Shown here in pieces: positions 1 through 64,000 of a stretch of DNA of 64,000 nt. The notes under the pieces were generated by a model. That model was given only the letters and a program-made list of their open reading frames with translations. It did not search any database and was not told where the DNA came from. Source of the DNA: Streptomyces sp. NBC_01267 (GTDB taxonomy: Bacteria > Actinomycetota > Actinomycetes > Streptomycetales > Streptomycetaceae); NCBI RefSeq assembly GCF_036241575.1, contig NZ_CP108455.1, positions 5,211,501-5,275,500 of the forward strand, given 5' to 3'. The position numbers and the translations under genes were made by a program. The first letter of the stretch is position 1; every line of letters starts with the position of its first letter.

Positions 1-2
1 GG

Positions 3-65
3 ACCGCGCTGCTCGGCAAGACCCCCGCCGAGCGCACGGCCACGATCAACCTCGACGCGGGCTGA
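3..65 (+). CDS. C-terminal end of an unidentified protein (5' part outside window)
   Basis: An open frame enters from the left edge and reads TALLGKTPAERTATINLDAG before a TGA stop. Only 20 residues are visible, so no family can be named. Codon choice (GCG, CTC, GGC, ACC, GAC) fits a genuine Streptomyces gene. It is followed by about 170 bases without a convincing gene before the ABC exporter operon, so it is probably a separate transcription unit. Confidence 0.5.
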   Translation, partial: TALLGKTPAERTATINLDAG

Positions 66-239
66 TCCCACCCCCGTACAGCTCTTACGGCACACCTCGC
101 ACGGCCCCCGTCCGGACACCGGCACAGCGTCGGAACACCGGCCCGGGGGCCGTGTCATGTGTAGGGCATGACATCTGTCACCGCCGACTCACGACAGACC
201 GCACTGCCGCCGTACCGCCCGCTGCGGGACGCTTGACCC

Positions 240-1160
240 ATGACGACGACAGCACCGCCCACCACTGTGGTGAGCTTCGAGCAAGTGAACAAGAGCTACG
301 GCCCGGTGCACGCCGTGGCCGGCCTCTCCCTCGATCTGCACCCCGGTGAGACGGTCGCGCTCCTCGGTCCCAACGGAGCGGGCAAGTCCTCGACGCTCGA
401 CCTCCTGCTGGGCCTGCGCAGGCCCGACTCGGGGACCGTCCGGGTCTTCGGTACGACGCCCGAGCAGGCCATCAAGGACGGCCGGGTCGGGGCGATGCTG
501 CAGAGCGGCGGCCTGATGGAGGAGGTCACGGTGCGCGAGCTGGTGAAACTCGGCTGCGACCTGCACCGCCGTCCGCGTACCGTCGCCGAGGTACTGGACC
601 GGGCCGGGATCACCCAGATCGCGGACCGTATGGTCAACAAACTCTCCGGCGGCCAGGAGCAGCGCGTCCGGTTCGCCCTGGCGACCGCGGGCGACAGCGA
701 CCTGATCGTCCTCGACGAGCCGACCACCGGGATGGACGTCTCCGCCCGGCACTCCTTCTGGGCCACCATGCGGGAACAGGCCGACCAGGGCCGTACGGTC
801 CTCTTCGCCACCCACTACCTGGAGGAGGCGGACGCGATCGCCGACCGGGTGCTCGTCCTGCACAAGGGCCGCCTCCTCGCCGACGGCACCGCCTCCGAGA
901 TCAAGGCGAAGGCGGGGGCCCGCCGGATCGCCTTCGACCTCGAAGGGGTCATCGACGAGGCGGCGCTGCGCGGACTGCCGTTCCTCACCGCGTGCGACGT
1001 GTCCGGCCGTACGGTCCGCATCCAGTCGTCCGACGCCGACGGGACCGTCCACGCCGTGTACGGACTCGGGCTCTACCCGCACAACCTCGAAGTCGCCGGA
1101 CTCGGCCTGGAACAGGCCTTCGTCGCCATCACGGAGGCCGAGGAGGCCAAAGCAGCATGA
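240..1160 (+). CDS. ABC transporter ATP-binding protein (drug/antibiotic exporter type)
   Basis: A 306-residue ATPase of the two-gene DrrA/ABC-2 exporter class that would power the permease encoded next. Walker A GPNGAGKSS lies near residues 43-51, the signature LSGGQEQRV near 135, Walker B LIVLDEPTTGMD near 155-166, and the switch histidine in FATHYLEEAD near 191. About 80 residues after the last motif form the C-terminal extension common in this class. ATG follows GGGAC at a weak but acceptable distance. The stop overlaps the permease start by four bases (ATGA), so the two are translationally coupled. With the sensor kinase and response regulator that follow, this is probably an inducible export or resistance operon. 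The substrate cannot be read from the sequence. Confidence 0.93.
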   Translation: MTTTAPPTTVVSFEQVNKSYGPVHAVAGLSLDLHPGETVALLGPNGAGKSSTLDLLLGLRRPDSGTVRVFGTTPEQAIKDGRVGAMLQSGGLMEEVTVRELVKLGCDLHRRPRTVAEVLDRAGITQIADRMVNKLSGGQEQRVRFALATAGDSDLIVLDEPTTGMDVSARHSFWATMREQADQGRTVLFATHYLEEADAIADRVLVLHKGRLLADGTASEIKAKAGARRIAFDLEGVIDEAALRGLPFLTACDVSGRTVRIQSSDADGTVHAVYGLGLYPHNLEVAGLGLEQAFVAITEAEEAKAA

Positions 1161-1897
1161 GCACCCTGATCAGGCTCGAAATCACCCGGACCCTGCGGAA
1201 CAAGAAGTTCATGTTCTTCTCGATCCTCTACCCCTCGATGCTCTACCTGATCATCGCGAGCGGGGCGTCGTCCACGGACAAGGTGGACGGCACCAGCCTC
1301 ACCCTGCAGAGCTTCTACGTGGTCGCGATGGCGTCCTTCGGCGCGCTGACCGCCGTACTGATGGGCAACAGCGAACGCATCGCCAAGGAGCGCGAGAAGG
1401 GCTGGGTCCGTCAGCTGCGGCTCACCTCGCTGCCCGGCCGCGGCTACGTCCTGGCGAAGATCGCCAGCGCGGCCGTGGTCACCCTGCCGTGCATCGTCGT
1501 CGTCTTCGTCGTGGCCGCCGCGTTCAAACACGTACGGTTCGACGCCTGGCAGTGGCTGGCGCTGACCGGGGTCATCTGGGCCGGGAGCCTGGTCTTCGCC
1601 GCGCTCGGGGTCGCCATCGGCTACCTCGCCAGCGGGGACGCGGTCCGGCCGATCACGATGATCATCTACTTCGGCCTCTCCATCCTCGGCGGCCTCTGGC
1701 TGCCCACCACGTCCTTCCCGCAGTGGCTCCAGAACATCGCCGAGTGGCTTCCCACCCACGCGTACGCCGCACTCGGCCAGTCCATCGAACTGGGCAGCGC
1801 CCCGCACGCCAAGGACGTGGGCATCCTCTTCGTCTACTTCCTGGTCTTCGCGGGCGGCGCGGCCTGGCTGTACCGGAAGGACACCCTGAAGGCGTGA
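1157..1897 (+). CDS. ABC-2 type transporter permease
   Basis: A 246-residue integral membrane protein with about six hydrophobic segments, for example FMFFSILYPSMLYLIIAS, SFYVVAMASFGALTAVLMG, LPCIVVVFVVAAAF and VGILFVYFLVFAGGAAWLY. This is the usual size and topology of ABC-2 permeases. The conserved cytoplasmic stretch EKGWVRQLRLTSLPGRGYV follows the second segment. I chose ATG 1157 because it overlaps the stop of the ATPase gene. The reading frame extends further upstream only inside that gene. The 3' end overlaps the GTG start of the sensor kinase. It should form a homodimer with the upstream ATPase in the cell membrane. Confidence 0.92.
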   Translation: MSTLIRLEITRTLRNKKFMFFSILYPSMLYLIIASGASSTDKVDGTSLTLQSFYVVAMASFGALTAVLMGNSERIAKEREKGWVRQLRLTSLPGRGYVLAKIASAAVVTLPCIVVVFVVAAAFKHVRFDAWQWLALTGVIWAGSLVFAALGVAIGYLASGDAVRPITMIIYFGLSILGGLWLPTTSFPQWLQNIAEWLPTHAYAALGQSIELGSAPHAKDVGILFVYFLVFAGGAAWLYRKDTLKA

Positions 1898-3051
1898 ACG
1901 AGGAACGAGTCGTCGGCATCGGGAGGGTCCCGGAGAACGCGCGGCTGGCCGCCAAGAAGATGATCTGGATCGGCATCTGGCTGGCCTTCATGAGCCCGCC
2001 CCTGAACAAGCTCCTCGACGGCGGCTACTCCACCGTCGGGGAGGTGTTCGGCTGGACGGGACTCGTGGTCTTCGTCCTCGCGTACCTGGTGCTGGTCTTC
2101 CGGCACACCGCGCGGCGGCTCACCACGCCCGTGGTCCGCGGCACGCTGGTCTTCCTCGGGGCGCTCGCCGTGGCGCTCTCGCTGACGCTCGGTCCGACCT
2201 GGCTCGTGCTCTTCGTGTACGTGGCGGTGAGCTGCGGGGCGGTCCTGCCGGCCCGGCAGGCCGGCTGGTCGATCATCGGATCCACCGCCGTGATGTGCCT
2301 CCTCGCCCTCCGCGGCGACCAGCCCGTGGAGGCGGTCGGCGGACTCCTCGTCCCGGCGCTGCTCGGCGGGTTCGCGATGACCGGGGTGGGGCAGCTGATC
2401 CGTACGACGGTCCAGTTGAAGGAGGCCCGCGCCACGGTCGCCCAGCTCGCCGCCAACGAGGAACGGCTGCGGATGTCCCGCGACCTGCACGACCTCCTCG
2501 GCCACTCCCTGTCGCTGATCGCCCTCAAGTCCGAACTGGCGGGCCGGATGCTCCCCGACCAGCCCGGCCGGGCAGCCGCCCAGATCGAGGACATCCAGCA
2601 GGTCAGCAGGCAGGCCCTGAAGGACGTACGGGAAGCGGTCACCGGCTACCGGCGGCCCACCCTGCCCGGCGAACTGGCCGGGGCGCGCACGGCGCTGGCC
2701 GCCGCGGGCGTGGTGGCGGACGTACCGGCCGACTGCCCGACCGACGGGCTGGACGAGGACCAGGAGGCCGCTCTGGCCTGGGCGTTGCGCGAAGGGGTCA
2801 CCAACGTCGTACGCCACAGCGGCGCCCGGAACTGCACCGTCACGGTCCAGGTCCGGCAGAACCTCGACGGGCGTCACTACGAACTCACCGTGCGGGACGA
2901 CGGCGACAACTCCGGTGGGAGCGCCGCCCCGAAGGGCAACGGCCTGACCGGGATGACCGAGCGGCTCGAAATGGTCGGCGGCACCCTCGACACACGATCC
3001 GGGAAGGGCTTCACCCTCACCGCCCGGGTCCCCCTAGGATCCGGTACATGA
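1894..3051 (+). CDS. Sensor histidine kinase, NarL/DesK family
   Basis: A 385-residue kinase with several N-terminal membrane segments (about residues 20-170), a short helical linker, a HisKA_3 dimerisation region and a HATPase domain. The phospho-accepting histidine is in RDLHDLLGHSLSLIALKSEL, near residue 199. ATPase boxes are seen in LREGVTNVVRHS (N box) and DDGDNSG plus GNGLTGMTERL (G boxes). GTG 1894 was chosen because it overlaps the permease stop (GTGA); the frame continues upstream only inside the permease gene. The protein has no large extracellular sensor domain, so it may sense membrane state or the transporter itself, as kinases paired with ABC exporters often do (inference). Its partner is the next gene. 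Confidence 0.92.
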   Translation: MNEERVVGIGRVPENARLAAKKMIWIGIWLAFMSPPLNKLLDGGYSTVGEVFGWTGLVVFVLAYLVLVFRHTARRLTTPVVRGTLVFLGALAVALSLTLGPTWLVLFVYVAVSCGAVLPARQAGWSIIGSTAVMCLLALRGDQPVEAVGGLLVPALLGGFAMTGVGQLIRTTVQLKEARATVAQLAANEERLRMSRDLHDLLGHSLSLIALKSELAGRMLPDQPGRAAAQIEDIQQVSRQALKDVREAVTGYRRPTLPGELAGARTALAAAGVVADVPADCPTDGLDEDQEAALAWALREGVTNVVRHSGARNCTVTVQVRQNLDGRHYELTVRDDGDNSGGSAAPKGNGLTGMTERLEMVGGTLDTRSGKGFTLTARVPLGSGT

Positions 3052-3653
3052 TCAGGCTCTTGCTCGCCGAGGACCAGTCGATGGTCCGGGAGGCCCTTGC
3101 CGCGCTGCTCGGCCTGGAGCCGGACTTCGAAGTCGTCGCCCAAGTGGCCCGTGGCGACGAGGTACTGGCCGCCGCCCGGACGCACACGGTCGATGTCGCC
3201 CTGCTCGACATCGAGATGCCGGGCATGACCGGCATCGACGCGGCGGCCGAGCTGCAGCGCGAACTGCCCGCACTCAAGGTCGTCGTCCTCACCACCTTCG
3301 GCCGCCCCGGCTATCTGCGCCGCGCCATGGAGTCGGGCGCCCACGCCTTCCTGGTCAAGGACGCCCCCGCCGCCCAACTGGCCGCCGCGGTACGGAAGGT
3401 GCTCGCCGGTGAACGGGTCATCGACCCGACGCTGGCCGCCGCGGCCCTCTCCGACGGAGCGAACCCGCTGACGGAGCGCGAACGCGCGGTGCTGCGCGCG
3501 GCGGCCGACGGCTCGACCAACGCGGAACTGGCCGCGGCGCTGCACCTGTCGCAGGGCACCGTCCGCAACTACCTCTCGACGGCGATCCAGAAGCTGACGG
3601 CCCGCAACCGGGCCGAGGCGGTGCGGATCGCCCGCGAGAAGGGCTGGCTGTAG
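3048..3653 (+). CDS. Response regulator, NarL/LuxR family (DesR-like)
   Basis: A 201-residue two-domain regulator. The receiver domain shows the acidic pair in LLLAEDQ, the phospho-acceptor Asp54 in ALLDIEMPGMTG, the Thr/Ser switch in VVLTTFGRPG and the conserved lysine in FLVKDAP. A LuxR-type helix-turn-helix follows, starting LTERERAVLRAAADGSTNAE and continuing with LHLSQGTVRNYLS. The ATG overlaps the kinase stop (ATGA), making the fourth gene of a tightly coupled operon. It presumably controls the promoter upstream of 240. No operator was recognised there. Confidence 0.94.
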   Translation: MIRLLLAEDQSMVREALAALLGLEPDFEVVAQVARGDEVLAAARTHTVDVALLDIEMPGMTGIDAAAELQRELPALKVVVLTTFGRPGYLRRAMESGAHAFLVKDAPAAQLAAAVRKVLAGERVIDPTLAAAALSDGANPLTERERAVLRAAADGSTNAELAAALHLSQGTVRNYLSTAIQKLTARNRAEAVRIAREKGWL

Positions 3654-3700
3654 GCGCTGTTCCGGACGCGGCCGGTCCGGGCGGCCCGGCGCGGTCCCGG

Positions 3701-4156
3701 TCAGGGATGCATCCGCGCACCCTTGAGGACCTTGTCCACCGCGTTCCGCGGCCCGTACACGGCCAGCCCCACCAGGTCCAGCTCGTCGCGCGGTACCGCC
3801 GCCACCGCCGCGCGGTTGTCGCGGTCGTTGCCCGTGCCGAACAGGTCGCGGGTGAAGACCGCCCTCGGCAGCGCGCGGGACAGCACCCGCGTGTGCGCGG
3901 CCGTCAGGTTCTCCTTCGTGCCCTCGAAGACCAGGACCGGCTGCCGGAACATCGGCAGATAGCCGGTGCCGTCGGCGTCCGCGTACGGTTCGCCGATCAC
4001 CTCGGGGGCCGCCGGGCCGAGCCCGCTGACCAGGAAGGCCGTCACGTTCAGCCGCTGCCAGGTCTCCAGGTCCTCGCGCAGCAGGACGGCGATCTTGGTG
4101 TCGAAGCGGACGGGCGGGGCGGCGGGGACATCAGCGGTCAGGTTCTCGGTTCTCAT
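3701..4156 (-). CDS. DUF2000 family protein
   Basis: A 151-residue protein matching DUF2000 by its opening FDTKIAVLLREDLETWQRLN and TAFLVSGL, then YLPMFRQPVLVFEG and a central stretch on ageing or hydrolysis-like folds of unknown function. The family is small, cytosolic and uncharacterised; resemblance to peptidyl-tRNA hydrolase-like folds is only family lore. I chose the ATG at 4156 because the family-conserved part starts about 18 residues after it; an extended frame upstream runs into the divergent regulator. The start lies 49 bases from the divergent AraC-type gene, a common arrangement for a regulator and its target. Confidence 0.85.
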   Translation of the reverse strand: MRTENLTADVPAAPPVRFDTKIAVLLREDLETWQRLNVTAFLVSGLGPAAPEVIGEPYADADGTGYLPMFRQPVLVFEGTKENLTAAHTRVLSRALPRAVFTRDLFGTGNDRDNRAAVAAVPRDELDLVGLAVYGPRNAVDKVLKGARMHP

Positions 4157-4205
4157 GCTTCGAGACTGCCGACTGCCCCGCCCCGCCGTCTTGTACGTTC
4201 CTTGC

Positions 4206-5021
4206 ATGGTGGCCCGGCAGGAGATCTCCGCATGGCGCCCGCCGGTCGCGGGCATCGTGGAGGTCTTCCACGCCCACTTCACCGAGCACGCCTACCCGAT
4301 GCACGTCCACGACGCCTGGACGCTGCTGATCGTCGACGACGGCGCCGTGCGCTACGACCTGGACCGGCACGAGCACGGCACTCCGCGCGGCACGGTGTCG
4401 CTGCTGCCGCCGCAGGTGCCCCACAACGGCTCGCCCGCCACCCCGCACGGCTTCCGCAAGCGGGTGCTCTACCTGGACATGACGCAGCTGGACGCGGGCT
4501 ACATCGGCCCCGCGGTCGACGGCCCCGATCTGGTCGACCCGGTGCTGCGACAGCGCGTCGGGCAACTGCACACGGCCCTCGCGCACCCCGGGGACGAGCT
4601 GGAGGCGGAGAGCAGACTCGCACTGATCGGCGAACGGCTGCGCGGGCATCTGCGGCCCCGGCCGGTGAACCGCCCGCCGGCTCCCGCCCCGGCCCTCGCG
4701 CACCGGCTGCGCGAGCTCCTCGACGAGCGGCTGGTCCAGGGGGTGACCCTGGACGAGGCCGGCACGCTGGTGCACGCCCACCCCGCCCACCTGGTACGGG
4801 CCTTCAGCGCCGCTTTCGGGATCGCCCCGCACCAGTACCTGATGTCCCGCCGGATCGACCGCGCCCGCCGGCTGCTGCTGGACGGCCGGCCGCCCGGCGA
4901 GGTGGCCGTGGCCACCGGGTTCTACGACCAGTCCCACCTGGCCCGGCACTTCAAGCGGGTCGTGGGCATCGCACCGGGGCGGTACGCCGGCACCGGGCCG
5001 ACGCGGGCCGGCGTCAGTTGA
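4206..5021 (+). CDS. AraC family transcriptional regulator
   Basis: A 271-residue regulator with an N-terminal cupin-like sensor region (residues 1-150, with HAYPMHVHDAWTLLIV and LLPPQVPHNG typical of AraC_binding) and a C-terminal double helix-turn-helix (about 165-265, including GIAPHQYLMSRRIDRARRLL and GFYDQSHLARHFKRVVG). It is transcribed divergently from the DUF2000 gene across a 49-base gap and probably regulates it, although the inducer is unknown. ATG 4206 starts within a few residues of the conserved domain. The 3' end overlaps the end of the convergent SirB1-like gene by eight bases. Confidence 0.9.
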   Translation: MVARQEISAWRPPVAGIVEVFHAHFTEHAYPMHVHDAWTLLIVDDGAVRYDLDRHEHGTPRGTVSLLPPQVPHNGSPATPHGFRKRVLYLDMTQLDAGYIGPAVDGPDLVDPVLRQRVGQLHTALAHPGDELEAESRLALIGERLRGHLRPRPVNRPPAPAPALAHRLRELLDERLVQGVTLDEAGTLVHAHPAHLVRAFSAAFGIAPHQYLMSRRIDRARRLLLDGRPPGEVAVATGFYDQSHLARHFKRVVGIAPGRYAGTGPTRAGVS

Positions 5022-5856
5022 GCATCGCGCGCGCCGACCGGGCCCGCCTCCGGATCGCCTCGGCCGCCCCCGGTTCGACCGCGGCGACCACCTCCGCGTA
5101 CTCGTCCAGCTCCGCTGCCCCGCGCACGAAGTCACCGCGTTCGACGAGCAGTTGGGCGTGCTCGTAGCGGAGCCGGGCCGGATGGGCGGGGAGCAGCAGG
5201 GAGAGCTCGATCGCCCACAGGTGTACGTCGGTGCGCTCCGGGCGGGCGGCGGCCCAGGCGCGGATGTTGTTCAGGACGCGCAGGACGATCTCCAGCGGGC
5301 CCGCCGGGGCGAGCATCGAGGGGTCCAGGGGTGCACCCGTCGTCCCCGTGACCAGGATCCCGGCGTCCTGGGCGGTCAGCTGCCGGCCTCCGGCGAACGG
5401 ATCGACCAGGACCTGTTCGTCCGCCGGGTCCGACGGGTGCCCGAGGCCGACCACGAAATGACCGGGCAGCGCCACGCCGTACACCGGGGCTCCGGCCCGG
5501 CGTGCGACCTCGGTCCAGACCACCGAGAGCAGGATCGGCAGCCCGCGGCGGCGGCGCAGCACCTCGTGCAGGAGCGAGGACTCCAGTCGTTGGTAGTCGC
5601 CCGGGGTGCCCCTGAACCCGGTCCGTACGCCGAGGAGTTCACCGAGGGCCGCCGCCCAGGCCCGGGGCCCGGAGGTCCCGTACGGCAACAGGCCTGCCAG
5701 CCGGTCCAGTTCGATCTGGGCCGCGTCGATGCCGTCCTGCCCCAGCGCGGGGTCGGCCTCGGTGCCCAGCAGCAGACACAGCAGCGCGAGATCGGGCCGC
5801 TCGGAGCGCGCCTCCTCGGCGAACTGCCGTCGCCAGTCGGTCGATTGCCCGTCCAT
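5014..5856 (-). CDS. SirB1 / transglutaminase-like family protein
   Basis: A 280-residue protein. Residues 20-180 resemble the SirB1 N-terminal region, a transglutaminase-like fold: LESSLLHEVLRRRRGLPILL, SVVWTEVARRAGAPVYGVAL, PGHFVVGLG and VLVDPFAGG. The C-terminal 80 residues are helical and TPR-like (YEHAQLLVERGDFVRGAAEL). The molecular function of SirB1 proteins is not established. The usual transglutaminase Cys is not obvious in the expected place, while His in PGHFVVG and Asp in VDPFAGG are retained. The ATG at 5856 is the first plausible start; only a weak GGGAC lies upstream. It is convergent with the AraC gene and 75 bases after the GNAT gene on the same strand. Confidence 0.82.
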   Translation of the reverse strand: MDGQSTDWRRQFAEEARSERPDLALLCLLLGTEADPALGQDGIDAAQIELDRLAGLLPYGTSGPRAWAAALGELLGVRTGFRGTPGDYQRLESSLLHEVLRRRRGLPILLSVVWTEVARRAGAPVYGVALPGHFVVGLGHPSDPADEQVLVDPFAGGRQLTAQDAGILVTGTTGAPLDPSMLAPAGPLEIVLRVLNNIRAWAAARPERTDVHLWAIELSLLLPAHPARLRYEHAQLLVERGDFVRGAAELDEYAEVVAAVEPGAAEAIRRRARSARAMLN

Positions 5857-5931
5857 CCGAGTCCCGTCCCCGTCCGTCCCTGTCCCGTGTCCTGTGCCGT
5901 GCCTGTGGCGAATCTGTTCAGCCCGGACGCC

Positions 5932-6948
5932 TCAGGCCGCCGCGGAGGTCTGCCGGTAATGGTGGTAGCTGTGGTGGGTCCGGAACCCCATCCCGTCGTA
6001 CAGCGCACGGGCTCCGGCGTTCTCCTCCTCGACCTGGAGCCACGCGGCCGACGCACCCTCGTCCAGCGCCTTGCGGGCGAGCGCCGCCATCACCGTGCTC
6101 GCCAGCCCCCGGCGGCGGGCGGCGGGAGCCACCTCTATCGCCATGAAGCCCGCCCAGCGGCCGTCGACCACACAGCGCCCGATCGCCGCGGGCGCCGGGC
6201 CGGGACCCGCGACCGAGGCGAACCAGGTCGAGGGGCCGCTGCCGAGCACCTTCAGGACATCGCCGCCCGGGGTGTCCCGGTCGTCGAACCGGTGGTAGCG
6301 CCTGAGCCAGGACTCGTCGCAGGTACGGGAGAGCGAGACCCGGGAGACGTCCGTGTCCAGATCACCGATCGGGGCCAGCGCGCCGATCCGGACCAGCGCG
6401 CTCACCTCACGGGTCCAGCCACGCTGCTCCAGACCGGCGGCCAGCAGTTCCTGCGTGCCCTCGTTGCCCGTCGCCAGCTGGACGTACGCGGGCAGACCCC
6501 GGGCCGCGTACCACTCCCGTGCGTACTCCAGCGCGTCGTCCAGCGGACGGCCCGGATCGCCCAGCGGAAGCACGGAGTTGGCGCGGCGGGTGAATCCGGA
6601 CGCCGCCCGGAGCTCCCACTCGCCCAGCCGCTCGCTCTCCACCGGCTGCCAGGCGCGGGCAGTGGCCCGCGCCAGCTCGGCGAAGGTGGCCGAGGGGCCG
6701 CGCCTGCGGGCGGGCGCGGCCGGTACCGTCTTCCCCGCGACGAGGGCCGACTCCGGGATGCGTACCGACACGCCCGATCTCTGTGTGACGGACAGCACAC
6801 CGGAATCCCATGATGTGAGAACGCCCACCGTGTCCGTGTACTTCTCACCTGGTGGGGCCTCATCGGTCAGCTGCCTGACTGATACCCGTTTGCCCACGTC
6901 ATCGGGTGTAATTCGGACCTCAAGCCGTCCGCCGGTAGTGAATTCCAC
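5932..6948 (-). CDS. GNAT family N-acetyltransferase with N-terminal SH3-like extension
   Basis: A 338-residue protein. Residues 1-65 form a small beta-rich module (TPDDVGKRVSVRQL, GVLTSWDSGVLSVTQRSG). A degenerate middle domain follows. The C-terminal acetyltransferase domain carries the acetyl-CoA loop RRRGLAST and the helix/strand AAWLQVEEENAGARALYDGM ending GF. This layout is typical of a long GNAT protein found across Streptomyces. The substrate is unknown. GTG 6948 is preceded by GGAGAGAG at good distance. The gene is divergent from the ferredoxin gene, leaving a 113-base shared promoter region. Confidence 0.88.
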   Translation of the reverse strand: MEFTTGGRLEVRITPDDVGKRVSVRQLTDEAPPGEKYTDTVGVLTSWDSGVLSVTQRSGVSVRIPESALVAGKTVPAAPARRRGPSATFAELARATARAWQPVESERLGEWELRAASGFTRRANSVLPLGDPGRPLDDALEYAREWYAARGLPAYVQLATGNEGTQELLAAGLEQRGWTREVSALVRIGALAPIGDLDTDVSRVSLSRTCDESWLRRYHRFDDRDTPGGDVLKVLGSGPSTWFASVAGPGPAPAAIGRCVVDGRWAGFMAIEVAPAARRRGLASTVMAALARKALDEGASAAWLQVEEENAGARALYDGMGFRTHHSYHHYRQTSAAA

Positions 6949-7061
6949 AGCTCTCTCCGCCCCTCCTGTTCGGATCGCGCCCAGGAACGGAGATACTAGG
7001 TGCGGGCATCGACGACGCCGCGCTCCCGCGCAGAGCAGCCCTACCGAGGAGGAACGACAGC

Positions 7062-7382
7062 GTGACTTACGTCATCGCGCAGCCTTGTGTCGACGTCAAG
7101 GACAAGGCGTGCATCGAGGAGTGCCCCGTCGACTGCATCTACGAGGGCTCCAGGTCCTTGTACATCCACCCGGACGAATGCGTCGACTGTGGTGCCTGTG
7201 AGCCGGTATGTCCGGTGGAGGCGATCTTCTACGAGGACGACACCCCGGAGGAGTGGAAGGACTACTACAAGGCGAACGTCGAATACTTCGACGATCTCGG
7301 CTCGCCCGGTGGTGCCTCCAAGCTCGGTCTCATCGAGCGCGACCACCCCTTCATCGCGGCGCTGCCTCCGCAGAACGGCTGA
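7062..7382 (+). CDS. fdxA: Seven-iron ferredoxin FdxA
   Basis: A 106-residue electron carrier. The N-terminal cluster ligands are Cys9, Cys17, Cys21 and Cys25 (QPCVDVKDKACIEECPVDC) and the second set are Cys40, Cys43, Cys46 and Cys50 (CVDCGACEPVCP). In this family one cluster is 3Fe-4S and the other 4Fe-4S. The C-terminal tail (KLGLIERDHPFIAALPP) is typical of actinobacterial FdxA. The GTG start has an ideal GAGGAGG upstream. A strong hairpin follows the stop. It stands just before dapC, as in many actinomycetes, but its redox partner cannot be inferred from here. Confidence 0.96.
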   Translation: MTYVIAQPCVDVKDKACIEECPVDCIYEGSRSLYIHPDECVDCGACEPVCPVEAIFYEDDTPEEWKDYYKANVEYFDDLGSPGGASKLGLIERDHPFIAALPPQNG

Positions 7383-7409
7383 CTCCGTAGGGCCTGTCCC
7401 GGCCGCCCC

Positions 7410-7451
7410 CGGTCCCGTACGGCTCGTCCGCGTACGGGACCGCGGTGTTTT
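7410..7451 (+). terminator. Intrinsic terminator after fdxA
   Basis: CGGTCCCGTACG at 7410-7421 pairs perfectly with CGTACGGGACCG at 7431-7442 across a nine-base loop. It is followed by CGGTGTTTT, a short T run. Confidence 0.75.
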
Positions 7452-7529
7452 CCGTGCAGCCTTGGACAGATACCGACAGATACGCAGCAGCCGGCATACG
7501 GCCGGCATACGTACGAGAAAGTGAAGCCC

Positions 7530-8633
7530 GTGTCCGCAGTCTCATCGCGTCTCCCCGTCTTTCCCTGGGACAAGTTGGAGCCGTACAAGGCAACAGCGAC
7601 CGCCCACCCGGACGGCATCGTGGATCTCTCCGTCGGCACCCCGGTCGACCCGGTCCCCGGGATCGTCCGGAACGCGCTGATCGCGGCGGCCGACTCACCG
7701 GGGTATCCGACGGTGTGGGGGACGGTGGCGCTGCGTGACGCGCTCACCGGCTGGTGCGAGCGCCGGCTCGGTGCGCGCGGGGTCGCGCACACCAATGTCC
7801 TGCCGGTCGTCGGTTCCAAGGAACTGGTGGCCTGGCTGCCCACCCAGCTCGGTCTGGGGGCGGGGGACCGGGTGGCGTACCCGCGGCTCGCGTACCCGAC
7901 GTACGAGGTGGGCGCGCGGCTCTGCGGCGCGGAGCCCGTCGTGTACGACGACCCGACGGAGCTCGACCCCACGGGTCTCGAGCTGCTCTGGCTGAACTCG
8001 CCGTCCAACCCGACGGGCCGGGTCCTCGCCAAGGACGAGCTGGTGCGGATCGTCGCCTGGGCGCGCGAGCACGGGATCCTGATCGCCAGCGACGAGTGCT
8101 ACCTGGAACTGGGCTGGGAGGCCGAGCCGGTCTCCGTACTGCACCCGGACGTCTGCGGTGGCACGTACGAGGGCCTGATCGCCGTCCACTCGCTCTCCAA
8201 GCGGTCCAACCTGGCCGGGTACCGTGCCGCGTTCTGCGCGGGCGACGCCGAGGTGCTGGGCGAGCTGCTGAAGATCCGCAAGCACGGCGGGATGATGACG
8301 CCCGCTCCGGTACAGGCCGCCACGGTCGCCGCACTCGGTGACGACGTGCACGTGGCCGAGCAGCGGGCGCGGTACCTGGCCCGGCGCGCTTCGCTGCGCG
8401 CGGCGCTGGAGTCGCACGGCTTCCGCATCGAGCACAGCGAGGCGAGCCTCTACCTGTGGGCGACGCGCGACGAGCCGTGCTGGACGACGGTGGCCCACCT
8501 CGCCGAGCTGGGCATCCTGGTGGCGCCCGGCGACTTCTACGGGGTGGCGGGTGAGCAGTTCGTGCGGGTGGCGCTGACGGCTACGGACGAACGGGTGGCC
8601 GCCGCGGTGAAGCGGCTGGGCGACGGCGGCTGA
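7530..8633 (+). CDS. dapC: Succinyldiaminopimelate aminotransferase DapC
   Basis: A 367-residue class I/II PLP aminotransferase that makes N-succinyl-LL-diaminopimelate in the lysine and peptidoglycan precursor pathway. Visible landmarks are RLPVFPWDKLEPYKA at the N-terminus (typical of actinobacterial DapC), GYPTVWGT, LNSPSNPTGRVL, the Asp in ASDECYLEL, and the PLP lysine in VHSLSKRSNLAGYRAAF. I preferred GTG 7530, which gives MSAVSSRLPVFPWDKL and has GAGAAAGTGAAG upstream, over the in-frame GTG at 7521. dapE, the enzyme of the next step, lies 2 kb downstream in the same direction. Some homologues also act as glutamate-prephenate aminotransferase. Confidence 0.92.
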   Translation: MSAVSSRLPVFPWDKLEPYKATATAHPDGIVDLSVGTPVDPVPGIVRNALIAAADSPGYPTVWGTVALRDALTGWCERRLGARGVAHTNVLPVVGSKELVAWLPTQLGLGAGDRVAYPRLAYPTYEVGARLCGAEPVVYDDPTELDPTGLELLWLNSPSNPTGRVLAKDELVRIVAWAREHGILIASDECYLELGWEAEPVSVLHPDVCGGTYEGLIAVHSLSKRSNLAGYRAAFCAGDAEVLGELLKIRKHGGMMTPAPVQAATVAALGDDVHVAEQRARYLARRASLRAALESHGFRIEHSEASLYLWATRDEPCWTTVAHLAELGILVAPGDFYGVAGEQFVRVALTATDERVAAAVKRLGDGG

Positions 8634-8690
8634 ACCGGTCCGGCTTTCGCGCCGGCAGGGAGTCCGCGCCGGTACGCGGTCCGAGTCGGT

Positions 8691-8737
8691 ACGCGGAGGG
8701 GCCCCGGGGAGTTCGCTTCCCCGGGGCCCCTCCGCGT
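8691..8737. terminator. Strong bidirectional hairpin between convergent genes
   Basis: A perfect 20-base inverted repeat (arms 8691-8710 and 8718-8737, starting ACGCGGAGGGG) with a seven-base loop. It lies 57 bases after dapC and 75 bases before the end of the convergent secreted-protein gene, so it can serve both. Confidence 0.8.
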
Positions 8738-8811
8738 ATCAGGCCACATCGGCCCGTATTGGCTTGTATCGGGCTGTATCCGACCAAGCCGGGCCGTATC
8801 GGCGCCTCCGG

Positions 8812-9225
8812 TCAGCCGAGCGGCAGCCCGCCGGTGGGCTGACCGCCGGCCGACAGGCCGCCGTCCGTGGCGCTCTGGGCGGCCCCGCCGACGACACCGG
8901 CGGCGGTGGCCGCGGTGTCCCCGGCGGCCTGCTGCGCGGCCGGAACCGCGGTCCTGCCCGCGGCGCCGACGGCCTTGCCCGCGGTCGGGACGGCCTTGTT
9001 GACGGCCTTGCCGCCGGTGTCACCGGCCAGGCCGGTGGCCTTCTGGGCGGCGCCGTCGACGGAGTTGCCCAGGCCGGCGCCGTCGAGGGCGGTCACGCCA
9101 CCCAGGTTCGGGGTCTGCGGGAGCTCAGCGGCGCTCGCGACACCGGCCGCGGCGACCACGGGGACCGCACCCGCCGCGATGAGCAGCGCGGTACGGGCGA
9201 TCCGGCGGGGCAGGGAGAGGGACAT
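8812..9225 (-). CDS. Small secreted Ala/Gly-rich protein
   Basis: A 137-residue protein with a clear signal peptide: RRIARTALLIAAGAVPVV followed by AAAGVASAAELP, with cleavage predicted after ASA near residue 30. The mature part is low-complexity and rich in Ala, Gly and Thr, with repeating AVGAAGRTAVPAAQQAAGD-like segments and no cysteine. Such proteins are common in Streptomyces and are sometimes labelled ATP-binding without support; I see no nucleotide-binding motif. The ATG at 9225 has AAGGAG seven bases upstream, which decides it over the longer upstream frame. The function is unknown, perhaps structural or surface-associated. Confidence 0.8.
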   Translation of the reverse strand: MSLSLPRRIARTALLIAAGAVPVVAAAGVASAAELPQTPNLGGVTALDGAGLGNSVDGAAQKATGLAGDTGGKAVNKAVPTAGKAVGAAGRTAVPAAQQAAGDTAATAAGVVGGAAQSATDGGLSAGGQPTGGLPLG

Positions 9226-9559
9226 GACGCTCCTTGAGCGGGAGGGGACAACGGGCTGTCCGGCGTTCGGACGCTGTGACAACCGCTCGGGGGCAGGGGG
9301 AAGTTGCGGTGAGCCGAGGTAAAGAGTGTGCAATGCGTCGCATAATCAGGTTCGGATAAAAACGGACAAACGACGGATGCCGGCCTCGGTTGCCGAACCG
9401 TCACTCCCCTTGATTCCCAAGGGATCCCAGGACCGGCAGGGGAGGGGCGCGCGAGGGGCGCGGAAGATTCCCACCGGCGGTCGGTACGGGACGCTTCCGG
9501 GCGACGGGTCGCACGGTCGTGCGGGGGCGCCTCCGGTGTGACTTCGCCGGTCTCCGGCG
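9226..9559. other. 334-base intergenic region
   Basis: No gene is supported here. It contains the promoter region of the secreted-protein gene on the minus strand and a more AT-rich patch (9330-9420, with ATAAAAACGGACAAACG). It also holds the run-out of the gene ending at 9560. No riboswitch or terminator was recognised. Confidence 0.5.
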
Positions 9560-10534
9560 CTACTTCGCCAGGGAGATGCGGACTTCGTCCGGGCTCTGCC
9601 CCGCTGTGCCGCCGGACCTGGTGTCCGCCTTGCCCCAGGAGGTCTCGTCGGTACCGGCGGCCCACACCCGGCCCCCGTAGGAGACCCGTTCGATGCCGAG
9701 CGCGGCGGAGTTGGCCACGGCCCAGTGCGCCAGCTCCCAGCCGCGCTGCTTCCCGGACCCGGACCCGGCGCCGGTGCCCGGCCCGGACCCGGTGCGGTGC
9801 GCCGTGCCCCCGGCCGCCGCCTTGGTGCCGTGCACCGGGAGCCGTACGTCCGTCGACGGCGCGGGCCGGCCGGCCGGCAGCACTCCGGGCCCGAACTCCC
9901 GGGCCAGCCGGGCCCGTACCTTCGCCGGATCACCCGCCACGGCGCTCTTCGTCGCCGAGCAGGTGAACGAGGCGGGCGCCCGGCCGGTGAGCGCGGACGC
10001 CAACAGCGCCGCGTCCGGCTCGTGCTTCGCGTACGCCTCCGGGAAAGCGCTCCGCTGCACGCGCTGCGCCGCGACCGTCAGCGGCAGGTGCGCGTAGTCG
10101 TGGACCTTGTCGAGGTGCTCGTAGAACTTCCGCGCCGAGTAGACCGGGTCCATGATCTGCTTCGTGGTGCCCCAGCCCTGCGAGGGCCGCTGCTGGAAGA
10201 GACCGAGCGAATCCAGGTCGCCGTGGTCGAGATTGCGCAGCCCCGACTCCTGGAGCGCGGTCGCCAGCGCGATGGTCACCGCGCGCTCCGGCATCCCGCG
10301 CGAAGTGCCGACAGCGGAGATCGTCGCCGCGTTGACGGCCTGTTCGGGGCTCAGTTCGTAGGTGGTCCCGTCGGAGGAACCGGCCGTGCAGCGCGGTGGC
10401 CCACTGCCCCCGCCCCCGTTGAGGTACTGCACCACCACATAGCCCGCCAGCGCGAGCAGCACGGCGACGGCGGCCGTGACGCGGAAGAGACGGCCGCGGC
10501 GTGGGGCGGCAGAGGGACGGGACACAGGGGTCAC
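9560..10534 (-). CDS. Membrane-anchored lytic-transglycosylase-like protein
   Basis: A 324-residue protein with one N-terminal membrane segment or uncleaved signal (RVTAAVAVLLALAGYVVVQY). The exported domain has the SLT/goose-lysozyme-like pattern IALATALQESGLRNL, LDSLGLFQQRPSQGWGT and ARKFYEHLDKV. The glutamate in LQESGL is the likely catalytic acid. Two later cysteine-containing segments and a GSGPGTGAGSGSG linker precede a C-terminal region with WAVANSAALGIERVSY. Similar Streptomyces proteins are often mislabelled heavy metal transporter. The start is GTG 10534; an in-frame GTG three codons later is possible. It is divergent from dapE with only 29 bases between them. The role is probably peptidoglycan remodelling (inference). 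Confidence 0.82.
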   Translation of the reverse strand: MTPVSRPSAAPRRGRLFRVTAAVAVLLALAGYVVVQYLNGGGGSGPPRCTAGSSDGTTYELSPEQAVNAATISAVGTSRGMPERAVTIALATALQESGLRNLDHGDLDSLGLFQQRPSQGWGTTKQIMDPVYSARKFYEHLDKVHDYAHLPLTVAAQRVQRSAFPEAYAKHEPDAALLASALTGRAPASFTCSATKSAVAGDPAKVRARLAREFGPGVLPAGRPAPSTDVRLPVHGTKAAAGGTAHRTGSGPGTGAGSGSGKQRGWELAHWAVANSAALGIERVSYGGRVWAAGTDETSWGKADTRSGGTAGQSPDEVRISLAK

Positions 10535-10563
10535 CGTACTGGAGCCCGCGCTAGGGTCGGACC

Positions 10564-11643
10564 ATGTCCGAGACCCCGCTTGACCTCACCATCGACGCAT
10601 CGGCCCTGACGGCGCGGCTCGTCGATTTCCCGTCCGTGAGCGGCACCGAGAAGCCCCTCGCGGACGCGGTCGAGGAGGCGCTGCGCGCCCTGCCTCACCT
10701 GACTGTCGACCGCTACGGGAACAACGTCGTCGCCCGTACCAACCTGGGTCGCGCCGAGCGTGTCGTGCTGGCCGGGCATCTCGACACGGTGCCGATCGCG
10801 GACAACGTCCCGTCCCGGCTCGACGAGGACGGCATCCTCTGGGGCTGCGGCACCAGCGACATGAAGTCCGGTGTCGCCGTGCAGCTGCGGATCGCGGCGA
10901 CCCTGCCCAGCCCCAACCGGGATCTCACCTTCGTCTTCTACGACAACGAAGAGGTCGCCGCCGACCTGAACGGCCTGAAGCACGTGGCCGAGGCGCACCC
11001 CGACTGGCTGGCCGCCGACTTCGCCGTACTCCTGGAGTCCTCCGACTGCGAGGTCGAGGGCGGCTGCCAGGGCACGCTGCGGGTCATCCTGACCACGAAG
11101 GGCGAGCGGTCCCACTCGGCGCGCAGCTGGATGGGGTCCAACGCGATCCACACGGCGGCCCCGATCCTGGCGAAGCTGGCCTCCTACGAGCCGCGCAGGC
11201 CGGTGATCGACGGACTGGAGTTCCACGAGGGCCTCAACGCCGTACGGATCGAGGCGGGCGTCGCCAACAACGTCATCCCGGACGCCTGCACGGTGGTCGT
11301 CAACTTCCGTTACGCACCGGACCGCAGCGAGGCGGACGCACTGGCGTACGTCAAGGAGTTCTTCGCGGACTGCGACGTCGACACCTTCACCGTGGACGAC
11401 CACAGCGGCGGCGCCCTTCCGGGCCTCGCGCACCCGGCCGCGGCGGCGTTCATGGCGGCCGTCGGCGGCACGGCCAGGCCGAAGTTCGGCTGGACGGACG
11501 TCTCACGCTTCAGCGCGCTCGGCGTCCCCGCGGTGAACTACGGCCCCGGCAACCCGCTGCTCGCGCACAAGCGGGACGAACGGGTCGCGGTCGCCATGAT
11601 CGAGCAGGCGGAGGAACGACTCCGTGCCTGGCTGACCGCCTGA
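10564..11643 (+). CDS. dapE: Succinyl-diaminopimelate desuccinylase DapE
   Basis: A 359-residue zinc peptidase M20 family enzyme that releases succinate from N-succinyl-LL-diaminopimelate, supplying meso-DAP for peptidoglycan and lysine. Metal-site motifs are visible: VVLAGHLDTVPIADN (first His/Asp), GCGTSDMKSG (bridging Asp), FYDNEEVAA (catalytic Glu pair) and GPGNPLLAHKRDE (last His). The dimerisation domain includes RSHSARSWMG. ATG 10564 follows GCTAGGGTCGGACC. From memory it occupies the same place relative to the LOG-family gene and folP2 as Rv1202 in M. tuberculosis. Confidence 0.95.
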   Translation: MSETPLDLTIDASALTARLVDFPSVSGTEKPLADAVEEALRALPHLTVDRYGNNVVARTNLGRAERVVLAGHLDTVPIADNVPSRLDEDGILWGCGTSDMKSGVAVQLRIAATLPSPNRDLTFVFYDNEEVAADLNGLKHVAEAHPDWLAADFAVLLESSDCEVEGGCQGTLRVILTTKGERSHSARSWMGSNAIHTAAPILAKLASYEPRRPVIDGLEFHEGLNAVRIEAGVANNVIPDACTVVVNFRYAPDRSEADALAYVKEFFADCDVDTFTVDDHSGGALPGLAHPAAAAFMAAVGGTARPKFGWTDVSRFSALGVPAVNYGPGNPLLAHKRDERVAVAMIEQAEERLRAWLTA

Positions 11644-11709
11644 ATTTCCCTCTTCGTCACATCTGTCGACCTAGGCTGTCGGGACACGCACAGCGGAGGG
11701 AGCAACAGC

Positions 11710-12462
11710 ATGGGCAACCCTGAGGGAGCACGGGCGCCGGAGGAACAGCGACTCGGACCGGTGGTGCGCCGCCGGGAACAGGTCCAGCCCGGTACCACCG
11801 ACCAGCGGCTGCTCGACACCTCCGAGGGCGGCGCCGACTGGCTGCACACCGACCCCTGGCGGGTCATGCGCATCCAGTCGGAGTTCGTGGAGGGTTTCGG
11901 CGCACTGGCCGAACTGCCCAGCGCCATCAGCGTCTTCGGCTCGGCCCGCACGGCGCCCGGTTCACCGGAGTACGAGGCGGGCGTACGGATCGGCCGGGCG
12001 CTGGTCGACGCGGGCTTCGCCGTGATCACCGGCGGCGGGCCGGGCGCGATGGAAGCGGCGAACAAGGGGGCCCGGGAGGCGAACGGGGTCTCCGTCGGGC
12101 TCGGCATCGAGCTGCCCTTCGAGCAGGGGCTCAACCAGCACGTCGACATCGGCGTCAACTTCCGGTACTTCTTTGTCCGGAAGACGATGTTTGTGAAGTA
12201 TGCGCAGGGCTTCGTGGTCCTGCCGGGCGGACTCGGCACGCTGGACGAACTGTTCGAAGCGCTGACCCTGGTCCAGACGCGGAAGGTGACACGGTTCCCG
12301 ATCGTGCTCTTCGGCACGGAGTACTGGGGCGGCCTGGTGGACTGGCTGCGCGGGACGGTGATCGCCCAGGGCAAGGCGTCCGAGCGGGACCTGCTGCTGT
12401 TCCACGTCACGGACGACGTGGACGAGGCGGTGGCGCTGGTGACGAAGGAGACCGGGCTGTAG
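11710..12462 (+). CDS. LOG family (TIGR00730) Rossmann-fold protein
   Basis: A 250-residue protein with the two signature motifs of the lysine-decarboxylase-like LOG family: GGGPGAMEAANKGARE near residues 110-125 and PGGLGTLDELFEALTLVQ near 175. Family members such as yeast and plant LOG are cytokinin-riboside phosphoribohydrolases acting on nucleoside monophosphates. Despite old labels they do not decarboxylate lysine. The first 60 residues are an N-terminal extension (RREQVQPGTTDQRLLDTSEG) seen in the longer actinobacterial subgroup. ATG 11710 is preceded by GGAGGGAG. The gene is 66 bases after dapE. Confidence 0.9.
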   Translation: MGNPEGARAPEEQRLGPVVRRREQVQPGTTDQRLLDTSEGGADWLHTDPWRVMRIQSEFVEGFGALAELPSAISVFGSARTAPGSPEYEAGVRIGRALVDAGFAVITGGGPGAMEAANKGAREANGVSVGLGIELPFEQGLNQHVDIGVNFRYFFVRKTMFVKYAQGFVVLPGGLGTLDELFEALTLVQTRKVTRFPIVLFGTEYWGGLVDWLRGTVIAQGKASERDLLLFHVTDDVDEAVALVTKETGL

Positions 12463-12525
12463 GGCGGTTGGCCGTGGGGCGGTCGGCCGCGGGACGGTCG
12501 GTCGCCGGGCGGTCGGTCGTGGAGC
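12462..12525 (+). repeat. Imperfect tandem GGGCGGTCGGTCG repeats
   Basis: Four imperfect copies of a unit close to GGGCGGTCGGTCGTC follow the LOG gene stop directly. They look like slippage products in non-coding DNA. I see no open frame or regulatory logic in them. Confidence 0.6.
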
Positions 12526-12529
12526 GATT

Positions 12530-12567
12530 CTGCCGCCGGAGGGGCTCGACGGCCCGTCCGGCGGCAG
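12530..12567 (+). terminator. Hairpin between convergent LOG and folP2 genes
   Basis: CTGCCGCCGGA (12530-12540) pairs perfectly with TCCGGCGGCAG (12557-12567) across a 16-base loop. There is no T run, as is usual for Streptomyces terminators. Confidence 0.6.
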
Positions 12568-12605
12568 ACGGCTGCCGGGGCCTGGGACGGGACGGGCGTC
12601 CGGGC

Positions 12606-12658
12606 CTCAGGCCAGTCCCCGGGTCCGGACGGCTGCCCGGGTCTCAGGCCAGTCCCCG
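12606..12658. repeat. Duplicated 16-base end of the folP2 gene
   Basis: CTCAGGCCAGTCCCCG occurs at 12606-12621 and again at 12643-12658, where it encodes the folP2 stop codon and last residues. The first copy lies just outside the gene, 37 bases away, suggesting a small tandem duplication at the 3' end. Confidence 0.7.
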
Positions 12659-13504
12659 CCGTGCCACCGCCGGTTCCCGGTGCCCGGCGATCGTCGCCAC
12701 CATGTCCAGCACCTGCCGGGTCTCCTCGACCTCGTGCACCCGGTACACCTGCGCCCCCAGCCACGCCGACACCGCGGTGGTGGCCAGCGTCCCCAGCAGC
12801 CGTTCCTTCACCGGCCTGTCGAGCGCCTCGCCCACGAAGTCCTTGTTGGACAGCGACACCAGCACCGGCCAGCCGGTCGCGGTCATCTCGCCCAGCCTGC
12901 GGGTGGCCTCCAGCGAGTGCCGGGTGTTCTTCCCGAAGTCGTGGCCGGGGTCGATCATGATGCCGTCGCGGCGCACCCCGAGCGAGACCGCACGCTCGGC
13001 GAGACCGACCGTGACCCGCAGGATGTCGGCCATCACGTCCTCGTACGTGACCCGGTGCGGCCGGGTGCGCGGCTGCGCGCCGCCCGCGTGCGTACACACC
13101 AGACCGGCGCCGAACCGCGCGGCCACCGCGGCGAGTTGCGGGTCCACCCCGCCCCAGGCGTCGTTGAGCAGGTCCGCGCCCGCTTCGCAGACCGCCTCGC
13201 CCACGTCGTGGCGCCAGGTGTCGACGCTGATGACCACATCGGGGTGGCGCCGCCGTACCTCGGCGACGAAACCGACCGTGCGCCGGGCCTCCTCGGCGGC
13301 GGTGACCTCCTCGCCGGGGCCCGCCTTGACCCCGCCGATGTCGATGATGGCCGCCCCCTGGGAGACCGCCTCCTCGACCCGGGCCAGCGCCGGCTCGTCA
13401 CGGAATGTCGCTCCCTGGTCGTAGAACGAGTCCGGGGTCCGGTTGACGATCGCCATGATCACCGGTTCGTGCGCGTCGAACTCGCGCCGTCCCAACCGCA
13501 ACAT
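12644..13504 (-). CDS. folP2: FolP2-type dihydropteroate synthase homologue
   Basis: A 286-residue TIM-barrel protein of the dihydropteroate synthase family. Motifs: IMAIVNRTPDSFYDQG, GAAIIDIGGVKAGPGEE, SVDTWRHDV, DLLNDAWGG and GIMIDPGHDFGKNT. Canonical DHPS reads NVTPDSFSDGG at the first site. The NRTPDSFYDQG version here resembles M. tuberculosis FolP2 (Rv1207), which is reported not to act as a normal DHPS, so folate synthesis should not be assumed. ATG 13504 has GGAGG eight bases upstream. An in-frame extension reaching 13615 lacks that support. It is convergent with the LOG gene and divergent from the DivIVA-like gene, an order shared with mycobacteria. Confidence 0.88.
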   Translation of the reverse strand: MLRLGRREFDAHEPVIMAIVNRTPDSFYDQGATFRDEPALARVEEAVSQGAAIIDIGGVKAGPGEEVTAAEEARRTVGFVAEVRRRHPDVVISVDTWRHDVGEAVCEAGADLLNDAWGGVDPQLAAVAARFGAGLVCTHAGGAQPRTRPHRVTYEDVMADILRVTVGLAERAVSLGVRRDGIMIDPGHDFGKNTRHSLEATRRLGEMTATGWPVLVSLSNKDFVGEALDRPVKERLLGTLATTAVSAWLGAQVYRVHEVEETRQVLDMVATIAGHREPAVARRGLA

Positions 13505-13644
13505 TCGCCGTATCCTCCATAGCCTCTGAGTCGCCTGCGACCCTACGACCCGGTGCACGACAGACGGCGGATCGGGTCGTTGGACCTCAGGTTTGCATGG
13601 CACGATCGGACGCACGATTTCGGTACCCGGGGAGAGGCTCGCTC

Positions 13645-13974
13645 GTGTTCTTGTTCTTGCTGATCGCGATGGTCGTGGTGGTCGCGGCGGTCACCCTCGC
13701 GGTGATCGGCGGCGGCGAAGGCGAAGTGCTGCCCGAGGTGTCCCCCGAACTGCCCGTCGACCCGCTGCCCGTGGCCCGCCCGGTCGGCCGCGCGGACATC
13801 GAGGCGCTGCGGCTGCCCATGGTGGTGCGCGGCTACCGGATGGCCGACGTGGACGACGTACTGAGCAGGCTGGGCGCCGAACTCGCCGAGCGGGACGCGC
13901 GGATCGCGGAGCTGGAATCGGCGCTCGCCGGTGCGCGGGCCGCCGCGGTCGGCGACGAGGACCCGCAGCGATGA
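13645..13974 (+). CDS. DivIVA-domain small membrane protein
   Basis: A 109-residue protein with an N-terminal membrane helix (FLFLLIAMVVVVAAVTLAVIG), a Pro-rich spacer, and a DivIVA-like motif GRADIEALRLPMVVRGYRMA then DVDDVLSRLGAELAERDARIAEL, which ends as a short coiled coil. GTG 13645 is preceded by GGGGAGAGG at seven bases; the upstream in-frame ATG at 13597 has no comparable site, so I take the shorter form. The stop overlaps the tag start (ATGA), so the two are co-translated. The mycobacterial counterpart by position is Rv1209. A cell-pole or envelope scaffolding role is plausible but unproven. Confidence 0.82.
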   Translation: MFLFLLIAMVVVVAAVTLAVIGGGEGEVLPEVSPELPVDPLPVARPVGRADIEALRLPMVVRGYRMADVDDVLSRLGAELAERDARIAELESALAGARAAAVGDEDPQR

Positions 13975-14564
13975 GCTCCGGAGCGGTCCTGGGGGCCGAC
14001 GGCAAGCTGCGCTGCCCGTGGGGCGCGTCCACCGAGGACTACGTCGGCTACCACGACACCGAGTGGGGCAAGCCGGTCCACGGGGACGGCGCGCTGTACG
14101 AGCGGCTCTGCCTCGAAGCGTTCCAGTCGGGGCTGTCGTGGATCACGATCCTGCGCCGCCGCGAAGGGTTCCGCAAGGCCTTCTCGGGGTTCGGGATCCC
14201 CGCGGTGGCGGCCTTCACGGACGCCGACAAGGAGCGGCTGCTGGCCGATCCGGGCATCATCCGCAACCGCGCCAAGATCGACGCGACCATCGCCAACGCG
14301 CGGGTGCTCGCCGACTGGAAGGCCGGCGAGCTCGACGCGCTGATCTGGTCGTACGCCCCGGACCCGGCCGGCCGCCCGGCGCCCCGGAGCGGCGCGGACG
14401 TGCCCGCGGTGACACCGGAGTCCACGGCACTGGCCAAGGACCTCAAGAAGCGCGGGATCCGCTTCGTCGGCCCGACCACGGCCTACGCCCTGATGCAGGC
14501 CTGCGGCCTGGTCGACGACCACCTGGCGGACTGTTTCGCGCGGGGGGACTCGGGAAGCGCCTGA
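13971..14564 (+). CDS. tag: DNA-3-methyladenine glycosylase I
   Basis: A 197-residue base-excision repair enzyme that removes 3-methyladenine. Typical features: RCPWG near the start (zinc-snap Cys), YVGYHDTEWGKPVHGDGALY, ERLCLEAFQSGLSWITILRR (active-site Glu), GFGIPAVAAF and FVGPTTAYALMQACGLVDDH (second zinc region). ATG 13971 overlaps the stop of the DivIVA-like gene. The gene converges on the enoyl-CoA hydratase family gene with a 19-base gap and no clear terminator. Confidence 0.95.
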   Translation: MSSGAVLGADGKLRCPWGASTEDYVGYHDTEWGKPVHGDGALYERLCLEAFQSGLSWITILRRREGFRKAFSGFGIPAVAAFTDADKERLLADPGIIRNRAKIDATIANARVLADWKAGELDALIWSYAPDPAGRPAPRSGADVPAVTPESTALAKDLKKRGIRFVGPTTAYALMQACGLVDDHLADCFARGDSGSA

Positions 14565-14583
14565 GCCCGGTGTCCGTCTGCTC

Positions 14584-15384
14584 TCAGCGGCCCAGGTAGC
14601 GCGGCTCCGTCTTGCCGACGAAGGCCTGGACCGCGATGAGATGGTCCTCCGACGCGCCCGCCCTCGTCTGGAGTTCGTCCTCCTTCTCCAGCGTCTCGCC
14701 CAGCGAGTGCTCCGCCCCGTAGGCGAGTGATTCCTTGATCGCGGCGTAGGCGACCGTCGGGCCCTCCGCGAGGGCACGGGCCACCGACCGCGCCTCGTCG
14801 GCCAGCTCGGCCGCCGGGACCAGCTTGTTGGCGATGCCCAGGTCGTGCGCCTCCTGGGCGGTGAACGAGCGCGGGAAGAGCAGCAGGTCGGCGGCGCGGC
14901 TCCGGCCGATCAGCCGCGGCAGCGTCCAGGAGACACCCGAGTCGGCGGTCAGGGCGACACCCGCGAACGAGGTGGTGAATTTCGCGGTGTCGGCGACGAC
15001 GCGGTAGTCGGCGGCCAGGGCGAAGCCCAGTCCGGCCCCGGCGGCGACCCCGTTGATCCCGGCGACGACCGGCTTCGGCATCTCGGTGATGGCGCGCACG
15101 ACGGGGTTGTAGTGCTCCTTCACCGTGCTCATGGTGTGCCCGGTGCCCGCCTCGCGGTCGGCCGCCAGCAGCGAGATGTGTTCCTTGAGGTCCTGTCCGA
15201 CGCAGAAGGCCCGCCCGGTGGCGGTGAGCAGTACGGCGCGTACCTCCGGAGCCGCCGCGGCGGTCTGCAGGGCGTCGCGCAGAGCGGCCTTCGCCTCGGT
15301 GTTCATCGCGTTCATCGCATCGGGACGGTTGATCGTGATCGTCGCGAGTCCGTCGGTCACCTCGTAGAGCACGCTGTCCGCCAT
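14584..15384 (-). CDS. Enoyl-CoA hydratase/isomerase family protein (PaaG-like)
   Basis: A 266-residue crotonase-fold protein. Visible are TITINRPDAMNAMNTE, RAFCVGQDLKEHISLL (oxyanion hole; GQDLKEH is common in PaaG-like proteins), NGVAAGAGLGFALAADYRVV, FAGVALTADSGVSWTLPRLI and the C-terminal FVGKTEPRYLGR. The Asp in LTADSG matches the PaaG isomerase residue rather than the catalytic Glu of standard hydratases, so an isomerase role on 2-enoyl or epoxy-phenylacetyl-CoA is possible. ATG 15384 has GGAGG upstream; the in-frame GTG at 15396 sits inside that site and is rejected. No other fatty-acid or phenylacetate genes are nearby. Confidence 0.88.
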   Translation of the reverse strand: MADSVLYEVTDGLATITINRPDAMNAMNTEAKAALRDALQTAAAAPEVRAVLLTATGRAFCVGQDLKEHISLLAADREAGTGHTMSTVKEHYNPVVRAITEMPKPVVAGINGVAAGAGLGFALAADYRVVADTAKFTTSFAGVALTADSGVSWTLPRLIGRSRAADLLLFPRSFTAQEAHDLGIANKLVPAAELADEARSVARALAEGPTVAYAAIKESLAYGAEHSLGETLEKEDELQTRAGASEDHLIAVQAFVGKTEPRYLGR

Positions 15385-15709
15385 GGGGGCCTCCACTGCT
15401 TGGTCGGCTGCTGGGTCGGCTGGTTCGCCTGGATCGTGGTCCGCTGCTCAGCATGACGGAGATCATCGGCGGCGAACATGTGACCTGCGTCAAACAATGC
15501 TGGTCGAGAAAGGTGTGGGAGGCGGCGCAGTATCGCAGGGGGAACGCCGAATTGGGTGGTTTTGGGGAAGTGCGTTGCGCAAGCGATGCAGACCGATGTT
15601 GGTCATCGGGTCCTGCGATGCGGGATAATGGCGGGGAAGCAATATGTTCGATGCCGGTGACACCTGGGTTGTCGGCTGCGATGAGCTGGTTTCAGGAAGG
15701 GGAACGAGC
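15385..15709. other. 325-base intergenic region
   Basis: It lies between the divergent enoyl-CoA hydratase family and DUF3117 genes. It is richer in A+T than its surroundings and short frames in it have poor codon use. It contains a possible promoter at 15599-15629 reading toward DUF3117. No gene is supported. Confidence 0.5.
15599..15629 (+). promoter_or_regulatory. Possible housekeeping promoter for the DUF3117 gene
   Basis: TTGGTC at 15599-15604 and GATAAT at 15624-15629 resemble -35 and -10 elements, but the 19-base spacer is long. The start codon is 80 bases downstream. This is a by-eye match only. Confidence 0.3.
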
Positions 15710-15877
15710 ATGGCGGCCATGAAGCCGCGAACGGGCGACGGCCCGCTCGAGGTGACCAAGGAGGGGCGGGGCATCGTCATGCGCGTTCCGCTCGAAGGCG
15801 GCGGGCGACTGGTTGTCGAGCTGACTCCGGACGAGGCCGATGCACTCGGCGACGCGCTGAAGAAGGTCGTCGGCTGA
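15710..15877 (+). CDS. DUF3117 small protein
   Basis: A 55-residue protein: MAAMKPRTGDGPLEVTKEGR, then GIVMRVPLEGGGRLVVELTP and DEADALGDALKKVVG. This is the complete DUF3117 signature, near-invariant in actinobacteria and of unknown function; the mycobacterial counterpart is Rv1211 by position. ATG 15710 has AGGAAGGGG upstream. The gene is monocistronic and ends in a strong terminator. Its conservation suggests a core role, but nothing in the sequence points to a substrate. Confidence 0.9.
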   Translation: MAAMKPRTGDGPLEVTKEGRGIVMRVPLEGGGRLVVELTPDEADALGDALKKVVG

Positions 15878-15901
15878 CGCGGACGCCCCACTGTTTTCTC
15901 C

Positions 15902-15935
15902 ACTGCCCCGGCTCCGGCCGGGGCAGTTGTGTTTT
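15902..15935 (+). terminator. Intrinsic terminator after DUF3117
   Basis: ACTGCCCCGG (15902-15911) pairs with CCGGGGCAGT (15918-15927) across a six-base loop, followed by TGTGTTTT. Confidence 0.85.
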
Positions 15936-16002
15936 CCTCGGGGCTCGGGGCTCGGGGGCTCTCGGATCGGGGTGCGGCGGCGCGGTGTTCCCGCCGCACG
16001 CG

Positions 16003-16668
16003 TCAGCCGAGGCGTACGGCGCAGAGCAGCCCGTCGCCCACCGGAATCAGTGAGGGCAGCAGTTCCTGGCTCTCGCGCACCGCGCGCAACAACTCCCGCA
16101 GGTGCAGCACCTCGGCGGGCTGGGCCGCGGAATCGACCGTACGGCCGTCCGCGAAGACCCCCTCGAAGCACACCAGTCCACCGGGGCGCAGCAGCCGCAG
16201 CGATTCCGCGAGGACATCGAGCGACTCCAGCCGGTCGCCGTCGCAGAAGACGAGGTCGTACCCGCCGTCCGCGAGCCGCGGCAGTACGTCGAGGGCGCGG
16301 CCGGGAATGAAGCGTGCCCGGTTCCCCGCGAAGCCCGCGGCACGCAGGGCCTGGCGGGCGAAGCCCTGACGTTCGGGCTCCGGATCGACGGTGGTCAGGA
16401 CCCCGTCGGGCCGCATGCCCTGGAGCAGATAGATGCCGGATACGCCGGTACCCGTACCGATTTCCGCCACTGCTTTGGCGTCCGCGGCGGCGGCGAGCAG
16501 CCGCAGCGCAGCGCCGGTGCCCGGGGAGACCGAGGGAAGTCCGGCGTCACGGGCCCGGTCACGGGCCCAGCGCAGGGCTTCGCCCTCGGCGACAAAGGCG
16601 TCGGCGAACGCCCAGCTCGTCTGCCGGTTGGCGGTAATGGACCTCTCCTGTCCCCGTAGTTGACGCAC
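16003..16668 (-). CDS. O-methyltransferase (class I SAM-dependent, family 3)
   Basis: A 221-residue methyltransferase. The SAM-binding loop [20 protein letters not shown] lies near residues 66-85, the acidic ribose-binding residue in [10 protein letters not shown] follows, and [14 protein letters not shown] plus [15 protein letters not shown] give the later motifs. It resembles catechol/caffeoyl-CoA-type O-methyltransferases, and its counterpart by position is Rv1220c. The GTG at 16668 gives [21 protein letters not shown] good GGAGAGG lies inside that segment ahead of an ATT codon, so initiation may be a few codons later. It is divergent from the sigma factor gene, so the ECF-type promoter between them could influence both. 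Confidence 0.88.
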
Positions 16669-16692
16669 TCGTGACTGTATCCGCTGCGCTCG

Positions 16693-16720
16693 GGAACCCG
16701 CAGATGGGACCGGGCGTTAT
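16693..16720 (+). promoter_or_regulatory. ECF-type promoter upstream of the sigma factor gene
   Basis: GGGAAC (16692-16697) is followed after 17 bases by CGTTA (16715-16719). This matches the GGAAC-N16/18-CGTT form recognised by SigE/SigH-type ECF sigma factors. It sits about 20-80 bases before the candidate starts of the ECF gene, so it likely gives autoregulation or control by a related ECF factor. Confidence 0.55.
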
Positions 16721-16735
16721 GAGAGGGCAGGGGGG

Positions 16736-17569
16736 ATGCGGATGTATGCGGAATCCGGCAATCAGTCTTATCCGGAGCTAACGGGCGAGGTGGCTATGGT
16801 AGGGGCTCCACTGGACACCACCAGAGCCGACAGGGGAGGTGCGGCTGCGCCTGTGGATCGGAGAGGAGCGTTGCGGCGCTTTCTCAGGTCGGCGGGTGAG
16901 CCGAAATCCGTGACCGACATTGCTGACAGCCCGAGCGCTGCTGACTCCGCCCAGACCGCGACCTTCGCCTCGGACGCGGACGCGCAGACATGGACTCCGC
17001 CCTCGTGGGAGGAGATCGTCAGCACGCACAGCGGCCGGGTCTACCGCCTCGCCTACCGGCTGACCGGCAACCAGCACGACGCCGAGGACCTCACACAGGA
17101 AGTCTTCGTCCGCGTCTTCCGCTCGCTGTCGACGTACACACCCGGCACCTTCGAGGGCTGGCTGCACCGCATCACCACCAACCTCTTCCTGGACATGGTC
17201 CGCCGCAAGCAGCGGATCCGCTTCGACGCGCTCGGTGACGACGCCGCCGAGCGGCTGCCGAGCCGTGAGCCGTCTCCGCAGCAGGTCTTCCACGACACCC
17301 ACTTCGACGCGGACGTCCAGCAGGCGCTGGACACCCTCGCTCCGGAATTCCGTGCCGCGGTGGTGCTCTGTGACATCGAGGGGCTGTCGTACGAGGAGAT
17401 CGCCGCGACGCTGGGCGTCAAGCTCGGCACCGTGCGCAGCAGGATCCACCGGGGCCGCTCCCACCTGCGCAAGGCTCTTCAGCACCGCTCGCCCGAGGCC
17501 CGTCGTGCGGAGCAGCGCGCGCTGGCCGGGGTGGCCATCGGCCCGGACGGAGAGGATGGGACCGCGTGA
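16736..17569 (+). CDS. ECF RNA polymerase sigma factor (mycobacterial SigE-like)
   Basis: Up to 277 residues. Region 2 is seen in [38 protein letters not shown] and [20 protein letters not shown]. Region 4 is seen in [40 protein letters not shown] and [12 protein letters not shown] Ser/Ala-rich N-terminal extension of 80-100 residues precedes region 2. Three starts are possible: ATG 16736, ATG 16742 (best spacing to AGGGGGG) and ATG 16796 (GAGG upstream, protein starting [10 protein letters not shown]). The stop overlaps the anti-sigma gene (GTGA). Followed by an anti-sigma factor, HtrA protease and TatB, it matches the envelope-stress module Rv1221-Rv1224. It is not the cell-wall SigE named in S. 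coelicolor at another locus (from memory), so I give no symbol. Confidence 0.93.
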
Positions 17570-18519
17570 GTGGATCCAGTCCGACCCCGGCCGAGCAGCA
17601 CCTCGGGGACCGGCTCGCCGCCCTGGTCGACGGTGAGCTGAAACACGACGCGCGCGAGCGGGTGCTCGCGCATCTCGCCACCTGTGCCAAGTGCAAGACC
17701 GAGGCCGATGCCCAGCGACGGCTGAAGAGCGTCTTCGCCGAGACCGCGCCGCCGCCGCCGTCCGAGGGGCTGCTGGCCCGTCTCCAGGGGCTTCCCGGCG
17801 GACCCGGTGGGGACGATCCGCGTTCCGGCGGAATGTTCGGCGGACGTTTCGCCGACGGATTCTTCGGGCCCGGAAGGCCGGACGACGGGCGTTCCTCGGG
17901 CCCCCGCGTGGACACCTTCGGCTATGTGCCCGCGGGGCACGGCGCCACCGCGCTTCCGGGCGGCGGCCCGGACAGCGGGTTCCGGATCCACCCGGTGGGC
18001 CGGACCGACCAGGAGCGTTCGGCCTGGCGTGGCCGGAGATTCGCCTTCGCGGCTGCCAGCGCCGTGTCGCTCGCGGCCATCGCGCTGGGCGGCACACTGC
18101 CGCTGGGCGGCGCGAGTGATCCCGCGGCGCGTACCGACGGCACGGCCAACAACGTGACACCGCTGAGCGCTACCGACCCGGTCGGCATCAGCACCCTGTC
18201 GGACCGGCGCCGCGACGGCGCGAGTAACGGCGCGGGCGTGCGCACCATGGACGGCCGCGACCGGCCGCCCGTGCTCTCGCCCTCGGTGTTCGCCGCGCAG
18301 CACTCGACCTTCACCCCCGTGACCCGGCCCGCCCAGCAGTCGCTGTACTCGCTGACCACCCCGCTGCTGACGGCCGCGTCGCTGTCTCCCACGATCCGTC
18401 CTCCCCTCGCGGCCACCGCACCGGCCGGGCCGGTGCAGCCGAGCCCCACGACCACACCGTCCCCCGCGCAGCTCAGCGTGGGCGGCGGCTCGGAACTGCC
18501 GGTTCCCGCCAGGCACTAG
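17566..18519 (+). CDS. Zinc-containing anti-sigma factor (RseA/ZAS type)
   Basis: A 317-residue predicted membrane protein. The N-terminal cytoplasmic part carries the zinc anti-sigma motif in [15 protein letters not shown], with His36, Cys40 and Cys43 in an HxxxCxxC arrangement. A Gly/Pro-rich linker follows, then one membrane segment near residues 154-176 ([20 protein letters not shown]) and an extracytoplasmic Ser/Thr/Pro-rich tail of about 140 residues. It should hold the upstream sigma factor at the membrane or in a redox-sensitive complex and release it under stress. GTG 17566 overlaps the sigma gene stop. The tail is much longer than in M. tuberculosis RseA, which is largely cytoplasmic as I recall, so the release mechanism may differ. 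Confidence 0.9.
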
Positions 18520-18655
18520 GCCCGCTGGCATCGGGACCTGTCCCGTCCGTGGTCGAGCGGTACCGGACGGGGGATTCGGCCGGTAAACCTGGTTGAATCC
18601 CTGGAGGGGTGCCCTCCACAGGGCACGCAGAGCGTGGGGCGGGTGCGGGGAGAGC

Positions 18656-20428
18656 ATGGACGAGGGGAAGCCCACCGGGCCGGAGGTCAAGTGGTGGAGC
18701 AGGCCCGCGCCGGGAATTCCCGCGCAGGCGCAGCCAGGACCGGACCCGGTTGCTGAAGCCGCACCCGAGGCGGCAGTTCCGCCGGTCATACCCGGGCCCG
18801 GCACGGGAAGTTCCGGAACGGGCGTGGAAGACACCGGGCCCGGCACGGGAAGTTCCGGAGCCGGTACGGAAGGTTCCGGGCCCGGCACGGAAGGTTCCGG
18901 AACCGGTACGGAACACACTGGGCCCGCCGCCCCAGCCGACCGCCCACGGCCCTTGCACGAGCCCGACCCCTACGGCACCCCGCCCTACGGCGGTCCGGGC
19001 CCCTGGGCCCCCGCTCCGCCCGTACAGCGGCCCGTTCCGACGCCGGCCCAGGGCACTCCCGTCCCACCGCTCCACGCGGGCGCCCCGCAGCCGCAGCAGC
19101 ACGCGCCTCACCAGCAGCTGCCGTTCCATCAGCCGCTGCCTCAGCCGGAACCGTCGGGGCCGCAGCCCGTGCCGCCGCAGCCGTACCCGCAGGCGGACCG
19201 GCATCCGTTCTCCGTCCCGCTGCCCGCCCCGCAGTCCCCGCAGTGGCACCGGTACGACCCGTGGGGCATGCCGGCGGATCTGCCCCCGGCGGGCCTCCCG
19301 GCCGCCCCGCCGCCCGCACCGCGCAAGCGACGCGGCGGCATCGTGGCCGCGCTGGTACTCGCCCTGGTCACCGGTGTCATCGGCGGAGGTGTCGGCGCGT
19401 ACATCGAGCGCAACGGCTCCTTCAGCGACATCAAGCTGCCGCAGGCCGGACCGGAGAGCACGGACCGCGTGGCCGGCAGCGTCGCGGGCATCGCCGCGAG
19501 CGCCCTGCCGAGCGTGGTCACCCTGCACGTCAGCGGCAAGGACGAGCAGGGCACCGGCACCGGATTCGTCCTCGACCGCGAGGGTCACATCCTCACCAAC
19601 AACCATGTGGTCGCCCCGGCGAGCTCCTCCGGCGACATCACGGTCACCTTCAGCAGCGGCGAGAGCGCCAAGGCGAAGGTCGTCGGCCGGGACAGCGGTT
19701 ACGACCTCGCGGTCGTCCAGGTCAGCGGGGTCTCCGGGCTCACCCCGCTGCCCCTCGGCAACTCCGACAACGTCCAGGTCGGTGACCCGGTGGTGGCCAT
19801 CGGCGCCCCCTTCGACCTGGACAACACGGTGACCTCGGGCATCATCAGCGCCAAGGAGCGCCCCATCACGTCCGGCGGCGGCAAGGGCAGCGGCAGTGAC
19901 GTCAGCTATGTCGACGCCCTCCAGACCGACGCCCCGATCAACCCCGGTAATTCGGGCGGGCCGCTGGTCGACACCAAGGCCCGCGTGATCGGCATCAACA
20001 GCGCCATCCGCCCCGCGGACAGCGGTTCGGACGCCGGAAGCGGCCAGGGCGGCTCCATCGGACTCGGCTTCGCGATCCCCATCAACCAGGCGAAGCGGGT
20101 AGCCGAGCAGCTGATCAACACCGGCAAGGCCACCCATCCCGTGATCGGCGTCACACTCGACATGCAGTACACAGGGGGCGGCGCCAAGGTGGCTGCCAAG
20201 GCCAACGACGGCGGACCCGCCGTCGCACCGGGCGGCGCGGGAGCCGCCGCCGGGATCAGGCCGGGGGACATCGTCACAGGTGTGGACGGCCGGAAGGTGC
20301 GCAGCAGCGTGGAGTTGATCGTCAAGATCCGCGCACACCGGCCCGGCGACAGACTGGCTCTCACCGTCCGGCACGACGGCCGGGAGCGGGCTGTGACCTT
20401 GACTCTTGGTTCGGCCGACGGCATATGA
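18656..20428 (+). CDS. htrA: HtrA/DegP-like membrane-anchored serine protease with PDZ domain
   Basis: A 590-residue protein. Residues 1-222 are cytoplasmic and Pro/Gln/Gly-rich. A membrane helix follows at about 226-248 (GGIVAALVLALVTGVIGGGV). The trypsin-like domain has the triad His in ILTNNHVVAP (about 316), Asp in SGYDLAVVQV (about 351) and Ser in INPGNSGGPLVD (about 432). A C-terminal PDZ domain (about 495-580) includes GIRPGDIVTGVDGRKV. It should act outside the membrane in quality control of secreted proteins and possibly in processing the anti-sigma factor. ATG 18656 has GGGGAGAG upstream; a longer frame from 18593 lacks such a site. It lies in the sigma-factor/anti-sigma/HtrA/TatB order. 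Confidence 0.93.
   Translation: MDEGKPTGPEVKWWSRPAPGIPAQAQPGPDPVAEAAPEAAVPPVIPGPGTGSSGTGVEDTGPGTGSSGAGTEGSGPGTEGSGTGTEHTGPAAPADRPRPLHEPDPYGTPPYGGPGPWAPAPPVQRPVPTPAQGTPVPPLHAGAPQPQQHAPHQQLPFHQPLPQPEPSGPQPVPPQPYPQADRHPFSVPLPAPQSPQWHRYDPWGMPADLPPAGLPAAPPPAPRKRRGGIVAALVLALVTGVIGGGVGAYIERNGSFSDIKLPQAGPESTDRVAGSVAGIAASALPSVVTLHVSGKDEQGTGTGFVLDREGHILTNNHVVAPASSSGDITVTFSSGESAKAKVVGRDSGYDLAVVQVSGVSGLTPLPLGNSDNVQVGDPVVAIGAPFDLDNTVTSGIISAKERPITSGGGKGSGSDVSYVDALQTDAPINPGNSGGPLVDTKARVIGINSAIRPADSGSDAGSGQGGSIGLGFAIPINQAKRVAEQLINTGKATHPVIGVTLDMQYTGGGAKVAAKANDGGPAVAPGGAGAAAGIRPGDIVTGVDGRKVRSSVELIVKIRAHRPGDRLALTVRHDGRERAVTLTLGSADGI
18790..18925 (+). repeat. Degenerate repeats in the htrA N-terminal coding region
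   Basis: About five imperfect copies of GGGCCCGGCACGGGAAGTTC encode GPGTGSSGTG-like units in the cytoplasmic linker. They keep the reading frame and look like in-frame expansion of a disordered region. Confidence 0.7.
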
Positions 20429-20531
20429 ACGTCACTGGGAGGTACCGTCCGGACAGCTTTGCCGGGTACCGTGGTCGGGGCCCGGATCTGACCCCGACCT
20501 GCGGGCCGCGGAGAACACCAGGAGCAATAAA

Positions 20532-21017
20532 GTGTTCAATGACGTAGGCCCCCTTGAGATCGTGACGCTCGTGGTGCTCGCCGTGATCGTTTTCGGCCCG
20601 GACAAGCTGCCGAAGCTCATCCAGGACGTCACGCGCACGATCCGGAAGATCCGTGAGTTCTCCGAGAGTGCGAAGGAAGACATCCGCACGGAACTCGGCC
20701 CCGAGTTCAAGGACTTCGAGTTCGAGGACCTCAACCCCAAGACCTTCGTCCGTAAGCAGCTCATGGACGGCAGCGACGATCTGGGGCTGAAGGAGATCCG
20801 CAGCAGCTTCGATCTCAAGAAGGAGATCTCCGAGATCACCGACGTGGTGCAGGGCAGGTCCAGTGCCACGGAGAGTGACACGGACGAGGACAGCACCCCC
20901 GCCGTCGGCGCGTCGTCCGGTGCGGCCAACGGCTCATCGACCGGCCCCGACCTGCTGAAGAAGCGGACGAAGGTCGACACCGACGAGCGTCCGCCGTTCG
21001 ACTCGGACGCCACCTGA
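20532..21017 (+). CDS. tatB: Sec-independent protein translocase TatB
   Basis: A 161-residue protein. The short N-terminal membrane helix, GPLEIVTLVVLAVIVFGPDK, is followed by the hinge and amphipathic helix LPKLIQDVTRTIRKIREFSE, and a charged, disordered C-terminal half (KTFVRKQLMDGSDDLGLKE). With TatA and TatC it forms the twin-arginine export receptor. GTG 20532 has AGGAG at 20519-20523. The gene lies 103 bases after htrA. tatA and tatC are not in the window, as usual for Streptomyces, where tatAC lie elsewhere. Confidence 0.94.
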   Translation: MFNDVGPLEIVTLVVLAVIVFGPDKLPKLIQDVTRTIRKIREFSESAKEDIRTELGPEFKDFEFEDLNPKTFVRKQLMDGSDDLGLKEIRSSFDLKKEISEITDVVQGRSSATESDTDEDSTPAVGASSGAANGSSTGPDLLKKRTKVDTDERPPFDSDAT

Positions 21018-21099
21018 GTATTCTCCATCTGTCCGGCAGTGAGGGCGCCCGTGGGGGTGGGCCGCTTCGGACATCGAGGATCGAGGAGGCGGCCGGCAC

Positions 21100-21711
21100 A
21101 TGGAGACGACGAGTCGGACAGGGACGCGCACGGTCGACGACTATCTGAGAGCGCCCTTTTCCTGGTACGGACTGGACGAGGCGTTCGTCGGCCCCCGTTG
21201 GCTGATGCAGGTGGGCGTGGCAGCGGACGGCACGGTTCAGCACGGCTCCGTAGGGCATGGCGACGAGCCGTCCGTACGACCGGACGCGCACCCCGAGAAG
21301 GAGCACTTCGCGGTCGTGGTGACGGTCGCCTCCAGCCCGGTGCGGCGCAGCGGCGACGGTACGGGCGTACTGGAGGCCACCTCGGTCTCCTCGGCCGCCT
21401 GGCTGGCCGGTGCCGGACTGCTTTCGTACACCTGGCCCCCGCAGCTGGACCATTCCCGGCGGGACGAATGGCTCGACCAGCAGACCGAGACGGCTTTCGA
21501 CCTGGCGGACGATCTGTCCGGCCCGGAGTGGTCGGAGCTGACCCTGCCGGTCGACGGGGTACCCACCCCGTTCGCCTACCGGGAGTCGGAGTTCGGCTGG
21601 GTGCTCGCGGGTGCCACGCCTGACGGGGTGCACCTCGGGGCGTACGGGCGCGGAATGAGCGCGTACGGGCTGGCGTTCGCCGTGGCCAAGGACATCAGGG
21701 CGTACGTCTAG
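21100..21711 (+). CDS. Conserved hypothetical protein
   Basis: A 203-residue cytosolic-looking protein without signal peptide or membrane helix. Recognisable stretches are TRTVDDYLRAPFSWYGLDEA, RRDEWLDQQTETAFDLADDL and EFGWVLAGATPDGVHLGAYG. Good codon use and length support a real gene. I do not recognise the family. It starts at ATG 21100, 82 bases after tatB, possibly co-transcribed, and ends before a strong hairpin shared with the convergent mrp gene. Confidence 0.8.
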   Translation: METTSRTGTRTVDDYLRAPFSWYGLDEAFVGPRWLMQVGVAADGTVQHGSVGHGDEPSVRPDAHPEKEHFAVVVTVASSPVRRSGDGTGVLEATSVSSAAWLAGAGLLSYTWPPQLDHSRRDEWLDQQTETAFDLADDLSGPEWSELTLPVDGVPTPFAYRESEFGWVLAGATPDGVHLGAYGRGMSAYGLAFAVAKDIRAYV

Positions 21712-21766
21712 GACCCGCCGCCCGGCCGATCTTGGCCTGGCCCGGAACGCCGGGCTCGGAACTGGC

Positions 21767-21819
21767 CCGGTACGGCTCGGGGGCGACCGCCGTCTGCGGT
21801 CGCCCCCGAGCCGTACCGG
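21767..21819. terminator. Strong bidirectional hairpin before convergent mrp
   Basis: A perfect 24-base inverted repeat, arms 21767-21790 and 21796-21819 (CCGGTACGGCTCGGGGGCGA...), with a five-base loop. It lies between two converging genes. Confidence 0.85.
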
Positions 21820-21828
21820 TGGGAACGT

Positions 21829-22962
21829 CTAGAACTTGTTGCGCGGGGTGACCCCCAGCGACATGCCCGCCAGGCCGCGCTGGCGGCTGCTGAGCTTGGT
21901 CGCGATGGCGCGCAGCGCGGTGCCCGCCGGGGAGTCCGGGTCGGTCAGCACGACGGGCTTGCCCTCGTCGCCGCCCTCCCGCAGCCGTACGTCGATCGGG
22001 ATCGAGCCGAGTACCGGAACCGTGGCGCCGGTCGTCTTCGTCAGGCCTTCGGCGACCTTCTGCCCGCCGCCCGTACCGAAGACGTCGACCATCTCGTCGC
22101 AGTGCGGGCACGGCAGCCCCGACATGTTCTCGACGACGCCGACGATCTTCTGGTGGGTCTGGACCGCGATGGAACCGGCCCGTTCGGCGACCTCGGCAGC
22201 GGCCTGCTGCGGGGTGGTCACCACCAGGATCTCGGCGTTCGGCACGAGCTGTGCCACCGAGATCGCGATGTCACCGGTGCCCGGCGGGAGGTCGAGCAGC
22301 AGGACGTCCAGGTCGCCCCAGTACACATCGGCCAGGAACTGCTGGAGCGCCCGGTGCAGCATGGGTCCGCGCCAGACCACCGGGGCGTTGCCCGGGGTGA
22401 ACATGCCGATCGAGATGACCTTCACCCCGTGTGCCGACGGCGGCATGATCATGTTCTCGACCTGGGTGGGGCGGCCGTACGCACCGAGCATCCGCGGCAC
22501 GCTGTGCCCGTAGATGTCCGCGTCGACGACGCCGACCTTCAGGCCGTCCGCCGCCAGCGCCGCGGCCAGGTTGACCGTGACCGACGACTTGCCGACGCCG
22601 CCCTTGCCCGAGGCCACCGCGTAGACGCGGGTCAGCGAGCCCGGCTTGGCGAACGGCACCTCGCGCTCCGCGGTGCCGCCGCGCAGCGAGGCCGCGAGCT
22701 CCTTGCGCTGTTCGTCGCTCATGACGTCCAGCCCGACGGAGACCGAGGTCACCCCCTCGACCCGGGCGACGGCGTCGGTGACGTTCGTCGTGATGGTCTC
22801 GCGCATCGGGCAACCGGAGACGGTGAGGTAGATCGTGACAGCGACCGCGCCGTCCGCTCCGATATCAACCGATTTGACCATGCCGAGTTCGGTGATCGGT
22901 CGGTGGATCTCGGGGTCGTTCACTGTCGCCAGCGCTTCACGCACCGCGTCTTCCATAGCCAT
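21829..22962 (-). CDS. mrp: Mrp/NBP35 family ATP-binding protein (iron-sulfur carrier)
   Basis: A 377-residue protein. Residues 1-85 form a MIP18/DUF59 domain (ALATVNDPEIHRPITELGMV). The P-loop ATPase domain begins with the deviant Walker A SGKGGVGKSSVTVNLAAALA near residue 118. Later features are DADIYGHSVPRMLG, LLLDLPPGTGDIA and the conserved CxxC in MSGLPCPHCDEM near residues 283-286, which in this family bridges a 4Fe-4S cluster at the dimer interface. It likely carries Fe-S clusters to apoproteins. The start is ATG 22962 or ATG 22956, with no strong ribosome site before either. The position matches Rv1229c. Confidence 0.93.
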   Translation of the reverse strand: MAMEDAVREALATVNDPEIHRPITELGMVKSVDIGADGAVAVTIYLTVSGCPMRETITTNVTDAVARVEGVTSVSVGLDVMSDEQRKELAASLRGGTAEREVPFAKPGSLTRVYAVASGKGGVGKSSVTVNLAAALAADGLKVGVVDADIYGHSVPRMLGAYGRPTQVENMIMPPSAHGVKVISIGMFTPGNAPVVWRGPMLHRALQQFLADVYWGDLDVLLLDLPPGTGDIAISVAQLVPNAEILVVTTPQQAAAEVAERAGSIAVQTHQKIVGVVENMSGLPCPHCDEMVDVFGTGGGQKVAEGLTKTTGATVPVLGSIPIDVRLREGGDEGKPVVLTDPDSPAGTALRAIATKLSSRQRGLAGMSLGVTPRNKF

Positions 22963-23005
22963 GGGTCGATGGTACGGCGCCCACTCCCGCCCCGGGAAAG
23001 AGTGG

Positions 23006-23524
23006 TCAGTGGTCGGCTTCATCACTTTCCCGCGGGAATACGGCACGCCGCTCCGCCATCTCCCGCACCAGGTCCTGGAGTTCGGAACGGATCCAGTCAC
23101 GGGTCGCGACCTCGCCGAGGCCCATCCGCAGCGCGGCGATCTCCCGTGTGAGGTATTCGGTGTCGGCGATGGAGCGTTCGTTCTGGTTCCGGTCCTGCTC
23201 CAGATTGACCCGGTCCCGGTCGTCCTGCCGGTTCTGCGCGAGGAGGATCAGCGGCGCCGCGTACGAGGCCTGGAGCGACAGCACCAGGGTCAGGAAGATG
23301 AAGGGGTACGGGTCGAAGCGGACGGCGGTCGGCGCGAAGCTGTTCCACACCAGCCAGATGACGATGACGACCGTCATCCAGACGATGAACCGCCCGGTCC
23401 CCAGGAACCGCGCGACCTGCTCCGAGAGCCGCCCGAACGACTCCGGGTCGTACTCCGGCAGCCAGCGCCGCCGTTTCATCAGCGGCTGGTCCAGGCGGCC
23501 CCTGGGCGTCGGCTCAGCGGCCAT
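23006..23524 (-). CDS. DUF1003 membrane protein
   Basis: A 172-residue protein with two adjacent membrane helices (IVWMTVVIVIWLVWNSFA and PFIFLTLVLSLQASYAAPLI) followed by a charged helical tail, LLAQNRQDDRDRVNLEQDRN. The pattern FxxLNxxLSxxAxxAAPxILMxxNRQ is the DUF1003 hallmark. DUF1003 proteins are often encoded beside MgtE or CorA, as here. The ATG at 23524 lies 11 bases inside the end of the MgtE-like gene, so the two are coupled. The function is unknown; a role in magnesium handling is inferred from context. Confidence 0.88.
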   Translation of the reverse strand: MAAEPTPRGRLDQPLMKRRRWLPEYDPESFGRLSEQVARFLGTGRFIVWMTVVIVIWLVWNSFAPTAVRFDPYPFIFLTLVLSLQASYAAPLILLAQNRQDDRDRVNLEQDRNQNERSIADTEYLTREIAALRMGLGEVATRDWIRSELQDLVREMAERRAVFPRESDEADH

Positions 23525-24827
23525 CGGACACCTCCGCCCGGTCGTCCGCGGCGCCGGGCCCGTCCGGGACGCCGGGCTCCTGGTGGAAGTCGGTCTCGCG
23601 CCAGTCGCGCGGCAGCAGGTGGTCGAGCACGTCGTCGACGGTGACCACCCCGAGCAGCGAACCGCTCGCGTCCACGACCGGCGCGGCGACCAGGTTGTAC
23701 GCCGCGAGGTAACTGGTCAGCGCGGGCAGCGTGGACTCCGGCGACAGCGGCGGGAGATCGCTGTCGACGACCGCGCCGACCAGAGTGAACGGAGGGTCGC
23801 GCAGCAGTCGCTGGAAGTGCACCGTGCCTAGATACTTGCCGGTCGGCGTCTCGTCGGGCGGCCTGCACACGTACACCTGCGCGGCCAGCGCGGGGGACAG
23901 GTCCTGCTTGCGGACCCGGGCCAGCGCGTCCGCGATCGTGGCGTCCGGACGCAGCACGATCGGCTCGGTCGTCATCAGACCACCGGCGGTCCGCTCCTCG
24001 TACGCGAGCAGCCGCCGCACGTCCGCGGCGTCGTGCGGTCGCATCAGTGTCAGCAGCCGCTCCTTGTCCGCCTCGGGCAGCTCACTCAGCAGGTCGGCGG
24101 CGTCGTCCGGGTCCATCGCCTCCAGGACGTCCGCGGCGCGTTCCTCCTGGAGCTTGCCGAGGATCTCCACCTGGTCGTCCTCGGGCAGCTCCTCCAGTAC
24201 GTCGGCGAGCCGGTCGTCGTCGAGTGCGGCGGCCACCTCCGCACGGCGCTTGGGCGTCAGGTGGTGCAGCACATTGGCGATGTCGGCCGGGTGCAGCTCC
24301 TCGAAGGTGGCGACCAGGTTCTCCGCACCCTGCGCCTCCTCCTCCAGCGAGAATCCGGTGACCGCCGACCACTCGACGGTCAGGGTCTCGCCCTTGCGGC
24401 GGAGCGCGCCGCCCTTCCCTCTCCGTACGAAGACCTTGTCGATCTCCCAGTCACGGCGGGCGGGCAGCTGCCGCACGGACACGTCGAGGACGGTCACCGC
24501 CTCGTCCGTGCCGGTCAGGTACACCCGGCGGTCCAGCAGTTCGCCGAGGACCAGGCGCTCGGTGGGGTGCTGTTCGAAGCGGCGCACATTGAGCACGCCC
24601 GTGGTGATGACCTGTCCCGACTCGATGCCTGTCACCCGGGTCATCGGCAGGAAGATCCGGCGGCGGCTGGTCACCTCGACGACCAGACCGAGCAGCCGCG
24701 GCGGCCGGCTGCCGACACGCAACATGGCGACGAGGTCGCGGACCCGGCCCACCTGGTCGCCGTTCGGATCGAACACGGCGACACCGGAGAGGTGGGAGAC
24801 GAAGATCCGGGGGGCGCCTGCGGCCAT
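23514..24827 (-). CDS. Soluble MgtE-like protein: PRC-barrel, MgtE N-domain and CBS pair
   Basis: A 437-residue protein. An N-terminal PRC-barrel-like part (VFDPNGDQVGRVRDLVAML and a second copy near residue 100) precedes an MgtE N superhelical domain (FEELHPADIANVLHHLTPKR, then LPEDDQVEILGKLQEERAAD). A CBS pair follows at about 300-420 (GLMTTEPIVLRP, GVVTVDDVLDHLLP). True MgtE channels continue into five membrane helices. This protein ends after the CBS pair and has none, so it is a cytosolic sensor or regulator rather than a transporter. ATG 24827 has AGGAGG seven bases upstream. With DUF1003 and CorA nearby, magnesium or nucleotide sensing is likely (inference). Confidence 0.9.
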   Translation of the reverse strand: MAAGAPRIFVSHLSGVAVFDPNGDQVGRVRDLVAMLRVGSRPPRLLGLVVEVTSRRRIFLPMTRVTGIESGQVITTGVLNVRRFEQHPTERLVLGELLDRRVYLTGTDEAVTVLDVSVRQLPARRDWEIDKVFVRRGKGGALRRKGETLTVEWSAVTGFSLEEEAQGAENLVATFEELHPADIANVLHHLTPKRRAEVAAALDDDRLADVLEELPEDDQVEILGKLQEERAADVLEAMDPDDAADLLSELPEADKERLLTLMRPHDAADVRRLLAYEERTAGGLMTTEPIVLRPDATIADALARVRKQDLSPALAAQVYVCRPPDETPTGKYLGTVHFQRLLRDPPFTLVGAVVDSDLPPLSPESTLPALTSYLAAYNLVAAPVVDASGSLLGVVTVDDVLDHLLPRDWRETDFHQEPGVPDGPGAADDRAEVSDGR

Positions 24828-25029
24828 GTACGCGCCTCCTCTTCCTGCCGGTCCGTTCCTTGTCCGCACGGCGCCGCTTCATGCTGATTCATGATGGCAT
24901 GAGGCCTTCTTTCGGACTTCACGTTAGCCCGTCCCGATCGGTACTGCCCCGGTAGAGCGTCCGGATGGCTCTGCCGTCATTTCCGTAGGGGCGACGGGTA
25001 CGCTGCGGTCTGCTGTTGAGGACACTCGT

Positions 25030-25785
25030 ATGAGAGGCAGTGCGCACGTGGCTGCATTTCCCCCGGCCGCCCGAGCCCGCAGGGCAGGACTCGCAGGCGC
25101 CCTGTGCGCCGCTCTGGCGGTGTCGCTCGCAGCCTGTGGTGAGGACCCGGACGCGGGGACCAACGGCGTCGGCAAGCTCTCCGCGAAGGACATCGAGTCC
25201 CGCGCGCGCAAGGCGGCGGACGGGGCGAGTGCCGTACGGGTGTCGGGCACGCTGGTCAGCAAGGGCGGCTCGTACAAGCTGAACATGCAGCTCAAGTCGG
25301 ACGGCGGCACGGGGTCCGTCACGTCGAGGAGCAGCACCTTCGCGTTGCTGCGGATCGATGACGCGCTCTACGTGAAGGCCGGCGCGGGCTTCTGGAACCA
25401 GAAGGACGGCGAGGGCGGGACCGCCGCCGCGGGCAAGCTCGACGACAAGTACGTGAAGGTCCCGAAGGGTGACCCGGCGTACGAGCAGTTCCGCGGCCTC
25501 ACCGACATGAACAGCCTGCTCGACGGGCTGCTCGGCCTGCACGGCTCACTGAAGAAGGGTGACCGCACCGAGGTCGCCGGGGTGCGCACCGTCCAGGTCA
25601 CCGGCGGCGACGGGTCGGGCGGCAGGCTCGACGTGTCGCTCAAGGGGACGCCGTACCCGCTGCGGTTCCAGCGGGCGGGTGGCGCGGGGGTGGTTCAACT
25701 GGCCGAGTGGAACAAGGACTTCGCCCTGAAGGCGCCCGACCGGAACGACACGGTGGACTACGGGCAGAACCTGCCGAAGACGTGA
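25030..25785 (+). CDS. LppX/LprAFG-type lipoprotein
   Basis: A 251-residue lipoprotein. A signal peptide (GLAGALCAALAVSLAACGED) ends in the lipobox LAAC, giving lipidated Cys near residue 37. The mature part resembles the LppX_LprAFG fold: RKAADGASAVRVSGTLVSKG, LRIDDALYVKAGAGFWNQK and LDVSLKGTPYPLRFQ. Mycobacterial LprG/LppX carry lipids across the periplasm; here that role is only by family likeness. ATG 25030 follows GAGG; GTG 25048 is an alternative. It is divergent from the MgtE-like gene and may not belong to the magnesium group. Confidence 0.87.
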   Translation: MRGSAHVAAFPPAARARRAGLAGALCAALAVSLAACGEDPDAGTNGVGKLSAKDIESRARKAADGASAVRVSGTLVSKGGSYKLNMQLKSDGGTGSVTSRSSTFALLRIDDALYVKAGAGFWNQKDGEGGTAAAGKLDDKYVKVPKGDPAYEQFRGLTDMNSLLDGLLGLHGSLKKGDRTEVAGVRTVQVTGGDGSGGRLDVSLKGTPYPLRFQRAGGAGVVQLAEWNKDFALKAPDRNDTVDYGQNLPKT

Positions 25786-25869
25786 CGAACCGACGTGGTG
25801 ATGTGAAGGCTGACGCGAAGAGCTGACGCGAAGGGCCCGGGACGTGCCCGGTCCGGGGACCGCGTCACG

Positions 25870-26379
25870 TCACCGCTTGCGCTTCCGCTTGAGCAGCAGC
25901 TTCGGGAGCCCGGCGGGCACCGGGCGCCGCGTCGTCGCCGGAGTCGGCAGCGGGGCCGCGGCGAGCGAACCGTCCGGCAGCTCGGTACGGGACTCGCCGG
26001 GAACCAGCCGCAGCACCCGGCACTCCTGCGCCCAGCGCTCCACCATCGCCTCGCTGTCGGGTGCGTTCAGCCGCTTGCCCTTGAGCTCGGCGACGGCCGC
26101 GTCCCACTCCTCGGAGCCGGGCGCGAGGTCCGTGACGACGGTGGACCACGTCACCAGCCGCCCGCCCTTGTCCTTGCTGCGCACCGTGACCTCGGCGGGC
26201 GCCCCCGCGGTCAGACCGGGCAGCGGCTGCTCCCCGGGCCCGTCACCGACGAGCAGGGCCGCTCCCTCGTGCCACACGTGCCACAGCGCCCGTGCGGGAC
26301 CCGAGCCCCGCACCCAGATGAGGCCGGACTTCTTGGTGGCCTCCTCGACGAGGGCCTGCTCCAGCACAGTCGGTGTCAT
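25870..26379 (-). CDS. Conserved hypothetical protein
   Basis: A 169-residue protein opening MTPTVLEQALVEEATKKSGL, then IWVRGSGPARALWHVWHEGA, ALLVGDGPGEQPLPG and EVTVRSKDKGGRLVTWSTVV. The N-terminal 120 residues are beta-rich and look like a split-barrel flavin-type fold, but I cannot assign a cofactor. The C-terminus is strongly basic, ending LLLKRKRKR. The ATG at 26379 is the natural start; the frame extends upstream without support. It follows corA on the same strand after 53 bases, so the two may be co-transcribed. Confidence 0.75.
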   Translation of the reverse strand: MTPTVLEQALVEEATKKSGLIWVRGSGPARALWHVWHEGAALLVGDGPGEQPLPGLTAGAPAEVTVRSKDKGGRLVTWSTVVTDLAPGSEEWDAAVAELKGKRLNAPDSEAMVERWAQECRVLRLVPGESRTELPDGSLAAAPLPTPATTRRPVPAGLPKLLLKRKRKR

Positions 26380-26432
26380 GGGCCCAGCGTAACGACCCCG
26401 CCCGCCGCAGCCGCCGCCGCACAGCGGGCTGC

Positions 26433-27548
26433 TCAGAGCCAGCCGTTGCGCCGGAGCGTGCGGTGGATGGCGAGGCAGACGACCAGGATCCCGCCCATCA
26501 CCAGGGGATAGCCGAATCGCCACTGGGTCTCGGGCATGTACTTGAAGTTCATGCCGTAGACCCCGGTGATCATCGTCGGAACGGCGATCACCGCCGCCCA
26601 CGCGGTGATCTTGCGCATGTCCTCGTTCTGCGCGACCGTCGCCTGCGCCAGGTTCGCCTGGAGGATCGAGTTGAGCAGGTCGTCGAAGCCGACCACCTGC
26701 TCCTGCACGCGGGCCAAGTGGTCGGCGACATCACGGAAGTACTTCTGGATGTCCGGGTCGATCAGCCGCATGGGGCGCTCGCTCAGCTGCTGCATCGGCC
26801 GCAGCAGGGGCGACACCGCGCGCTTGAACTCCAGTACCTCACGCTTCAGTTGGTAGATGCGCCCGGCGTCGGTGCCGCGCGAAGTGCCCTTCGCGGGCTC
26901 GGAGAAGACATCGATCTCGACCTCGTCGATGTCGTCCTGGACGGCGGCGGCGACCGCGAGGTAGCCGTCGACGACCTGGTCGGCGAGGGAGTGCAGTACG
27001 GCCGACGGGCCCTTGGCGAGCAGTTCGGTGTCCTCCTGCAGGCGGTGGCGCAGGGCGCGCAGCGAGCCCTGTCCGCCGTGCCGGACGGTGATGACGAAGT
27101 CCCGCCCGGTGAAGCACATCACCTCACCGGTCTCGACGACCTCGCTGGTCGAGGTGAGCTGGGCGTGCTCGACGTAGTGGATGGTCTTGAAGACGGTGAA
27201 GAGGGTGTCGTCGTACCGCTCCAGCTTGGGCCGCTGGTGGGCGTGGACCGCGTCCTCGACGGCGAGCGGGTGCAGTTCGAACTCGGCCGCGATCCCGGAG
27301 AACTCCTCCTCGGTCGGCTCGTGCAGCCCGATCCAGGCGAATCCGCCCCCCGCGCGCACCGACTTCAGCGCTTCACGCGGGGTCAGGCACCCCTGACTGT
27401 GCTGGCGTACGCCGTCGCGGTAGACCGCGCAGTCCACCACGGCGCTGCTGGCGGAGGGGTCACGGGTGGGGTCGTAATTGCTGTGCGTGGTGCTGCTCTT
27501 GCGCAGGGCCGGGCGGACCGCTGCGCGCAGGTCACGGATCATCGACAT
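26433..27548 (-). CDS. corA: Magnesium/cobalt transporter CorA
   Basis: A 371-residue CorA-family channel subunit. A long cytoplasmic funnel domain is followed by two C-terminal membrane helices; the first ends with the signature YGMNFKYMPET (GMN motif) and the second is YPLVMGGILVVCLAI. Funnel features include FAWIGLHEPTEEEF and DDIDEVEIDVF. It works as a homopentamer passing Mg2+ or Co2+. ATG 27548 has AAGGAG nine bases upstream. A 450-base stretch without a convincing gene lies upstream, where regulatory RNA could sit, although I recognised no known magnesium riboswitch. Confidence 0.94.
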   Translation of the reverse strand: MSMIRDLRAAVRPALRKSSTTHSNYDPTRDPSASSAVVDCAVYRDGVRQHSQGCLTPREALKSVRAGGGFAWIGLHEPTEEEFSGIAAEFELHPLAVEDAVHAHQRPKLERYDDTLFTVFKTIHYVEHAQLTSTSEVVETGEVMCFTGRDFVITVRHGGQGSLRALRHRLQEDTELLAKGPSAVLHSLADQVVDGYLAVAAAVQDDIDEVEIDVFSEPAKGTSRGTDAGRIYQLKREVLEFKRAVSPLLRPMQQLSERPMRLIDPDIQKYFRDVADHLARVQEQVVGFDDLLNSILQANLAQATVAQNEDMRKITAWAAVIAVPTMITGVYGMNFKYMPETQWRFGYPLVMGGILVVCLAIHRTLRRNGWL

Positions 27549-27998
27549 GGCGGGGCTCCTTCACGGAGAGGCCGTCGGCGAGCGTGGCACTGCCCGGAAT
27601 GGGGGCGTATCGAGGTGTTGGTCTCATACGTCCGCAAAGCGGGCGGAACCGCGGCGTCGCGGTGACGGCGTTCGCTACAGACACGGATCAGACAGAAGCG
27701 GTGTGCTCTTCCGGCGTGCGAAATGCCATGAGACTCAAGCGTTTTCCCAGCATGGGAGCCGGGTAGGCAGGGTCTCGGATCTACGGATAACTCAGATCAC
27801 GGCGAACACAGGGAGTGCACGGAAGAGCGGCTCGTACTGCACGGTCGACTCGGATCTCGATCCATTGCAGTCCCACCTCCTCCGGCCGGTCCCCCGTAGG
27901 GGACGTTCATACTGCCCTGACCAGCGGCCAAGACTATCAGGCGAGTGAAGTGTCAAGCCCCCACTTTGCCCGTTCGATACGCGCTCTATGCTCGGCCC
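27549..27998. other. 450-base region without a convincing gene, upstream of corA
   Basis: It lies between divergent corA and the SUFU gene. On the minus strand there is a 21-codon open frame at 27688-27753 (starting MLGKRLSLMAFRTP) with codons unusual for this genome (AAA, TTG, TTT, TCT) and no ribosome site. An imperfect hairpin with the loop CCGTAG lies at 27890-27904. The length is unusual for corA leaders here and may hold a regulatory RNA, but no known class was recognised. Confidence 0.4.
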
Positions 27999-28592
27999 AT
28001 GGGAGATGTTCTCGCTCTGGTGGAAGCCCGACTGCGCTCGGCGCTGGGTGAACCGGACGCTCGCGCGGCAGTGACGTTCCTGGGTACGGACCGGATCGAG
28101 GTGCTGCGTTTCGTGGACTCCGGCGACCCGGCACTCGTCCGGTACGCCACGCTGGGAATGTCCGCGCACCCGATGGCCGACCCCACGGCCACCCTCGCCG
28201 ACCCGGTAAAGGGCCCCCGCGCCGAGTTGGTGCTCTCGGTACGCGCCGGGCTCGCCGACACCGACCAGGTGCTCCGCCCGCTGGCCGTACTCGCCGCTTC
28301 CCCGCAGGTGGAGGGGGTGGTGGTGGCCCCCGGCGCCTCGCTCGACCTCGGTGAACCACTGTGGGGCGGCGCCCCGTTCAGCTCTGTCCTGGTCGCCGAA
28401 CCCGGGGGACTCGTGGCGGATCTGGAGCTCGACGAACCGCTGGATCCGGTCCGCTTCCTGCCGCTGCTGCCGATGACCGGCAACGAGGCCGCCTGGAAGC
28501 GGGTGCACGGAGCGCAGGAGCTCCAGGAGCGCTGGCTGACACACGGAACGGACCTGCGCGATCCGCTGCGCAGGTCCGTCACGCTCGGCTGA
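27999..28592 (+). CDS. Suppressor-of-fused (SUFU) domain protein
   Basis: A 197-residue protein close to the bacterial SUFU domain: VLALVEARLRSALGEPDARA, VLRFVDSGDPALVRYATLGM, GPRAELVLSVRAGL and FLPLLPMTGNEAAWKRVHGA, with the ending WLTHGTDLRDPLRR. The family has been linked in other bacteria to immunity or protein-protein contact, but here it stands alone without toxin genes. ATG 27999 is supported by similarity starting within a few residues. The frame runs upstream to 27945 without support. Confidence 0.85.
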   Translation: MGDVLALVEARLRSALGEPDARAAVTFLGTDRIEVLRFVDSGDPALVRYATLGMSAHPMADPTATLADPVKGPRAELVLSVRAGLADTDQVLRPLAVLAASPQVEGVVVAPGASLDLGEPLWGGAPFSSVLVAEPGGLVADLELDEPLDPVRFLPLLPMTGNEAAWKRVHGAQELQERWLTHGTDLRDPLRRSVTLG

Positions 28593-28670
28593 CGGCCAAC
28601 CGGCAATCTGCTGCTGCCGGTTGGCGGATTCTCGACTCACGAGGACTCGGTTCACCGGGAGTCTTGGGTA

Positions 28671-28717
28671 TCAGCTCGCGAAGGCTCTCAGCTCACGAAG
28701 GCTCTCAGTTCACGAAG
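28671..28717. repeat. 17-base tandem repeat over the stop codon of the MFS gene
   Basis: About 2.7 copies of TCAGCTCACGAAGGCTC with a 17-base period (28671, 28688, 28705). The last copy contains the MFS stop codon and final codons, so the end of the gene has been duplicated downstream. Confidence 0.75.
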
Positions 28718-29943
28718 ACCGAGACCCCGTCCTCGGTCGCGTGGGCCGGCTGGAGTTCCTCCGCCTCGTGGCTCAGGGCCGTGCGCCGGACCCCGACCAC
28801 GACCGCTCCGAGCACCGCGGCGACCGCGGCCACCACGAACGGGATGTGGATGTTCGTCCAGCCCTCGATCTTCGGGGCGAGGAACGGCGCGGCGGCTGCT
28901 GCGAACCAGCGGACGAAGTTGTAGCCCGCGCTGGCCACCGGACGCGGCGCGTCCGAGACGCCGAGCGCCAGCTCCGTGTAGACGGTGTTGTTGAGGCCGA
29001 TGAAGGCACCGGACAGGACCGTGCAGACGATCGCCGTCGTGTGGTTGCCGTAACCGAGCACCACCAGGTCGGCGGCGAGCAGGACGAGGGAGAGCCCCAG
29101 CACCCTGAGGGTCCCGAAGCGCTTCTGGAGCCGCGGCGCGACGAGTACCGAGAAGACCGCGAGCAGCAGGCCCCAGCCGAAGAAGACCGCACCCGACTTG
29201 TACGGCGTCATGTTCAGCACGAACGGGGTGAACGCCAGGACCGTGAAGAACGCGTAGTTGTAGAAGAAGGCCGAACCCGCGACGGAGGCGAGCCCGCCGT
29301 GTCCGAGTGCCCGGATCGGGTCGAGCAGGGATGTCTTACGGGCCGGCCTGGGCTGTTCCTTGAGCAGGAACGAGATGCAGATGAAGCCGATGGCCATCAG
29401 GGCCGCGGTGCCGAAGAACGGGTAGCGCCAGCTGGCATTGCCGAGCAGCGCGCCCACCAGCGGCCCGCACGCCATGCCGAGGCCGAGTGCCGACTCGTAC
29501 AGCAGGATCGCCGCCGCGCTGCCGCCCGCCGCGGCGCCGACGATGACGGCGAGTGCGGTGGAGACGAAGAGCGCGTTGCCGAGCCCCCAGCCGGCCCGGA
29601 AGCCGACCAGTTCCCCGACGGAGCCCGAGGTGCCGGAGAGGGCCGCGAAGACCACGACCAGCGCGAGTCCGGCCAGCAGGGTCTTCTTGCCGCCGATCCG
29701 GCTGGAGACCCAGCCGGTGACCAGCATCGCGACGGCGGTGATCAGGAAGTACGAGGTGAACAGCAGGGAGACCTGACTGGGTGTCGCCTGCAGGCCCTTG
29801 GCGATGGACGGCAGGATCGGGTCGACGAGCCCGATCCCCATGAAGGCCACGACGGACGCGCCCGCCGTGGCCCAGACGGCCATCGGCTGACGCAGGATGC
29901 TCCCGGCTCCTTCGTCGAACGGGTCCTCTCCGGCTCCGTGCAT
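28705..29943 (-). CDS. Major facilitator superfamily transporter
   Basis: A 412-residue protein with about twelve membrane helices. MFS features include the loop 2-3 motif GWVSSRIGGKKTLLAGLALV and the first-helix segment VVAFMGIGLVDPILPSIAKG (motif D1 GxxxVDPxLP, typical of DHA drug/H+ antiporters). The likely role is drug or metabolite efflux. The ATG at 29943 follows GTGAGG at eight bases; the frame extends upstream to 30003 without support. The upstream 90 bases are AT-rich with operator-like repeats, so it is probably inducible. The 3' end carries a tandem duplication. Confidence 0.9.
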   Translation of the reverse strand: MHGAGEDPFDEGAGSILRQPMAVWATAGASVVAFMGIGLVDPILPSIAKGLQATPSQVSLLFTSYFLITAVAMLVTGWVSSRIGGKKTLLAGLALVVVFAALSGTSGSVGELVGFRAGWGLGNALFVSTALAVIVGAAAGGSAAAILLYESALGLGMACGPLVGALLGNASWRYPFFGTAALMAIGFICISFLLKEQPRPARKTSLLDPIRALGHGGLASVAGSAFFYNYAFFTVLAFTPFVLNMTPYKSGAVFFGWGLLLAVFSVLVAPRLQKRFGTLRVLGLSLVLLAADLVVLGYGNHTTAIVCTVLSGAFIGLNNTVYTELALGVSDAPRPVASAGYNFVRWFAAAAAPFLAPKIEGWTNIHIPFVVAAVAAVLGAVVVGVRRTALSHEAEELQPAHATEDGVSVFVN

Positions 29944-29987
29944 GTGATGCCTCACTCTCCGAACTCTCCGAACTGTCCCGCTAGGTC

Positions 29988-30032
29988 GTTGCGTTATACA
30001 CACAATAAGTTAGGTGGGCTAATGAATGCAAC
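29988..30032 (-). promoter_or_regulatory. AT-rich operator-like region upstream of the MFS gene
   Basis: GTTGCGTT (29988-29995) and AATGCAAC (30025-30032) form a near-perfect inverted repeat with 29 bases between them. Inside it, TTAG-GTGGG-CTAA (30010-30022) is a second small inverted repeat. No regulator gene adjoins. The inner site partly resembles a DmdR/IdeR iron box but is one base short. Confidence 0.35.
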
Positions 30033-30134
30033 ATACATCTAATTCTGCTGGTCAGGCGGTCCCGTCCCGGTAGCTGCGCCGCGGACGGTTGATCGTCTTG
30101 ACGCGACGACGGGCGGGGAGGACCGTTGGGAACT

Positions 30135-30770
30135 ATGAGGGGCGAACCCAGTTGCCCGAAGTGTGGTGGCCGGGTCAGGGCGCCCGGCCTCTTTGCCGAC
30201 TCGTGGCAGTGCGACGTGCACGGGACGGTCTATCCGTTGCAGCCCGTGATTCCACCCAGCGTCGAGGGCCTCGGCGTCGTGGTCCACCGTGCGAAGGTGC
30301 CCGTGTGGATGCCATGGCCGCTGCCCGTCGGCTGGCTGTTCACCGGGGTGGTCTCCGCGGGCGACGAGCGCAGTGGAGGCAGAGCCACCGCTGTGGCCTG
30401 TTCGGGTCCCGGCCCGCTCGGCGGGACGGGAGAGCTGCTGCTGGTGGCGGAGGAGCTGGGCGTCGGACTCGGCGCGCGGTACGCGGGCATCGAGGGCCCC
30501 GACCCCGGTCCGTACATCGACGTCGACAAGCCCCCGCAGGCGAAGGTGCTGGCCGCGGGGCGTCCCACCCCGCTCTGGCACGTCACGTCCCCCGGCGACC
30601 GCGCGGTCTTCGCGGGTGAGGCGCGCGGGCTCTGGCTGTGGGCGGTCCTGTGGCCCGAGCAGTCGGGGCTGCTGATGTACGACGAGTTGGTGCTGACCGA
30701 CCTCCGGGGCATCGGTGCCGAGGTCGATCTGCTGCCGTGCGGGGCGCTGTCGCCGCGCATTCTGTCCTGA
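30135..30770 (+). CDS. Zinc-ribbon conserved hypothetical protein (DUF6758-like)
   Basis: A 211-residue protein starting MRGEPSCPKCGGRVRAPGLF followed by ADSWQCDVHGTVYPLQP. The CPKC pair plus the later Cys and His suggest a small zinc ribbon. The rest is beta-rich and Gly/Pro-rich (VVHRAKVPVWMPWPLPVGWL, DPGPYIDVDKPPQAKV). The family is typical of Streptomyces and its function unknown. GGGGAGGA lies 13 bases from ATG 30135 but only about five from an in-frame TTG at 30126, so the true start may be three codons earlier. It is probably the first gene of a unit with the PHP and marC genes. Confidence 0.8.
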   Translation: MRGEPSCPKCGGRVRAPGLFADSWQCDVHGTVYPLQPVIPPSVEGLGVVVHRAKVPVWMPWPLPVGWLFTGVVSAGDERSGGRATAVACSGPGPLGGTGELLLVAEELGVGLGARYAGIEGPDPGPYIDVDKPPQAKVLAAGRPTPLWHVTSPGDRAVFAGEARGLWLWAVLWPEQSGLLMYDELVLTDLRGIGAEVDLLPCGALSPRILS

Positions 30771-30920
30771 CGCGCGGCGCCCCCGGCCCACGGTGACCGG
30801 GCGGGAGCCGAGGTCCCGGCCGGGGCCGACCGGGCGGAGTCGCGGCCGACCGGGGGAGGGCCGCGCGCCAGTTACCCTTGACTGTCCCTTTCCACGTCCT
30901 GAGCCCCGGAGTCACGCGTC

Positions 30921-31784
30921 GTGCGCATTGATCTGCACACCCACTCCACGGCTTCGGACGGTACGGACACCCCCGCCGAGCTGGTGCGCAACGCCGCCGC
31001 GGCGGGCCTGGACGTCGTCGCGCTCACCGATCACGACTCCACCCGCGGCCATGCCGAGGCGATAGCCGCACTGCCCGCAGGACTGACCCTGGTCACCGGC
31101 GCCGAGCTCTCCTGCCGGATCGACGGCATCGGGCTGCACATGCTCGCCTACCTCTTCGACCCCACCGAGCCGGAGTTCCTGCGCGAGCGTGAACTCGTAC
31201 GGGACGACCGCGTCCCGCGCGCCCGGACCATGGTCGAGAAGCTCCAGGGGCTGGGCGTCCCGATCACCTGGGAACAGGTCGCGCGCATCGCGGGCGACGC
31301 CTCGATCGGCCGCCCGCACATCGCCACCGCCCTCGTCGAGCTCGGCGTCGTCGACACCGTCTCCGACGCCTTCACCCCCGAGTGGCTGGCCGACGGCGGG
31401 CGGGCGTACGCGGAGAAGCACGAACTCGACCCGTTCACCGCGATCCGGCTGGTCAAGCAGGCCGGTGGCGTCACCGTCTTCGCGCACCCGCAAGCGGTCA
31501 AGCGGGGCCGGGTGGTGCCCGAGTCGGTGGTGGCGGACCTCGCCGCGCGCGGTCTCGACGGCATCGAGGTCGACCACATGGACCACGACGAGCCCACCCG
31601 GGCACGGTTGCGGGTCCTGGCCGACGAGCTCGGGCTGCTGGCCACGGGCTCCAGCGACTACCACGGCAGCCGGAAGTTCGTGGAGCTCGGGGCGTGTACG
31701 ACGCATCCCGAGGTCTACGGCGAGATCACCCGGCGCGCGACCGGCGCGTTCCCGGTGCCGGGCGCCGGCGGACACTCCGCGTAA
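30921..31784 (+). CDS. PHP-domain phosphoesterase
   Basis: A 287-residue protein with all PHP motifs: RIDLHTHSTASDGTDTP (metal His pair and Asp), VALTDHDSTRG, TGAELSCRI, VFAHPQAVKRG and LATGSSDYHGSRK. This matches the stand-alone PHP family (TrpH/YciV-like), trinuclear-metal enzymes acting on 3',5'-nucleoside bisphosphates or 5' ends of RNA. The GTG at 30921 immediately precedes the domain. The real substrate here is not known. Confidence 0.92.
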   Translation: MRIDLHTHSTASDGTDTPAELVRNAAAAGLDVVALTDHDSTRGHAEAIAALPAGLTLVTGAELSCRIDGIGLHMLAYLFDPTEPEFLRERELVRDDRVPRARTMVEKLQGLGVPITWEQVARIAGDASIGRPHIATALVELGVVDTVSDAFTPEWLADGGRAYAEKHELDPFTAIRLVKQAGGVTVFAHPQAVKRGRVVPESVVADLAARGLDGIEVDHMDHDEPTRARLRVLADELGLLATGSSDYHGSRKFVELGACTTHPEVYGEITRRATGAFPVPGAGGHSA

Positions 31785-31898
31785 GTCCCTGCCGCCGCTC
31801 CCGGCGGCACATCTCTCCCTCGCTTCACTCTCCCCTTCGCTCTTCCTCCGTACCTCCACGCAAGCTCCGTACCTCTCCACGCAAGCAAGGCCCTCACT

Positions 31899-32504
31899 GT
31901 GTTCGACGTTGCCGTTTTCGGATCCCTTTTTGTCACGCTTTTTGTGATCATGGACCCACCTGGGATCACTCCGATCTTCCTTGCCCTGACAGCGGGCCGC
32001 CCCGCCAAGGTCCAGCGCCGGATGGCGGGCCAGGCCGTCGCCGTGGCGTTCGGGGTGATCGCCGTCTTCGGTCTGCTCGGCCAGCAGATCCTCGACTACC
32101 TGCATGTCTCCGTACCGGCGCTGATGATCGCGGGCGGTCTGCTCCTGCTGCTCATCGCGCTCGATCTGCTCACCGGCAAGACGGACGAGCCGACGCAGAC
32201 GAAGGACGTCAATGTGGCCCTCGTGCCCCTGGGCATGCCGCTGCTCGCCGGGCCCGGTGCGATCGTCTCGGTGATCCTGGCGGTGCAGCACGCGAACACC
32301 GCGGCCCAGCAGGTGTCGGTGTGGGGAGCGATCATCGCCATGCACGCGGTGCTCTGGGTGACCATGCGGTACTCGCTGCTGATCATCCGGGTGATCAAGG
32401 ACGGCGGTGTGGTGCTGGTGACGCGGCTCGCCGGGATGATGCTGTCGGCCATCGCGGTCCAGCAGATCATCAACGGCATCACCCAGGTCATCAAGGGCGG
32501 CTGA
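31899..32504 (+). CDS. MarC family integral membrane protein
   Basis: A 201-residue protein with six membrane helices: FGSLFVTLFVIMDPPGITPI, VAFGVIAVFGLLGQQIL, LMIAGGLLLLLIALDLLTG, LLAGPGAIVSVILAV, WGAIIAMHAVLWVTM and AGMMLSAIAVQQIINGITQV. The DPPGxxPxF and PLLAGPGAI motifs define MarC/SNARE-associated-like proteins of unknown transport function. The name comes from a multiple-antibiotic-resistance locus, but no role in resistance is proven. GTG 31899 starts three residues before the first helix. A strong terminator follows 52 bases after the stop. Confidence 0.9.
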   Translation: MFDVAVFGSLFVTLFVIMDPPGITPIFLALTAGRPAKVQRRMAGQAVAVAFGVIAVFGLLGQQILDYLHVSVPALMIAGGLLLLLIALDLLTGKTDEPTQTKDVNVALVPLGMPLLAGPGAIVSVILAVQHANTAAQQVSVWGAIIAMHAVLWVTMRYSLLIIRVIKDGGVVLVTRLAGMMLSAIAVQQIINGITQVIKGG

Positions 32505-32555
32505 GCGGCCCACCCGGCAGCCTCTCGGCCCGCGTCGCCGTACCGCTGAACGCAC

Positions 32556-32593
32556 AGCGCCCCCGCACGGTCCGTGCGGGGGCGCTTCGTCTT
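32556..32593 (+). terminator. Intrinsic terminator after marC
   Basis: AGCGCCCCCGCACGG (32556-32570) and CCGTGCGGGGGCGCT (32572-32586) form a near-uninterrupted 13-15 bp hairpin followed by TCGTCTTT. It also lies just past the end of the convergent 50-residue gene. Confidence 0.85.
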
Positions 32594-32608
32594 TGACTTC
32601 TTACGGTG

Positions 32609-32761
32609 TTACGAAGCCGAGGTGTCGGCCGGCCGGATGTAGATGCGCTGGCCGATTGCGGCGGCCTGCTGCACGATCCGGTTGACGGAGGCGGCGTCTA
32701 CGACGGTGCTGTCCACGGCTGTGCCGTCGACGTCATCGAGTCGCATGATTTCGAAGCGCAA
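32609..32761 (-). CDS. Conserved 50-residue protein with TTG start
   Basis: The frame reads MRFEIMRLDDVDGTAVDSTV, then VDAASVNRIVQQAAAIGQRI and YIRPADTSAS. GAAGGGAG lies six bases before the TTG at 32761, while the ATG five codons later has a worse spacing. That supports the TTG start and the complete MRFEIMRLDD opening, which I recall as conserved in Streptomyces. The protein is small, mildly acidic and amphipathic, with no Cys and no membrane helix. Its function is unknown. It is divergent from the NYN-domain gene across a 262-base AT-richer region carrying paired inverted repeats, so the two may share control. Confidence 0.75.
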   Translation of the reverse strand: MRFEIMRLDDVDGTAVDSTVVDAASVNRIVQQAAAIGQRIYIRPADTSAS

Positions 32762-32856
32762 GGCTTCTCCCTTCGTCTGATCCTCCTGCTAGGAGAACTA
32801 CTGGTGCGGGCCCTGTCAGTCTCGTCCCGCGCTGCGTCCGGGCGGTTGCCCGCCCG

Positions 32857-32923
32857 TTAAGAGGGGATTGCGTCATTAAGGGATCAACACGTTCCGAAGG
32901 GAACAACGAGTTGCTTCCAGCAA
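32857..32923. promoter_or_regulatory. Clustered direct and inverted repeats in a divergent promoter region
   Basis: TTAAGAGGGGAT (32857) and TTAAGGGAT (32876) are direct repeats 19 bases apart. GTTCC-GAAG-GGAAC (32891-32904) and TTGCT-TCC-AGCAA (32911-32923) are inverted repeats whose centres lie about 20 bases, or two helical turns, apart. They sit between the divergent 50-residue and NYN genes. Confidence 0.45.
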
Positions 32924-33023
32924 ACATTCCCTACGCTAAGGAAAATTTTCGCGAGCCTAAGTATCCACGGGTGGGGGCGACAGGTTGTGCTCGCTCCGTG
33001 ACGGCACAGACAATGAAGCCCGT

Positions 33024-33911
33024 ATGAACGATCCTGATATCAGCGCTCAGCTGCAGCGCACGAATGAGCTTCTCCAGCGCGTGCTCGCCGAGGTGTCCAA
33101 GACGCCCTCCACGCACGCGATCTTCGTCGACGCCGGGTATGTGTACGCCGCCGCCGGTCTGCTGGTCACCGGCAACGAGGACCGCCGGTCGTTCGACCTC
33201 GACGCCGAGGGGCTGATCGAGGCCTTCATCGACAAGGCCCGGACGATCTTCGCGGACAGCCGTCTGCTGCGGGTGTACTGGTACGACGGCGCCCGGCGCC
33301 GTATCCACACCCCCGAGCAGCAGTCCATCGCCGAGCTGCCCGACGTCAAGGTCCGGCTGGGCAACCTCAACGCCAACAATCAGCAGAAGGGCGTCGACTC
33401 GCTCATCCGCACGGATCTGGAGTCGCTGGCCAGACACCGGGCGATCAGCGACGCGGCGCTGGTCGGCGGTGACGAGGACCTGGTCTCGGCGGTCGAGGCC
33501 GCGCAGGGGTACGGCGCGCGGGTCCATCTCTGGGGCATCGAGGCGGGGGAGGGCCGCAACCAGGCCGAACCGCTGCTCTGGGAGGTCGACAGCCAGCGCA
33601 CCTTCGACCTCGAATTCTGGCAGCCGTACGTCGTGCGGCGTCCGGTCACGGTGTACGAGGAGGGCACGCCCCCGCCGTCCCGTGAGGACGTCCGCTTCGT
33701 GGGCGCGCAGATCGCGGCGACCTGGCTCTCCGAACGGGGCCGCCAGACGCTGGCCGAGCTGCTGCCGGGCCGCCCCTACCTGCCGGGCCCGGTGGACCAG
33801 GACCTGCTGGTGGAGGCGGAACGGCTGCTCCAGCGGTCGCTGCGCGGGCACGGCGATCTGCGACGGGCCCTGCGGGACGGCTTCTGGAACCATCTGCAGT
33901 CGCAGTACTGA
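33024..33911 (+). CDS. NYN-domain protein (putative PIN-like ribonuclease)
   Basis: A 295-residue protein. The NYN domain carries the acidic residues of PIN-like nucleases: AIFVDAGYVYAAAG, VYWYDGARRR, GVDSLIRTDLESLARHRAIS and DAALVGGDEDLVSAVEAAQ, then ARVHLWGI. The C-terminal 100 residues are helical and may bind partners or RNA. NYN proteins are RNA-processing or decay enzymes in several systems; the target here is unknown. ATG 33024 gives MNDPDISAQLQRTNELLQRV, a coiled-coil opening. An in-frame GTG at 32985 is possible. The ribosome site is weak. Confidence 0.88.
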   Translation: MNDPDISAQLQRTNELLQRVLAEVSKTPSTHAIFVDAGYVYAAAGLLVTGNEDRRSFDLDAEGLIEAFIDKARTIFADSRLLRVYWYDGARRRIHTPEQQSIAELPDVKVRLGNLNANNQQKGVDSLIRTDLESLARHRAISDAALVGGDEDLVSAVEAAQGYGARVHLWGIEAGEGRNQAEPLLWEVDSQRTFDLEFWQPYVVRRPVTVYEEGTPPPSREDVRFVGAQIAATWLSERGRQTLAELLPGRPYLPGPVDQDLLVEAERLLQRSLRGHGDLRRALRDGFWNHLQSQY

Positions 33912-33955
33912 GCGAGCGGCGCCCCCGCCCGGTCCGGGCGGTTCCGTGGCGCGCG

Positions 33956-34861
33956 TCAGCGCTGCGCGTCTCCCTGCTCTACGTGTCCGTGCTGTACGTG
34001 TCCGTGCTGTACGTCTCCGTGCTGGGCGTCCCAGAAGGCGCTCAGCGCTTCGGCCGTCCGCGTGGGCCGGTCGGTGTTGGGCGAGTGTTCGGCCCCCTCG
34101 ACGACGGTCCGCGCGGCTCCCAGCCGTACCGCCATCGCGTCGAGCAGCGGCACCGGCCAGGTGTCGTCGCGCTCGCCCGACACGACGTGCTGGGGCAGCG
34201 GTACGGCGGCGAGTTCGTCCACCCGGTCCGGCTCGGTGGCCAACTGCCGTCCTGTGGCGATGAGTTGAGCGGGTGAATGCATCAACCAGCGTCGGCGCAT
34301 GGCCGGTTCGTGGTCGCCTTCGTCGGCGTCCTGCGGCGGTCCCATCGCCTGCATCGCCTCCCACACCCTGCCCATGTCCAGCACGGGCAGCGCCTCGCTC
34401 AGCAGCCTGATCTTCTGCTGCTGGGCGGCGGTGACCTCGGCGGGACCCGAGGAGATCAGCGTCAGTGAGGTGAAGGGGGCCGGGTCGAGCAGGACCGCCG
34501 CGCGGGCGATCTGGCCGCCGAGCGAGTGCCCGACCAGATGCACGCCACCGCCGAGAGCCTCGGCCTGCGCCAGTACGTCCCTGGCCAACTCGGCCTGGGA
34601 GTAGGCCTCTTGGTCGTCGGGCCCGGCCGTTTCGTACTGTCCGCGACCGTCGACGGCCACGACCCGGTAACCGGCTGCGGCGAGCGGCGTGAACATCGCG
34701 ATGAAGTCCTCCTTGCTTCCCGTGTAACCGGGCAGCAGGAGCGCGGTGCCCTGGTGGGGGGCGGTGGCCGGTGTGTCCAGGGTGGCGAAGGTGCCGCGGG
34801 AGGTCAGGAGGGGGCGCGGGTGGGTGCCGGGGGGCGGGGTGAAGGTGGGTGGCCTGCTCAT
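33956..34861 (-). CDS. Alpha/beta hydrolase with His-rich C-terminal repeats
   Basis: A 301-residue hydrolase: ALLLPGYTGSKEDFIAMFTP, VVAVDGRGQYETAG, nucleophile elbow VHLVGHSLGGQIARA (Ser), and VVEGAEHSPNTDRPTRTAEA (catalytic His) with the acid likely in VSGERDDTWPVP. The last 22 residues are a run of five-residue units of the form QHGHV, from a 15-base tandem repeat, and are unlikely to be catalytic. ATG 34861 opens MSRPPTFTPPPGTHPRPLL. The substrate is unknown; it is isolated between the NYN and DEAD-box genes. Confidence 0.88.
   Translation of the reverse strand: MSRPPTFTPPPGTHPRPLLTSRGTFATLDTPATAPHQGTALLLPGYTGSKEDFIAMFTPLAAAGYRVVAVDGRGQYETAGPDDQEAYSQAELARDVLAQAEALGGGVHLVGHSLGGQIARAAVLLDPAPFTSLTLISSGPAEVTAAQQQKIRLLSEALPVLDMGRVWEAMQAMGPPQDADEGDHEPAMRRRWLMHSPAQLIATGRQLATEPDRVDELAAVPLPQHVVSGERDDTWPVPLLDAMAVRLGAARTVVEGAEHSPNTDRPTRTAEALSAFWDAQHGDVQHGHVQHGHVEQGDAQR
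33977..34024 (-). repeat. 15-base tandem repeat encoding QHGHV units
   Basis: Three copies of CTGTACGTGTCCGTG (33977, 33992, 34007) and a partial fourth inside the 3' end of the hydrolase gene. The repeat is in frame, and copy number should vary between strains. Confidence 0.8.
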
Positions 34862-34988
34862 GCGACGAGGCTAGCGGGGGCGGGAGCGGGGCGGAACGGG
34901 AGTGCGCTGGGGCGGGAACGCGGCGGGAGCGTGCCGGGGTGATTCCGCGGAGCACCCCTCGCCCGGCACGACCTCGCCCCGGCATGCC

Positions 34989-35025
34989 GGTGGCCCGGAC
35001 CCCGTCACGCGGGGTCCGGGCCACC
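34989..35025 (-). terminator. Hairpin after the DEAD-box helicase gene
   Basis: GGTGGCCCGGACCCCG (34989-35004) pairs with CGGGGTCCGGGCCACC (35010-35025) across a five-base loop, 17 bases after the minus-strand stop. There is no T run. Confidence 0.75.
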
Positions 35026-35041
35026 AGGGCTCGTTCGGGGC

Positions 35042-36781
35042 TCAGCTCTCCGGCTGTGCCTTCGGCGTGCGCGTACGGCGGCGCTTCGGCTTCGCCTCCG
35101 CCGCCTCGGTCGCCTCTGCCGACTTCGCATCGGCCGGAGCCGCTGCCACGGTGTCCGCGGCAGCCGCCTTCGGCTTCGTCGTACGCGTCCGCTTCGGCTT
35201 GACCACCGCGGGCGCCTCCGCCTCGGCCACCGGCGCGGCCGGAGCCACCACGGCGGCCTCGGCCACCGCGGTCCGGGTGTCGGCGCTCGCCCGGGTGCGA
35301 CGGCGACGACGCGGTGCGCGGGCCTCCGTGGCGTCGTCGGCGGGCGCGGGCTGCTCGGTCACGGCCACCGCGGGTGCGGCCTCGGCCGACTCGGTGAGCG
35401 GTGCGCCGTTGCGGGTGCGGCGGCGCTGGCGGGGCGTGCGCGGCGCACGCTCCTCCTTCACGGCGGGCGCGGGCACGGACGCCTTGCGGCCACGGCCGCC
35501 GGTCTCGCCCAGGTCCTCGACCGCTTCGGCGCCGAGCCCGGCGCGCGTACGCTCCGCGCGCGGCAGGACGCCCTTCGTGCCGACCGGGATGCCCAGCAGC
35601 TCGTAGAGGTGCGCGGAGGTGGAGTAGGTCTCCTCCGGCTCGTCGAACGGCAGGTCCAGCGCCTTGTTGATCAGCTTCCAGCGCGGGATGTCGTCCCAGT
35701 CGACCAGGGTGATCGCCGTACCCGACTTGCCCGCGCGGCCGGTGCGGCCGATGCGGTGCAGGTACGTCTTCTCGTCCTCGGGGGACTGGTAGTTGATGAC
35801 GTGCGTCACATCGTCGACATCGATACCGCGGGCCGCGACGTCGGTGCACACCAGGACGTCGACCTTGCCGTTGCGGAAGGCGCGCAGCGCCTGCTCGCGG
35901 GCGCCCTGGCCGAGGTCGCCGTGGACCGCGCCGGAGGCGAAGCCGCGGGTGGCCAGCTGCTCGGCGATGTCGGCGGCCGTCCGCTTCGTACGGCAGAAGA
36001 TCATCGCGAGGCCGCGGCCGTCCGCCTGGAGGATGCGGGAGACCAGCTCCGGCTTGTCCATGGAGTGCGCGCGGAAGATGTGCTGCGTGATGTTCGCGAC
36101 GGTCTGGCCCTCGCCGTCGGGCGAGGTCGCGCGGATGTGGGTGGGCTGCGACATGTAACGCCGGGCCAGGCCGATGACCGCGCCGGGCATGGTCGCGGAG
36201 AACAGCATGGTCTGGCGCTTGACCGGCAGCATGCCCATGATGCGCTCGACGTCGGGGAGGAAGCCCAGGTCCAGCATCTCGTCGGCCTCGTCGAGGACGA
36301 GCGCCCGGACGTGACCGAGGTTGAGCTTCTTCTGGCCCGCCAGGTCGAGCAGTCGGCCCGGCGTGCCGACGATGATGTCGACGCCCTTCTTCAGGGCCTC
36401 GACCTGCGGCTCGTAGGCCCGGCCGCCGTAGATGGCGAGCACCCGGACGTTACGGACCTTGCCGGCGGTCTGCAGGTCGTTGGTCACCTGCTGGCACAGC
36501 TCACGGGTCGGTACGACGACGAGCGCCTGCGGAGCGTCGGTCAGCTTGTCGGGCCCGGCCCGGCCCGCCTCGACGTCCGCGGGGACGGTGACGCGCTCGA
36601 GCAGCGGCAGTCCGAAGCCGAGCGTCTTGCCGGTACCGGTCTTGGCCTGGCCGATGACGTCGGAGCCGGAGAGCGCGACGGGGAGCGTCATCTCCTGGAT
36701 GGGGAACGGGGAGGTGATGCCGACGGCCTCAAGGGCTTCGGCGGTCTCGGTCAGAATGCCGAGGTCTCGGAACGTAGTCAG
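35042..36781 (-). CDS. DEAD-box RNA helicase (RhlE type), likely CTG start
   Basis: A 579-residue helicase. Motifs: FPIQEMTLPVALSGSDVIGQ (Q motif), AKTGTGKT (I), PTRELCQQ (Ia), TPGRLLDL (Ib), LDEADEML (II), SATMPG (III), HRIGRTGRAG (VI). The last 170 residues are basic and Ala/Arg-rich, probably RNA-binding. Similarity begins at TTFRDLGILTETAEALEAVG, where the preceding codon is CTG at 36781 with AGAGG seven bases upstream. The frame is open to an ATG at 36976, but that segment is unlike coding sequence. I therefore favour CTG initiation with a possible N-terminal extension as the alternative. The position parallels Rv3211. Confidence 0.9.
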   Translation of the reverse strand: MTTFRDLGILTETAEALEAVGITSPFPIQEMTLPVALSGSDVIGQAKTGTGKTLGFGLPLLERVTVPADVEAGRAGPDKLTDAPQALVVVPTRELCQQVTNDLQTAGKVRNVRVLAIYGGRAYEPQVEALKKGVDIIVGTPGRLLDLAGQKKLNLGHVRALVLDEADEMLDLGFLPDVERIMGMLPVKRQTMLFSATMPGAVIGLARRYMSQPTHIRATSPDGEGQTVANITQHIFRAHSMDKPELVSRILQADGRGLAMIFCRTKRTAADIAEQLATRGFASGAVHGDLGQGAREQALRAFRNGKVDVLVCTDVAARGIDVDDVTHVINYQSPEDEKTYLHRIGRTGRAGKSGTAITLVDWDDIPRWKLINKALDLPFDEPEETYSTSAHLYELLGIPVGTKGVLPRAERTRAGLGAEAVEDLGETGGRGRKASVPAPAVKEERAPRTPRQRRRTRNGAPLTESAEAAPAVAVTEQPAPADDATEARAPRRRRRTRASADTRTAVAEAAVVAPAAPVAEAEAPAVVKPKRTRTTKPKAAAADTVAAAPADAKSAEATEAAEAKPKRRRTRTPKAQPES

Positions 36782-37160
36782 GGTGCTGCCTCTTCTGTGA
36801 GACGCGGACCGAGGCGAACAAGGGGGTCGTACCGTGCCGTCTGGCGCGGGACCACTGCCTTCGCTCAAGCGCTCGTGCCGCTGAGGGGGCCCCTCACATC
36901 GAATGGTGAGGGCGGTCAGGTGGAGCCGATCGGGCCACCGACCGGGCATCCTCATTCGGATGGCATGCCGAAACATTCGACAGGCGCATTACCACTGTAC
37001 CCCCAAATCGCGCAGCTGTGTTGGGTGAATTCATCGGGAGACCAAGGCCACAGTGACCGGACGGGCCTGTGCGGACCCTCTCCGGCGCCCTGTTCCCCGT
37101 GCGCGTTCCGGCCCCGCTCGTCGATTCGTCGTTCGGGGGCGGAGCGCTATTGTGCGGTCC
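36782..37160. other. 379-base region between the helicase and ferritin-like genes
   Basis: It is divergent promoter territory. The minus-strand frame of the helicase stays open to 36976, but its codons (AGA, CAT, ACA, CGA) are unlike the gene itself, so I treat it as leader. A more AT-rich patch at 36955-37035 could hold the promoters. Confidence 0.45.
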
Positions 37161-37886
37161 ATGGAGACGCCTGACACCGCCAACGCCCCCACCGGAATCG
37201 CCGCCCAGAGCTGGGAAACGGCATCCGCCGACCCGAGGTATCACGCCGCGGTCGTGGACCTGCTCGGCGCGCTCGCGTACGGCGAACTGGCGGCCTTCGA
37301 GCGGCTCGCCGAGGACGCCAAACTCGCACCCACGCTCGCCGACAAGGCAGCGCTCGCGAAGATGGCGTCGGCCGAGTTCTCCCACTTCGAGCGGTTGTCC
37401 GAGCGGCTGTCCGCGATCGATGTGGAGCCGACGGCGTCCATGGAACCGTTCGCGCAGGCACTGGACGACTTCCACCGGCAGACCGCACCGTCGGACTGGC
37501 TGGAGGGCCTGGTCAAGGCATACGTGGGCGACTCGATCGCCAGTGACTTCTACCGTGAGGTCGCGGCCCGGCTCGACACGGACACTCGTGAGCTGGTGCT
37601 CGCGGTGCTCGACGACACGGGGCACGGCAACTTCGCCGTGGAGAAGGTGCGCGCGGCGATCGAGGCGGAGCCGCGGGTCGGCGGGCGGCTGGCGCTCTGG
37701 GCGCGGCGGCTGATGGGCGAGGCACTGAGCCAGGCCCAGCGGGTGGTGGCCGACCGGGACGCGCTGTCCACGATGCTCGTGGGGGGCGTCGCCGACGGCT
37801 TCGACCTGGCGGAGGTCGGGCGGATGTTCTCCCGGATCACCGAGGCGCACACGAAGCGGATGGCCGCGCTGGGGCTGGCCGCGTAG
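37161..37886 (+). CDS. Ferritin-like fold protein
   Basis: A 241-residue all-helical protein. Carboxylate/His ligand patterns of the ferritin-like superfamily are visible in ALAYGELAAFERLAEDAKLA (Glu), MASAEFSHFERLSERLS (ExxH) and VLDDTGHGNFAVEKVRAAI. It fits the actinobacterial family represented by Rv3210c and related to tRNA hydroxylase MiaE folds; its reaction is unknown. ATG 37161 begins METPDTANAPTGIAAQSWET. It is divergent from the DEAD-box helicase gene, as in mycobacteria. Confidence 0.85.
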   Translation: METPDTANAPTGIAAQSWETASADPRYHAAVVDLLGALAYGELAAFERLAEDAKLAPTLADKAALAKMASAEFSHFERLSERLSAIDVEPTASMEPFAQALDDFHRQTAPSDWLEGLVKAYVGDSIASDFYREVAARLDTDTRELVLAVLDDTGHGNFAVEKVRAAIEAEPRVGGRLALWARRLMGEALSQAQRVVADRDALSTMLVGGVADGFDLAEVGRMFSRITEAHTKRMAALGLAA

Positions 37887-37943
37887 CACCGGCCGGACTG
37901 CCGGGCGCAGGCGCTGCCGCCGTACCCGGAACGCGGGTGAGAC

Positions 37944-38210
37944 TCAGATCGTGGCTGATCGTCGGATCCTCCCCGCCGGACGCACGAGCAGCGAGAGCAC
38001 CACGGCGCTCACGGCCACGGCGCCCACCAGTGTCGCCAGCAGATGGCCGGGGCCGAGTGCCGAGTGGGTGAGGAAGGCGCCGAACAGGGCGCCGATCGGG
38101 CCGGTGACCAGCACCACTTGCCGGGCCGGCAGTCGGGCCGGCGATGTCCGCGCCGCCGACCAGGCCAGTGCGAGGCCGAGCAGAACGGAGCCGAGGGCTT
38201 CCCAGAACAT
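37944..38210 (-). CDS. Small three-helix membrane protein
   Basis: An 88-residue protein with hydrophobic segments ALGSVLLGLALAWSAA, VVLVTGPIGALFGAFLTHSA and LLATLVGAVAVSAVVLSLLV, and a basic tail (RPAGRIRRSATI). ATG 38210 has AAGGGAT upstream. I recognise it only as a common Streptomyces small membrane protein resembling transglycosylase-associated (GlsB/YeaQ-like) proteins in size and helix spacing. That likeness is weak. Confidence 0.75.
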   Translation of the reverse strand: MFWEALGSVLLGLALAWSAARTSPARLPARQVVLVTGPIGALFGAFLTHSALGPGHLLATLVGAVAVSAVVLSLLVRPAGRIRRSATI

Positions 38211-38302
38211 GTCATCCCTTCCGTGACCAGGCGAATTGCTACTGACCCGGTCCTACCCGGTGGCTCCCGGACGCAACCCTCACCAGGGCCCGGCCGGACA
38301 CA

Positions 38303-38345
38303 CGGGAACGGCCCGGCGGTCGTGTTGACCGCCGGGCCGTTCCCG
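38303..38345 (-). terminator. Strong hairpin after the DUF3107 gene
   Basis: A perfect 19-base inverted repeat (38303-38321 with 38327-38345, starting CGGGAACGGCCCGGCGGTC) around a five-base loop, 37 bases after the minus-strand DUF3107 stop. Confidence 0.85.
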
Positions 38346-38381
38346 TCGTTCGTCCTGCTGGGTCCTGCTGCTGTGTGCTGC

Positions 38382-38609
38382 TTACAGGGCGCCGAAGCCG
38401 ACCCGGCGGGTCGCCGGTTCGCCGAGCTCCACGTAAGCGATCCGGTCGGCCGGTACCAGGACCCTGCGGCCCTTGTCGTCCGTGAGGCTGAGCAGCTGTG
38501 CCTTGCCGGCCAGCGCGTCGGCAACCGAGCGCTCGACCTCCTCGGCGGACTGCCCGCTCTCCAGAACGATCTCCCGGGGCGCGTGCTGCACGCCGATCTT
38601 GACCTCCAC
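38382..38609 (-). CDS. DUF3107 small protein
   Basis: A 75-residue protein: MEVKIGVQHAPREIVLESGQ, then SAEEVERSVADALAGKAQLL and RVLVPADRIAYVELGE. This is the full DUF3107 pattern, known in mycobacteria as TB9.4 (Rv3208A), of unknown function. GTG 38609 is preceded by GGAGGGA. It lies 120 bases downstream of the TetR gene on the same strand, the order kept in mycobacteria, so co-regulation is plausible. Confidence 0.92.
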   Translation of the reverse strand: MEVKIGVQHAPREIVLESGQSAEEVERSVADALAGKAQLLSLTDDKGRRVLVPADRIAYVELGEPATRRVGFGAL

Positions 38610-38729
38610 GGCTATGTCCCTCCGACGGTCGTGCGATGCGCGGTCAGCCGCGCCGTACGCTGCACACATTAGCCCGGTACGGGAACAGGTAAGACGTCAG
38701 CACTGCACGCCCGCAGCGAACAGTATTTC

Positions 38730-39371
38730 TCAGTGCTGGTCGCTGCCGTGCAGCGGGAAGCCCGCGATGCCGCGCCAGGCGAGCGAGGTCAGGAGCTGTA
38801 CCGCCGTGTCGCGCGGGATGCCGGACTCGCTGGAGAGCCAGTAGCGGGCGACCACCTGGGACACACCGCCGAGGCCCACCGCCAGCAGCATCGACTCGTC
38901 CTTGGAGAGTCCGGTGTCGCCCGCGATGACGTCGGAGATCGCCTCGGCGCACTGGAGCGACACCCGGTCGACGCGCTCACGCACCGCGGGCTCGTTCGTC
39001 AGGTCGGACTCGAAGACCAGCCGGAACGCGCCGCCCTCGTCCTGGACGTACGCGAAGTAGGCGTCCATCGTCGCGGCCACGCGCAGTTTGTTGTCCGTGG
39101 TCGAGGCCAGAGCCGTACGGACCGCCTGGAGCAGCGATTCGCAGTGCTGGTCGAGCAGTGCCAGATACAGGTCGAGCTTGCCCGGGAAGTGCTGGTAGAG
39201 CACGGGCTTGCTGACCCCGGCCCGTTCAGCGATGTCGTCCATCGCCGCAGAGTGGTAGCCCTGTGCGACAAAGACTTCCTGGGCGGCCCCCAGGAGCTGG
39301 TTACGTCGTGCGCGGCGCGGCAGCCGCGTACCCCGCGGGCGCGCTGCCTCGGTCTGCTCGATGGCTGTCAC
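38730..39371 (-). CDS. TetR family transcriptional regulator
   Basis: A 213-residue regulator. The DNA-binding region is RRNQLLGAAQEVFVAQGYHS, AAMDDIAERAGVSKPVLYQH and FPGKLDLYLALLD (residues 20-70). The helical ligand domain contains FRLVFESDLTNEPAVRERVD and SQVVARYWLSSESGIPRDTA. It corresponds by position to Rv3208, and the tight link with DUF3107 suggests that gene as a target. GTG 39371 has GGGAGG four bases upstream. A longer open frame upstream has no support. Confidence 0.92.
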   Translation of the reverse strand: MTAIEQTEAARPRGTRLPRRARRNQLLGAAQEVFVAQGYHSAAMDDIAERAGVSKPVLYQHFPGKLDLYLALLDQHCESLLQAVRTALASTTDNKLRVAATMDAYFAYVQDEGGAFRLVFESDLTNEPAVRERVDRVSLQCAEAISDVIAGDTGLSKDESMLLAVGLGGVSQVVARYWLSSESGIPRDTAVQLLTSLAWRGIAGFPLHGSDQH

Positions 39372-39514
39372 GCCGCCTCCCAATGATTGAACAAGCACAG
39401 TGGAACAAGCACACGCAGGTGCGTCGCTGCCCCGCCATCGTACTTTTGGGTAACCCGGCTGTGTGCGGTGCGGACGCAGAATTTCACGGACCGGACGGCT
39501 GGGGGAAGAGAGAT

Positions 39515-39757
39515 TCAGCGGTAGTCGTCCTCGTCGACGGGGACGACGCGGGCCTGTTCGGCGGCGTCCGCCTCGTTCGCCGTGGCGGGATCGATGCCGG
39601 TCAGCGGGTCGTCCTCCTGCGGCGAGAGGTCGGTGCGCTGCTCCGCGCTGTCGGCCGGGTCGGCCTCGGACGGACCGGCCTCGTCGTCGCGCGTGGTCGG
39701 TTCGGACGGGTCGGTCGGGTCGGTGGATTCCGTGGATTCCGTGGGTTCGGTCGGCAT
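39515..39757 (-). CDS. Acidic low-complexity small protein
   Basis: An 80-residue, very acidic and disordered protein (MPTEPTESTESTDPTDPSEP, ending ARVVPVDEDDYR). There is no hydrophobic segment. The TEST/DPT repeats come from short DNA repeats. AAGGGAC lies nine bases before ATG 39757, supporting translation. The conserved end VVPVDEDDYR suggests a family-specific tail. Function unknown. Confidence 0.7.
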   Translation of the reverse strand: MPTEPTESTESTDPTDPSEPTTRDDEAGPSEADPADSAEQRTDLSPQEDDPLTGIDPATANEADAAEQARVVPVDEDDYR

Positions 39758-39869
39758 GGTGGCGTCCCTTCCCTCCCTTCCGAGAGTAGGAGCCCGCGCC
39801 CCGTAGCGCGATGCGGCCTGTGACGGCTGACACACGGACCTTCGCGTGATCGTCTCGTAACATCGCCTT

Positions 39870-40835
39870 ATGTCTTCGACCGAGCTGCCGGGAATGGTGG
39901 CCGCCGCCCCGGCCACCGGGGCGAGCACCGTACGGATCGCGGCAGGGGAATCGCTGCGCACGGTGACGTTCCCCGGACTGACGCTGACCGTACGTTCCCG
40001 GCCCGGGGCGCGGGCCGGGCTGCCGCCCGCGCTCTTCGTGCACGGGCTCGGCGGGTCCTCGCAGAACTGGTCGGCGCTGATGCCCCTCATCGAGGACGCC
40101 GTGGACAGCGAGGCGGTCGATCTGCCCGGCTTCGGGGATTCCCCGCCGCCCGACGACGGCGACTACTCGGTCACCGGCCACGCCCGTGCGGTGATCCGGC
40201 TGCTCGACGCCGGCGGGCGCGGGCCCGTCCATCTCTTCGGCAATTCCCTGGGCGGCGCGGTCACCACCCGTGTCGCGGCCCTGCGGCCCGACCTGGTGCG
40301 CACCCTCACCCTGGTCTCGCCCGCGCTGCCCGAGCTGCGCGTACAGCGTTCCGCGGCGCCGACCGGGCTGCTCGCGGTGCCCGGTACCGCCGCTCTGTTC
40401 CTGCGGCTCACCAAGGACTGGACGCCCGAGATGCGTACCCGCGGCATGCTCGGGCTCTGTTACGGCGACCCGTCACGGGTCAGCGAAGAGGGCCTGCGCC
40501 ACGCGGTCGAGGAAATGGAACGGCGGCTGCAACTGCCGTACTTCTGGGATGCCATGACCCGGTCGGCGCGCGGCATCGTCAACGCGTACACCCTGGGCGG
40601 GGAGCACGGGCTCTGGAGGCAGGCCCGGCGGGTGCTTGCCCCTACGCTGCTGGTGTACGGAGTCCGGGACCAGCTCGTCTCGTACCGTATGGCACGCAAG
40701 GCGGTGACCGCGTTCCGCGGATCACGGCTGCTGTCACTGCCCGACGCCGGGCACGTGGCGATGATGGAGTTCCCGGAATCGGTCGCGACGGCCTTCCGGG
40801 AATTGCTGGAGGACTACAACAGCAGTGGGAGCTGA
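39870..40835 (+). CDS. Alpha/beta hydrolase (LipV-like)
   Basis: A 321-residue hydrolase: PALFVHGLGGSSQNWSALMP (oxyanion loop), VDLPGFGDSPPPD, nucleophile elbow HLFGNSLGGAVTTRVA (Ser in GNSLGG), the acid in LLVYGVRDQLVSYRMARKAV and His in LPDAGHVAMMEFPESVA. The substrate is unknown; esterase or lipase activity is likely. ATG 39870. It runs directly into the DUF3152 gene (eight-base gap), so the two form an operon. Confidence 0.9.
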   Translation: MSSTELPGMVAAAPATGASTVRIAAGESLRTVTFPGLTLTVRSRPGARAGLPPALFVHGLGGSSQNWSALMPLIEDAVDSEAVDLPGFGDSPPPDDGDYSVTGHARAVIRLLDAGGRGPVHLFGNSLGGAVTTRVAALRPDLVRTLTLVSPALPELRVQRSAAPTGLLAVPGTAALFLRLTKDWTPEMRTRGMLGLCYGDPSRVSEEGLRHAVEEMERRLQLPYFWDAMTRSARGIVNAYTLGGEHGLWRQARRVLAPTLLVYGVRDQLVSYRMARKAVTAFRGSRLLSLPDAGHVAMMEFPESVATAFRELLEDYNSSGS

Positions 40836-40843
40836 TCCGGGGA

Positions 40844-42184
40844 GTGGGACGTCACAGCCGCCGGGGCGATGTGCCCCAGAGCGTGGAAGGCGTCTCCGGC
40901 GCGACCGCCGGTGACGGTGAAGGCGCCGCGACGCGTACCGGGGCCGAGGTCGGGACCGGACGGCGCAGAAGAGCCCCCGCGGCGCCCGAGCAGGTGCGGG
41001 GCGGTCACCCCGAGCAGCCGGAGTGGAGCGCGCCCGCGCCCGAGCGGTACGGCACCTGGCAGGGTGTGCAGGCGCGCCCTCAGGTCCCGGGTCCCCGGCG
41101 GGAGTTCGTCGAGGCGTTCGGGACGTCCGGCCGGCGGAAGGACGCCGGCGGCGGGCAGGATCCCCGTACCGGGCAGGACGCCCGTGGCGGGCAGGATTCC
41201 CGTACCGGGCAGGCGGGCCCGGAGGAGAAGCGCGGCAGCGCGACGGCCGCGCCCGCTGCCTCCGCGACGCTCACCGTCCCCGTCGCCCCCGACGTACCGG
41301 ACGGGTCCGAAAGCACCGCCGGTCCGGGTGTCCCGGCCGACGGCGGGGCCGCGGGCAGTGAGAAGGCGGGCAGCGAGAAGGGCAGCAAGGGCCGTACGTT
41401 CACCGGGATCGCCGCCGCTGCGGTGACCACGGTGCTGGCCGTCGTGGTCGCGGGTCAGGTCGCCGACGGCGGCGGGTCCCACGACACTTCGCGGGCGGCC
41501 GGCGCTACGGAGCGGGAGACCGGCGCGGGGCCCGCCTCGCGCGGCGACAACCGGCCCGAACCGAAGGCCGCCGTGGTCCCCCTGACGTACGCGAAGAAGA
41601 TGTCCACGCTGTATCCGCTCGACCCGAAGCTCGAAGCAACGGGAAAGTTCTCGGTGGTCCCCGGATCGGCGAAGGCGCCGGGCACGGGGCGCAAATACCG
41701 TTACCGGGTGGACATCGAGAAGGGAATGGGCCTCGACGGCATGCTTTTCGCCGAAGCGGTCCAGAAGACCCTGAACGACAACCGGAGTTGGGCGCACGAC
41801 GGTGCCAAGACCTTCGAGCGCATTTCTTCGGGACAGCCGGATTTCGTGATTACGCTGGCCAGTCCCGTCACCACCGCGAAATGGTGTGAGAAATCCGGTC
41901 TGGATACGCTTGAGGAGAATGTGTCCTGCGATTCCGCGGCGACCGACCGCGTGATGATCAACGCGTATCGCTGGGCCCAGGGCTCGGAGACGTTCGGCGA
42001 CAGCAAGATCTATCCGTACCGGCAGATGCTGATCAACCACGAGGTCGGCCACCGGCTCGGACACAACCACGAGAGTTGCCGCACCCCCGGCGCACTGGCG
42101 CCCGTGATGCAGCAGCAGACCAAGTCGCTGGACATCGACGGGATCCGGTGCAGGGCGAACCCCTGGGTGTATCCCACCCGTTGA
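40844..42184 (+). CDS. DUF3152 membrane-anchored metalloprotease-like protein
   Basis: A 446-residue protein. Residues 1-180 are a disordered cytoplasmic region with GGQDPRTGQDARGGQDSRTG repeats. One membrane helix follows near 187-207 (GIAAAAVTTVLAVVVAGQVA). The extracellular domain, about 240-446, carries the zinc-protease signature HEVGHRLGHNHE (His399, Glu400, His403, His409), an HExxHxxGxxH metzincin arrangement. Four cysteines (two in KWCEKSG and ENVSCDS, two in ESCRTPG and IRCRANP) may form two disulfides. The GTG at 40844 follows ATCCGGGGA. The substrate is unknown. The counterpart by position is Rv3207c. Confidence 0.9.
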   Translation: MGRHSRRGDVPQSVEGVSGATAGDGEGAATRTGAEVGTGRRRRAPAAPEQVRGGHPEQPEWSAPAPERYGTWQGVQARPQVPGPRREFVEAFGTSGRRKDAGGGQDPRTGQDARGGQDSRTGQAGPEEKRGSATAAPAASATLTVPVAPDVPDGSESTAGPGVPADGGAAGSEKAGSEKGSKGRTFTGIAAAAVTTVLAVVVAGQVADGGGSHDTSRAAGATERETGAGPASRGDNRPEPKAAVVPLTYAKKMSTLYPLDPKLEATGKFSVVPGSAKAPGTGRKYRYRVDIEKGMGLDGMLFAEAVQKTLNDNRSWAHDGAKTFERISSGQPDFVITLASPVTTAKWCEKSGLDTLEENVSCDSAATDRVMINAYRWAQGSETFGDSKIYPYRQMLINHEVGHRLGHNHESCRTPGALAPVMQQQTKSLDIDGIRCRANPWVYPTR

Positions 42185-42508
42185 GACGGCGTCTCATAAC
42201 CGGCCTCGCCCGCATTGACATCGTTCTTTGCGTCGTTCATATTTCTCGGCATGCCGCACTGCCCTGTGTCCACCGATCGCACCGCCCTTGAGCTGGTGCT
42301 GTTCGGCGTGACCGGGCACTGCGTCGCCGACGTTCTCTGTCGCTGACCCGCCTGCTCCGGCGCGCGTCGGCATTTCTGTCCGCCGCGCCAGGGCGTATTC
42401 CACCCGCAGGCGCGGCCCTTCTTTTTCCCGGTACTCCTTCCGGTGCTGCTGCCTGCGCGGATTCGTCTGCTCCAGTCCGCTTTCAGCACACCGAGAGGTG
42501 CTTTTCCG
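42185..42508 (+). other. 324-base leader region upstream of the peptide ABC operon
   Basis: A perfect 15-base palindrome TGAGACGGCGTCTCA (42182-42196) overlaps the DUF3152 stop. A 31-codon frame at 42251-42346 begins MPHCPVSTDRTALELVL and ends VADVLCR, with three Cys codons and no clear ribosome site. An imperfect GC hairpin follows (about 42354-42400) and then a pyrimidine tract CTTCTTTTT (42418-42426). Together these could be an attenuator, but nothing is proven. Confidence 0.4.
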
Positions 42509-44245
42509 ATGCGTCATCTGTCCCCACGCACAGCGTCAGTGGCGGCCGCGAGTCTGGTCCTGGCCCTGGGCGCAGCCGCCTGCGCCGGGCCCGAGGGCCA
42601 CGGCGGCGCCACGTCCGCCGGGGCCGGGGGCAAGCCCCGGAGGGGCGGCACCCTCACCGTCCTCAACAGCCAGCCGCAGGAGGACTTCGACCCCGCCCGG
42701 CTCTACACCTCCGGCGGCGGCAACGTCCCCTCGCTGGTCTTCCGTACGCTCACCACCCGTCACCGCGCGGACGGCGCCGCGGGCTCGAAGGTCGTGCCCG
42801 ACCTCGCGACCGACCTGGGCAGGCCCAGCAAGAACGCCACCGTCTGGACGTACACGCTCAAGGACGGGCTGAAGTACGAGGACGGCACATCCATCACTTC
42901 GGGTGACATCAAGTACGGCATCGAGCGTTCCTTCGCCGCCGAACTGTCGGGCGGCGCACCGTACCTGCGTGACTGGCTCATAGGCGGGGACCGGTACCAG
43001 GGCCCTTACAAGGCCGGTCCGGACGGCAAGAAGGGGAAGCAGCTCGCCTCGATCGAGACGCCCGACGCCAGGACCATCGTCTTCCATCTGAACAAGCCCG
43101 AGGGGGAATTCCCCTACCTGGCGACCCAGACACAGACCACCCCGGTGCCGAAGGCCAAGGACACCGGCACCACGTACGAGAAGCACCCGGTCTCCTCCGG
43201 CCCGTACAAGGTCGTCAGCAACGAGAACGACGGCGAGCGGCTCACCCTGGCGCGCAACACCTTCTGGTCGGCGAAGACCGACAGCGAGCGCAAGGCCTAC
43301 CCCGACAAGGTCGACGTCCGCTCCGGCCTCGACTCCTCCGTCATCAACCAGCGGCTCTCCTCCTCGCAGGGCGCGGACGCCACCGCGGTGACCACCGACA
43401 CCAACCTCGGCCCGGCCGAACTGGCCGAGGTCACCGGTGACAAGAAGCTCGCTTCGCGCGTCGGCACGGGCCACTTCGGCTACACGGACTACCTCGCCTT
43501 CAACCCGAAGGTGAAGCCGTTCGACAACCCGAAGGTGCGCCAGGCCGTCGCGTACGCCGTCGACCGCTCCTCGGTGATCAACGCGGCGGGCGGCTCCGCA
43601 CTCGCCGAGCCCGCCACCACCTATCTGCCGGACCAGAAGTCCTTCGGCTACACGCCGTACGACCACTTCCCGGCCGGTGCGACCGGTGACCCGGCCAAGG
43701 CCAAGGACCTGCTGAAGGAGGCCGGTTACCCCCACGGCCTGACCATCACCCTGACCCACTCCGACGCCAGGGACTTCGAGACCAGCCCGGAGATCGCCAC
43801 CGCGCTCCAGGACGCCCTGAAGAAGGCGGGCATCACCGTCGAGCTCCAGGGCCTGGAGGACAACGACTACAAGGACAAGGTGCACGGCGCGAAGACCGAA
43901 CCCGGTCTCTTCCTCGCCCACTGGGGCGCCGACTGGCCCTCCGGCGGTCCCTTCCTCGCCCCGATCTTCGACGGCCGGCAGATCGTCAAGGACGGCGCCA
44001 ACTTCAACTCCGGCTTCCTGAACGACCCTTCGGTCAACAAGGAGATCGACGAGATCAACAAGCTGACCGACCTGAACGCCGCCGCCGAACGCTGGGGCGC
44101 GCTCGACAAGAAGATCGGTGCGCAGGCGCTGACCGTGCCGCTCTTCCACCCGGTCTACAAGCGGCTCTACGGCCAGGGCATCAGGAACGTCGTGATCAGC
44201 GACTGGACCGGCGTGCTCGACATCTCCCAGGTAGCGGTCAAGTAG
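42509..44245 (+). CDS. Peptide/nickel-type ABC transporter substrate-binding lipoprotein
   Basis: A 578-residue family 5 solute-binding protein. The signal ends in a lipobox, LVLALGAAACAGPEG, with lipidated Cys near residue 26. The mature part shows RRGGTLTVLNSQPQEDFDPA, LATDLGRPSKNATVWTYTLK, YEDGTSITSGDIKYGIERSF, VRQAVAYAVDRSSVINA and GADWPSGGPFLAPIFDG. It binds peptides or similar ligands outside the membrane for the permeases encoded next. ATG 42509 follows GAGAGGTG; an in-frame ATG at 42443 has no support. Four genes follow as one operon. Confidence 0.93.
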   Translation: MRHLSPRTASVAAASLVLALGAAACAGPEGHGGATSAGAGGKPRRGGTLTVLNSQPQEDFDPARLYTSGGGNVPSLVFRTLTTRHRADGAAGSKVVPDLATDLGRPSKNATVWTYTLKDGLKYEDGTSITSGDIKYGIERSFAAELSGGAPYLRDWLIGGDRYQGPYKAGPDGKKGKQLASIETPDARTIVFHLNKPEGEFPYLATQTQTTPVPKAKDTGTTYEKHPVSSGPYKVVSNENDGERLTLARNTFWSAKTDSERKAYPDKVDVRSGLDSSVINQRLSSSQGADATAVTTDTNLGPAELAEVTGDKKLASRVGTGHFGYTDYLAFNPKVKPFDNPKVRQAVAYAVDRSSVINAAGGSALAEPATTYLPDQKSFGYTPYDHFPAGATGDPAKAKDLLKEAGYPHGLTITLTHSDARDFETSPEIATALQDALKKAGITVELQGLEDNDYKDKVHGAKTEPGLFLAHWGADWPSGGPFLAPIFDGRQIVKDGANFNSGFLNDPSVNKEIDEINKLTDLNAAAERWGALDKKIGAQALTVPLFHPVYKRLYGQGIRNVVISDWTGVLDISQVAVK

Positions 44246-44247
44246 CC

Positions 44248-45252
44248 ATGCCGGAAGCACTGTTGGACACCGGACCGGCCGAGGAGGCGGGGGCCGTCGC
44301 TGCGGCCCCCGCCGCCGGGGACCGGTCGTTCCGACGGCGGATGCGCGGACAGCGCGCCGCCGTCGCGGCGGCGTGCGTCGTCGCCCTGCTCGTGCTGGTC
44401 GCCGTCGGCGCGCCGCTGCTCACCGCGCTGGAGGGCCAGGACCCCAACGCGTACCACCCCGGTCTCATCGATTCCGCGCGCGGCGGAGTACCCGTCGGCC
44501 CCCTCGGCGGGATCAGCGCGGACCACTGGCTCGGCATCGAACCGCAGACCGGCCGCGATCTCTTCGCCCGGCTGGTCTACGGGGCGCGGGTCTCCCTGGC
44601 CGTGGCGTTCGCCGCGACCCTGGTGCAGGTCGGACTCGGCGTCGTCCTCGGTGTCGCGGCCGGGCTCGGCAGCAGGCTCGTCGACAACGTCCTGAGCCGG
44701 ATCACCGACGTGGTCGTGGCCATGCCGCTGATGATCCTCTCGCTGGCACTGATGGCGATCGTGCCCGACACCTTTCCCAGGCCGGTGCTGGTCGCGCTGG
44801 TGATCGGGCTGATCGCCTGGGGCGGTACGGCGAAGATCGTCCGCGCCCGGACGCTGAGCCTCAAGTCGCTGGACCATGTGGAGGCGGCCCGGCTCAGCGG
44901 CTGGAACCAGTGGCAGATCGCCCGTCGCGAACTGCTCCCCGCGCTCGCCGCGCCCGTCATCACCTACGCCGCGCTGCTCTTCCCCGCCAACATCTCGGCG
45001 GAGGCCGCGCTGTCCTTCCTCGGCGTCGGCGTGCAGCCGCCCACCCCGTCGTGGGGGCAGATGCTCACCTCGGCCGACGTCTGGTACCAGGCCGCTCCGC
45101 AGTATCTGCTGCTGCCCGCCGGGATGCTCTTCGCCACGGTGTTCTCGCTGACCGTGCTGGGCGACGGCATACGGACCGCACTCGACCCGCGCGCCGCCTC
45201 CCGGCTGCGGATCGGCACCGGACGCAAGCGCGAGAAGAGGGCCACCGGATGA
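44248..45252 (+). CDS. Peptide ABC transporter permease (DppC/OppC type)
   Basis: A 334-residue membrane protein with an N-terminal cytoplasmic tail, a first helix AAVAAACVVALLVLVAVGAP, a large external loop (HWLGIEPQTGRDLFARLVYG, the OppC hallmark) and four to five further helices. The coupling EAA loop is EAARLSGWNQWQIARRELLP. ATG 44248 lies two bases after the previous stop. Normally the DppB-type gene comes first; here the DppC-type comes first. Confidence 0.93.
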   Translation: MPEALLDTGPAEEAGAVAAAPAAGDRSFRRRMRGQRAAVAAACVVALLVLVAVGAPLLTALEGQDPNAYHPGLIDSARGGVPVGPLGGISADHWLGIEPQTGRDLFARLVYGARVSLAVAFAATLVQVGLGVVLGVAAGLGSRLVDNVLSRITDVVVAMPLMILSLALMAIVPDTFPRPVLVALVIGLIAWGGTAKIVRARTLSLKSLDHVEAARLSGWNQWQIARRELLPALAAPVITYAALLFPANISAEAALSFLGVGVQPPTPSWGQMLTSADVWYQAAPQYLLLPAGMLFATVFSLTVLGDGIRTALDPRAASRLRIGTGRKREKRATG

Positions 45253-46250
45253 ACGGCCGCCTGACCGGCTTCCTGCTGCGGCGCCTCACAGGCGCCCTCG
45301 TCACACTCCTCGCGATCTCCGTGATCGTCTACGCGGTGTTCTACGTCGCCCCCGGTGACGTCGCCCAGATCACCTGCGGCCCCCGCTGCTCGCCCGTCCA
45401 AGTGCACCAGGTGAGCGAGCAGTTGAGGCTCGGCGACCCGGTGTACGTGCAGTACGGGCACTTCCTCCAGGGCGTCTTCGCCGGCCGGGACTTCTCCACC
45501 GGCACCTCGGTGCTGCACTGCGACGCGCCGTGCCTGGGCCTCTCGTACCGCACCGACCAGCAGGTCACCGACCTGATCCGCACCGAACTGCCGGTCACCG
45601 CCTCGCTCACGCTCGGTGCCATGGTGATGTGGCTGATCCTCGGCGTCGGCACGGGCGTGCTCTCGGCCTGGCGGCGCGGGCGGCCCACCGAGCGGCTGCT
45701 CACCGGGATCACCCTGGCCGGTACCGCGACGCCCGTCTTCGTCATCGGCCTGGTGCTGATGGTCGTGGTCTGCGGGACGCTGGGCCTGCTGCCGTATCCG
45801 CAGTACGTACCGTTCTCCGACGACCCGCAGCAGTGGGCGTGGAACCTGCTGCTGCCGTGGCTCTCGCTCGCCCTGATCGAGTCCGCCAAGTACGCCCGGC
45901 TGACCAGGGCCGCCATGCTGGAGACGCTCGCCGACGACCACGTACGGACCTTCCGTGCCTACGGGGTGAGCGAGCGCCGGATCATCGGACGGCACGCGCT
46001 GCGCGGGGCGTTCGCGCCGGTCATCGCGCTCAACGCCAACGACTTCGGGTCGATGTTCGGCGGCGCCGTGCTCACCGAGTCGCTGTTCGGCATCCCCGGC
46101 ATCGGACGTGAACTCGTCCACGCCGTCCGGGTCGTGGACCTGCCGGTGGTGGTCGGCATGGTGCTCGTCACCGGCTTCTTCGTGGTGCTCGCCAATGCCG
46201 TCGCGGACGTGCTGTACGCGATGGCCGACCGACGGGTGGTCCTGTCATGA
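45249..46250 (+). CDS. Peptide ABC transporter permease (DppB/OppB type)
   Basis: A 333-residue membrane protein opening with FLLRRLTGALVTLLAISVIV and the DppB-type external region (YAVFYVAPGDVAQ, RLGDPVYVQYGHFLQGVFAG). The cytoplasmic coupling loop is TFRAYGVSERRIIGRHALRG, followed by GGAVLTESLFGIPGIGRELV. The first external loop contains four Cys (ITCGPRCSP and LHCDAPCLG), unusual for the family, and likely two disulfides. ATG 45249 overlaps the previous stop (ATGA). Confidence 0.93.
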   Translation: MNGRLTGFLLRRLTGALVTLLAISVIVYAVFYVAPGDVAQITCGPRCSPVQVHQVSEQLRLGDPVYVQYGHFLQGVFAGRDFSTGTSVLHCDAPCLGLSYRTDQQVTDLIRTELPVTASLTLGAMVMWLILGVGTGVLSAWRRGRPTERLLTGITLAGTATPVFVIGLVLMVVVCGTLGLLPYPQYVPFSDDPQQWAWNLLLPWLSLALIESAKYARLTRAAMLETLADDHVRTFRAYGVSERRIIGRHALRGAFAPVIALNANDFGSMFGGAVLTESLFGIPGIGRELVHAVRVVDLPVVVGMVLVTGFFVVLANAVADVLYAMADRRVVLS

Positions 46251-47842
46251 GTCTGATCGAGGTCGAGGACCTCACGATCACCTTCGACGGGGCCGTACGG
46301 GCCGTCGACCGGTTGTCGTTCACGCTGGAGCCGGGCGGCGCGCTCGGCGTCGTCGGCGAGTCGGGCTCCGGCAAGAGCGCGTCCGCGTACGCGCTGCTCG
46401 GACTGCACCGGGGGAGCGGCGCGCAGGTCAGCGGCTCGGTACGGGTGGCGGGGACCGATGTGCGGACCGCTTCCGAGGCCGAACTGCGGGAGCTGCGCGG
46501 CGGGAAGGCCGCGATGGTCTTCCAGGACCCGCTGTCCTCGCTGGACCCGTACCACGCGATCGGCGACCAGATCGCCGAGGTGTACCGGACCCATGTGAAG
46601 ACCTCCCGCCGGGCCGCGCGCACCCGGGCCGTCGAGGTGCTCGACCGGGTCGGTATCCCGGACGCCGCCCGGCGGGCCCGCTCGCGACCGCACGAGTTCA
46701 GCGGCGGGATGCGGCAGCGCGCACTCATCGCGATGGCACTGGCCTGCGAGCCGCAGCTGCTGATCGCCGACGAGCCGACGACCGCGCTGGACGTCACCGT
46801 CCAGGCGCAGATCCTGGATCTGCTGCACGACCTGCGGCGCGAGACGGGAACGGGACTGCTGCTGGTCACCCATGACGTGGGGGTGGCGGCGGAGTCGGTG
46901 GACGACGTACTGGTGATGCGGGCCGGGCGGGCCGTGGAGCGCGGGAGTGTGGCGGAGGTGCTCGGATCGCCGCGCGAGCCGTACACCAAGGCGCTGCTCG
47001 CGGCGGTGCCCCGGGTCGACGATCCGCCGCGACGGGTGGTCGCGGGCCGGAGGCCGGTTCCCGGCTCCGCGGGCGCCCCGGTGGTCGAAGCCGTCGGTCT
47101 GCGCCAGGTCTTCGGCCGCGGCAGGGCCGCGCTCGCCGCCGTCGACGGCGTCACCCTGAGCGTGCACCCGGGCGAAACCCTCGGTGTCGTCGGCGAGAGC
47201 GGCAGCGGCAAGACCACCCTGGGGCGGATGCTCGTCGGGCTGCTGGAGCCCACGTCCGGCCGGGTGACCCGGACCGGCCGGGTGCAGATGGTCTTCCAGG
47301 ACCCCGTCTCCTCGCTCAACCCGCGCCGCTCCGTCGGCGAGTCCGTCGCCGACCCGCTGCGGGCCCGCGGCGAGCGGGACGGGGCCGCGATCCGGGCCCG
47401 GGTGCGGGACCTGCTGGAGCGGGTCGGTCTCGACCCCGCGCAGTACGACCGCTATCCGCACGAGTTCAGCGGCGGCCAGCGCCAGCGCGTCGGGATCGCG
47501 CGGGCGCTCGCCGCCGAGCCGGAACTGATCGTCTGCGACGAGGCGGTGTCCGCGCTCGATGTGACGACGCAGGCCCAGGTCACCGCCCTGCTGGCGGAAC
47601 TGCAGGAGGAGCTGGGGCTCGCGCTGGTCTTCATCGCGCACGACCTCGCGGTCGTACGGCAGGTCAGTGACCGGGTGGCCGTGATGCGGCAGGGCCGGAT
47701 CGTCGAGGAGGGCGAGGTGGAGTCCGTGTACGGCGCCCCGCAGGACCCGTACACCCGGCAGCTGCTGGCCGCGGTGCCCGCGCTCGATCCGCTGCTCGCG
47801 GCGGTGCGCCGGGCGGCCAGGAAGGAGCCCGCCGCGGCCTGA
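46247..47842 (+). CDS. Fused double ATPase of a peptide ABC transporter (DppD-DppF)
   Basis: A 531-residue protein carrying two complete ATPase domains. The first has GESGSGKSASAYALL (Walker A near residue 40), EFSGGMRQRALIAMAL and LIADEPTTALD. The second has GESGSGKTTLGRMLVGLLEP (near residue 320), HEFSGGQRQRVGIARALAAE and IVCDEAVSALD. They are normally separate DppD and DppF subunits. The first domain keeps the oligopeptide-type end REPYTKALLAAVPR and the second DPYTRQLLAAVPALD. ATG 46247 overlaps the permease stop. It completes the importer, since no separate ATPase gene is needed. Confidence 0.93.
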   Translation: MSLIEVEDLTITFDGAVRAVDRLSFTLEPGGALGVVGESGSGKSASAYALLGLHRGSGAQVSGSVRVAGTDVRTASEAELRELRGGKAAMVFQDPLSSLDPYHAIGDQIAEVYRTHVKTSRRAARTRAVEVLDRVGIPDAARRARSRPHEFSGGMRQRALIAMALACEPQLLIADEPTTALDVTVQAQILDLLHDLRRETGTGLLLVTHDVGVAAESVDDVLVMRAGRAVERGSVAEVLGSPREPYTKALLAAVPRVDDPPRRVVAGRRPVPGSAGAPVVEAVGLRQVFGRGRAALAAVDGVTLSVHPGETLGVVGESGSGKTTLGRMLVGLLEPTSGRVTRTGRVQMVFQDPVSSLNPRRSVGESVADPLRARGERDGAAIRARVRDLLERVGLDPAQYDRYPHEFSGGQRQRVGIARALAAEPELIVCDEAVSALDVTTQAQVTALLAELQEELGLALVFIAHDLAVVRQVSDRVAVMRQGRIVEEGEVESVYGAPQDPYTRQLLAAVPALDPLLAAVRRAARKEPAAA

Positions 47843-47918
47843 CCCGCCGTGACCGAAAGGCACCGTAGCGGCACAGAACGCGACCGGGGTGGGAAAGTTA
47901 CGACGGTTCACCCCTTCT

Positions 47919-47952
47919 GGTGGCGCGATGGACAACCGTCCGTCGCGCCACC
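47919..47952 (+). terminator. Hairpin between the ABC operon and the glycosyltransferase gene
   Basis: GGTGGCGCGA (47919-47928) pairs with TCGCGCCACC (47943-47952), and inside it GGAC-AACC-GTCC extends the stem to about 15 pairs with a four-base loop. It lies 77 bases after the ATPase stop and 75 before the next start, so it is terminator or leader. Confidence 0.6.
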
Positions 47953-48026
47953 TCTTCGTCCGCTTACGGTCGTCCCGCTGCGAGTCGCCGTCACCAACGG
48001 CGGCTGCCTGAAGGGAGACCGGGGGT

Positions 48027-49706
48027 GTGCACGTGCGGATAGGACTGCTTACGGAAGGTGGGTATCCGTATGCGACGGGTGAGTCGAGGTTCTGGTGCGA
48101 CCGGCTCGTACGAGGGCTGGACGGGCACGAGTTCGACCTCTACGCGCTGAGCCGCAGCGCGCAGCAGGAGGCGGGCGGACGGCTCGAACTGCCGCCGCAG
48201 GTACGGCGGGTGCGCACCGCGCCGCTCTGGAAGGCCGAGGCGGACGGCCGCAGGTACGGCCGAAGAGACCGGCGCCGGTTCGCCGACTGCTTCCGGCAGC
48301 TGGTCTCGGCCGTGTGCGGCGAGGGCACCGGCCTCGCGGACGGCCTCTTCGCGGACGGCCTCTACGGACTGGCCGAGCTCGCGGTCGAGAAGGGTCCTCT
48401 GTACCCGGCGCTCCGCTCCGAAACCGCCGTCCGCGCCCTGGAATCCGCCTGTCGTGCGCCCGGCGCGAGCCGCACGGTGCAGTCCGCGAGAGTCCCCGAC
48501 TACCTCACCTTCGCCGGACTGCTGGAGCGGGCCCTGCGTCCGCTCTCCCTCGACTGGTACACCGAGGACGAGCTCGGGGCGGTCGACCTCTGCCATGCCG
48601 CGTCCGGCGGCGGCGCCGCGCTCCCCGGACTGCTGGCCCTCCGCTTCTTCGGGGTTCCCCTGCTGGTCACGGAGTACGGCGTCGAACTGCGCTCGCACTA
48701 CCTGGCGGGCAGCACCCGCAGCGCCCCGGTCCGCGCGCTGCTCGCGGGCTTCCACGGCAGGCTGGCCGCCGAGGTCTACCGCCGGGCCGCGGTCATCACC
48801 CACGGCAACGCGCACGCCCGCCGCTGGCAGGAGAAGTGCGGCGCCGACCGCGCCAAACTGCGCACGGTCCATCCCGGCATGGAGGCCGAACGATTCTCCG
48901 CCGTGGGGGACGGCGGGGAAACGGGCGACCCGGCCACCCTGGTGTGGGTCGGCCGTATCGAGCCCGCCAAGGACCTGATCTCCCTGCTGCACGCCTTCGC
49001 CGAGGTGCGCAAGGAGGAGCCGGAGGCCGGACTCCGCATCGTCGGAGCTCCCGCGCCGGGGCCCGGGGGCGCGGACCACCTCGCCCACTGCCGCGCCCTC
49101 GCCGCCCAGCTCTTCCCCGACGAGGCGGCGGACGTGCACGCGGTCGGTTCCAACCCGGTGACCTTCGAGGAGATCGGCGGCCCGGAGGTGCCGGAGCTCG
49201 CGGACGCCTACGCGGGCGGCGCGGTCGTGGTGCTCTCCAGCGTGGTGGAGGGCTTCCCGGTGAGCCTCGTCGAAGCGATGTTCTGCGGCCGGGCGACGGT
49301 CTCCACGGATGTCGGCGCGGTCGTCGAAGTCGTCGGCGGCACGGGGCTCGTGGTGCCACCGCGCAATCCGCGTGCGCTCGCCGACGCCTGCCTGGCGCTG
49401 CTGCGCGACCCGCGGCGCCGGGAACGGCTCGGTGCGGCGGCGCGTGCGCGGGCGCTCGAACTCTTCACGGTCGAACAGAACATCGCGGCATTTCACGGCA
49501 TTTACCTCGACCTGCTCTCGCACGGCCCGGTCCGGCGTACGCCGGCGCACGACAAGGGTGATCCCCGCCCGTTCGCGCACCCGGCGGAGGCGCAGGTCGC
49601 GGGAGCCTGGGCGGCTCACGCGGGCACGGTGCGTACGCCGAGTTGGGCGGCGCCGGAGCCCGAACCGCTCCGGGTGGGGGCTGTCGCGGGGGAGGGCGGC
49701 CGATGA
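48027..49706 (+). CDS. PelF-like GT4 glycosyltransferase with DUF3492 domain
   Basis: A 559-residue cytosolic enzyme. The opening RIGLLTEGGYPYATGESRFW resembles the PelF/DUF3492 start. The middle has CHAASGGGAALPGLLALRFF and LVTEYGVELRSHYLAGSTRS; the C-terminal GT-B half has VWVGRIEPAKDLISLLHAFA and the retaining EX7E motif EGFPVSLVEAMFCGRATVST. PelF of Pseudomonas polymerises the GalNAc/GlcNAc-type Pel polymer using UDP-sugars; a related polymerase role is inferred here. GTG 48027 has GGGAG 10 bases upstream. It heads a run of five closely linked genes ending with a spherulin-4 protein. Confidence 0.88.
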   Translation: MHVRIGLLTEGGYPYATGESRFWCDRLVRGLDGHEFDLYALSRSAQQEAGGRLELPPQVRRVRTAPLWKAEADGRRYGRRDRRRFADCFRQLVSAVCGEGTGLADGLFADGLYGLAELAVEKGPLYPALRSETAVRALESACRAPGASRTVQSARVPDYLTFAGLLERALRPLSLDWYTEDELGAVDLCHAASGGGAALPGLLALRFFGVPLLVTEYGVELRSHYLAGSTRSAPVRALLAGFHGRLAAEVYRRAAVITHGNAHARRWQEKCGADRAKLRTVHPGMEAERFSAVGDGGETGDPATLVWVGRIEPAKDLISLLHAFAEVRKEEPEAGLRIVGAPAPGPGGADHLAHCRALAAQLFPDEAADVHAVGSNPVTFEEIGGPEVPELADAYAGGAVVVLSSVVEGFPVSLVEAMFCGRATVSTDVGAVVEVVGGTGLVVPPRNPRALADACLALLRDPRRRERLGAAARARALELFTVEQNIAAFHGIYLDLLSHGPVRRTPAHDKGDPRPFAHPAEAQVAGAWAAHAGTVRTPSWAAPEPEPLRVGAVAGEGGR

Positions 49707-50011
49707 ACCAGCCCCGCACGGTCCCCATAGCGGCTCCGGCTCTCGGAACGGCGGTCCGTGAAGCCGCTGCCTTCGAGGCGACGGCTTGCGAACTCCCGCT
49801 GGTCCGGGGCGCGTCGACCGGAGGCGTACGCCGGAGCAGATCGGCCGCCGTGCGCCGGGTGTCCGGCCGCGCGCACCCGACGGCCCGATCGGGGTGTACG
49901 GCACGCGGGCCCAGGCCCCCGGCGCACGGCTGTGCGCCCCCGCCGTCCGCCGTCGAACTCCCCGTCCACCGGCCCCGGTTCCGACTCCGGCGCAGAGAGG
50001 TCGCCGTATGA
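49703..50011 (+). CDS. Possible 102-residue protein bracketed by ATGA overlaps
   Basis: The ATG overlaps the glycosyltransferase stop and the TGA overlaps the start of the next gene, both as ATGA, which favours translation. Against this, about 20 percent of third positions are A or T (normal genes here have far fewer). The sequence is Arg/Pro-rich without a domain (MNQPRTVPIAAPALGTAVRE at the start, RPRFRLRRREVAV at the end). It may be a coupling ORF that lets ribosomes reach the next gene. No similarity recognised. Confidence 0.45.
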   Translation: MNQPRTVPIAAPALGTAVREAAAFEATACELPLVRGASTGGVRRSRSAAVRRVSGRAHPTARSGCTARGPRPPAHGCAPPPSAVELPVHRPRFRLRRREVAV

Positions 50012-51186
50012 GCAGGCCCGGTCCCACCGAACAGCCGCCAGGACCCGCCCCGGACGGTCCGCGCCCGCCCGCGGGGGCCGACGCCTGGGACGAGCGTTCC
50101 GAAGCCGTGCTCGCCGAGGCCGCGTCCGGACTCGCGGCCCCGCCCTTACGGAAGGGCGCGCGAGGCTCCGCCGACCCCGTACGGGCCCTGATGCACCGCC
50201 ACCGCGAGCTGTGCGAACGGGCCGTCGACCCGCTGGAGATCGCCGCCGGACTCGAAGCGCACGGCATCACCGACCGCACCGCGGCCCGGTTCCGGCACCG
50301 GGACGTCTTCGCGCTCGCCGACGAGCTGTACGCCCGCGTACCCCGCAGCGCGGAAGCCGGGCACCCGGTGGACGAACCCGCCGCTGCCCATGAAGTCGCC
50401 CCGCACGCACCCTTGTTCGGGCTGCTGCCCGGCGGTTGCGCGGTCGCCACGGCCGTCGGGATCCCGCTGGTCCACGGCGGTGGACGGCTCGCGGTCGCCG
50501 CCGCGGGCGCGCTCGTCACCGGCGCAGCCCTCCTCCTCACCCTGCGCCGGGGCCCGTTGCGGGCCGAGGGGCGTGCGGTGCCCGGCGCGCGCGGTTACGT
50601 CTGCTGGCTGCTCGGCTACGCGCTCTGCGGCGACGGCCTGCTGGACCAGTTGCTGCGCGGCGGCCCCGACGGGACCTGGCCACTGGCCGCCGCACCGCTG
50701 GCCGCCGCACCGCTGGTCGGCCTGGCGCTGGCCGTGGCGCCCGCCGTCTGGTGTGCCCGGCTCCTCTCGCTGCTGGCCCGGCGCGGACTGGCCGCGAGCC
50801 GGGGCACGGCCGAATTCGCGGCGCGGGCCAGACCGCTCGTCGTCGCCGTCGCCGTGCTGTACGCGGCGGCGCCCGCGCTCCTGCTGTCCGTCCGGGGATT
50901 CACCCCCGGAGCCGCCGCCCTCGCCGTTCTGCTCTTCCTCGCCAGGCTGCTCACCGTCCACGGCTTCCCCGGCGGCGCGGCCACCGCCCTGGGGGCCGCC
51001 TGCACCGTCGAGGCCCTCGCCCTGGCATCGGTCCTCGCGGGCCGGCTCCCCGGCTGCCGCTTCCTCGCCGTTCCCGTGGACGCCCTGGGTGTGCCCGCCG
51101 TGTCCGCCCTCGCCTGCGGGGCCGCCGCCCTCGCGCTGCTGGTGCACGCCACCGGCGCGCTCTCCCGCGCCTCGGCGCACACCTAG
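50008..51186 (+). CDS. Polytopic membrane protein of the polysaccharide locus
   Basis: A 392-residue protein. Residues 1-125 are cytoplasmic and charged (VRALMHRHRELCERAVDPLE, FRHRDVFALADELYARVPRS). The rest is hydrophobic with about nine to ten helices, such as GRLAVAAAGALVTGAALLLT and LVGLALAVAPAVWCARLLSL. I cannot recognise a family. PelG, the MATE-like partner of PelF, is also polytopic, but I see no PelG motif. The ATG overlaps the preceding frame. A transport or membrane-anchoring role for the glycosyltransferase is inferred from context only. Confidence 0.8.
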   Translation: MSRPGPTEQPPGPAPDGPRPPAGADAWDERSEAVLAEAASGLAAPPLRKGARGSADPVRALMHRHRELCERAVDPLEIAAGLEAHGITDRTAARFRHRDVFALADELYARVPRSAEAGHPVDEPAAAHEVAPHAPLFGLLPGGCAVATAVGIPLVHGGGRLAVAAAGALVTGAALLLTLRRGPLRAEGRAVPGARGYVCWLLGYALCGDGLLDQLLRGGPDGTWPLAAAPLAAAPLVGLALAVAPAVWCARLLSLLARRGLAASRGTAEFAARARPLVVAVAVLYAAAPALLLSVRGFTPGAAALAVLLFLARLLTVHGFPGGAATALGAACTVEALALASVLAGRLPGCRFLAVPVDALGVPAVSALACGAAALALLVHATGALSRASAHT

Positions 51187-51262
51187 CGCGCGCCCCGAGA
51201 CCTCCCGCGGAGCCGACGTCGCGGGCCATTCACCCCGTAACACCCCTGAAGGAGAACGCAAC

Positions 51263-51319
51263 ATGAGCCCCGAACCCACAGCCCCGGCATGTCGGTATCG
51301 AGAGGTGGCCGCGCGATGA
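51263..51319 (+). CDS. 18-residue leader ORF coupled to the epimerase gene
   Basis: ATG 51263 has a strong GAAGGAG eight bases upstream and encodes MSPEPTAPACRYREVAAR. Its TGA overlaps the epimerase ATG as ATGA. It is too short for domain assignment. The strong ribosome site and exact overlap suggest it is translated and couples the downstream gene. It may be a coupling device rather than a functional peptide. Confidence 0.5.
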   Translation: MSPEPTAPACRYREVAAR

Positions 51320-52278
51320 GGGTGCTGCTGCTCGGAGCCAACGGGTACCTCGGCCGCTACGTGGCCGACCGCCTGCTCGCCGACCCCGCCGTGCATCTCA
51401 CGGCCCTCGGACGCGGCGACGACGCCGACGTCCGCTTCGACCTCGCCAGTGGCAGCCCGGGAGCCCTGACCCGCTTCCTGGACGCCGTCCACCCCGGAGT
51501 CGTCATCAACTGCGCCGGAGCCACCCGCGGCGGCGCACGCGATCTGACCCGGCACAACACGGTCGCCGTCGCCACCGTCTGCGAGGCACTGCGCCGCAGC
51601 AGTTGCAGCGCCCGGCTGGTGCAGCTGGGCTGCGGGGCCGAGTACGGGCCCAGCCAGCCGGGCTCGTCCACCGCCGAGGACGCGGTGCCGCGCCCCGGTG
51701 GCCCGTACGGCGTCTCCAAGCTCGCGGCCAGTGAACTGGTGCTCAACTCGGGGCTGGACGCGATCGTCCTGCGGGTCTTCTCGCCGGTCGGTCCCGGCAC
51801 CCCGGCGGGCTCCCCGCTCGGCCGCCTCGCCGAGGCGATGCGCCGGGCGATGCAGGCGGGGGACAACGAGCTGAAGCTCTCCGGGCTCGGCGTCCAGCGC
51901 GACTTCGTCGACGTACGGGACGTGGCGCGCGCCGTCCACGCCGCCTCCCTCTCCGCCGCCCAGGGGGTCGTCAACATCGGTACGGGGCACGCCGTGAAGC
52001 TGCGCGAGGCCGCCGCCGTGCTGGCCAGGGTCGCCGGTTTCGGCGGCACCCTGCACGAACTCGACGGCCCCCAGCACCGGCACGGCGGCCTGGTCGCCCC
52101 GCGCCCCGCCGAGCCGGTCATGGAGCACCTGGCCGCCCCGTCCCCGTACCCCGACGGCTGCGGCAGCTGGCAGCAGGCGGACGTCCGCACCGCCCGCGAC
52201 CGGCTGGGCTGGCGTCCGCGCATCAATCTGGAGGAGTCGCTCGCCGACATCTGGATGGAGGCCGCATGCCGTATCTGA
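51316..52278 (+). CDS. NAD-dependent sugar epimerase/dehydratase
   Basis: A 320-residue extended short-chain dehydrogenase: MRVLLLGANGYLGRYVADRL (GxxGxxG nucleotide loop), VINCAGATRGGARDLTRHNT, active-site YxxxK in GGPYGVSKLAASELVLNSG and DFVDVRDVARAVHAASL. It resembles UDP-hexose 4-epimerases and dTDP-sugar dehydratases, and could supply UDP-GalNAc or UDP-Gal for the PelF-like enzyme (inference). ATG 51316 has GAGAGG eight bases upstream. The stop lies 13 bases inside the spherulin-like gene. Confidence 0.9.
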   Translation: MRVLLLGANGYLGRYVADRLLADPAVHLTALGRGDDADVRFDLASGSPGALTRFLDAVHPGVVINCAGATRGGARDLTRHNTVAVATVCEALRRSSCSARLVQLGCGAEYGPSQPGSSTAEDAVPRPGGPYGVSKLAASELVLNSGLDAIVLRVFSPVGPGTPAGSPLGRLAEAMRRAMQAGDNELKLSGLGVQRDFVDVRDVARAVHAASLSAAQGVVNIGTGHAVKLREAAAVLARVAGFGGTLHELDGPQHRHGGLVAPRPAEPVMEHLAAPSPYPDGCGSWQQADVRTARDRLGWRPRINLEESLADIWMEAACRI

Positions 52279-53024
52279 CCCCCGCCGCGGCGGTCTCGAC
52301 CGGGCTGGGCTTCGGCATTCCCGGCTACGCGCACCCGCTGGTCGCCCCGGTCGAATGGGCCGAACTCACCCGCCCGGGAACCCCGTTGCACTGGGTCGTG
52401 CTCAACGTCGCGCACGGCCCCGGCGCCCGTCCCGACCCGCACTGCCTGGCGGCGGCCGGACGGCTCCGCAACGCCGGGACCCGGGTGCTCGGCCATCTCG
52501 ACATGGCCCACGGGGCGCGGGGCTTCGGCGAACTGCTCGCGGAGGCACACCGGTTCACCGACTGGTACCGGGTCGACGGCTTCTACCTCGACCGGGCCCC
52601 CGTCGACCGCGCCGACCTCCCGGAGACCCGCCGCATCACCGGTGCGCTCGGAGCCCTGCTGGAACCCGGCGGCCATCTGGTGCTCGGCCACGGCAGCCAC
52701 CCGTACCCGGGCTACGCCGAGGCCGCCGACCAGTTGGTCACCTTCAGCGGCCCCTGGACCGACTACCGCTGGTCGCAGGTGGCGGAGTGGACAGCCTCCT
52801 ACGAACCATCACGTTTCGCTCATTTCGTACACGGCGTACCGCGCACGCACCTGGAGGAGGCCGTCCGTATCGCCCGCTGGCAGGGTGCGGGCACGATCTT
52901 CTTCACCGACCGCAGCGACCGGGACGGCTGCGACGGCCTGCCGGGGCAGAGCGACCCGTTCGAGACGCTGCCCGGGTACTGGGACGAAATCGTCTCGCGG
53001 ATCGGACCGGGTGTCTCGGAATGA
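52266..53024 (+). CDS. Spherulation-specific family 4 (spherulin-4, GH135-like) protein
   Basis: A 252-residue TIM-barrel-type protein. The pattern GFGIPGYAHPLVAPVEWAEL, WVVLNVAHGPGARPDPHCLA, VLGHLDMAHGARG, DWYRVDGFYLDRAPV and LVLGHGSHPYPGYAEAADQL fits spherulin-4, whose fungal member Sph3 (GH135) cleaves galactosaminogalactan. The Asp in FYLDR is at the conserved catalytic-acid position. The usual NPG and terminal FE motifs read GHG and FS here, so activity may be altered. There is no signal peptide, unlike most secreted hydrolases, so a cytosolic or unconventional role is possible. It overlaps the epimerase gene and is followed by moeZ. Confidence 0.85.
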   Translation: MPYLTPAAAVSTGLGFGIPGYAHPLVAPVEWAELTRPGTPLHWVVLNVAHGPGARPDPHCLAAAGRLRNAGTRVLGHLDMAHGARGFGELLAEAHRFTDWYRVDGFYLDRAPVDRADLPETRRITGALGALLEPGGHLVLGHGSHPYPGYAEAADQLVTFSGPWTDYRWSQVAEWTASYEPSRFAHFVHGVPRTHLEEAVRIARWQGAGTIFFTDRSDRDGCDGLPGQSDPFETLPGYWDEIVSRIGPGVSE

Positions 53025-53087
53025 GAAGGGGCGTGGCAGTGTTACGGAGAGAACAATCGTACGTAGATACCGACCAACGGAGTCCCC

Positions 53088-54266
53088 GTGTCGTTGCCAC
53101 CCCTGGTCGAGCCAGCTGCTGAACTCACCGTCGACGAGGTCCGCAGGTACTCCCGCCACCTGATCATCCCCGACGTCGGGATGGACGGGCAGAAGCGGCT
53201 GAAGAACGCCAAGGTGCTCGCCGTGGGCGCGGGCGGCCTCGGTTCGCCCGCCCTCATGTACCTGGCCGCGGCCGGCGTGGGCACGCTGGGCATCGTGGAG
53301 TTCGACGAGGTCGACGAGTCGAATCTGCAGCGCCAGATCATTCACAGCCAGGCCGACATCGGCCGCTCCAAGGCCCAGTCCGCGAAGGACTCGGTCCTGG
53401 GGATCAACCCGCTGGTGAACGTGGTCCTTCACGAAGAGCGGCTCGAGGCCGAGAACGTGATGGAGATCTTCTCCCAGTACGACCTGATCGTGGACGGCAC
53501 GGACAACTTCGCCACCCGCTACCTGGTCAACGACGCGTGCGTGCTGCTCAACAAGCCGTACGTCTGGGGCTCGATCTACCGCTTCGACGGCCAGGCGTCC
53601 GTCTTCTGGTCGGAGCACGGCCCCTGCTACCGGTGCCTCTACCCGGAGCCCCCGCCCCCCGGCATGGTCCCGTCCTGCGCCGAGGGCGGCGTGCTCGGTG
53701 TGCTCTGCGCGTCGATCGGTTCCATCCAGGTCAACGAGGCCATCAAGCTGCTCGCGGGCATCGGTGAGCCGCTGGTCGGCCGCCTCATGATCTACGACGC
53801 CCTGGAGATGCAGTACCGCCAGGTCAAGGTCCGCAAGGACCCCGACTGCGCGGTCTGCGGCGAGAACCCCACCGTCACCGAACTCATCGACTACGAGGCC
53901 TTCTGCGGCGTCGTGTCCGAGGAGGCCCAGGAGGCGGCGGCCGGTTCGACGATCACTCCCAAGCAGCTCAAGGAGTGGATCGACGCCGACGAGAAGATCG
54001 AGATCATCGACGTCCGCGAGCCGAACGAGTACGAGATCGTCTCGATCCCGGGCGCGAAGTTGATCCCGAAGAACGAGTTCATCATGGGGACCGCGCTGTC
54101 GGACCTCCCGCAGGACAAGAAGATCGTCCTGCACTGCAAGACGGGCGTCCGCTCGGCGGAGGTCCTGGCCGTCCTGAAGTCCGCGGGCTTCGCCGACGCG
54201 GTCCACGTGGGCGGCGGCGTGATCGGCTGGGTCAACCAGATCGAGCCCGAGAAGCCGGTGTACTAG
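53088..54266 (+). CDS. moeZ: Adenylyltransferase/sulfurtransferase MoeZ
   Basis: A 392-residue fusion. The ThiF/E1-like domain has VGAGGLGSPALMYLAAAGVG, LGIVEFDEVDESNLQRQIIH and VDGTDNFATRYLVNDACV, with zinc cysteines in CYRCLYP and CAVCGENP. The C-terminal rhodanese domain (about 285-392) has IIDVREPNEYEIVSIPGAKL and the active loop VLHCKTGVRSAEV. It adenylates and thiocarboxylates ubiquitin-like carriers for molybdopterin, thiamin-type and other sulfur-transfer pathways. GTG 53088 starts 63 bases after the spherulin gene. Its mycobacterial counterpart is Rv3206c. Confidence 0.95.
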   Translation: MSLPPLVEPAAELTVDEVRRYSRHLIIPDVGMDGQKRLKNAKVLAVGAGGLGSPALMYLAAAGVGTLGIVEFDEVDESNLQRQIIHSQADIGRSKAQSAKDSVLGINPLVNVVLHEERLEAENVMEIFSQYDLIVDGTDNFATRYLVNDACVLLNKPYVWGSIYRFDGQASVFWSEHGPCYRCLYPEPPPPGMVPSCAEGGVLGVLCASIGSIQVNEAIKLLAGIGEPLVGRLMIYDALEMQYRQVKVRKDPDCAVCGENPTVTELIDYEAFCGVVSEEAQEAAAGSTITPKQLKEWIDADEKIEIIDVREPNEYEIVSIPGAKLIPKNEFIMGTALSDLPQDKKIVLHCKTGVRSAEVLAVLKSAGFADAVHVGGGVIGWVNQIEPEKPVY

Positions 54267-54279
54267 GAGTTGTCCACCC

Positions 54280-54320
54280 GAAGGGGCCGGTCCGCACGGA
54301 AGGTGCGGGCCGGCCCCTTC
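54280..54320 (+). terminator. Terminator after moeZ
   Basis: GAAGGGGCCGGTCCGCAC (54280-54297) pairs with GTGCGGGCCGGCCCCTTC (54303-54320), one mismatch, around a five-base loop. It sits between convergent moeZ and the flippase-like gene. Confidence 0.8.
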
Positions 54321-54343
54321 GGCGTGTGAACGGCCGCCCCGTG

Positions 54344-54390
54344 CCGGGCGGTTGTCCCGTGACCGGGCGGTTGTTCCGTGAGAGGGCGGC
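54344..54390. repeat. Short tandem repeats GGGCGGTTGTYCCGTGA
   Basis: Two full copies and a diverged third of a 17-base unit lie between the terminator and the convergent gene end. They are probably slippage in non-coding DNA. Confidence 0.5.
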
Positions 54391-54395
54391 CGTCC

Positions 54396-57197
54396 CTACA
54401 ACTCGCCTCGATGGGTCAGGTAGTTGAAGCACAGCCAGCCCGGCAGCACCGGCAGCCAGAAGGTCAGCAGCCGGAAGAGCAGCACCGCCGCGGTCGCCGT
54501 CCCGCGGTCCACCCCGGCGATGATCAGTGCGCCGGTCAGCGCGGTCTCCACCGCGCCGACACCACCGGGGGTCGGCACCGCCGAACCCACCGCGTTGGCG
54601 GTCAGGAAGACCACCGCGATGCTCGCGTAGCTTATGGTCGCGCCGCCGCCGAAGGCCCGCAGTGAAGCGTCCAGGCACATCACGAACGTGCCGGTCAGCA
54701 GCAGCATCCCGCCGATGCCGGTGAGCAGCTTCCGGGGCTGCTGGAGTACGTCGAGCATGCGCGGCACCACACCGGCGAACAGCGAACGCACCCGTGTGAC
54801 GACGAACTTCCGCAGGAACGGCACCGCCGTGACCACCAGGACGAGCACGGCGGCCGTCAGCAGCCCGGCGATCACGGTCCGGGACGGGGTCAGCGAAGGG
54901 GTCTGCTCGGTACCCGTCACATAGCCGAAGATCATCAGCAGCAGGATGTGGCTGCCGAGCCCGAACAGCTGCGAGGCCCCGACACTGGCCACCGCGAGAC
55001 CGGGCCGCACGCCCGCGCGTTGCAGGAAGCGGGTGTTGAGCGCCACACCGCCGACCGCCGCCGGCGCCACCAGTTTCACGAAGGACCCGGCGACCTGCGC
55101 CAGGACCGCCCGGAAGAACGGCACCTTCTCGGGGACGAATCCCGTCAGGCTCATCGCGGCAGCCACGTAACTCACCGCGGAGAACAGCACGGCGGCGGCG
55201 ACCCAGCCCCACTCGGTGTTGCTGAGCAGGTTGTGGTACGGGATGTTCGCCAGCTGCGAGAACAGGAAGTACGCGGCGATCGACCCGGCGATGACGGTGA
55301 GCAGGGTGCGCAGTTTGACCCGTTCCAGCCGGACCGGTTCGGCGTGCGCCTGCGGACGGATCAGCAGCACCTGATGGCGCATCTGCGCGAGCAGATCCTC
55401 CTCGCGCGCCCCGCCCACCGCGTCGTCTATGGCCTCCTTCTCGGCCTTCTTCTCGGCACGGGCGGCCTTGCGGCTGTCGTCCGGCGCCTCGTTGGCCCTG
55501 GCCCTGGCGCGCTTCGCCGCCTCCGACGCCTCGATCACCGCCTCGCGCTCCCGCTGCGCCCGCTCCCGCGCCAGCTGGCGCAGCGTCGCGCGGGAGGACC
55601 GACTCAGCGCCAGCGGCTGGAGCAGCGGGAGACTGTCGGCGACCTTGTCCGGGCCGAGGACCGCGACCGCCGCCGCGACCGAGCGCTCCGCCCCGGCCCG
55701 CAGCCCCAGCGTGGTGAGCAGCTGGGCGATGTCCATGCGCAGCACGATGTCACCGGCCGCGATCTCACCGCCGCGCAGATCGGTGACGATCACCGCGCCC
55801 GCCCGGTCCACCAGGATCGCGTCGCCGACGAGCCGGCGGTGCGCGATACGGCGGGACTGGAGCGCCTGCACCTGGTGCCAGGTGTTCCGCATCAGCTCGT
55901 CGGTGATCTCCTCGTCGGGAAGCGAGTCGAGGGAGCGTCCGCCGGTGTGCTCGTACACCAGCATGACCGCGTCGGGGCCCAGTTCGGAGGTGGCGATCAG
56001 CTTCGGGGCGTTGGCCCCGGCGGCGATGGCCGCGTACGCGAGGAGCGCCTCCTGCTCCAGGGCCTGGCGCAGCGACTGGATGGAGCGGCCGGTGGAGATG
56101 GAGCGCAGGGTGAGGCGGCGCCACACCCGGTAGAAGAAGCCCTGCGCCTGCTGTTCGCGGTCGACCACGGTGACGTCGAGCGGGTCCCCGTCCTTCAGGG
56201 TCACGAAGTAGCGGCGGCCCCGGTCGCCCTGGTCGGCGGAGTCGGGGATGTCCTCGGCGCGCATGGCGGTCTCGGGGGAGAAGCCGACGTGCCGCAGTCC
56301 GGCGAGGAGCTGGCGGCCGGTGGGGCGGACGTTGGGCGAGCCGACGGCGTACAGCGTGCCGTACGCCACGGTCCAGCCGAGCAGGATCGTGAGGATGATC
56401 GAGAAGGGGGTGGTCTGCCCGCCGACCAGTACGGCGAAGGCGTTGACCAGCAGGACGACCCAGAGCGCCACCCGCCAGCGCGGCCTGCGGGCCATGCCGA
56501 CCGCTGTCATGTAGGCGATGACGGGGGCGAGATAGCCGTGCACGGGGTCGGTGAGGGAGCCGTCCGACAGCGAGTGCGTCAGCGCCACGGTGATCGACTT
56601 CGGCGCGGCCTTGGCCACCCAGAGATCGGTGGCGAGCGCCACCCCGTGCGCGAGTACGGCGGCGAGCACGCCGTCCGCGATGCGCAGGCCGTCCCGCTTG
56701 ACCAGCCGCTCGATCGCGAAGGCGACCGGCAGGATCAGTATCGCGATGGACGAGAACAGGCCCGCGAGCTTGATGAGCATGTCGGGCGTCTGGCCGGTGC
56801 CGTGGTTGATGTCCTCGGCGAGACCCGATGTGGTGCCGTGCGCGAAGGCGGCGACGGCGAGGACCAGCGCGATGGCCAGCAGTCCGATGAGCAGACGCAG
56901 CAGATCGGAGGGGCGGTGCACACGGGCGGCGAGCAGTGGTTCGTCGCCGGAGACCCTGTCGATGGGTGCCGCCTCTCCGCAGTCGGTTCCTGTACCGGAC
57001 CCGGTTCCTGTGCCGGGCTCCGTTCCGGCCCCGGACGCTGCTTTCCCACCGGTCTTCCCACCGGTCTTCCCACCGGATCCCGGTTCCGTACCGGAATCCG
57101 GCCCCGTACCGGTTCCGCCGGAGGGCGGCCCGTCGGGTGCGTTTGCCGGTTCCGGCACGCCCGGCCCCTCCGTCGTGTCCTTATGGTCTCGTATCAC
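54396..57197 (-). CDS. Large membrane fusion: integral membrane, kinase-like and flippase-like (LPG-synthase TM) domains
   Basis: A 933-residue protein. Residues 1-80 are disordered with GSGTGTD-type repeats. About 90-300 carry six membrane helices. About 320-600 resemble an ABC1/RIO-type kinase lobe (DAVMLVYEHTGGRSLDSLPD, RIAHRRLVGDAILVD, VIVTDLRGGEIAAGD). The His-Asp catalytic pattern is degenerate (HRRLVGDA instead of HGDLxxxN), suggesting a pseudokinase. A coiled region (about 580-630) precedes a flippase-like LPG-synthase TM domain (about 650-933; GSFVKLVAPAAVGGVALNTR). GTG 57197 has GGTGGAG upstream. It is likely involved in envelope lipid or glycan movement; the cargo is unknown. Confidence 0.85.
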   Translation of the reverse strand: MIRDHKDTTEGPGVPEPANAPDGPPSGGTGTGPDSGTEPGSGGKTGGKTGGKAASGAGTEPGTGTGSGTGTDCGEAAPIDRVSGDEPLLAARVHRPSDLLRLLIGLLAIALVLAVAAFAHGTTSGLAEDINHGTGQTPDMLIKLAGLFSSIAILILPVAFAIERLVKRDGLRIADGVLAAVLAHGVALATDLWVAKAAPKSITVALTHSLSDGSLTDPVHGYLAPVIAYMTAVGMARRPRWRVALWVVLLVNAFAVLVGGQTTPFSIILTILLGWTVAYGTLYAVGSPNVRPTGRQLLAGLRHVGFSPETAMRAEDIPDSADQGDRGRRYFVTLKDGDPLDVTVVDREQQAQGFFYRVWRRLTLRSISTGRSIQSLRQALEQEALLAYAAIAAGANAPKLIATSELGPDAVMLVYEHTGGRSLDSLPDEEITDELMRNTWHQVQALQSRRIAHRRLVGDAILVDRAGAVIVTDLRGGEIAAGDIVLRMDIAQLLTTLGLRAGAERSVAAAVAVLGPDKVADSLPLLQPLALSRSSRATLRQLARERAQREREAVIEASEAAKRARARANEAPDDSRKAARAEKKAEKEAIDDAVGGAREEDLLAQMRHQVLLIRPQAHAEPVRLERVKLRTLLTVIAGSIAAYFLFSQLANIPYHNLLSNTEWGWVAAAVLFSAVSYVAAAMSLTGFVPEKVPFFRAVLAQVAGSFVKLVAPAAVGGVALNTRFLQRAGVRPGLAVASVGASQLFGLGSHILLLMIFGYVTGTEQTPSLTPSRTVIAGLLTAAVLVLVVTAVPFLRKFVVTRVRSLFAGVVPRMLDVLQQPRKLLTGIGGMLLLTGTFVMCLDASLRAFGGGATISYASIAVVFLTANAVGSAVPTPGGVGAVETALTGALIIAGVDRGTATAAVLLFRLLTFWLPVLPGWLCFNYLTHRGEL

Positions 57198-57394
57198 TGC
57201 GCTCCACCTCGGGGTGCTGGGCCCGCGGGCAGAGCCCGGCCGACGGTCCGGCCACCGCCCGGACGATGGTGGCATGTCCGGGCGGCGCAGGCGGGCATCA
57301 GGGCCCCTTTGCCGAAAGCGGGCCGCTCGGTGGGCGGCCCGGAGCAGTGTCGGTGCGGTGGGAGTTTTAGGAGCTGTCGGAGGGCTGGTGCAGT

Positions 57395-57751
57395 ATGGAC
57401 CGGATGAGTGCTGAGCTGCCGGAGTACGCGGAACGGGTGCTCGACGTGGCGGACCGGATCCCGCCCGGCCGCGTCATGACGTACGGAGACATCGCCGAAT
57501 GGCTGGGGGAGGGAGGACCGCGTCAGGTGGGCCGGGTGATGGCCCTCTACGGCGCAGCCGCCCCGTGGTGGCGTGTGGTGCGCGCGGACGGCGCGTTGCT
57601 GCCCGGCCACGAACTGCGGGCGCTGGAGCACTACCGCACGGAGTCCACGCCCCTGAAGGACGCCTCGCGGACCGCACGGGAGGCCGACGGTCATCTGCCC
57701 CGCCTGGACATGCGGCGGGCGCGGTGGGACGGCGGCGGAACTCATGTGTGA
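57395..57751 (+). CDS. Alkyltransferase-like protein (ATL/MGMT fold without acceptor Cys)
   Basis: A 118-residue protein: VLDVADRIPPGRVMTYGDIA, EWLGEGGPRQVGRVMALYGA and PWWRVVRADGALLPGHELRA. Repair MGMTs have PCHRV with the alkyl-accepting Cys; here PWWRV replaces it, the mark of ATL proteins that bind O6-alkylguanine and pass the lesion to nucleotide excision repair. The His/Arg finger pattern RQVGRVMALY is kept. ATG 57395 or ATG 57404 may be used. The counterpart is Rv3204, and adnA/adnB lie just downstream as in mycobacteria. Confidence 0.92.
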   Translation: MDRMSAELPEYAERVLDVADRIPPGRVMTYGDIAEWLGEGGPRQVGRVMALYGAAAPWWRVVRADGALLPGHELRALEHYRTESTPLKDASRTAREADGHLPRLDMRRARWDGGGTHV

Positions 57752-57985
57752 CAGCTTCCGCCATACGGTGGACCCGCGGGTGGTCTGAGACCCGTTCGGA
57801 GTATGCCCCGGGCCGGTGGGCCCGGCCGCTGCGGCGCCGCGCCCCACTGGCGTAGCTTCGGTGCGACACGACGGGCACCGCGGGCACCACGGCCGCGGAC
57901 ACCACTGCCACCGCAGACCCGACCGGCACAGCACCCCGTCCCCCACCCGCACACCTGCACACACTCCCCAGGACCGGCGATCCAC

Positions 57986-60900
57986 GTGAGCTCCTCCACT
58001 TCCCACCGGGTACGGCAACGTGCCCCGGGCGCGTACCGGCTGGTGCGGACCCCGCCGGGCGCAGCGGGCCCGCCTGTACTGGACGCACGGCAGCGCGCGG
58101 TGGTTGACCACGCGGCGGGGCCGCTGCTGGTCCTGGCCGGGCCCGGTACGGGAAAATCCACCACCCTCGTGGAGTCGGTGGCGCGGCGCATCGCCGAGGG
58201 GACCGACCCCGAGCGGATCCTCGTCCTCACGTTCAGCCGCAAGGCCGCGGTGGAACTCCGCGACCGGATGGCCGTGCGGATCCAGGGGGGCGCCCCCGGA
58301 GCGCACGCCCCGCAGGCAACCACCTTCCACTCGTTCTGCTACGCGCTGGTCCGCGCCCACCAGGACGCCGACCTCTTCGCCGAACCGCTGCGGCTGCTCT
58401 CCGGGCCGGAGCAGGACGTCACGGTGCGCGAGCTGCTGGCCGGACAGCTGGACCTGGGACACATCCGCTGGCCCGACGAACTGCGCGCCTGCCTGACGAC
58501 GCGCGGCTTCGCCGACGAGGTGCGCGCGGTGCTCGCCCGCAGCCGGGAACTGGGCCTGGGCCCGGACACCCTGGCCGCGTTCGCCGACCGTACGGGCCGC
58601 CCCGACTGGCGGGCGGCGGCCGACTTCCTCGCCGAGTACCTGGACGTCCTGGACGCACAGGGGGTGGTGGACTACGCGGAGCTGGTGCTCCGTGCGGTGC
58701 CGCTGGCCCAGCGCGCCGACCTCCGCTACGACGCGATCTTCGTGGACGAGTACCAGGACACCGACCCGGCCCAGGTGCGGCTGCTGCGCGCGCTGGCCGG
58801 CGGCGGGCGTTCACCAGGACCGGGCCGGCCGGTCCTGGTGGCGTTCGGTGACCCGGACCAGTCGATCTACGCGTTCCGGGGCGCCGACGTGGGCGGCATC
58901 CTGGACTTCCCCGCTACCTTTCCCCGCCACGACGGGAGCCCCGCCCCGGTCGAGGTGCTCACCACCTCACGGCGTTCCGCGGCATCCGTGCTGGCCGCCA
59001 CCCGGCTGCTGACCCAGCGGATGCCGCTGACCCGGCTGCCCTCCGACAAGGTGCGCGCGCACCGGGAACTCTCGGCGGTACGGGCCGGGGGCCGGGTCGA
59101 GGCGTACACCTACCCGACGGCGGGCACCGAGCTGGACAACATCGCCGACATCCTGCGCCGGGCCCATCTGGAGGAGGGCGTGCCGTGGAGCGACATGGCG
59201 GTGCTGGTGCGCGCGGGAGGCCGCTCGATCCCCGCGGTGCGCCGTGCGCTCACCTCGGCCGGGGTCCCGCTGGACATCGCGGGCGACGATGTCCCGCTGC
59301 GCCACGAACCTGCCGTGACACCGCTGCTCACCGCGCTGCGGGCGGTCGCGGACGCGGCGCTGGGCGGGCCGGTACGCGCCCGTCCGGACGAGGGTGACGA
59401 GAGCGCGGCCGGTCCGGACGAGGGCGATGTGAGCGCGGCCGGTCCGGACGGGGGCGCCCCCTGGCTCGGTACCGAAACCGCGCTCACCCTCCTCGCCTCC
59501 CCGCTCGGCGGCATGGACGCCGCGGACCTGCGCCGTCTCGGCCGCGCGCTGCGTGACGAGGAGCGGGCCGGCGGGAACCGGCTTCCGCCGCCCTCCGACG
59601 AGCTCCTCGCCCGCGCGCTCGCCGAACCCGAGCGGCTGGTCGTGCACGACTCGGCGTACGCCCGGGGCGCCCAGCAGCTCGGCAAGCTCCTGCGGAAGGC
59701 ACGGGAGGTCCTGGAGAACGGCGGCACCGCCGAGCAGGCCCTCTGGGAACTGTGGAACGGCACCAACTGGCCCCGGCGGCTGGAACGCGCGACGCTGCGC
59801 GGCGGCGCCGGCGGACGCAACGCCGACCGTGATCTGGACGCCGTCTGCGCCCTCTTCGACACCGCGGCCCGCGCCGAGGAACGCACCGGCGGACGCGGCG
59901 CGCTGAACTTCCTGGAGGAGCTGGACGCGCAGGACATCGCCGCCGACACCCTCTCGAAGCGGACCGTGCGGCCCGACGCCGTACGGCTCATGACCGCGCA
60001 CCGCGCCAAGGGCCTGGAGTGGGGTCTGGTCGTCGTCGCGGGCGTCCAGGAAGGGCTGTGGCCCGACCTCAGACGGCGCGGATCCCTCCTCGAAGCGGAC
60101 CGGATCGGCCGCGACGGCCTCGCCGAACCGCTCACGCCCGGCGCACTGCTCGCCGAGGAACGCAGGCTCTTCTACGTCGCGGCCACCCGCGCCCGCGACC
60201 GTCTCGTCGTCACCGCGGTCAAGGCACCGGCCGACGACGGCGACCAGCCCTCCCGCTTCCTCGCCGAGCTGGGCGTGGAGCCGAAGGACGTCACGGGGCG
60301 CCCCCGCAGACCGCTCGCCGTCGCCCCGCTCGTCGCCGAGCTCCGCGCCACGGTCGTCGATCCGAGGTCCTCGCCCGCGCTCCGGGACGCCGCGGCCCAC
60401 CGGCTCGCCCGGCTGGCCGCGCTCGCGGACGAGGAGGGCCAGCCGCTCGTACCGGCGGCGCACCCGCACCGCTGGTGGGGCCTGTACGAACCGACGCACA
60501 GCACGGTCCCGGTGCGCGACCCGGAGCAGCCCGTCGCCCTCTCCGGCAGCGCGCTCGACCAGCTCGCCCACACCTGTTCGCTCCAGTGGTTCCTGGGGCG
60601 GGAAGTGAAGGCGGACGCCCCCGCCACCGCCGCCCAGGGCTTCGGCAACGTGGTGCACGTCCTCGCGGACGAGGTCGCATCCGGGCGGACCCCGGCCGAC
60701 CTGGCCGTCCTCATGGAACGGCTCGACTCGGTCTGGGGCTCGCTCGCCTTCGACGCCCCCTGGAAGTCGGCCCAGGAGAAGGAGCACGCGCGCGTGGCGC
60801 TGGAACGCTTCCTGCGCTGGCACGTCATGGACCGCGCGGGCCGCACCCCGGCCGCCACCGAGCACGGCTTCGACGTGACCCTGGAGGCCGGTGCGTACGA

Positions 60901-61333
60901 GGTCCGGATCCGGGGCTCCATGGACCGCGTCGAGCAGGACGCCGAGGGCCGGGCGTACGTCGTCGACTTCAAGACCGGCAAGCAGGCGCCGACGAAGGAC
61001 GAGGTGGCCCACCACCCGCAGCTCGCCGTCTACCAGCTCGCGGTGCGCGAGGGCGCCGTCGACGAGGTCTTCGGCGGGCGGCGCCCCGGCCCCGGCGGCG
61101 CCGAACTCGTCCAGCTCCGGCAGGCCGCGGCCAGGAAGGAGGGCGGCGACGCCCTCCCGAAGGTCCAGGCACAGGAGCCGCTCGCGGGGGAGTGGGTCGG
61201 GGACCTGCTGGCCACCGCGGCCGGGAAGGTGCTCGACGAGCGCTTCACACCGACCACGGGAAGCCACTGCACGCACTGCTCTTTCCGGGCCTCGTGCAGC
61301 GCCCTGCCCGAGGGGCGTCACATCGTCGAGTGA
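57986..61333 (+). CDS. adnA: AdnA-type helicase-nuclease subunit
   Basis: A 1115-residue UvrD-family protein: Walker A VLAGPGTGKSTTLVESVARR near residue 50, DEYQDTDPAQVRLLRAL near 254, QSIYAFRGA, and MTAHRAKGLEWGLVVVAG near 670. The C-terminal nuclease has VVDFKTGKQAP near 992. Four cysteines fit an iron-sulfur staple: Cys863 in HTCSLQWFLG and the CTHCSFRASCSALPE trio (about 1094, 1097, 1103). With AdnB it forms the actinobacterial double-strand-break resection machine. GTG 57986 has AGGA upstream. A tandem 30-base repeat inserts a GPDEGD-rich spacer at about residues 467-490. The counterpart is Rv3202c. Confidence 0.94.
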   Translation: MSSSTSHRVRQRAPGAYRLVRTPPGAAGPPVLDARQRAVVDHAAGPLLVLAGPGTGKSTTLVESVARRIAEGTDPERILVLTFSRKAAVELRDRMAVRIQGGAPGAHAPQATTFHSFCYALVRAHQDADLFAEPLRLLSGPEQDVTVRELLAGQLDLGHIRWPDELRACLTTRGFADEVRAVLARSRELGLGPDTLAAFADRTGRPDWRAAADFLAEYLDVLDAQGVVDYAELVLRAVPLAQRADLRYDAIFVDEYQDTDPAQVRLLRALAGGGRSPGPGRPVLVAFGDPDQSIYAFRGADVGGILDFPATFPRHDGSPAPVEVLTTSRRSAASVLAATRLLTQRMPLTRLPSDKVRAHRELSAVRAGGRVEAYTYPTAGTELDNIADILRRAHLEEGVPWSDMAVLVRAGGRSIPAVRRALTSAGVPLDIAGDDVPLRHEPAVTPLLTALRAVADAALGGPVRARPDEGDESAAGPDEGDVSAAGPDGGAPWLGTETALTLLASPLGGMDAADLRRLGRALRDEERAGGNRLPPPSDELLARALAEPERLVVHDSAYARGAQQLGKLLRKAREVLENGGTAEQALWELWNGTNWPRRLERATLRGGAGGRNADRDLDAVCALFDTAARAEERTGGRGALNFLEELDAQDIAADTLSKRTVRPDAVRLMTAHRAKGLEWGLVVVAGVQEGLWPDLRRRGSLLEADRIGRDGLAEPLTPGALLAEERRLFYVAATRARDRLVVTAVKAPADDGDQPSRFLAELGVEPKDVTGRPRRPLAVAPLVAELRATVVDPRSSPALRDAAAHRLARLAALADEEGQPLVPAAHPHRWWGLYEPTHSTVPVRDPEQPVALSGSALDQLAHTCSLQWFLGREVKADAPATAAQGFGNVVHVLADEVASGRTPADLAVLMERLDSVWGSLAFDAPWKSAQEKEHARVALERFLRWHVMDRAGRTPAATEHGFDVTLEAGAYEVRIRGSMDRVEQDAEGRAYVVDFKTGKQAPTKDEVAHHPQLAVYQLAVREGAVDEVFGGRRPGPGGAELVQLRQAAARKEGGDALPKVQAQEPLAGEWVGDLLATAAGKVLDERFTPTTGSHCTHCSFRASCSALPEGRHIVE
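59383..59454 (+). repeat. 30-base in-frame tandem repeat inside adnA
   Basis: About 2.5 copies of a unit encoding GPDEGDVSAA (RPDEGDESAA, GPDEGDVSAA, GPDGG). It is an acidic insert within the helicase region, absent from conserved motifs. Confidence 0.7.
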
Positions 61334-61436
61334 CGGGCCGGCAGGGCGGTTCACGGCCGGGTGACGGGCGCGACGCCGGGCCGGGTGACGGCTCGCGCGG
61401 GACACGTTGTCAGTGGTCGCCGTTAGCCTTTCCGAG

Positions 61437-64000
61437 GTGACCCCACGCATCACCGACCCCGAGCAGCTCAAGGAGCTCCTCGGCATCCCCTTCACCCCGG
61501 AGCAGACGGCCTGCATCACGGCGCCGCCCGCCCCGCAGGTCATCGTGGCCGGAGCCGGGTCGGGGAAGACGACGGTGATGGCCGCGCGCGTGGTCTGGCT
61601 GGTGGGCACCGGGCAGGTCGCGCCCGAGCAGGTGCTCGGGCTGACCTTCACCAACAAGGCGGCGGGCGAGCTGGCCGAGCGGGTCCGCAAGGCGCTGGTA
61701 CGGGCCGGGGTCACCGATCCCGACGTCATCGACCCGGCCCACCCGTCGCCCGGCCACCACCCCTCGACGACGCCGCGCAGCGCCGACCCCTTCTACTCAC
61801 CCGGCGAACCCCGCATCTCGACGTACCACGCGTTCGCCGGACAGCTGCTGACCGACCACGGGCTGCGGATAGGGCTCGAACCGACCTCCCGGCTGCTCGC
61901 CGACGCCACGCGGTACCAGCTGGCCGCGCGCGTGCTCAAGGAGGCGCCGGGCCCCTACCCGGCCCTGACGAAATCCTTCTCCTCCCTGGTCAGCGACCTG
62001 CTGGCGCTCGACGGCGAACTCGCCGAGCATCTGGTGACGCCCGCCGCGCTGCGGGCCCACGACACGGAGCTGCTGAGCACCCTGGAGGGCGCCAGACTCT
62101 CCAACGCCGACCTGCGCAAGATCCCCGAGGCCGCCGCGGCCCGCCGTGAACTGCTCGACCTGGTGGGCCGTTACCGCCGGGCCAAGCGCAGCCGCGACCT
62201 CCTCGACTTCGGCGACCAGATCGCGCTCTCCGCCGAACTGGCGATGACCAGGCCCGAGGTCGGCACCCTCCTGCGGGACGAATTCCGGGTGGTCCTGCTC
62301 GACGAGTACCAGGACACCTCCGTCGCCCAGCGGCTGCTGCTGTCCGGGCTCTTCGGCGGTGGCACCGGCCACGCGGTGACCGCGGTCGGCGACCCCTGCC
62401 AGGCGATCTACGGCTGGCGCGGCGCCTCCGTCGCCAACCTGGACGACTTCCCCGAACACTTCCCGTACGCCGACGGAAGCCCCGCCACCCGTTTCTCGCT
62501 CAGCGAGAACCGCCGCAGCGGCGGCCGTCTCCTCGACCTGGCCAACAGCCTCGCCGCCCCGCTGCGCGCGATGCACGCGGGCGTGGAGGCACTGCGCCCC
62601 GCACCGGGAGCGGAGCGGGACGGCATGGTGCGGTGCGCCCTGCTCCGTACGCACGAGGAGGAGATCGGCTGGCTCGCCGACTCGATCGCCCATCTGGTGC
62701 GGACGGGCAGGGAACCGGCCGAGATCGCCGTCCTGTGCCGTACCGCGGGCGACTTCGCGGAGATCCAGGGCGCGCTGGTGGCCCGGGACGTGCCGGTCGA
62801 GGTGGTCGGCCTCTCGGGGCTGCTGCACCTGCCCGAGGTCGCCGACCTGGTGGCGGTCTGCGAGGTGCTCCAGGACCCGGGGGCCAACGCCTCACTGGTC
62901 CGGCTGCTGACCGGCCCGCGCTGGCGGATCGGCCCGCGCGACCTGGCGCTGCTGGGCCGCCGGGCCCGGCTGCTCGTGCGGTACGCGGGCGGCCCCGACG
63001 ACGACCCGGACCGGCGGCTCGCCGAGGCCGTCGAAGGGGTCGACCCGGCCGAGGTGGTCTCACTGGCCGACGCCCTGGACACCTTCCTGGACAGCACGGC
63101 CGAGGACGACGGGCTGCCGTTCTCCGCCGACGCCCGGGTCAGGTTCGCCCGGCTCGCCGCCGAACTGCGCGATCTGCGGCGGTCGCTGGCCGACCCGCTC
63201 ATGGACGTACTGCACCGGGTGCTCGCCACCACGGGCCTGGAGGTCGAGCTCTCCGCCTCGCCGCACGCCCTGGCCGCCCGCAGACGCGAGACGCTCTCCC
63301 AGTTCCTCGACACGGCGGCCGGCTTCGCGTCCCTGGACGGCGAGGCGACCCTGCTGGCGTTCCTGGGATTCCTGCGGACGGCCGTCCAGTACGAGAAGGG
63401 CCTGGACAACGCCCTGCCCGGCGGTGAGAACACGGTCAAGGTCCTCACCGCGCACAAGTCCAAGGGCCTGGAGTGGGACGTCGTCGCGGTCCCCGGCCTG
63501 GTGGCCAGGCAGTTCCCGAGCGAGCAGTCCCGCGAGGTGTGGACGGCGCAGCCGAAGGTACTGCCGCACGCGCTGCGCGGCGACGCGGCGACGCTTCCCG
63601 GCGTACCGGCGTGGGACGCGAAGGGCCTGGCCGCCTTCAAGGCGGAGATGAAGGCCCACCAGCACACGGAAGAACTCCGCCTCGGCTACGTCACCTTCAC
63701 CCGCCCCCGCTCGCTGCTCCTCGGCTCGGCCCACTGGTGGGGCCCGAGCCAGAAGCGGCCACGCGGCCCCTCGGACTTCCTGATCGCGCTGAACGAGCAC
63801 TGCGCGGCGGGCTTCGGCGAGACGGAGATCTGGGCGGACGCACCGGAGGAGGACGAGGAGAACCCGGCCCTGCGCGAGGCGGCGGCGGACCACGCGTGGC
63901 CGCTGCCGCTGGACCGGACGTCGTTCGACCGGCGCCGGGACGCGGCGGACCTGGTCCTGGCCGAACTCGACGCGGTGCGCCCGGACCCGGCCGTGGACCC
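61437..64000 (+). CDS. adnB: AdnB-type helicase-nuclease subunit (3' end beyond window)
   Basis: 854 codons are visible and the frame is open at the right edge. Motifs: QVIVAGAGSGKTTVMAARVV (Walker A), LTFTNKAAGELAERV, VVLLDEYQDTSVAQRLLL, VGDPCQAIYGWRGASVANLD, LTAHKSKGLEWDVVAVPGLV and EELRLGYVTFTRPRSLLLGS. The nuclease domain expected at the C-terminus is not in the window. The GTG at 61437 gives MTPRITDPEQLKELLGIPFT; an in-frame GTG at 61413 is possible and neither has a strong ribosome site. It follows adnA by 103 bases. The counterpart is Rv3201c. Confidence 0.93.
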   Translation, partial: MTPRITDPEQLKELLGIPFTPEQTACITAPPAPQVIVAGAGSGKTTVMAARVVWLVGTGQVAPEQVLGLTFTNKAAGELAERVRKALVRAGVTDPDVIDPAHPSPGHHPSTTPRSADPFYSPGEPRISTYHAFAGQLLTDHGLRIGLEPTSRLLADATRYQLAARVLKEAPGPYPALTKSFSSLVSDLLALDGELAEHLVTPAALRAHDTELLSTLEGARLSNADLRKIPEAAAARRELLDLVGRYRRAKRSRDLLDFGDQIALSAELAMTRPEVGTLLRDEFRVVLLDEYQDTSVAQRLLLSGLFGGGTGHAVTAVGDPCQAIYGWRGASVANLDDFPEHFPYADGSPATRFSLSENRRSGGRLLDLANSLAAPLRAMHAGVEALRPAPGAERDGMVRCALLRTHEEEIGWLADSIAHLVRTGREPAEIAVLCRTAGDFAEIQGALVARDVPVEVVGLSGLLHLPEVADLVAVCEVLQDPGANASLVRLLTGPRWRIGPRDLALLGRRARLLVRYAGGPDDDPDRRLAEAVEGVDPAEVVSLADALDTFLDSTAEDDGLPFSADARVRFARLAAELRDLRRSLADPLMDVLHRVLATTGLEVELSASPHALAARRRETLSQFLDTAAGFASLDGEATLLAFLGFLRTAVQYEKGLDNALPGGENTVKVLTAHKSKGLEWDVVAVPGLVARQFPSEQSREVWTAQPKVLPHALRGDAATLPGVPAWDAKGLAAFKAEMKAHQHTEELRLGYVTFTRPRSLLLGSAHWWGPSQKRPRGPSDFLIALNEHCAAGFGETEIWADAPEEDEENPALREAAADHAWPLPLDRTSFDRRRDAADLVLAELDAVRPDPAVD

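Follow-up and report, generated by a model that had tools for sequence, protein, structure and literature searches.

Genes for a PelF-like glycosyltransferase (GT) and a spherulin-4 protein, enzymes that elsewhere respectively build and cleave amino-sugar polymers, lie near each other in Streptomyces sp. NBC_01267, and the locus thus raises the question of whether a polysaccharide is made and trimmed there. We address this question for the four-gene set found in a 64,000-nucleotide stretch of this genome, a stretch that we refer to, in its entirety, as the window.

Layout of the locus

The four genes (Table 1) were confirmed, with moeZ next downstream after a spacing of 63 bp. The identities first proposed stand for the PelF-kind GT4 enzyme, the polytopic membrane protein, and the spherulin-4 protein, but not for the short-chain dehydrogenase/reductase (SDR) of the "epimerase" family, which is not recognisable as a UDP-hexose 4-epimerase: it scores 32.6 bits with NCBIfam galE, against a cut-off of 262.3, and has Cys in place of the catalytic Ser, with Tyr and Lys retained. 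The genes had also been described as joined by stop/start overlaps or very short gaps; among the four main genes, this applies to the SDR and spherulin genes, which overlap by 13 bp, whereas 301 bp separate the GT gene from that of the membrane protein, and 129 bp separate the latter from the SDR gene. The short leader open reading frame probably couples translation to that of the SDR, and a comparable one is present at 28/28 Streptomyces loci of the class sample and at 34/48 loci overall, counts that stand without a shuffled control. An Rfam search of the window returned no matches, and a promoter scan yielded no sigma-70-like site, with the terminator count at chance level.

Table 1. Features of the locus and the evidence for their identity
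Feature	Coordinates	Strand	Evidence
DUF3492/PelF-like GT4 glycosyltransferase	48033..49706	+	Pfam DUF3492, 101.6 bits; NCBIfam PelF, 95.9 bits
392-residue membrane protein	50008..51186	+	8 transmembrane helices in the model, with a helical domain (57-110) at the N-terminus
18-codon leader ORF	51263..51319	+	Shine-Dalgarno AAGGAG; stop overlaps SDR start (ATGA)
SDR "epimerase" family protein, NAD-dependent	51316..52278	+	Pfam Epimerase, 128.6 bits
Spherulin-4 (GH135-like) protein	52266..53024	+	PF12138, 69.5 bits; Sph3 5c5g profile match, E 1.2e-26
moeZ (adenylyltransferase/sulfurtransferase)	53088..54266	+	NCBIfam MoeZ, 757.7 bits (cut-off 647)

Conservation beside moeZ

The grouping of these genes is not due to chance because in Streptomyces and allied genera the set is found again next to moeZ, in unchanged order, which bears out the conserved co-occurrence anticipated in the initial annotation. 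Among the 28 Streptomyces in a 296-genome class sample, all carry the membrane protein and 25 carry the spherulin orthologue at the locus. SDR matches at E <= 1e-40, a threshold that may admit some copies from the intact relatives described below (type B), occur in 192 of the 200 Streptomycetaceae genomes and in 15 of 17 genera. moeZ is adjacent at all 10 Streptomyces loci mapped and at all 20 loci from 14 genera of the family, the latter chosen for holding the SDR; we treat moeZ as a neighbour only, its functional membership being putative. The set is not indivisible, given that the spherulin is missing in 3/28 Streptomyces, the GT has no detected match in 3 of the 20 family loci, and one membrane-protein match (genome G234) contains an internal stop; in 12 of the 20 family loci, the spherulin was undetected. 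In a 60-row unrooted tree, the 26 GTs of the window's version of the locus (type A) form a single branch with 100/100 support. Literature listings, obtained in part with S. coelicolor locus numbers, showed no paper on this locus; two of the papers listed name SCO5183 once each.

Intact relatives and known systems

Type B loci are intact actinobacterial operons that encode Agd3, the GT, the membrane protein, the spherulin, and often GH114; such operons and the catalytically decayed version are both found in one genus. Operons of this galactosaminogalactan (GAG)-like kind have been described already (Bamford 2020, PMC7229062): bacterial agd3 operons comprise a cytoplasmic GT, a multi-spanning membrane protein and, in some Actinobacteria, spherulin-4, and type B loci match this description. 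The window locus shares with them the GT and the multi-spanning membrane protein but has no detected Agd3 or GH114 genes, and catalytic residues have been lost from its remaining enzymes. The kinship with galactosaminogalactan genes that had been suspected at the outset is nevertheless supported, inasmuch as operons related to that of the window encode Agd3, GH114, and a MOP-flippase-like protein of 12 helices. Agd3 homologues were recovered by tblastn in 8 of 19 Streptomyces regions around spherulin paralogues; a search with the insensitive Pfam model PF25115 recovered them in 3/296 genomes. A Streptomyces Agd3 query found none in the window's genome, in a search without a positive control, and the single GH114 match in that genome lies 2.1 Mb from the locus and not in the operon.

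The Aspergillus GAG cluster (uge3, gtb3, agd3, sph3, ega3; PMC4817252) and the window locus both group GT, SDR, and Sph3-type genes; however, Aspergillus Sph3 is reported to be membrane-bound and active (PMC12054363), whereas the window spherulin has neither an evident signal peptide nor an equivalent of Glu-222. The Gram-positive Pel operon, pelDEADAFG (PMC7112168), shares a PelF-type GT with the window locus, but its membrane protein is not recognised by the PelG model and its GT falls below the PelF cut-off; in actinobacterial PelD, an epimerase-like SDR domain with an altered active site is reported in the same source.

Alteration of every part

Type A is one clade in which every part is altered. 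The window spherulin belongs to the GH135/Sph3 family and retains Asp109, but Arg110 occupies the place of Sph3 Glu-167, and Ser161 that of the catalytic Glu-222. An equivalent of Glu-222 is found in 0/37 Streptomyces genomes and in 0/120 nearest proteins (best 120 of 1282 matches) but in 19/19 Streptomyces spherulin paralogues, whereas the Asp is retained in 17/25 genomes and in 113/120 proteins. Because the Glu-222 equivalent is missing, trimming of a polymer by the window spherulin is unlikely. No evident signal peptide was found either (the top 19-residue hydropathy within the first 60 residues is 0.95), which does not separate dead from active spherulins because the intact type B spherulins (n=16) look alike in this respect. 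The PF12138 family search overlooked the window's own spherulin, which a protein query recovered, so such family searches can under-count.

The membrane protein has eight modelled helices plus the extra N-terminal domain, whereas MOP superfamily flippases (MATE, MurJ, WzxE) have 12, as does the model of the intact-operon homologue, which adopts a MOP-flippase fold; the superfamily's transporter fold has two lobes and 12-14 helices. By hydropathy, window-type proteins have 6.8 helices versus 9.1 in the compared relatives, and they are about 110 residues shorter. Judging from the models, the window protein is a shortened relative of the type B 12-helix MOP-flippase-like proteins. PelG (PF16933) had no match at E <= 1 in the window protein or in 14 family members, and Pfam and PDB sequence searches with the family gave no significant match; elsewhere in the genome, PelG had 0 matches in a search for which the Thermotoga maritima control was positive, although a search of this type failed to recover the spherulin of the window itself.

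The window SDR retains GxxGxxG and YxxxK, with Cys106 at the catalytic Ser/Thr position, where Cys occurs in 42/42 Streptomyces genomes examined, as opposed to Ser in 12/12 type B loci; in SDRs, Cys can sometimes replace Ser. We rejected the SDR as a maker of UDP-GalNAc because its type B relatives are encoded with a sugar-1-phosphate nucleotidyltransferase, to which the SDR is fused in one locus (L041), and a LegB-like 4,6-dehydratase lies alongside, a context that would better fit a keto-sugar reductase.

The reading frame of the GT opens at 48027, from which the residues here are numbered, and the start is probably the GTG at 48033, with relatives beginning MRI. Its score with the PelF equivalog NF038011 is under the curated cut-off of 100, and type B relatives reach 165.4 and 159.6 bits. 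The window GT retains the EX7E motif (Glu408, Glu416) and Arg310/Lys315, Tyr217 replaces the GT4 N-domain His, and the GGVS loop reads GESR from residue 18. EX7E is present in every Streptomyces GT examined; in the Kitasatospora-type GTs, both Glu are gone in 119/120 (best 120 of 372 matches), and the pair is missing in 7 of 17 GT-bearing family loci, across four genera. None of the viral contigs searched carries the GT.

Because EX7E is retained, the Streptomyces GT may still transfer sugar, and some catalysis is possible, considering the largely retained spherulin Asp together with the EX7E and, mostly, the Arg and Lys of the GT. The GT could accordingly have been neofunctionalised, attaching a single sugar to a wall polymer, a protein, or a lipid while the SDR and spherulin bind the substrate, with activity lost in Kitasatospora. 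The dN/dS of 0.20-0.26 in two Streptomyces GT pairs is consistent with this scenario, which we nonetheless deem rather unlikely: the GGVS loop is altered wherever the N-terminus was examined, the His is changed to Tyr in 15/16 Streptomyces and retained in a single one, and Arg or Lys is altered in three of the GTs (L050, L051, L052).

Selection on the reading frames

The alternative that the locus is a slowly eroding, functionless relic, retained only through its position beside moeZ, would account for the stepwise losses, for the failure to detect the spherulin or GT at some loci, and for the dN/dS of 0.68 in one spherulin pair. However, dN/dS is below 1 in every pair computed, with 0.17-0.37 in three pseudo-GT pairs and 0.006-0.28 for the SDR among Streptomyces, where this protein is 74-91% identical to that of the window and shows no internal stop among the rows listed. 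Mere erosion therefore strikes us as improbable.

A probable decayed, inherited operon

Likewise improbable is a minimal active Pel- or GAG-like pathway, in which the GT would polymerise UDP-HexNAc supplied through the SDR, the membrane protein would export the polymer, and the spherulin would trim it: for all the intact EX7E of the Streptomyces GT and the GAG-like genes and 12-helix flippase-like protein of type B relatives, the spherulin acid/base Glu and the SDR Ser are gone, the membrane protein is short, the GT loop and His are changed, and sister genera at the same locus have lost EX7E, so that the original proposal of a make-and-trim system is not sustained.

The descent and decay of the locus are well supported, and its present function we infer. 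Overall, we consider it probable that a GAG-like synthase operon, inherited vertically and since decayed, persists at this locus, where it now likely specifies a membrane-anchored binding or scaffold assembly. The ancestor would have been an actinobacterial galactosaminogalactan-like synthase operon, with Agd3, the PelF-like GT, the MOP-flippase-like protein, the SDR, the spherulin, and GH114; in Streptomycetaceae, a copy without the deacetylase and GH114 genes stands beside moeZ, and its catalytic residues would have been lost one part after another while purifying selection held the reading frames. The resulting assembly might consist of a GT-B pseudo-GT, a Rossmann SDR, a TIM-barrel pseudo-hydrolase, and the 8-helix membrane protein as anchor; as a complex, these parts could bind a glycan or a nucleotide sugar and serve as scaffold or regulator in the synthesis of envelope glycans. 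That enzymes deprived of key catalytic parts are still retained by most relatives examined hints at a new, non-enzymatic job. More tentatively, the whole synthase operon might have been converted in Streptomycetaceae into a conserved pseudoenzyme complex, encoded beside moeZ and made up of a dead spherulin, a PelF-like GT that is altered or dead, the Cys-variant SDR, and a shortened flippase, which would sense or regulate the precursors of envelope glycans at the membrane.

These observations correct the annotation of the locus, where a spherulin next to a PelF-like enzyme does not signify a polymer that is made and trimmed. The presence of intact and decayed operons in one genus amounts to a natural experiment from which it may be learnt which parts of a GAG- or Pel-like system selection retains without catalysis. 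The locus is a widely conserved operon, with a putative role, in the main antibiotic-producing family.

Gene organization and identity of the products

In G000, the 8.07-Mb genome that contains the window and whose closest named proteins belong to Streptomyces, the locus encodes a PelF-like glycosyltransferase (GT), a membrane protein (TM), an epimerase-family protein (SDR), and a spherulin-4 protein, and adjoins moeZ; we refer to this version as type A and to its intact actinobacterial relatives as type B. The GT and membrane protein genes are separated by 301 bp, and the membrane protein and SDR genes by 129 bp; the SDR and spherulin genes overlap by 13 bp, and moeZ follows after 63 bp. A leader ORF of the same kind precedes the SDR in 28/28 Streptomyces loci of the class sample (296 genomes, 28 from the window's genus) and in 34/48 loci overall, a count made without a shuffled control; the leader peptides frequently end in GAAR. 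The ATPase on the 5' side is likewise upstream in two other loci, L053 and L056.

Features of the locus and its flanks, in window coordinates
Feature	Position	Strand	Remarks
Dipeptide-type ABC transporter permeases and ATPase	44248-47842		5' side
GT4	48027 or 48033-49706	+	PelF-like glycosyltransferase
Membrane protein	50008-51186	+	
Helical domain of membrane protein	50176-50337		Residues 57-110
Leader ORF	51263-51319		18 codons; ribosome site AAGGAG; stop overlaps SDR start (ATGA)
SDR	51316-52278	+	
Spherulin-4	52266-53024	+	PF12138 match
moeZ	53088-54266		Downstream of spherulin-4 gene
Lysylphosphatidylglycerol-synthase-type membrane protein	54396-57275	-	3' side
UvrD helicase with PD-(D/E)XK nuclease	57803-61333	+	3' side

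The GT scores 101.6 bits against DUF3492 and 95.9 bits against the PelF model, for which the cut-off is 100. A profile built from the window spherulin and its relatives matched the fungal GH135 enzyme Sph3 (5c5g) at E 1.2e-26. Three putative catalytic residues of Sph3 are reported in PMC10485009; PMC12054363 takes Glu222 as the acid/base and gives Asp196 as the other residue. At the three places, the window spherulin carries Asp109, Arg110, and Ser161, the latter two at those of Glu-167 and Glu-222. The helical domain of the membrane protein, for which no Pfam family was found, is strongly conserved and common to both types. Some type A spherulins (these include P0255, P0264, and P0280) are entered in public databases as 'phage tail protein', which seems to be a misnomer.

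Intact relatives

Many Streptomyces additionally carry type B loci. Among 19 fetched paralogous spherulin regions, the GT adjoins the spherulin in 18, GH114 occurs in 8, and the layouts are GT-TM-dehydratase-nucleotidyltransferase-SDR-spherulin in 10 and Agd3-GT-TM-spherulin in 8. The best 80 of 580 named loci, from genera including Actinomadura, Lentzea, Kineosporia, Micromonospora, and Actinoplanes, contain Agd3 (75), the membrane protein (77), spherulin (67), GH114 (50), and SDR (22). Because such operons were already published by Bamford et al. 2020 (PMC7229062), the galactosaminogalactan link drawn in the initial annotation is apt, and the operon kind is a known one. The window's genome has a single strong locus of the type A/B GT family and one GH114 match, 2.1 Mb from the locus; a search of this genome for Agd3, run without a positive control, gave no match.

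The type B1 operons (L059-L062, L064-L066, L068, L069, L071, and L041) encode a sugar-1-phosphate nucleotidyltransferase and a LegB-like 4,6-dehydratase, gene content suggesting that their polymer may include a 6-deoxy amino sugar. In L041, a single fused protein combines the SDR with the nucleotidyltransferase, for which the top model, mannose-1-phosphate guanylyltransferase, is under the cut-off. An actinobacterial contig, L042, encodes a second, longer spherulin with Glu retained (6704-7933). It also encodes a protein of 1012 residues (8000-11038) that contains fn3 repeats and weakly matches Agd3 CBM87.

Conservation of the type A locus

Among the 28 Streptomyces of the class sample, the membrane protein was matched in all, although in one (G234) the aligned region is interrupted by a stop codon, and a spherulin orthologue is present at the locus in 25; of the 268 sample genomes from other genera, 4 gave a strong GT match. 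Within the family, the SDR was matched at E <= 1e-40 in 192/200 genomes and 15/17 genera, although a few of these may be type B copies. In 20 family loci (19 from 13 other genera, 1 from the same genus), which were drawn from SDR matches and are therefore uninformative on how often the SDR is absent, moeZ adjoins in every case, the GT was detected in 17, and spherulin in 8.

Loss of catalytic residues

In a 60-row unrooted tree, one branch (100/100) separates all 26 type A GTs from the other rows. Loss in type A is the simplest direction of change, since type B and the wider families retain the same residues.

The spherulin Glu is retained in 19/19 paralogues. Its place is taken by Ser (17), Arg (4), Ala (3), or Gln (1) in the 25 Streptomyces sample spherulins; by Ser (95), Thr (12), Cys (6), Ala (4), Asn (2), or Arg (1) in the nearest 120 of 1282 spherulin matches; and it is gone in 12/12 additional genomes (14 were added via the closest SDR matches, two of which yielded no readable spherulin). 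At the Glu position, one of seven spherulins from other genera retains Glu (L201) and one has Asp (L208). The catalytic-site Asp is retained in 17 of those 25 Streptomyces genomes and in 113 of the nearest 120 proteins. No signal peptide is evident in the window spherulin or in 16 type B or distant spherulins inspected, so that its absence fails to separate dead from active proteins, whereas the missing Glu does separate the predicted dead from the predicted active forms.

In the SDR, Ser is replaced by Cys in 42/42 Streptomyces genomes read and is present in 12/12 type B loci read; the 20 family loci are evenly divided (Cys 10, Ser 10).

The main rival to an assembly of former enzymes is that the Streptomyces GT may still be active, with which the retained EX7E motif of the GTs read is consistent; against this, the GGVS loop is altered wherever the N-terminus was read, and His is changed to Tyr in 15/16 genomes read, the role of this His being presumed from GT4 enzymes such as PimA. 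In Kitasatospora-type GTs (the best 120 of 372 matches), both EX7E Glu are absent in 119 and the His is retained in 113; as Kitasatospora thus mostly keeps the His, and its SDR has the Ser, different residues were lost in the two branches. Both Glu are absent in 7 of the 17 GT-bearing family loci, from four genera, and an eighth (L200) lacks the first.

Selection and overall interpretation

Pairwise Nei-Gojobori dN/dS over six pairs (three for spherulin), with dS approximate because of high G+C codon bias, is 0.17-0.37 for the GT (three pseudo-GT pairs included), 0.22-0.58 for the membrane protein, 0.006-0.28 for the SDR, the best kept of the four genes, 0.19-0.68 for spherulin, and 0.02-0.29 for moeZ.

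The initial annotation was right in the main in what it observed, a PelF/spherulin-4 locus, but its proposal that the genes make and trim an amino-sugar exopolysaccharide is unsupported for the window locus. We favor the interpretation that the locus encodes former enzymes that form a conserved assembly, serving in binding or regulation.
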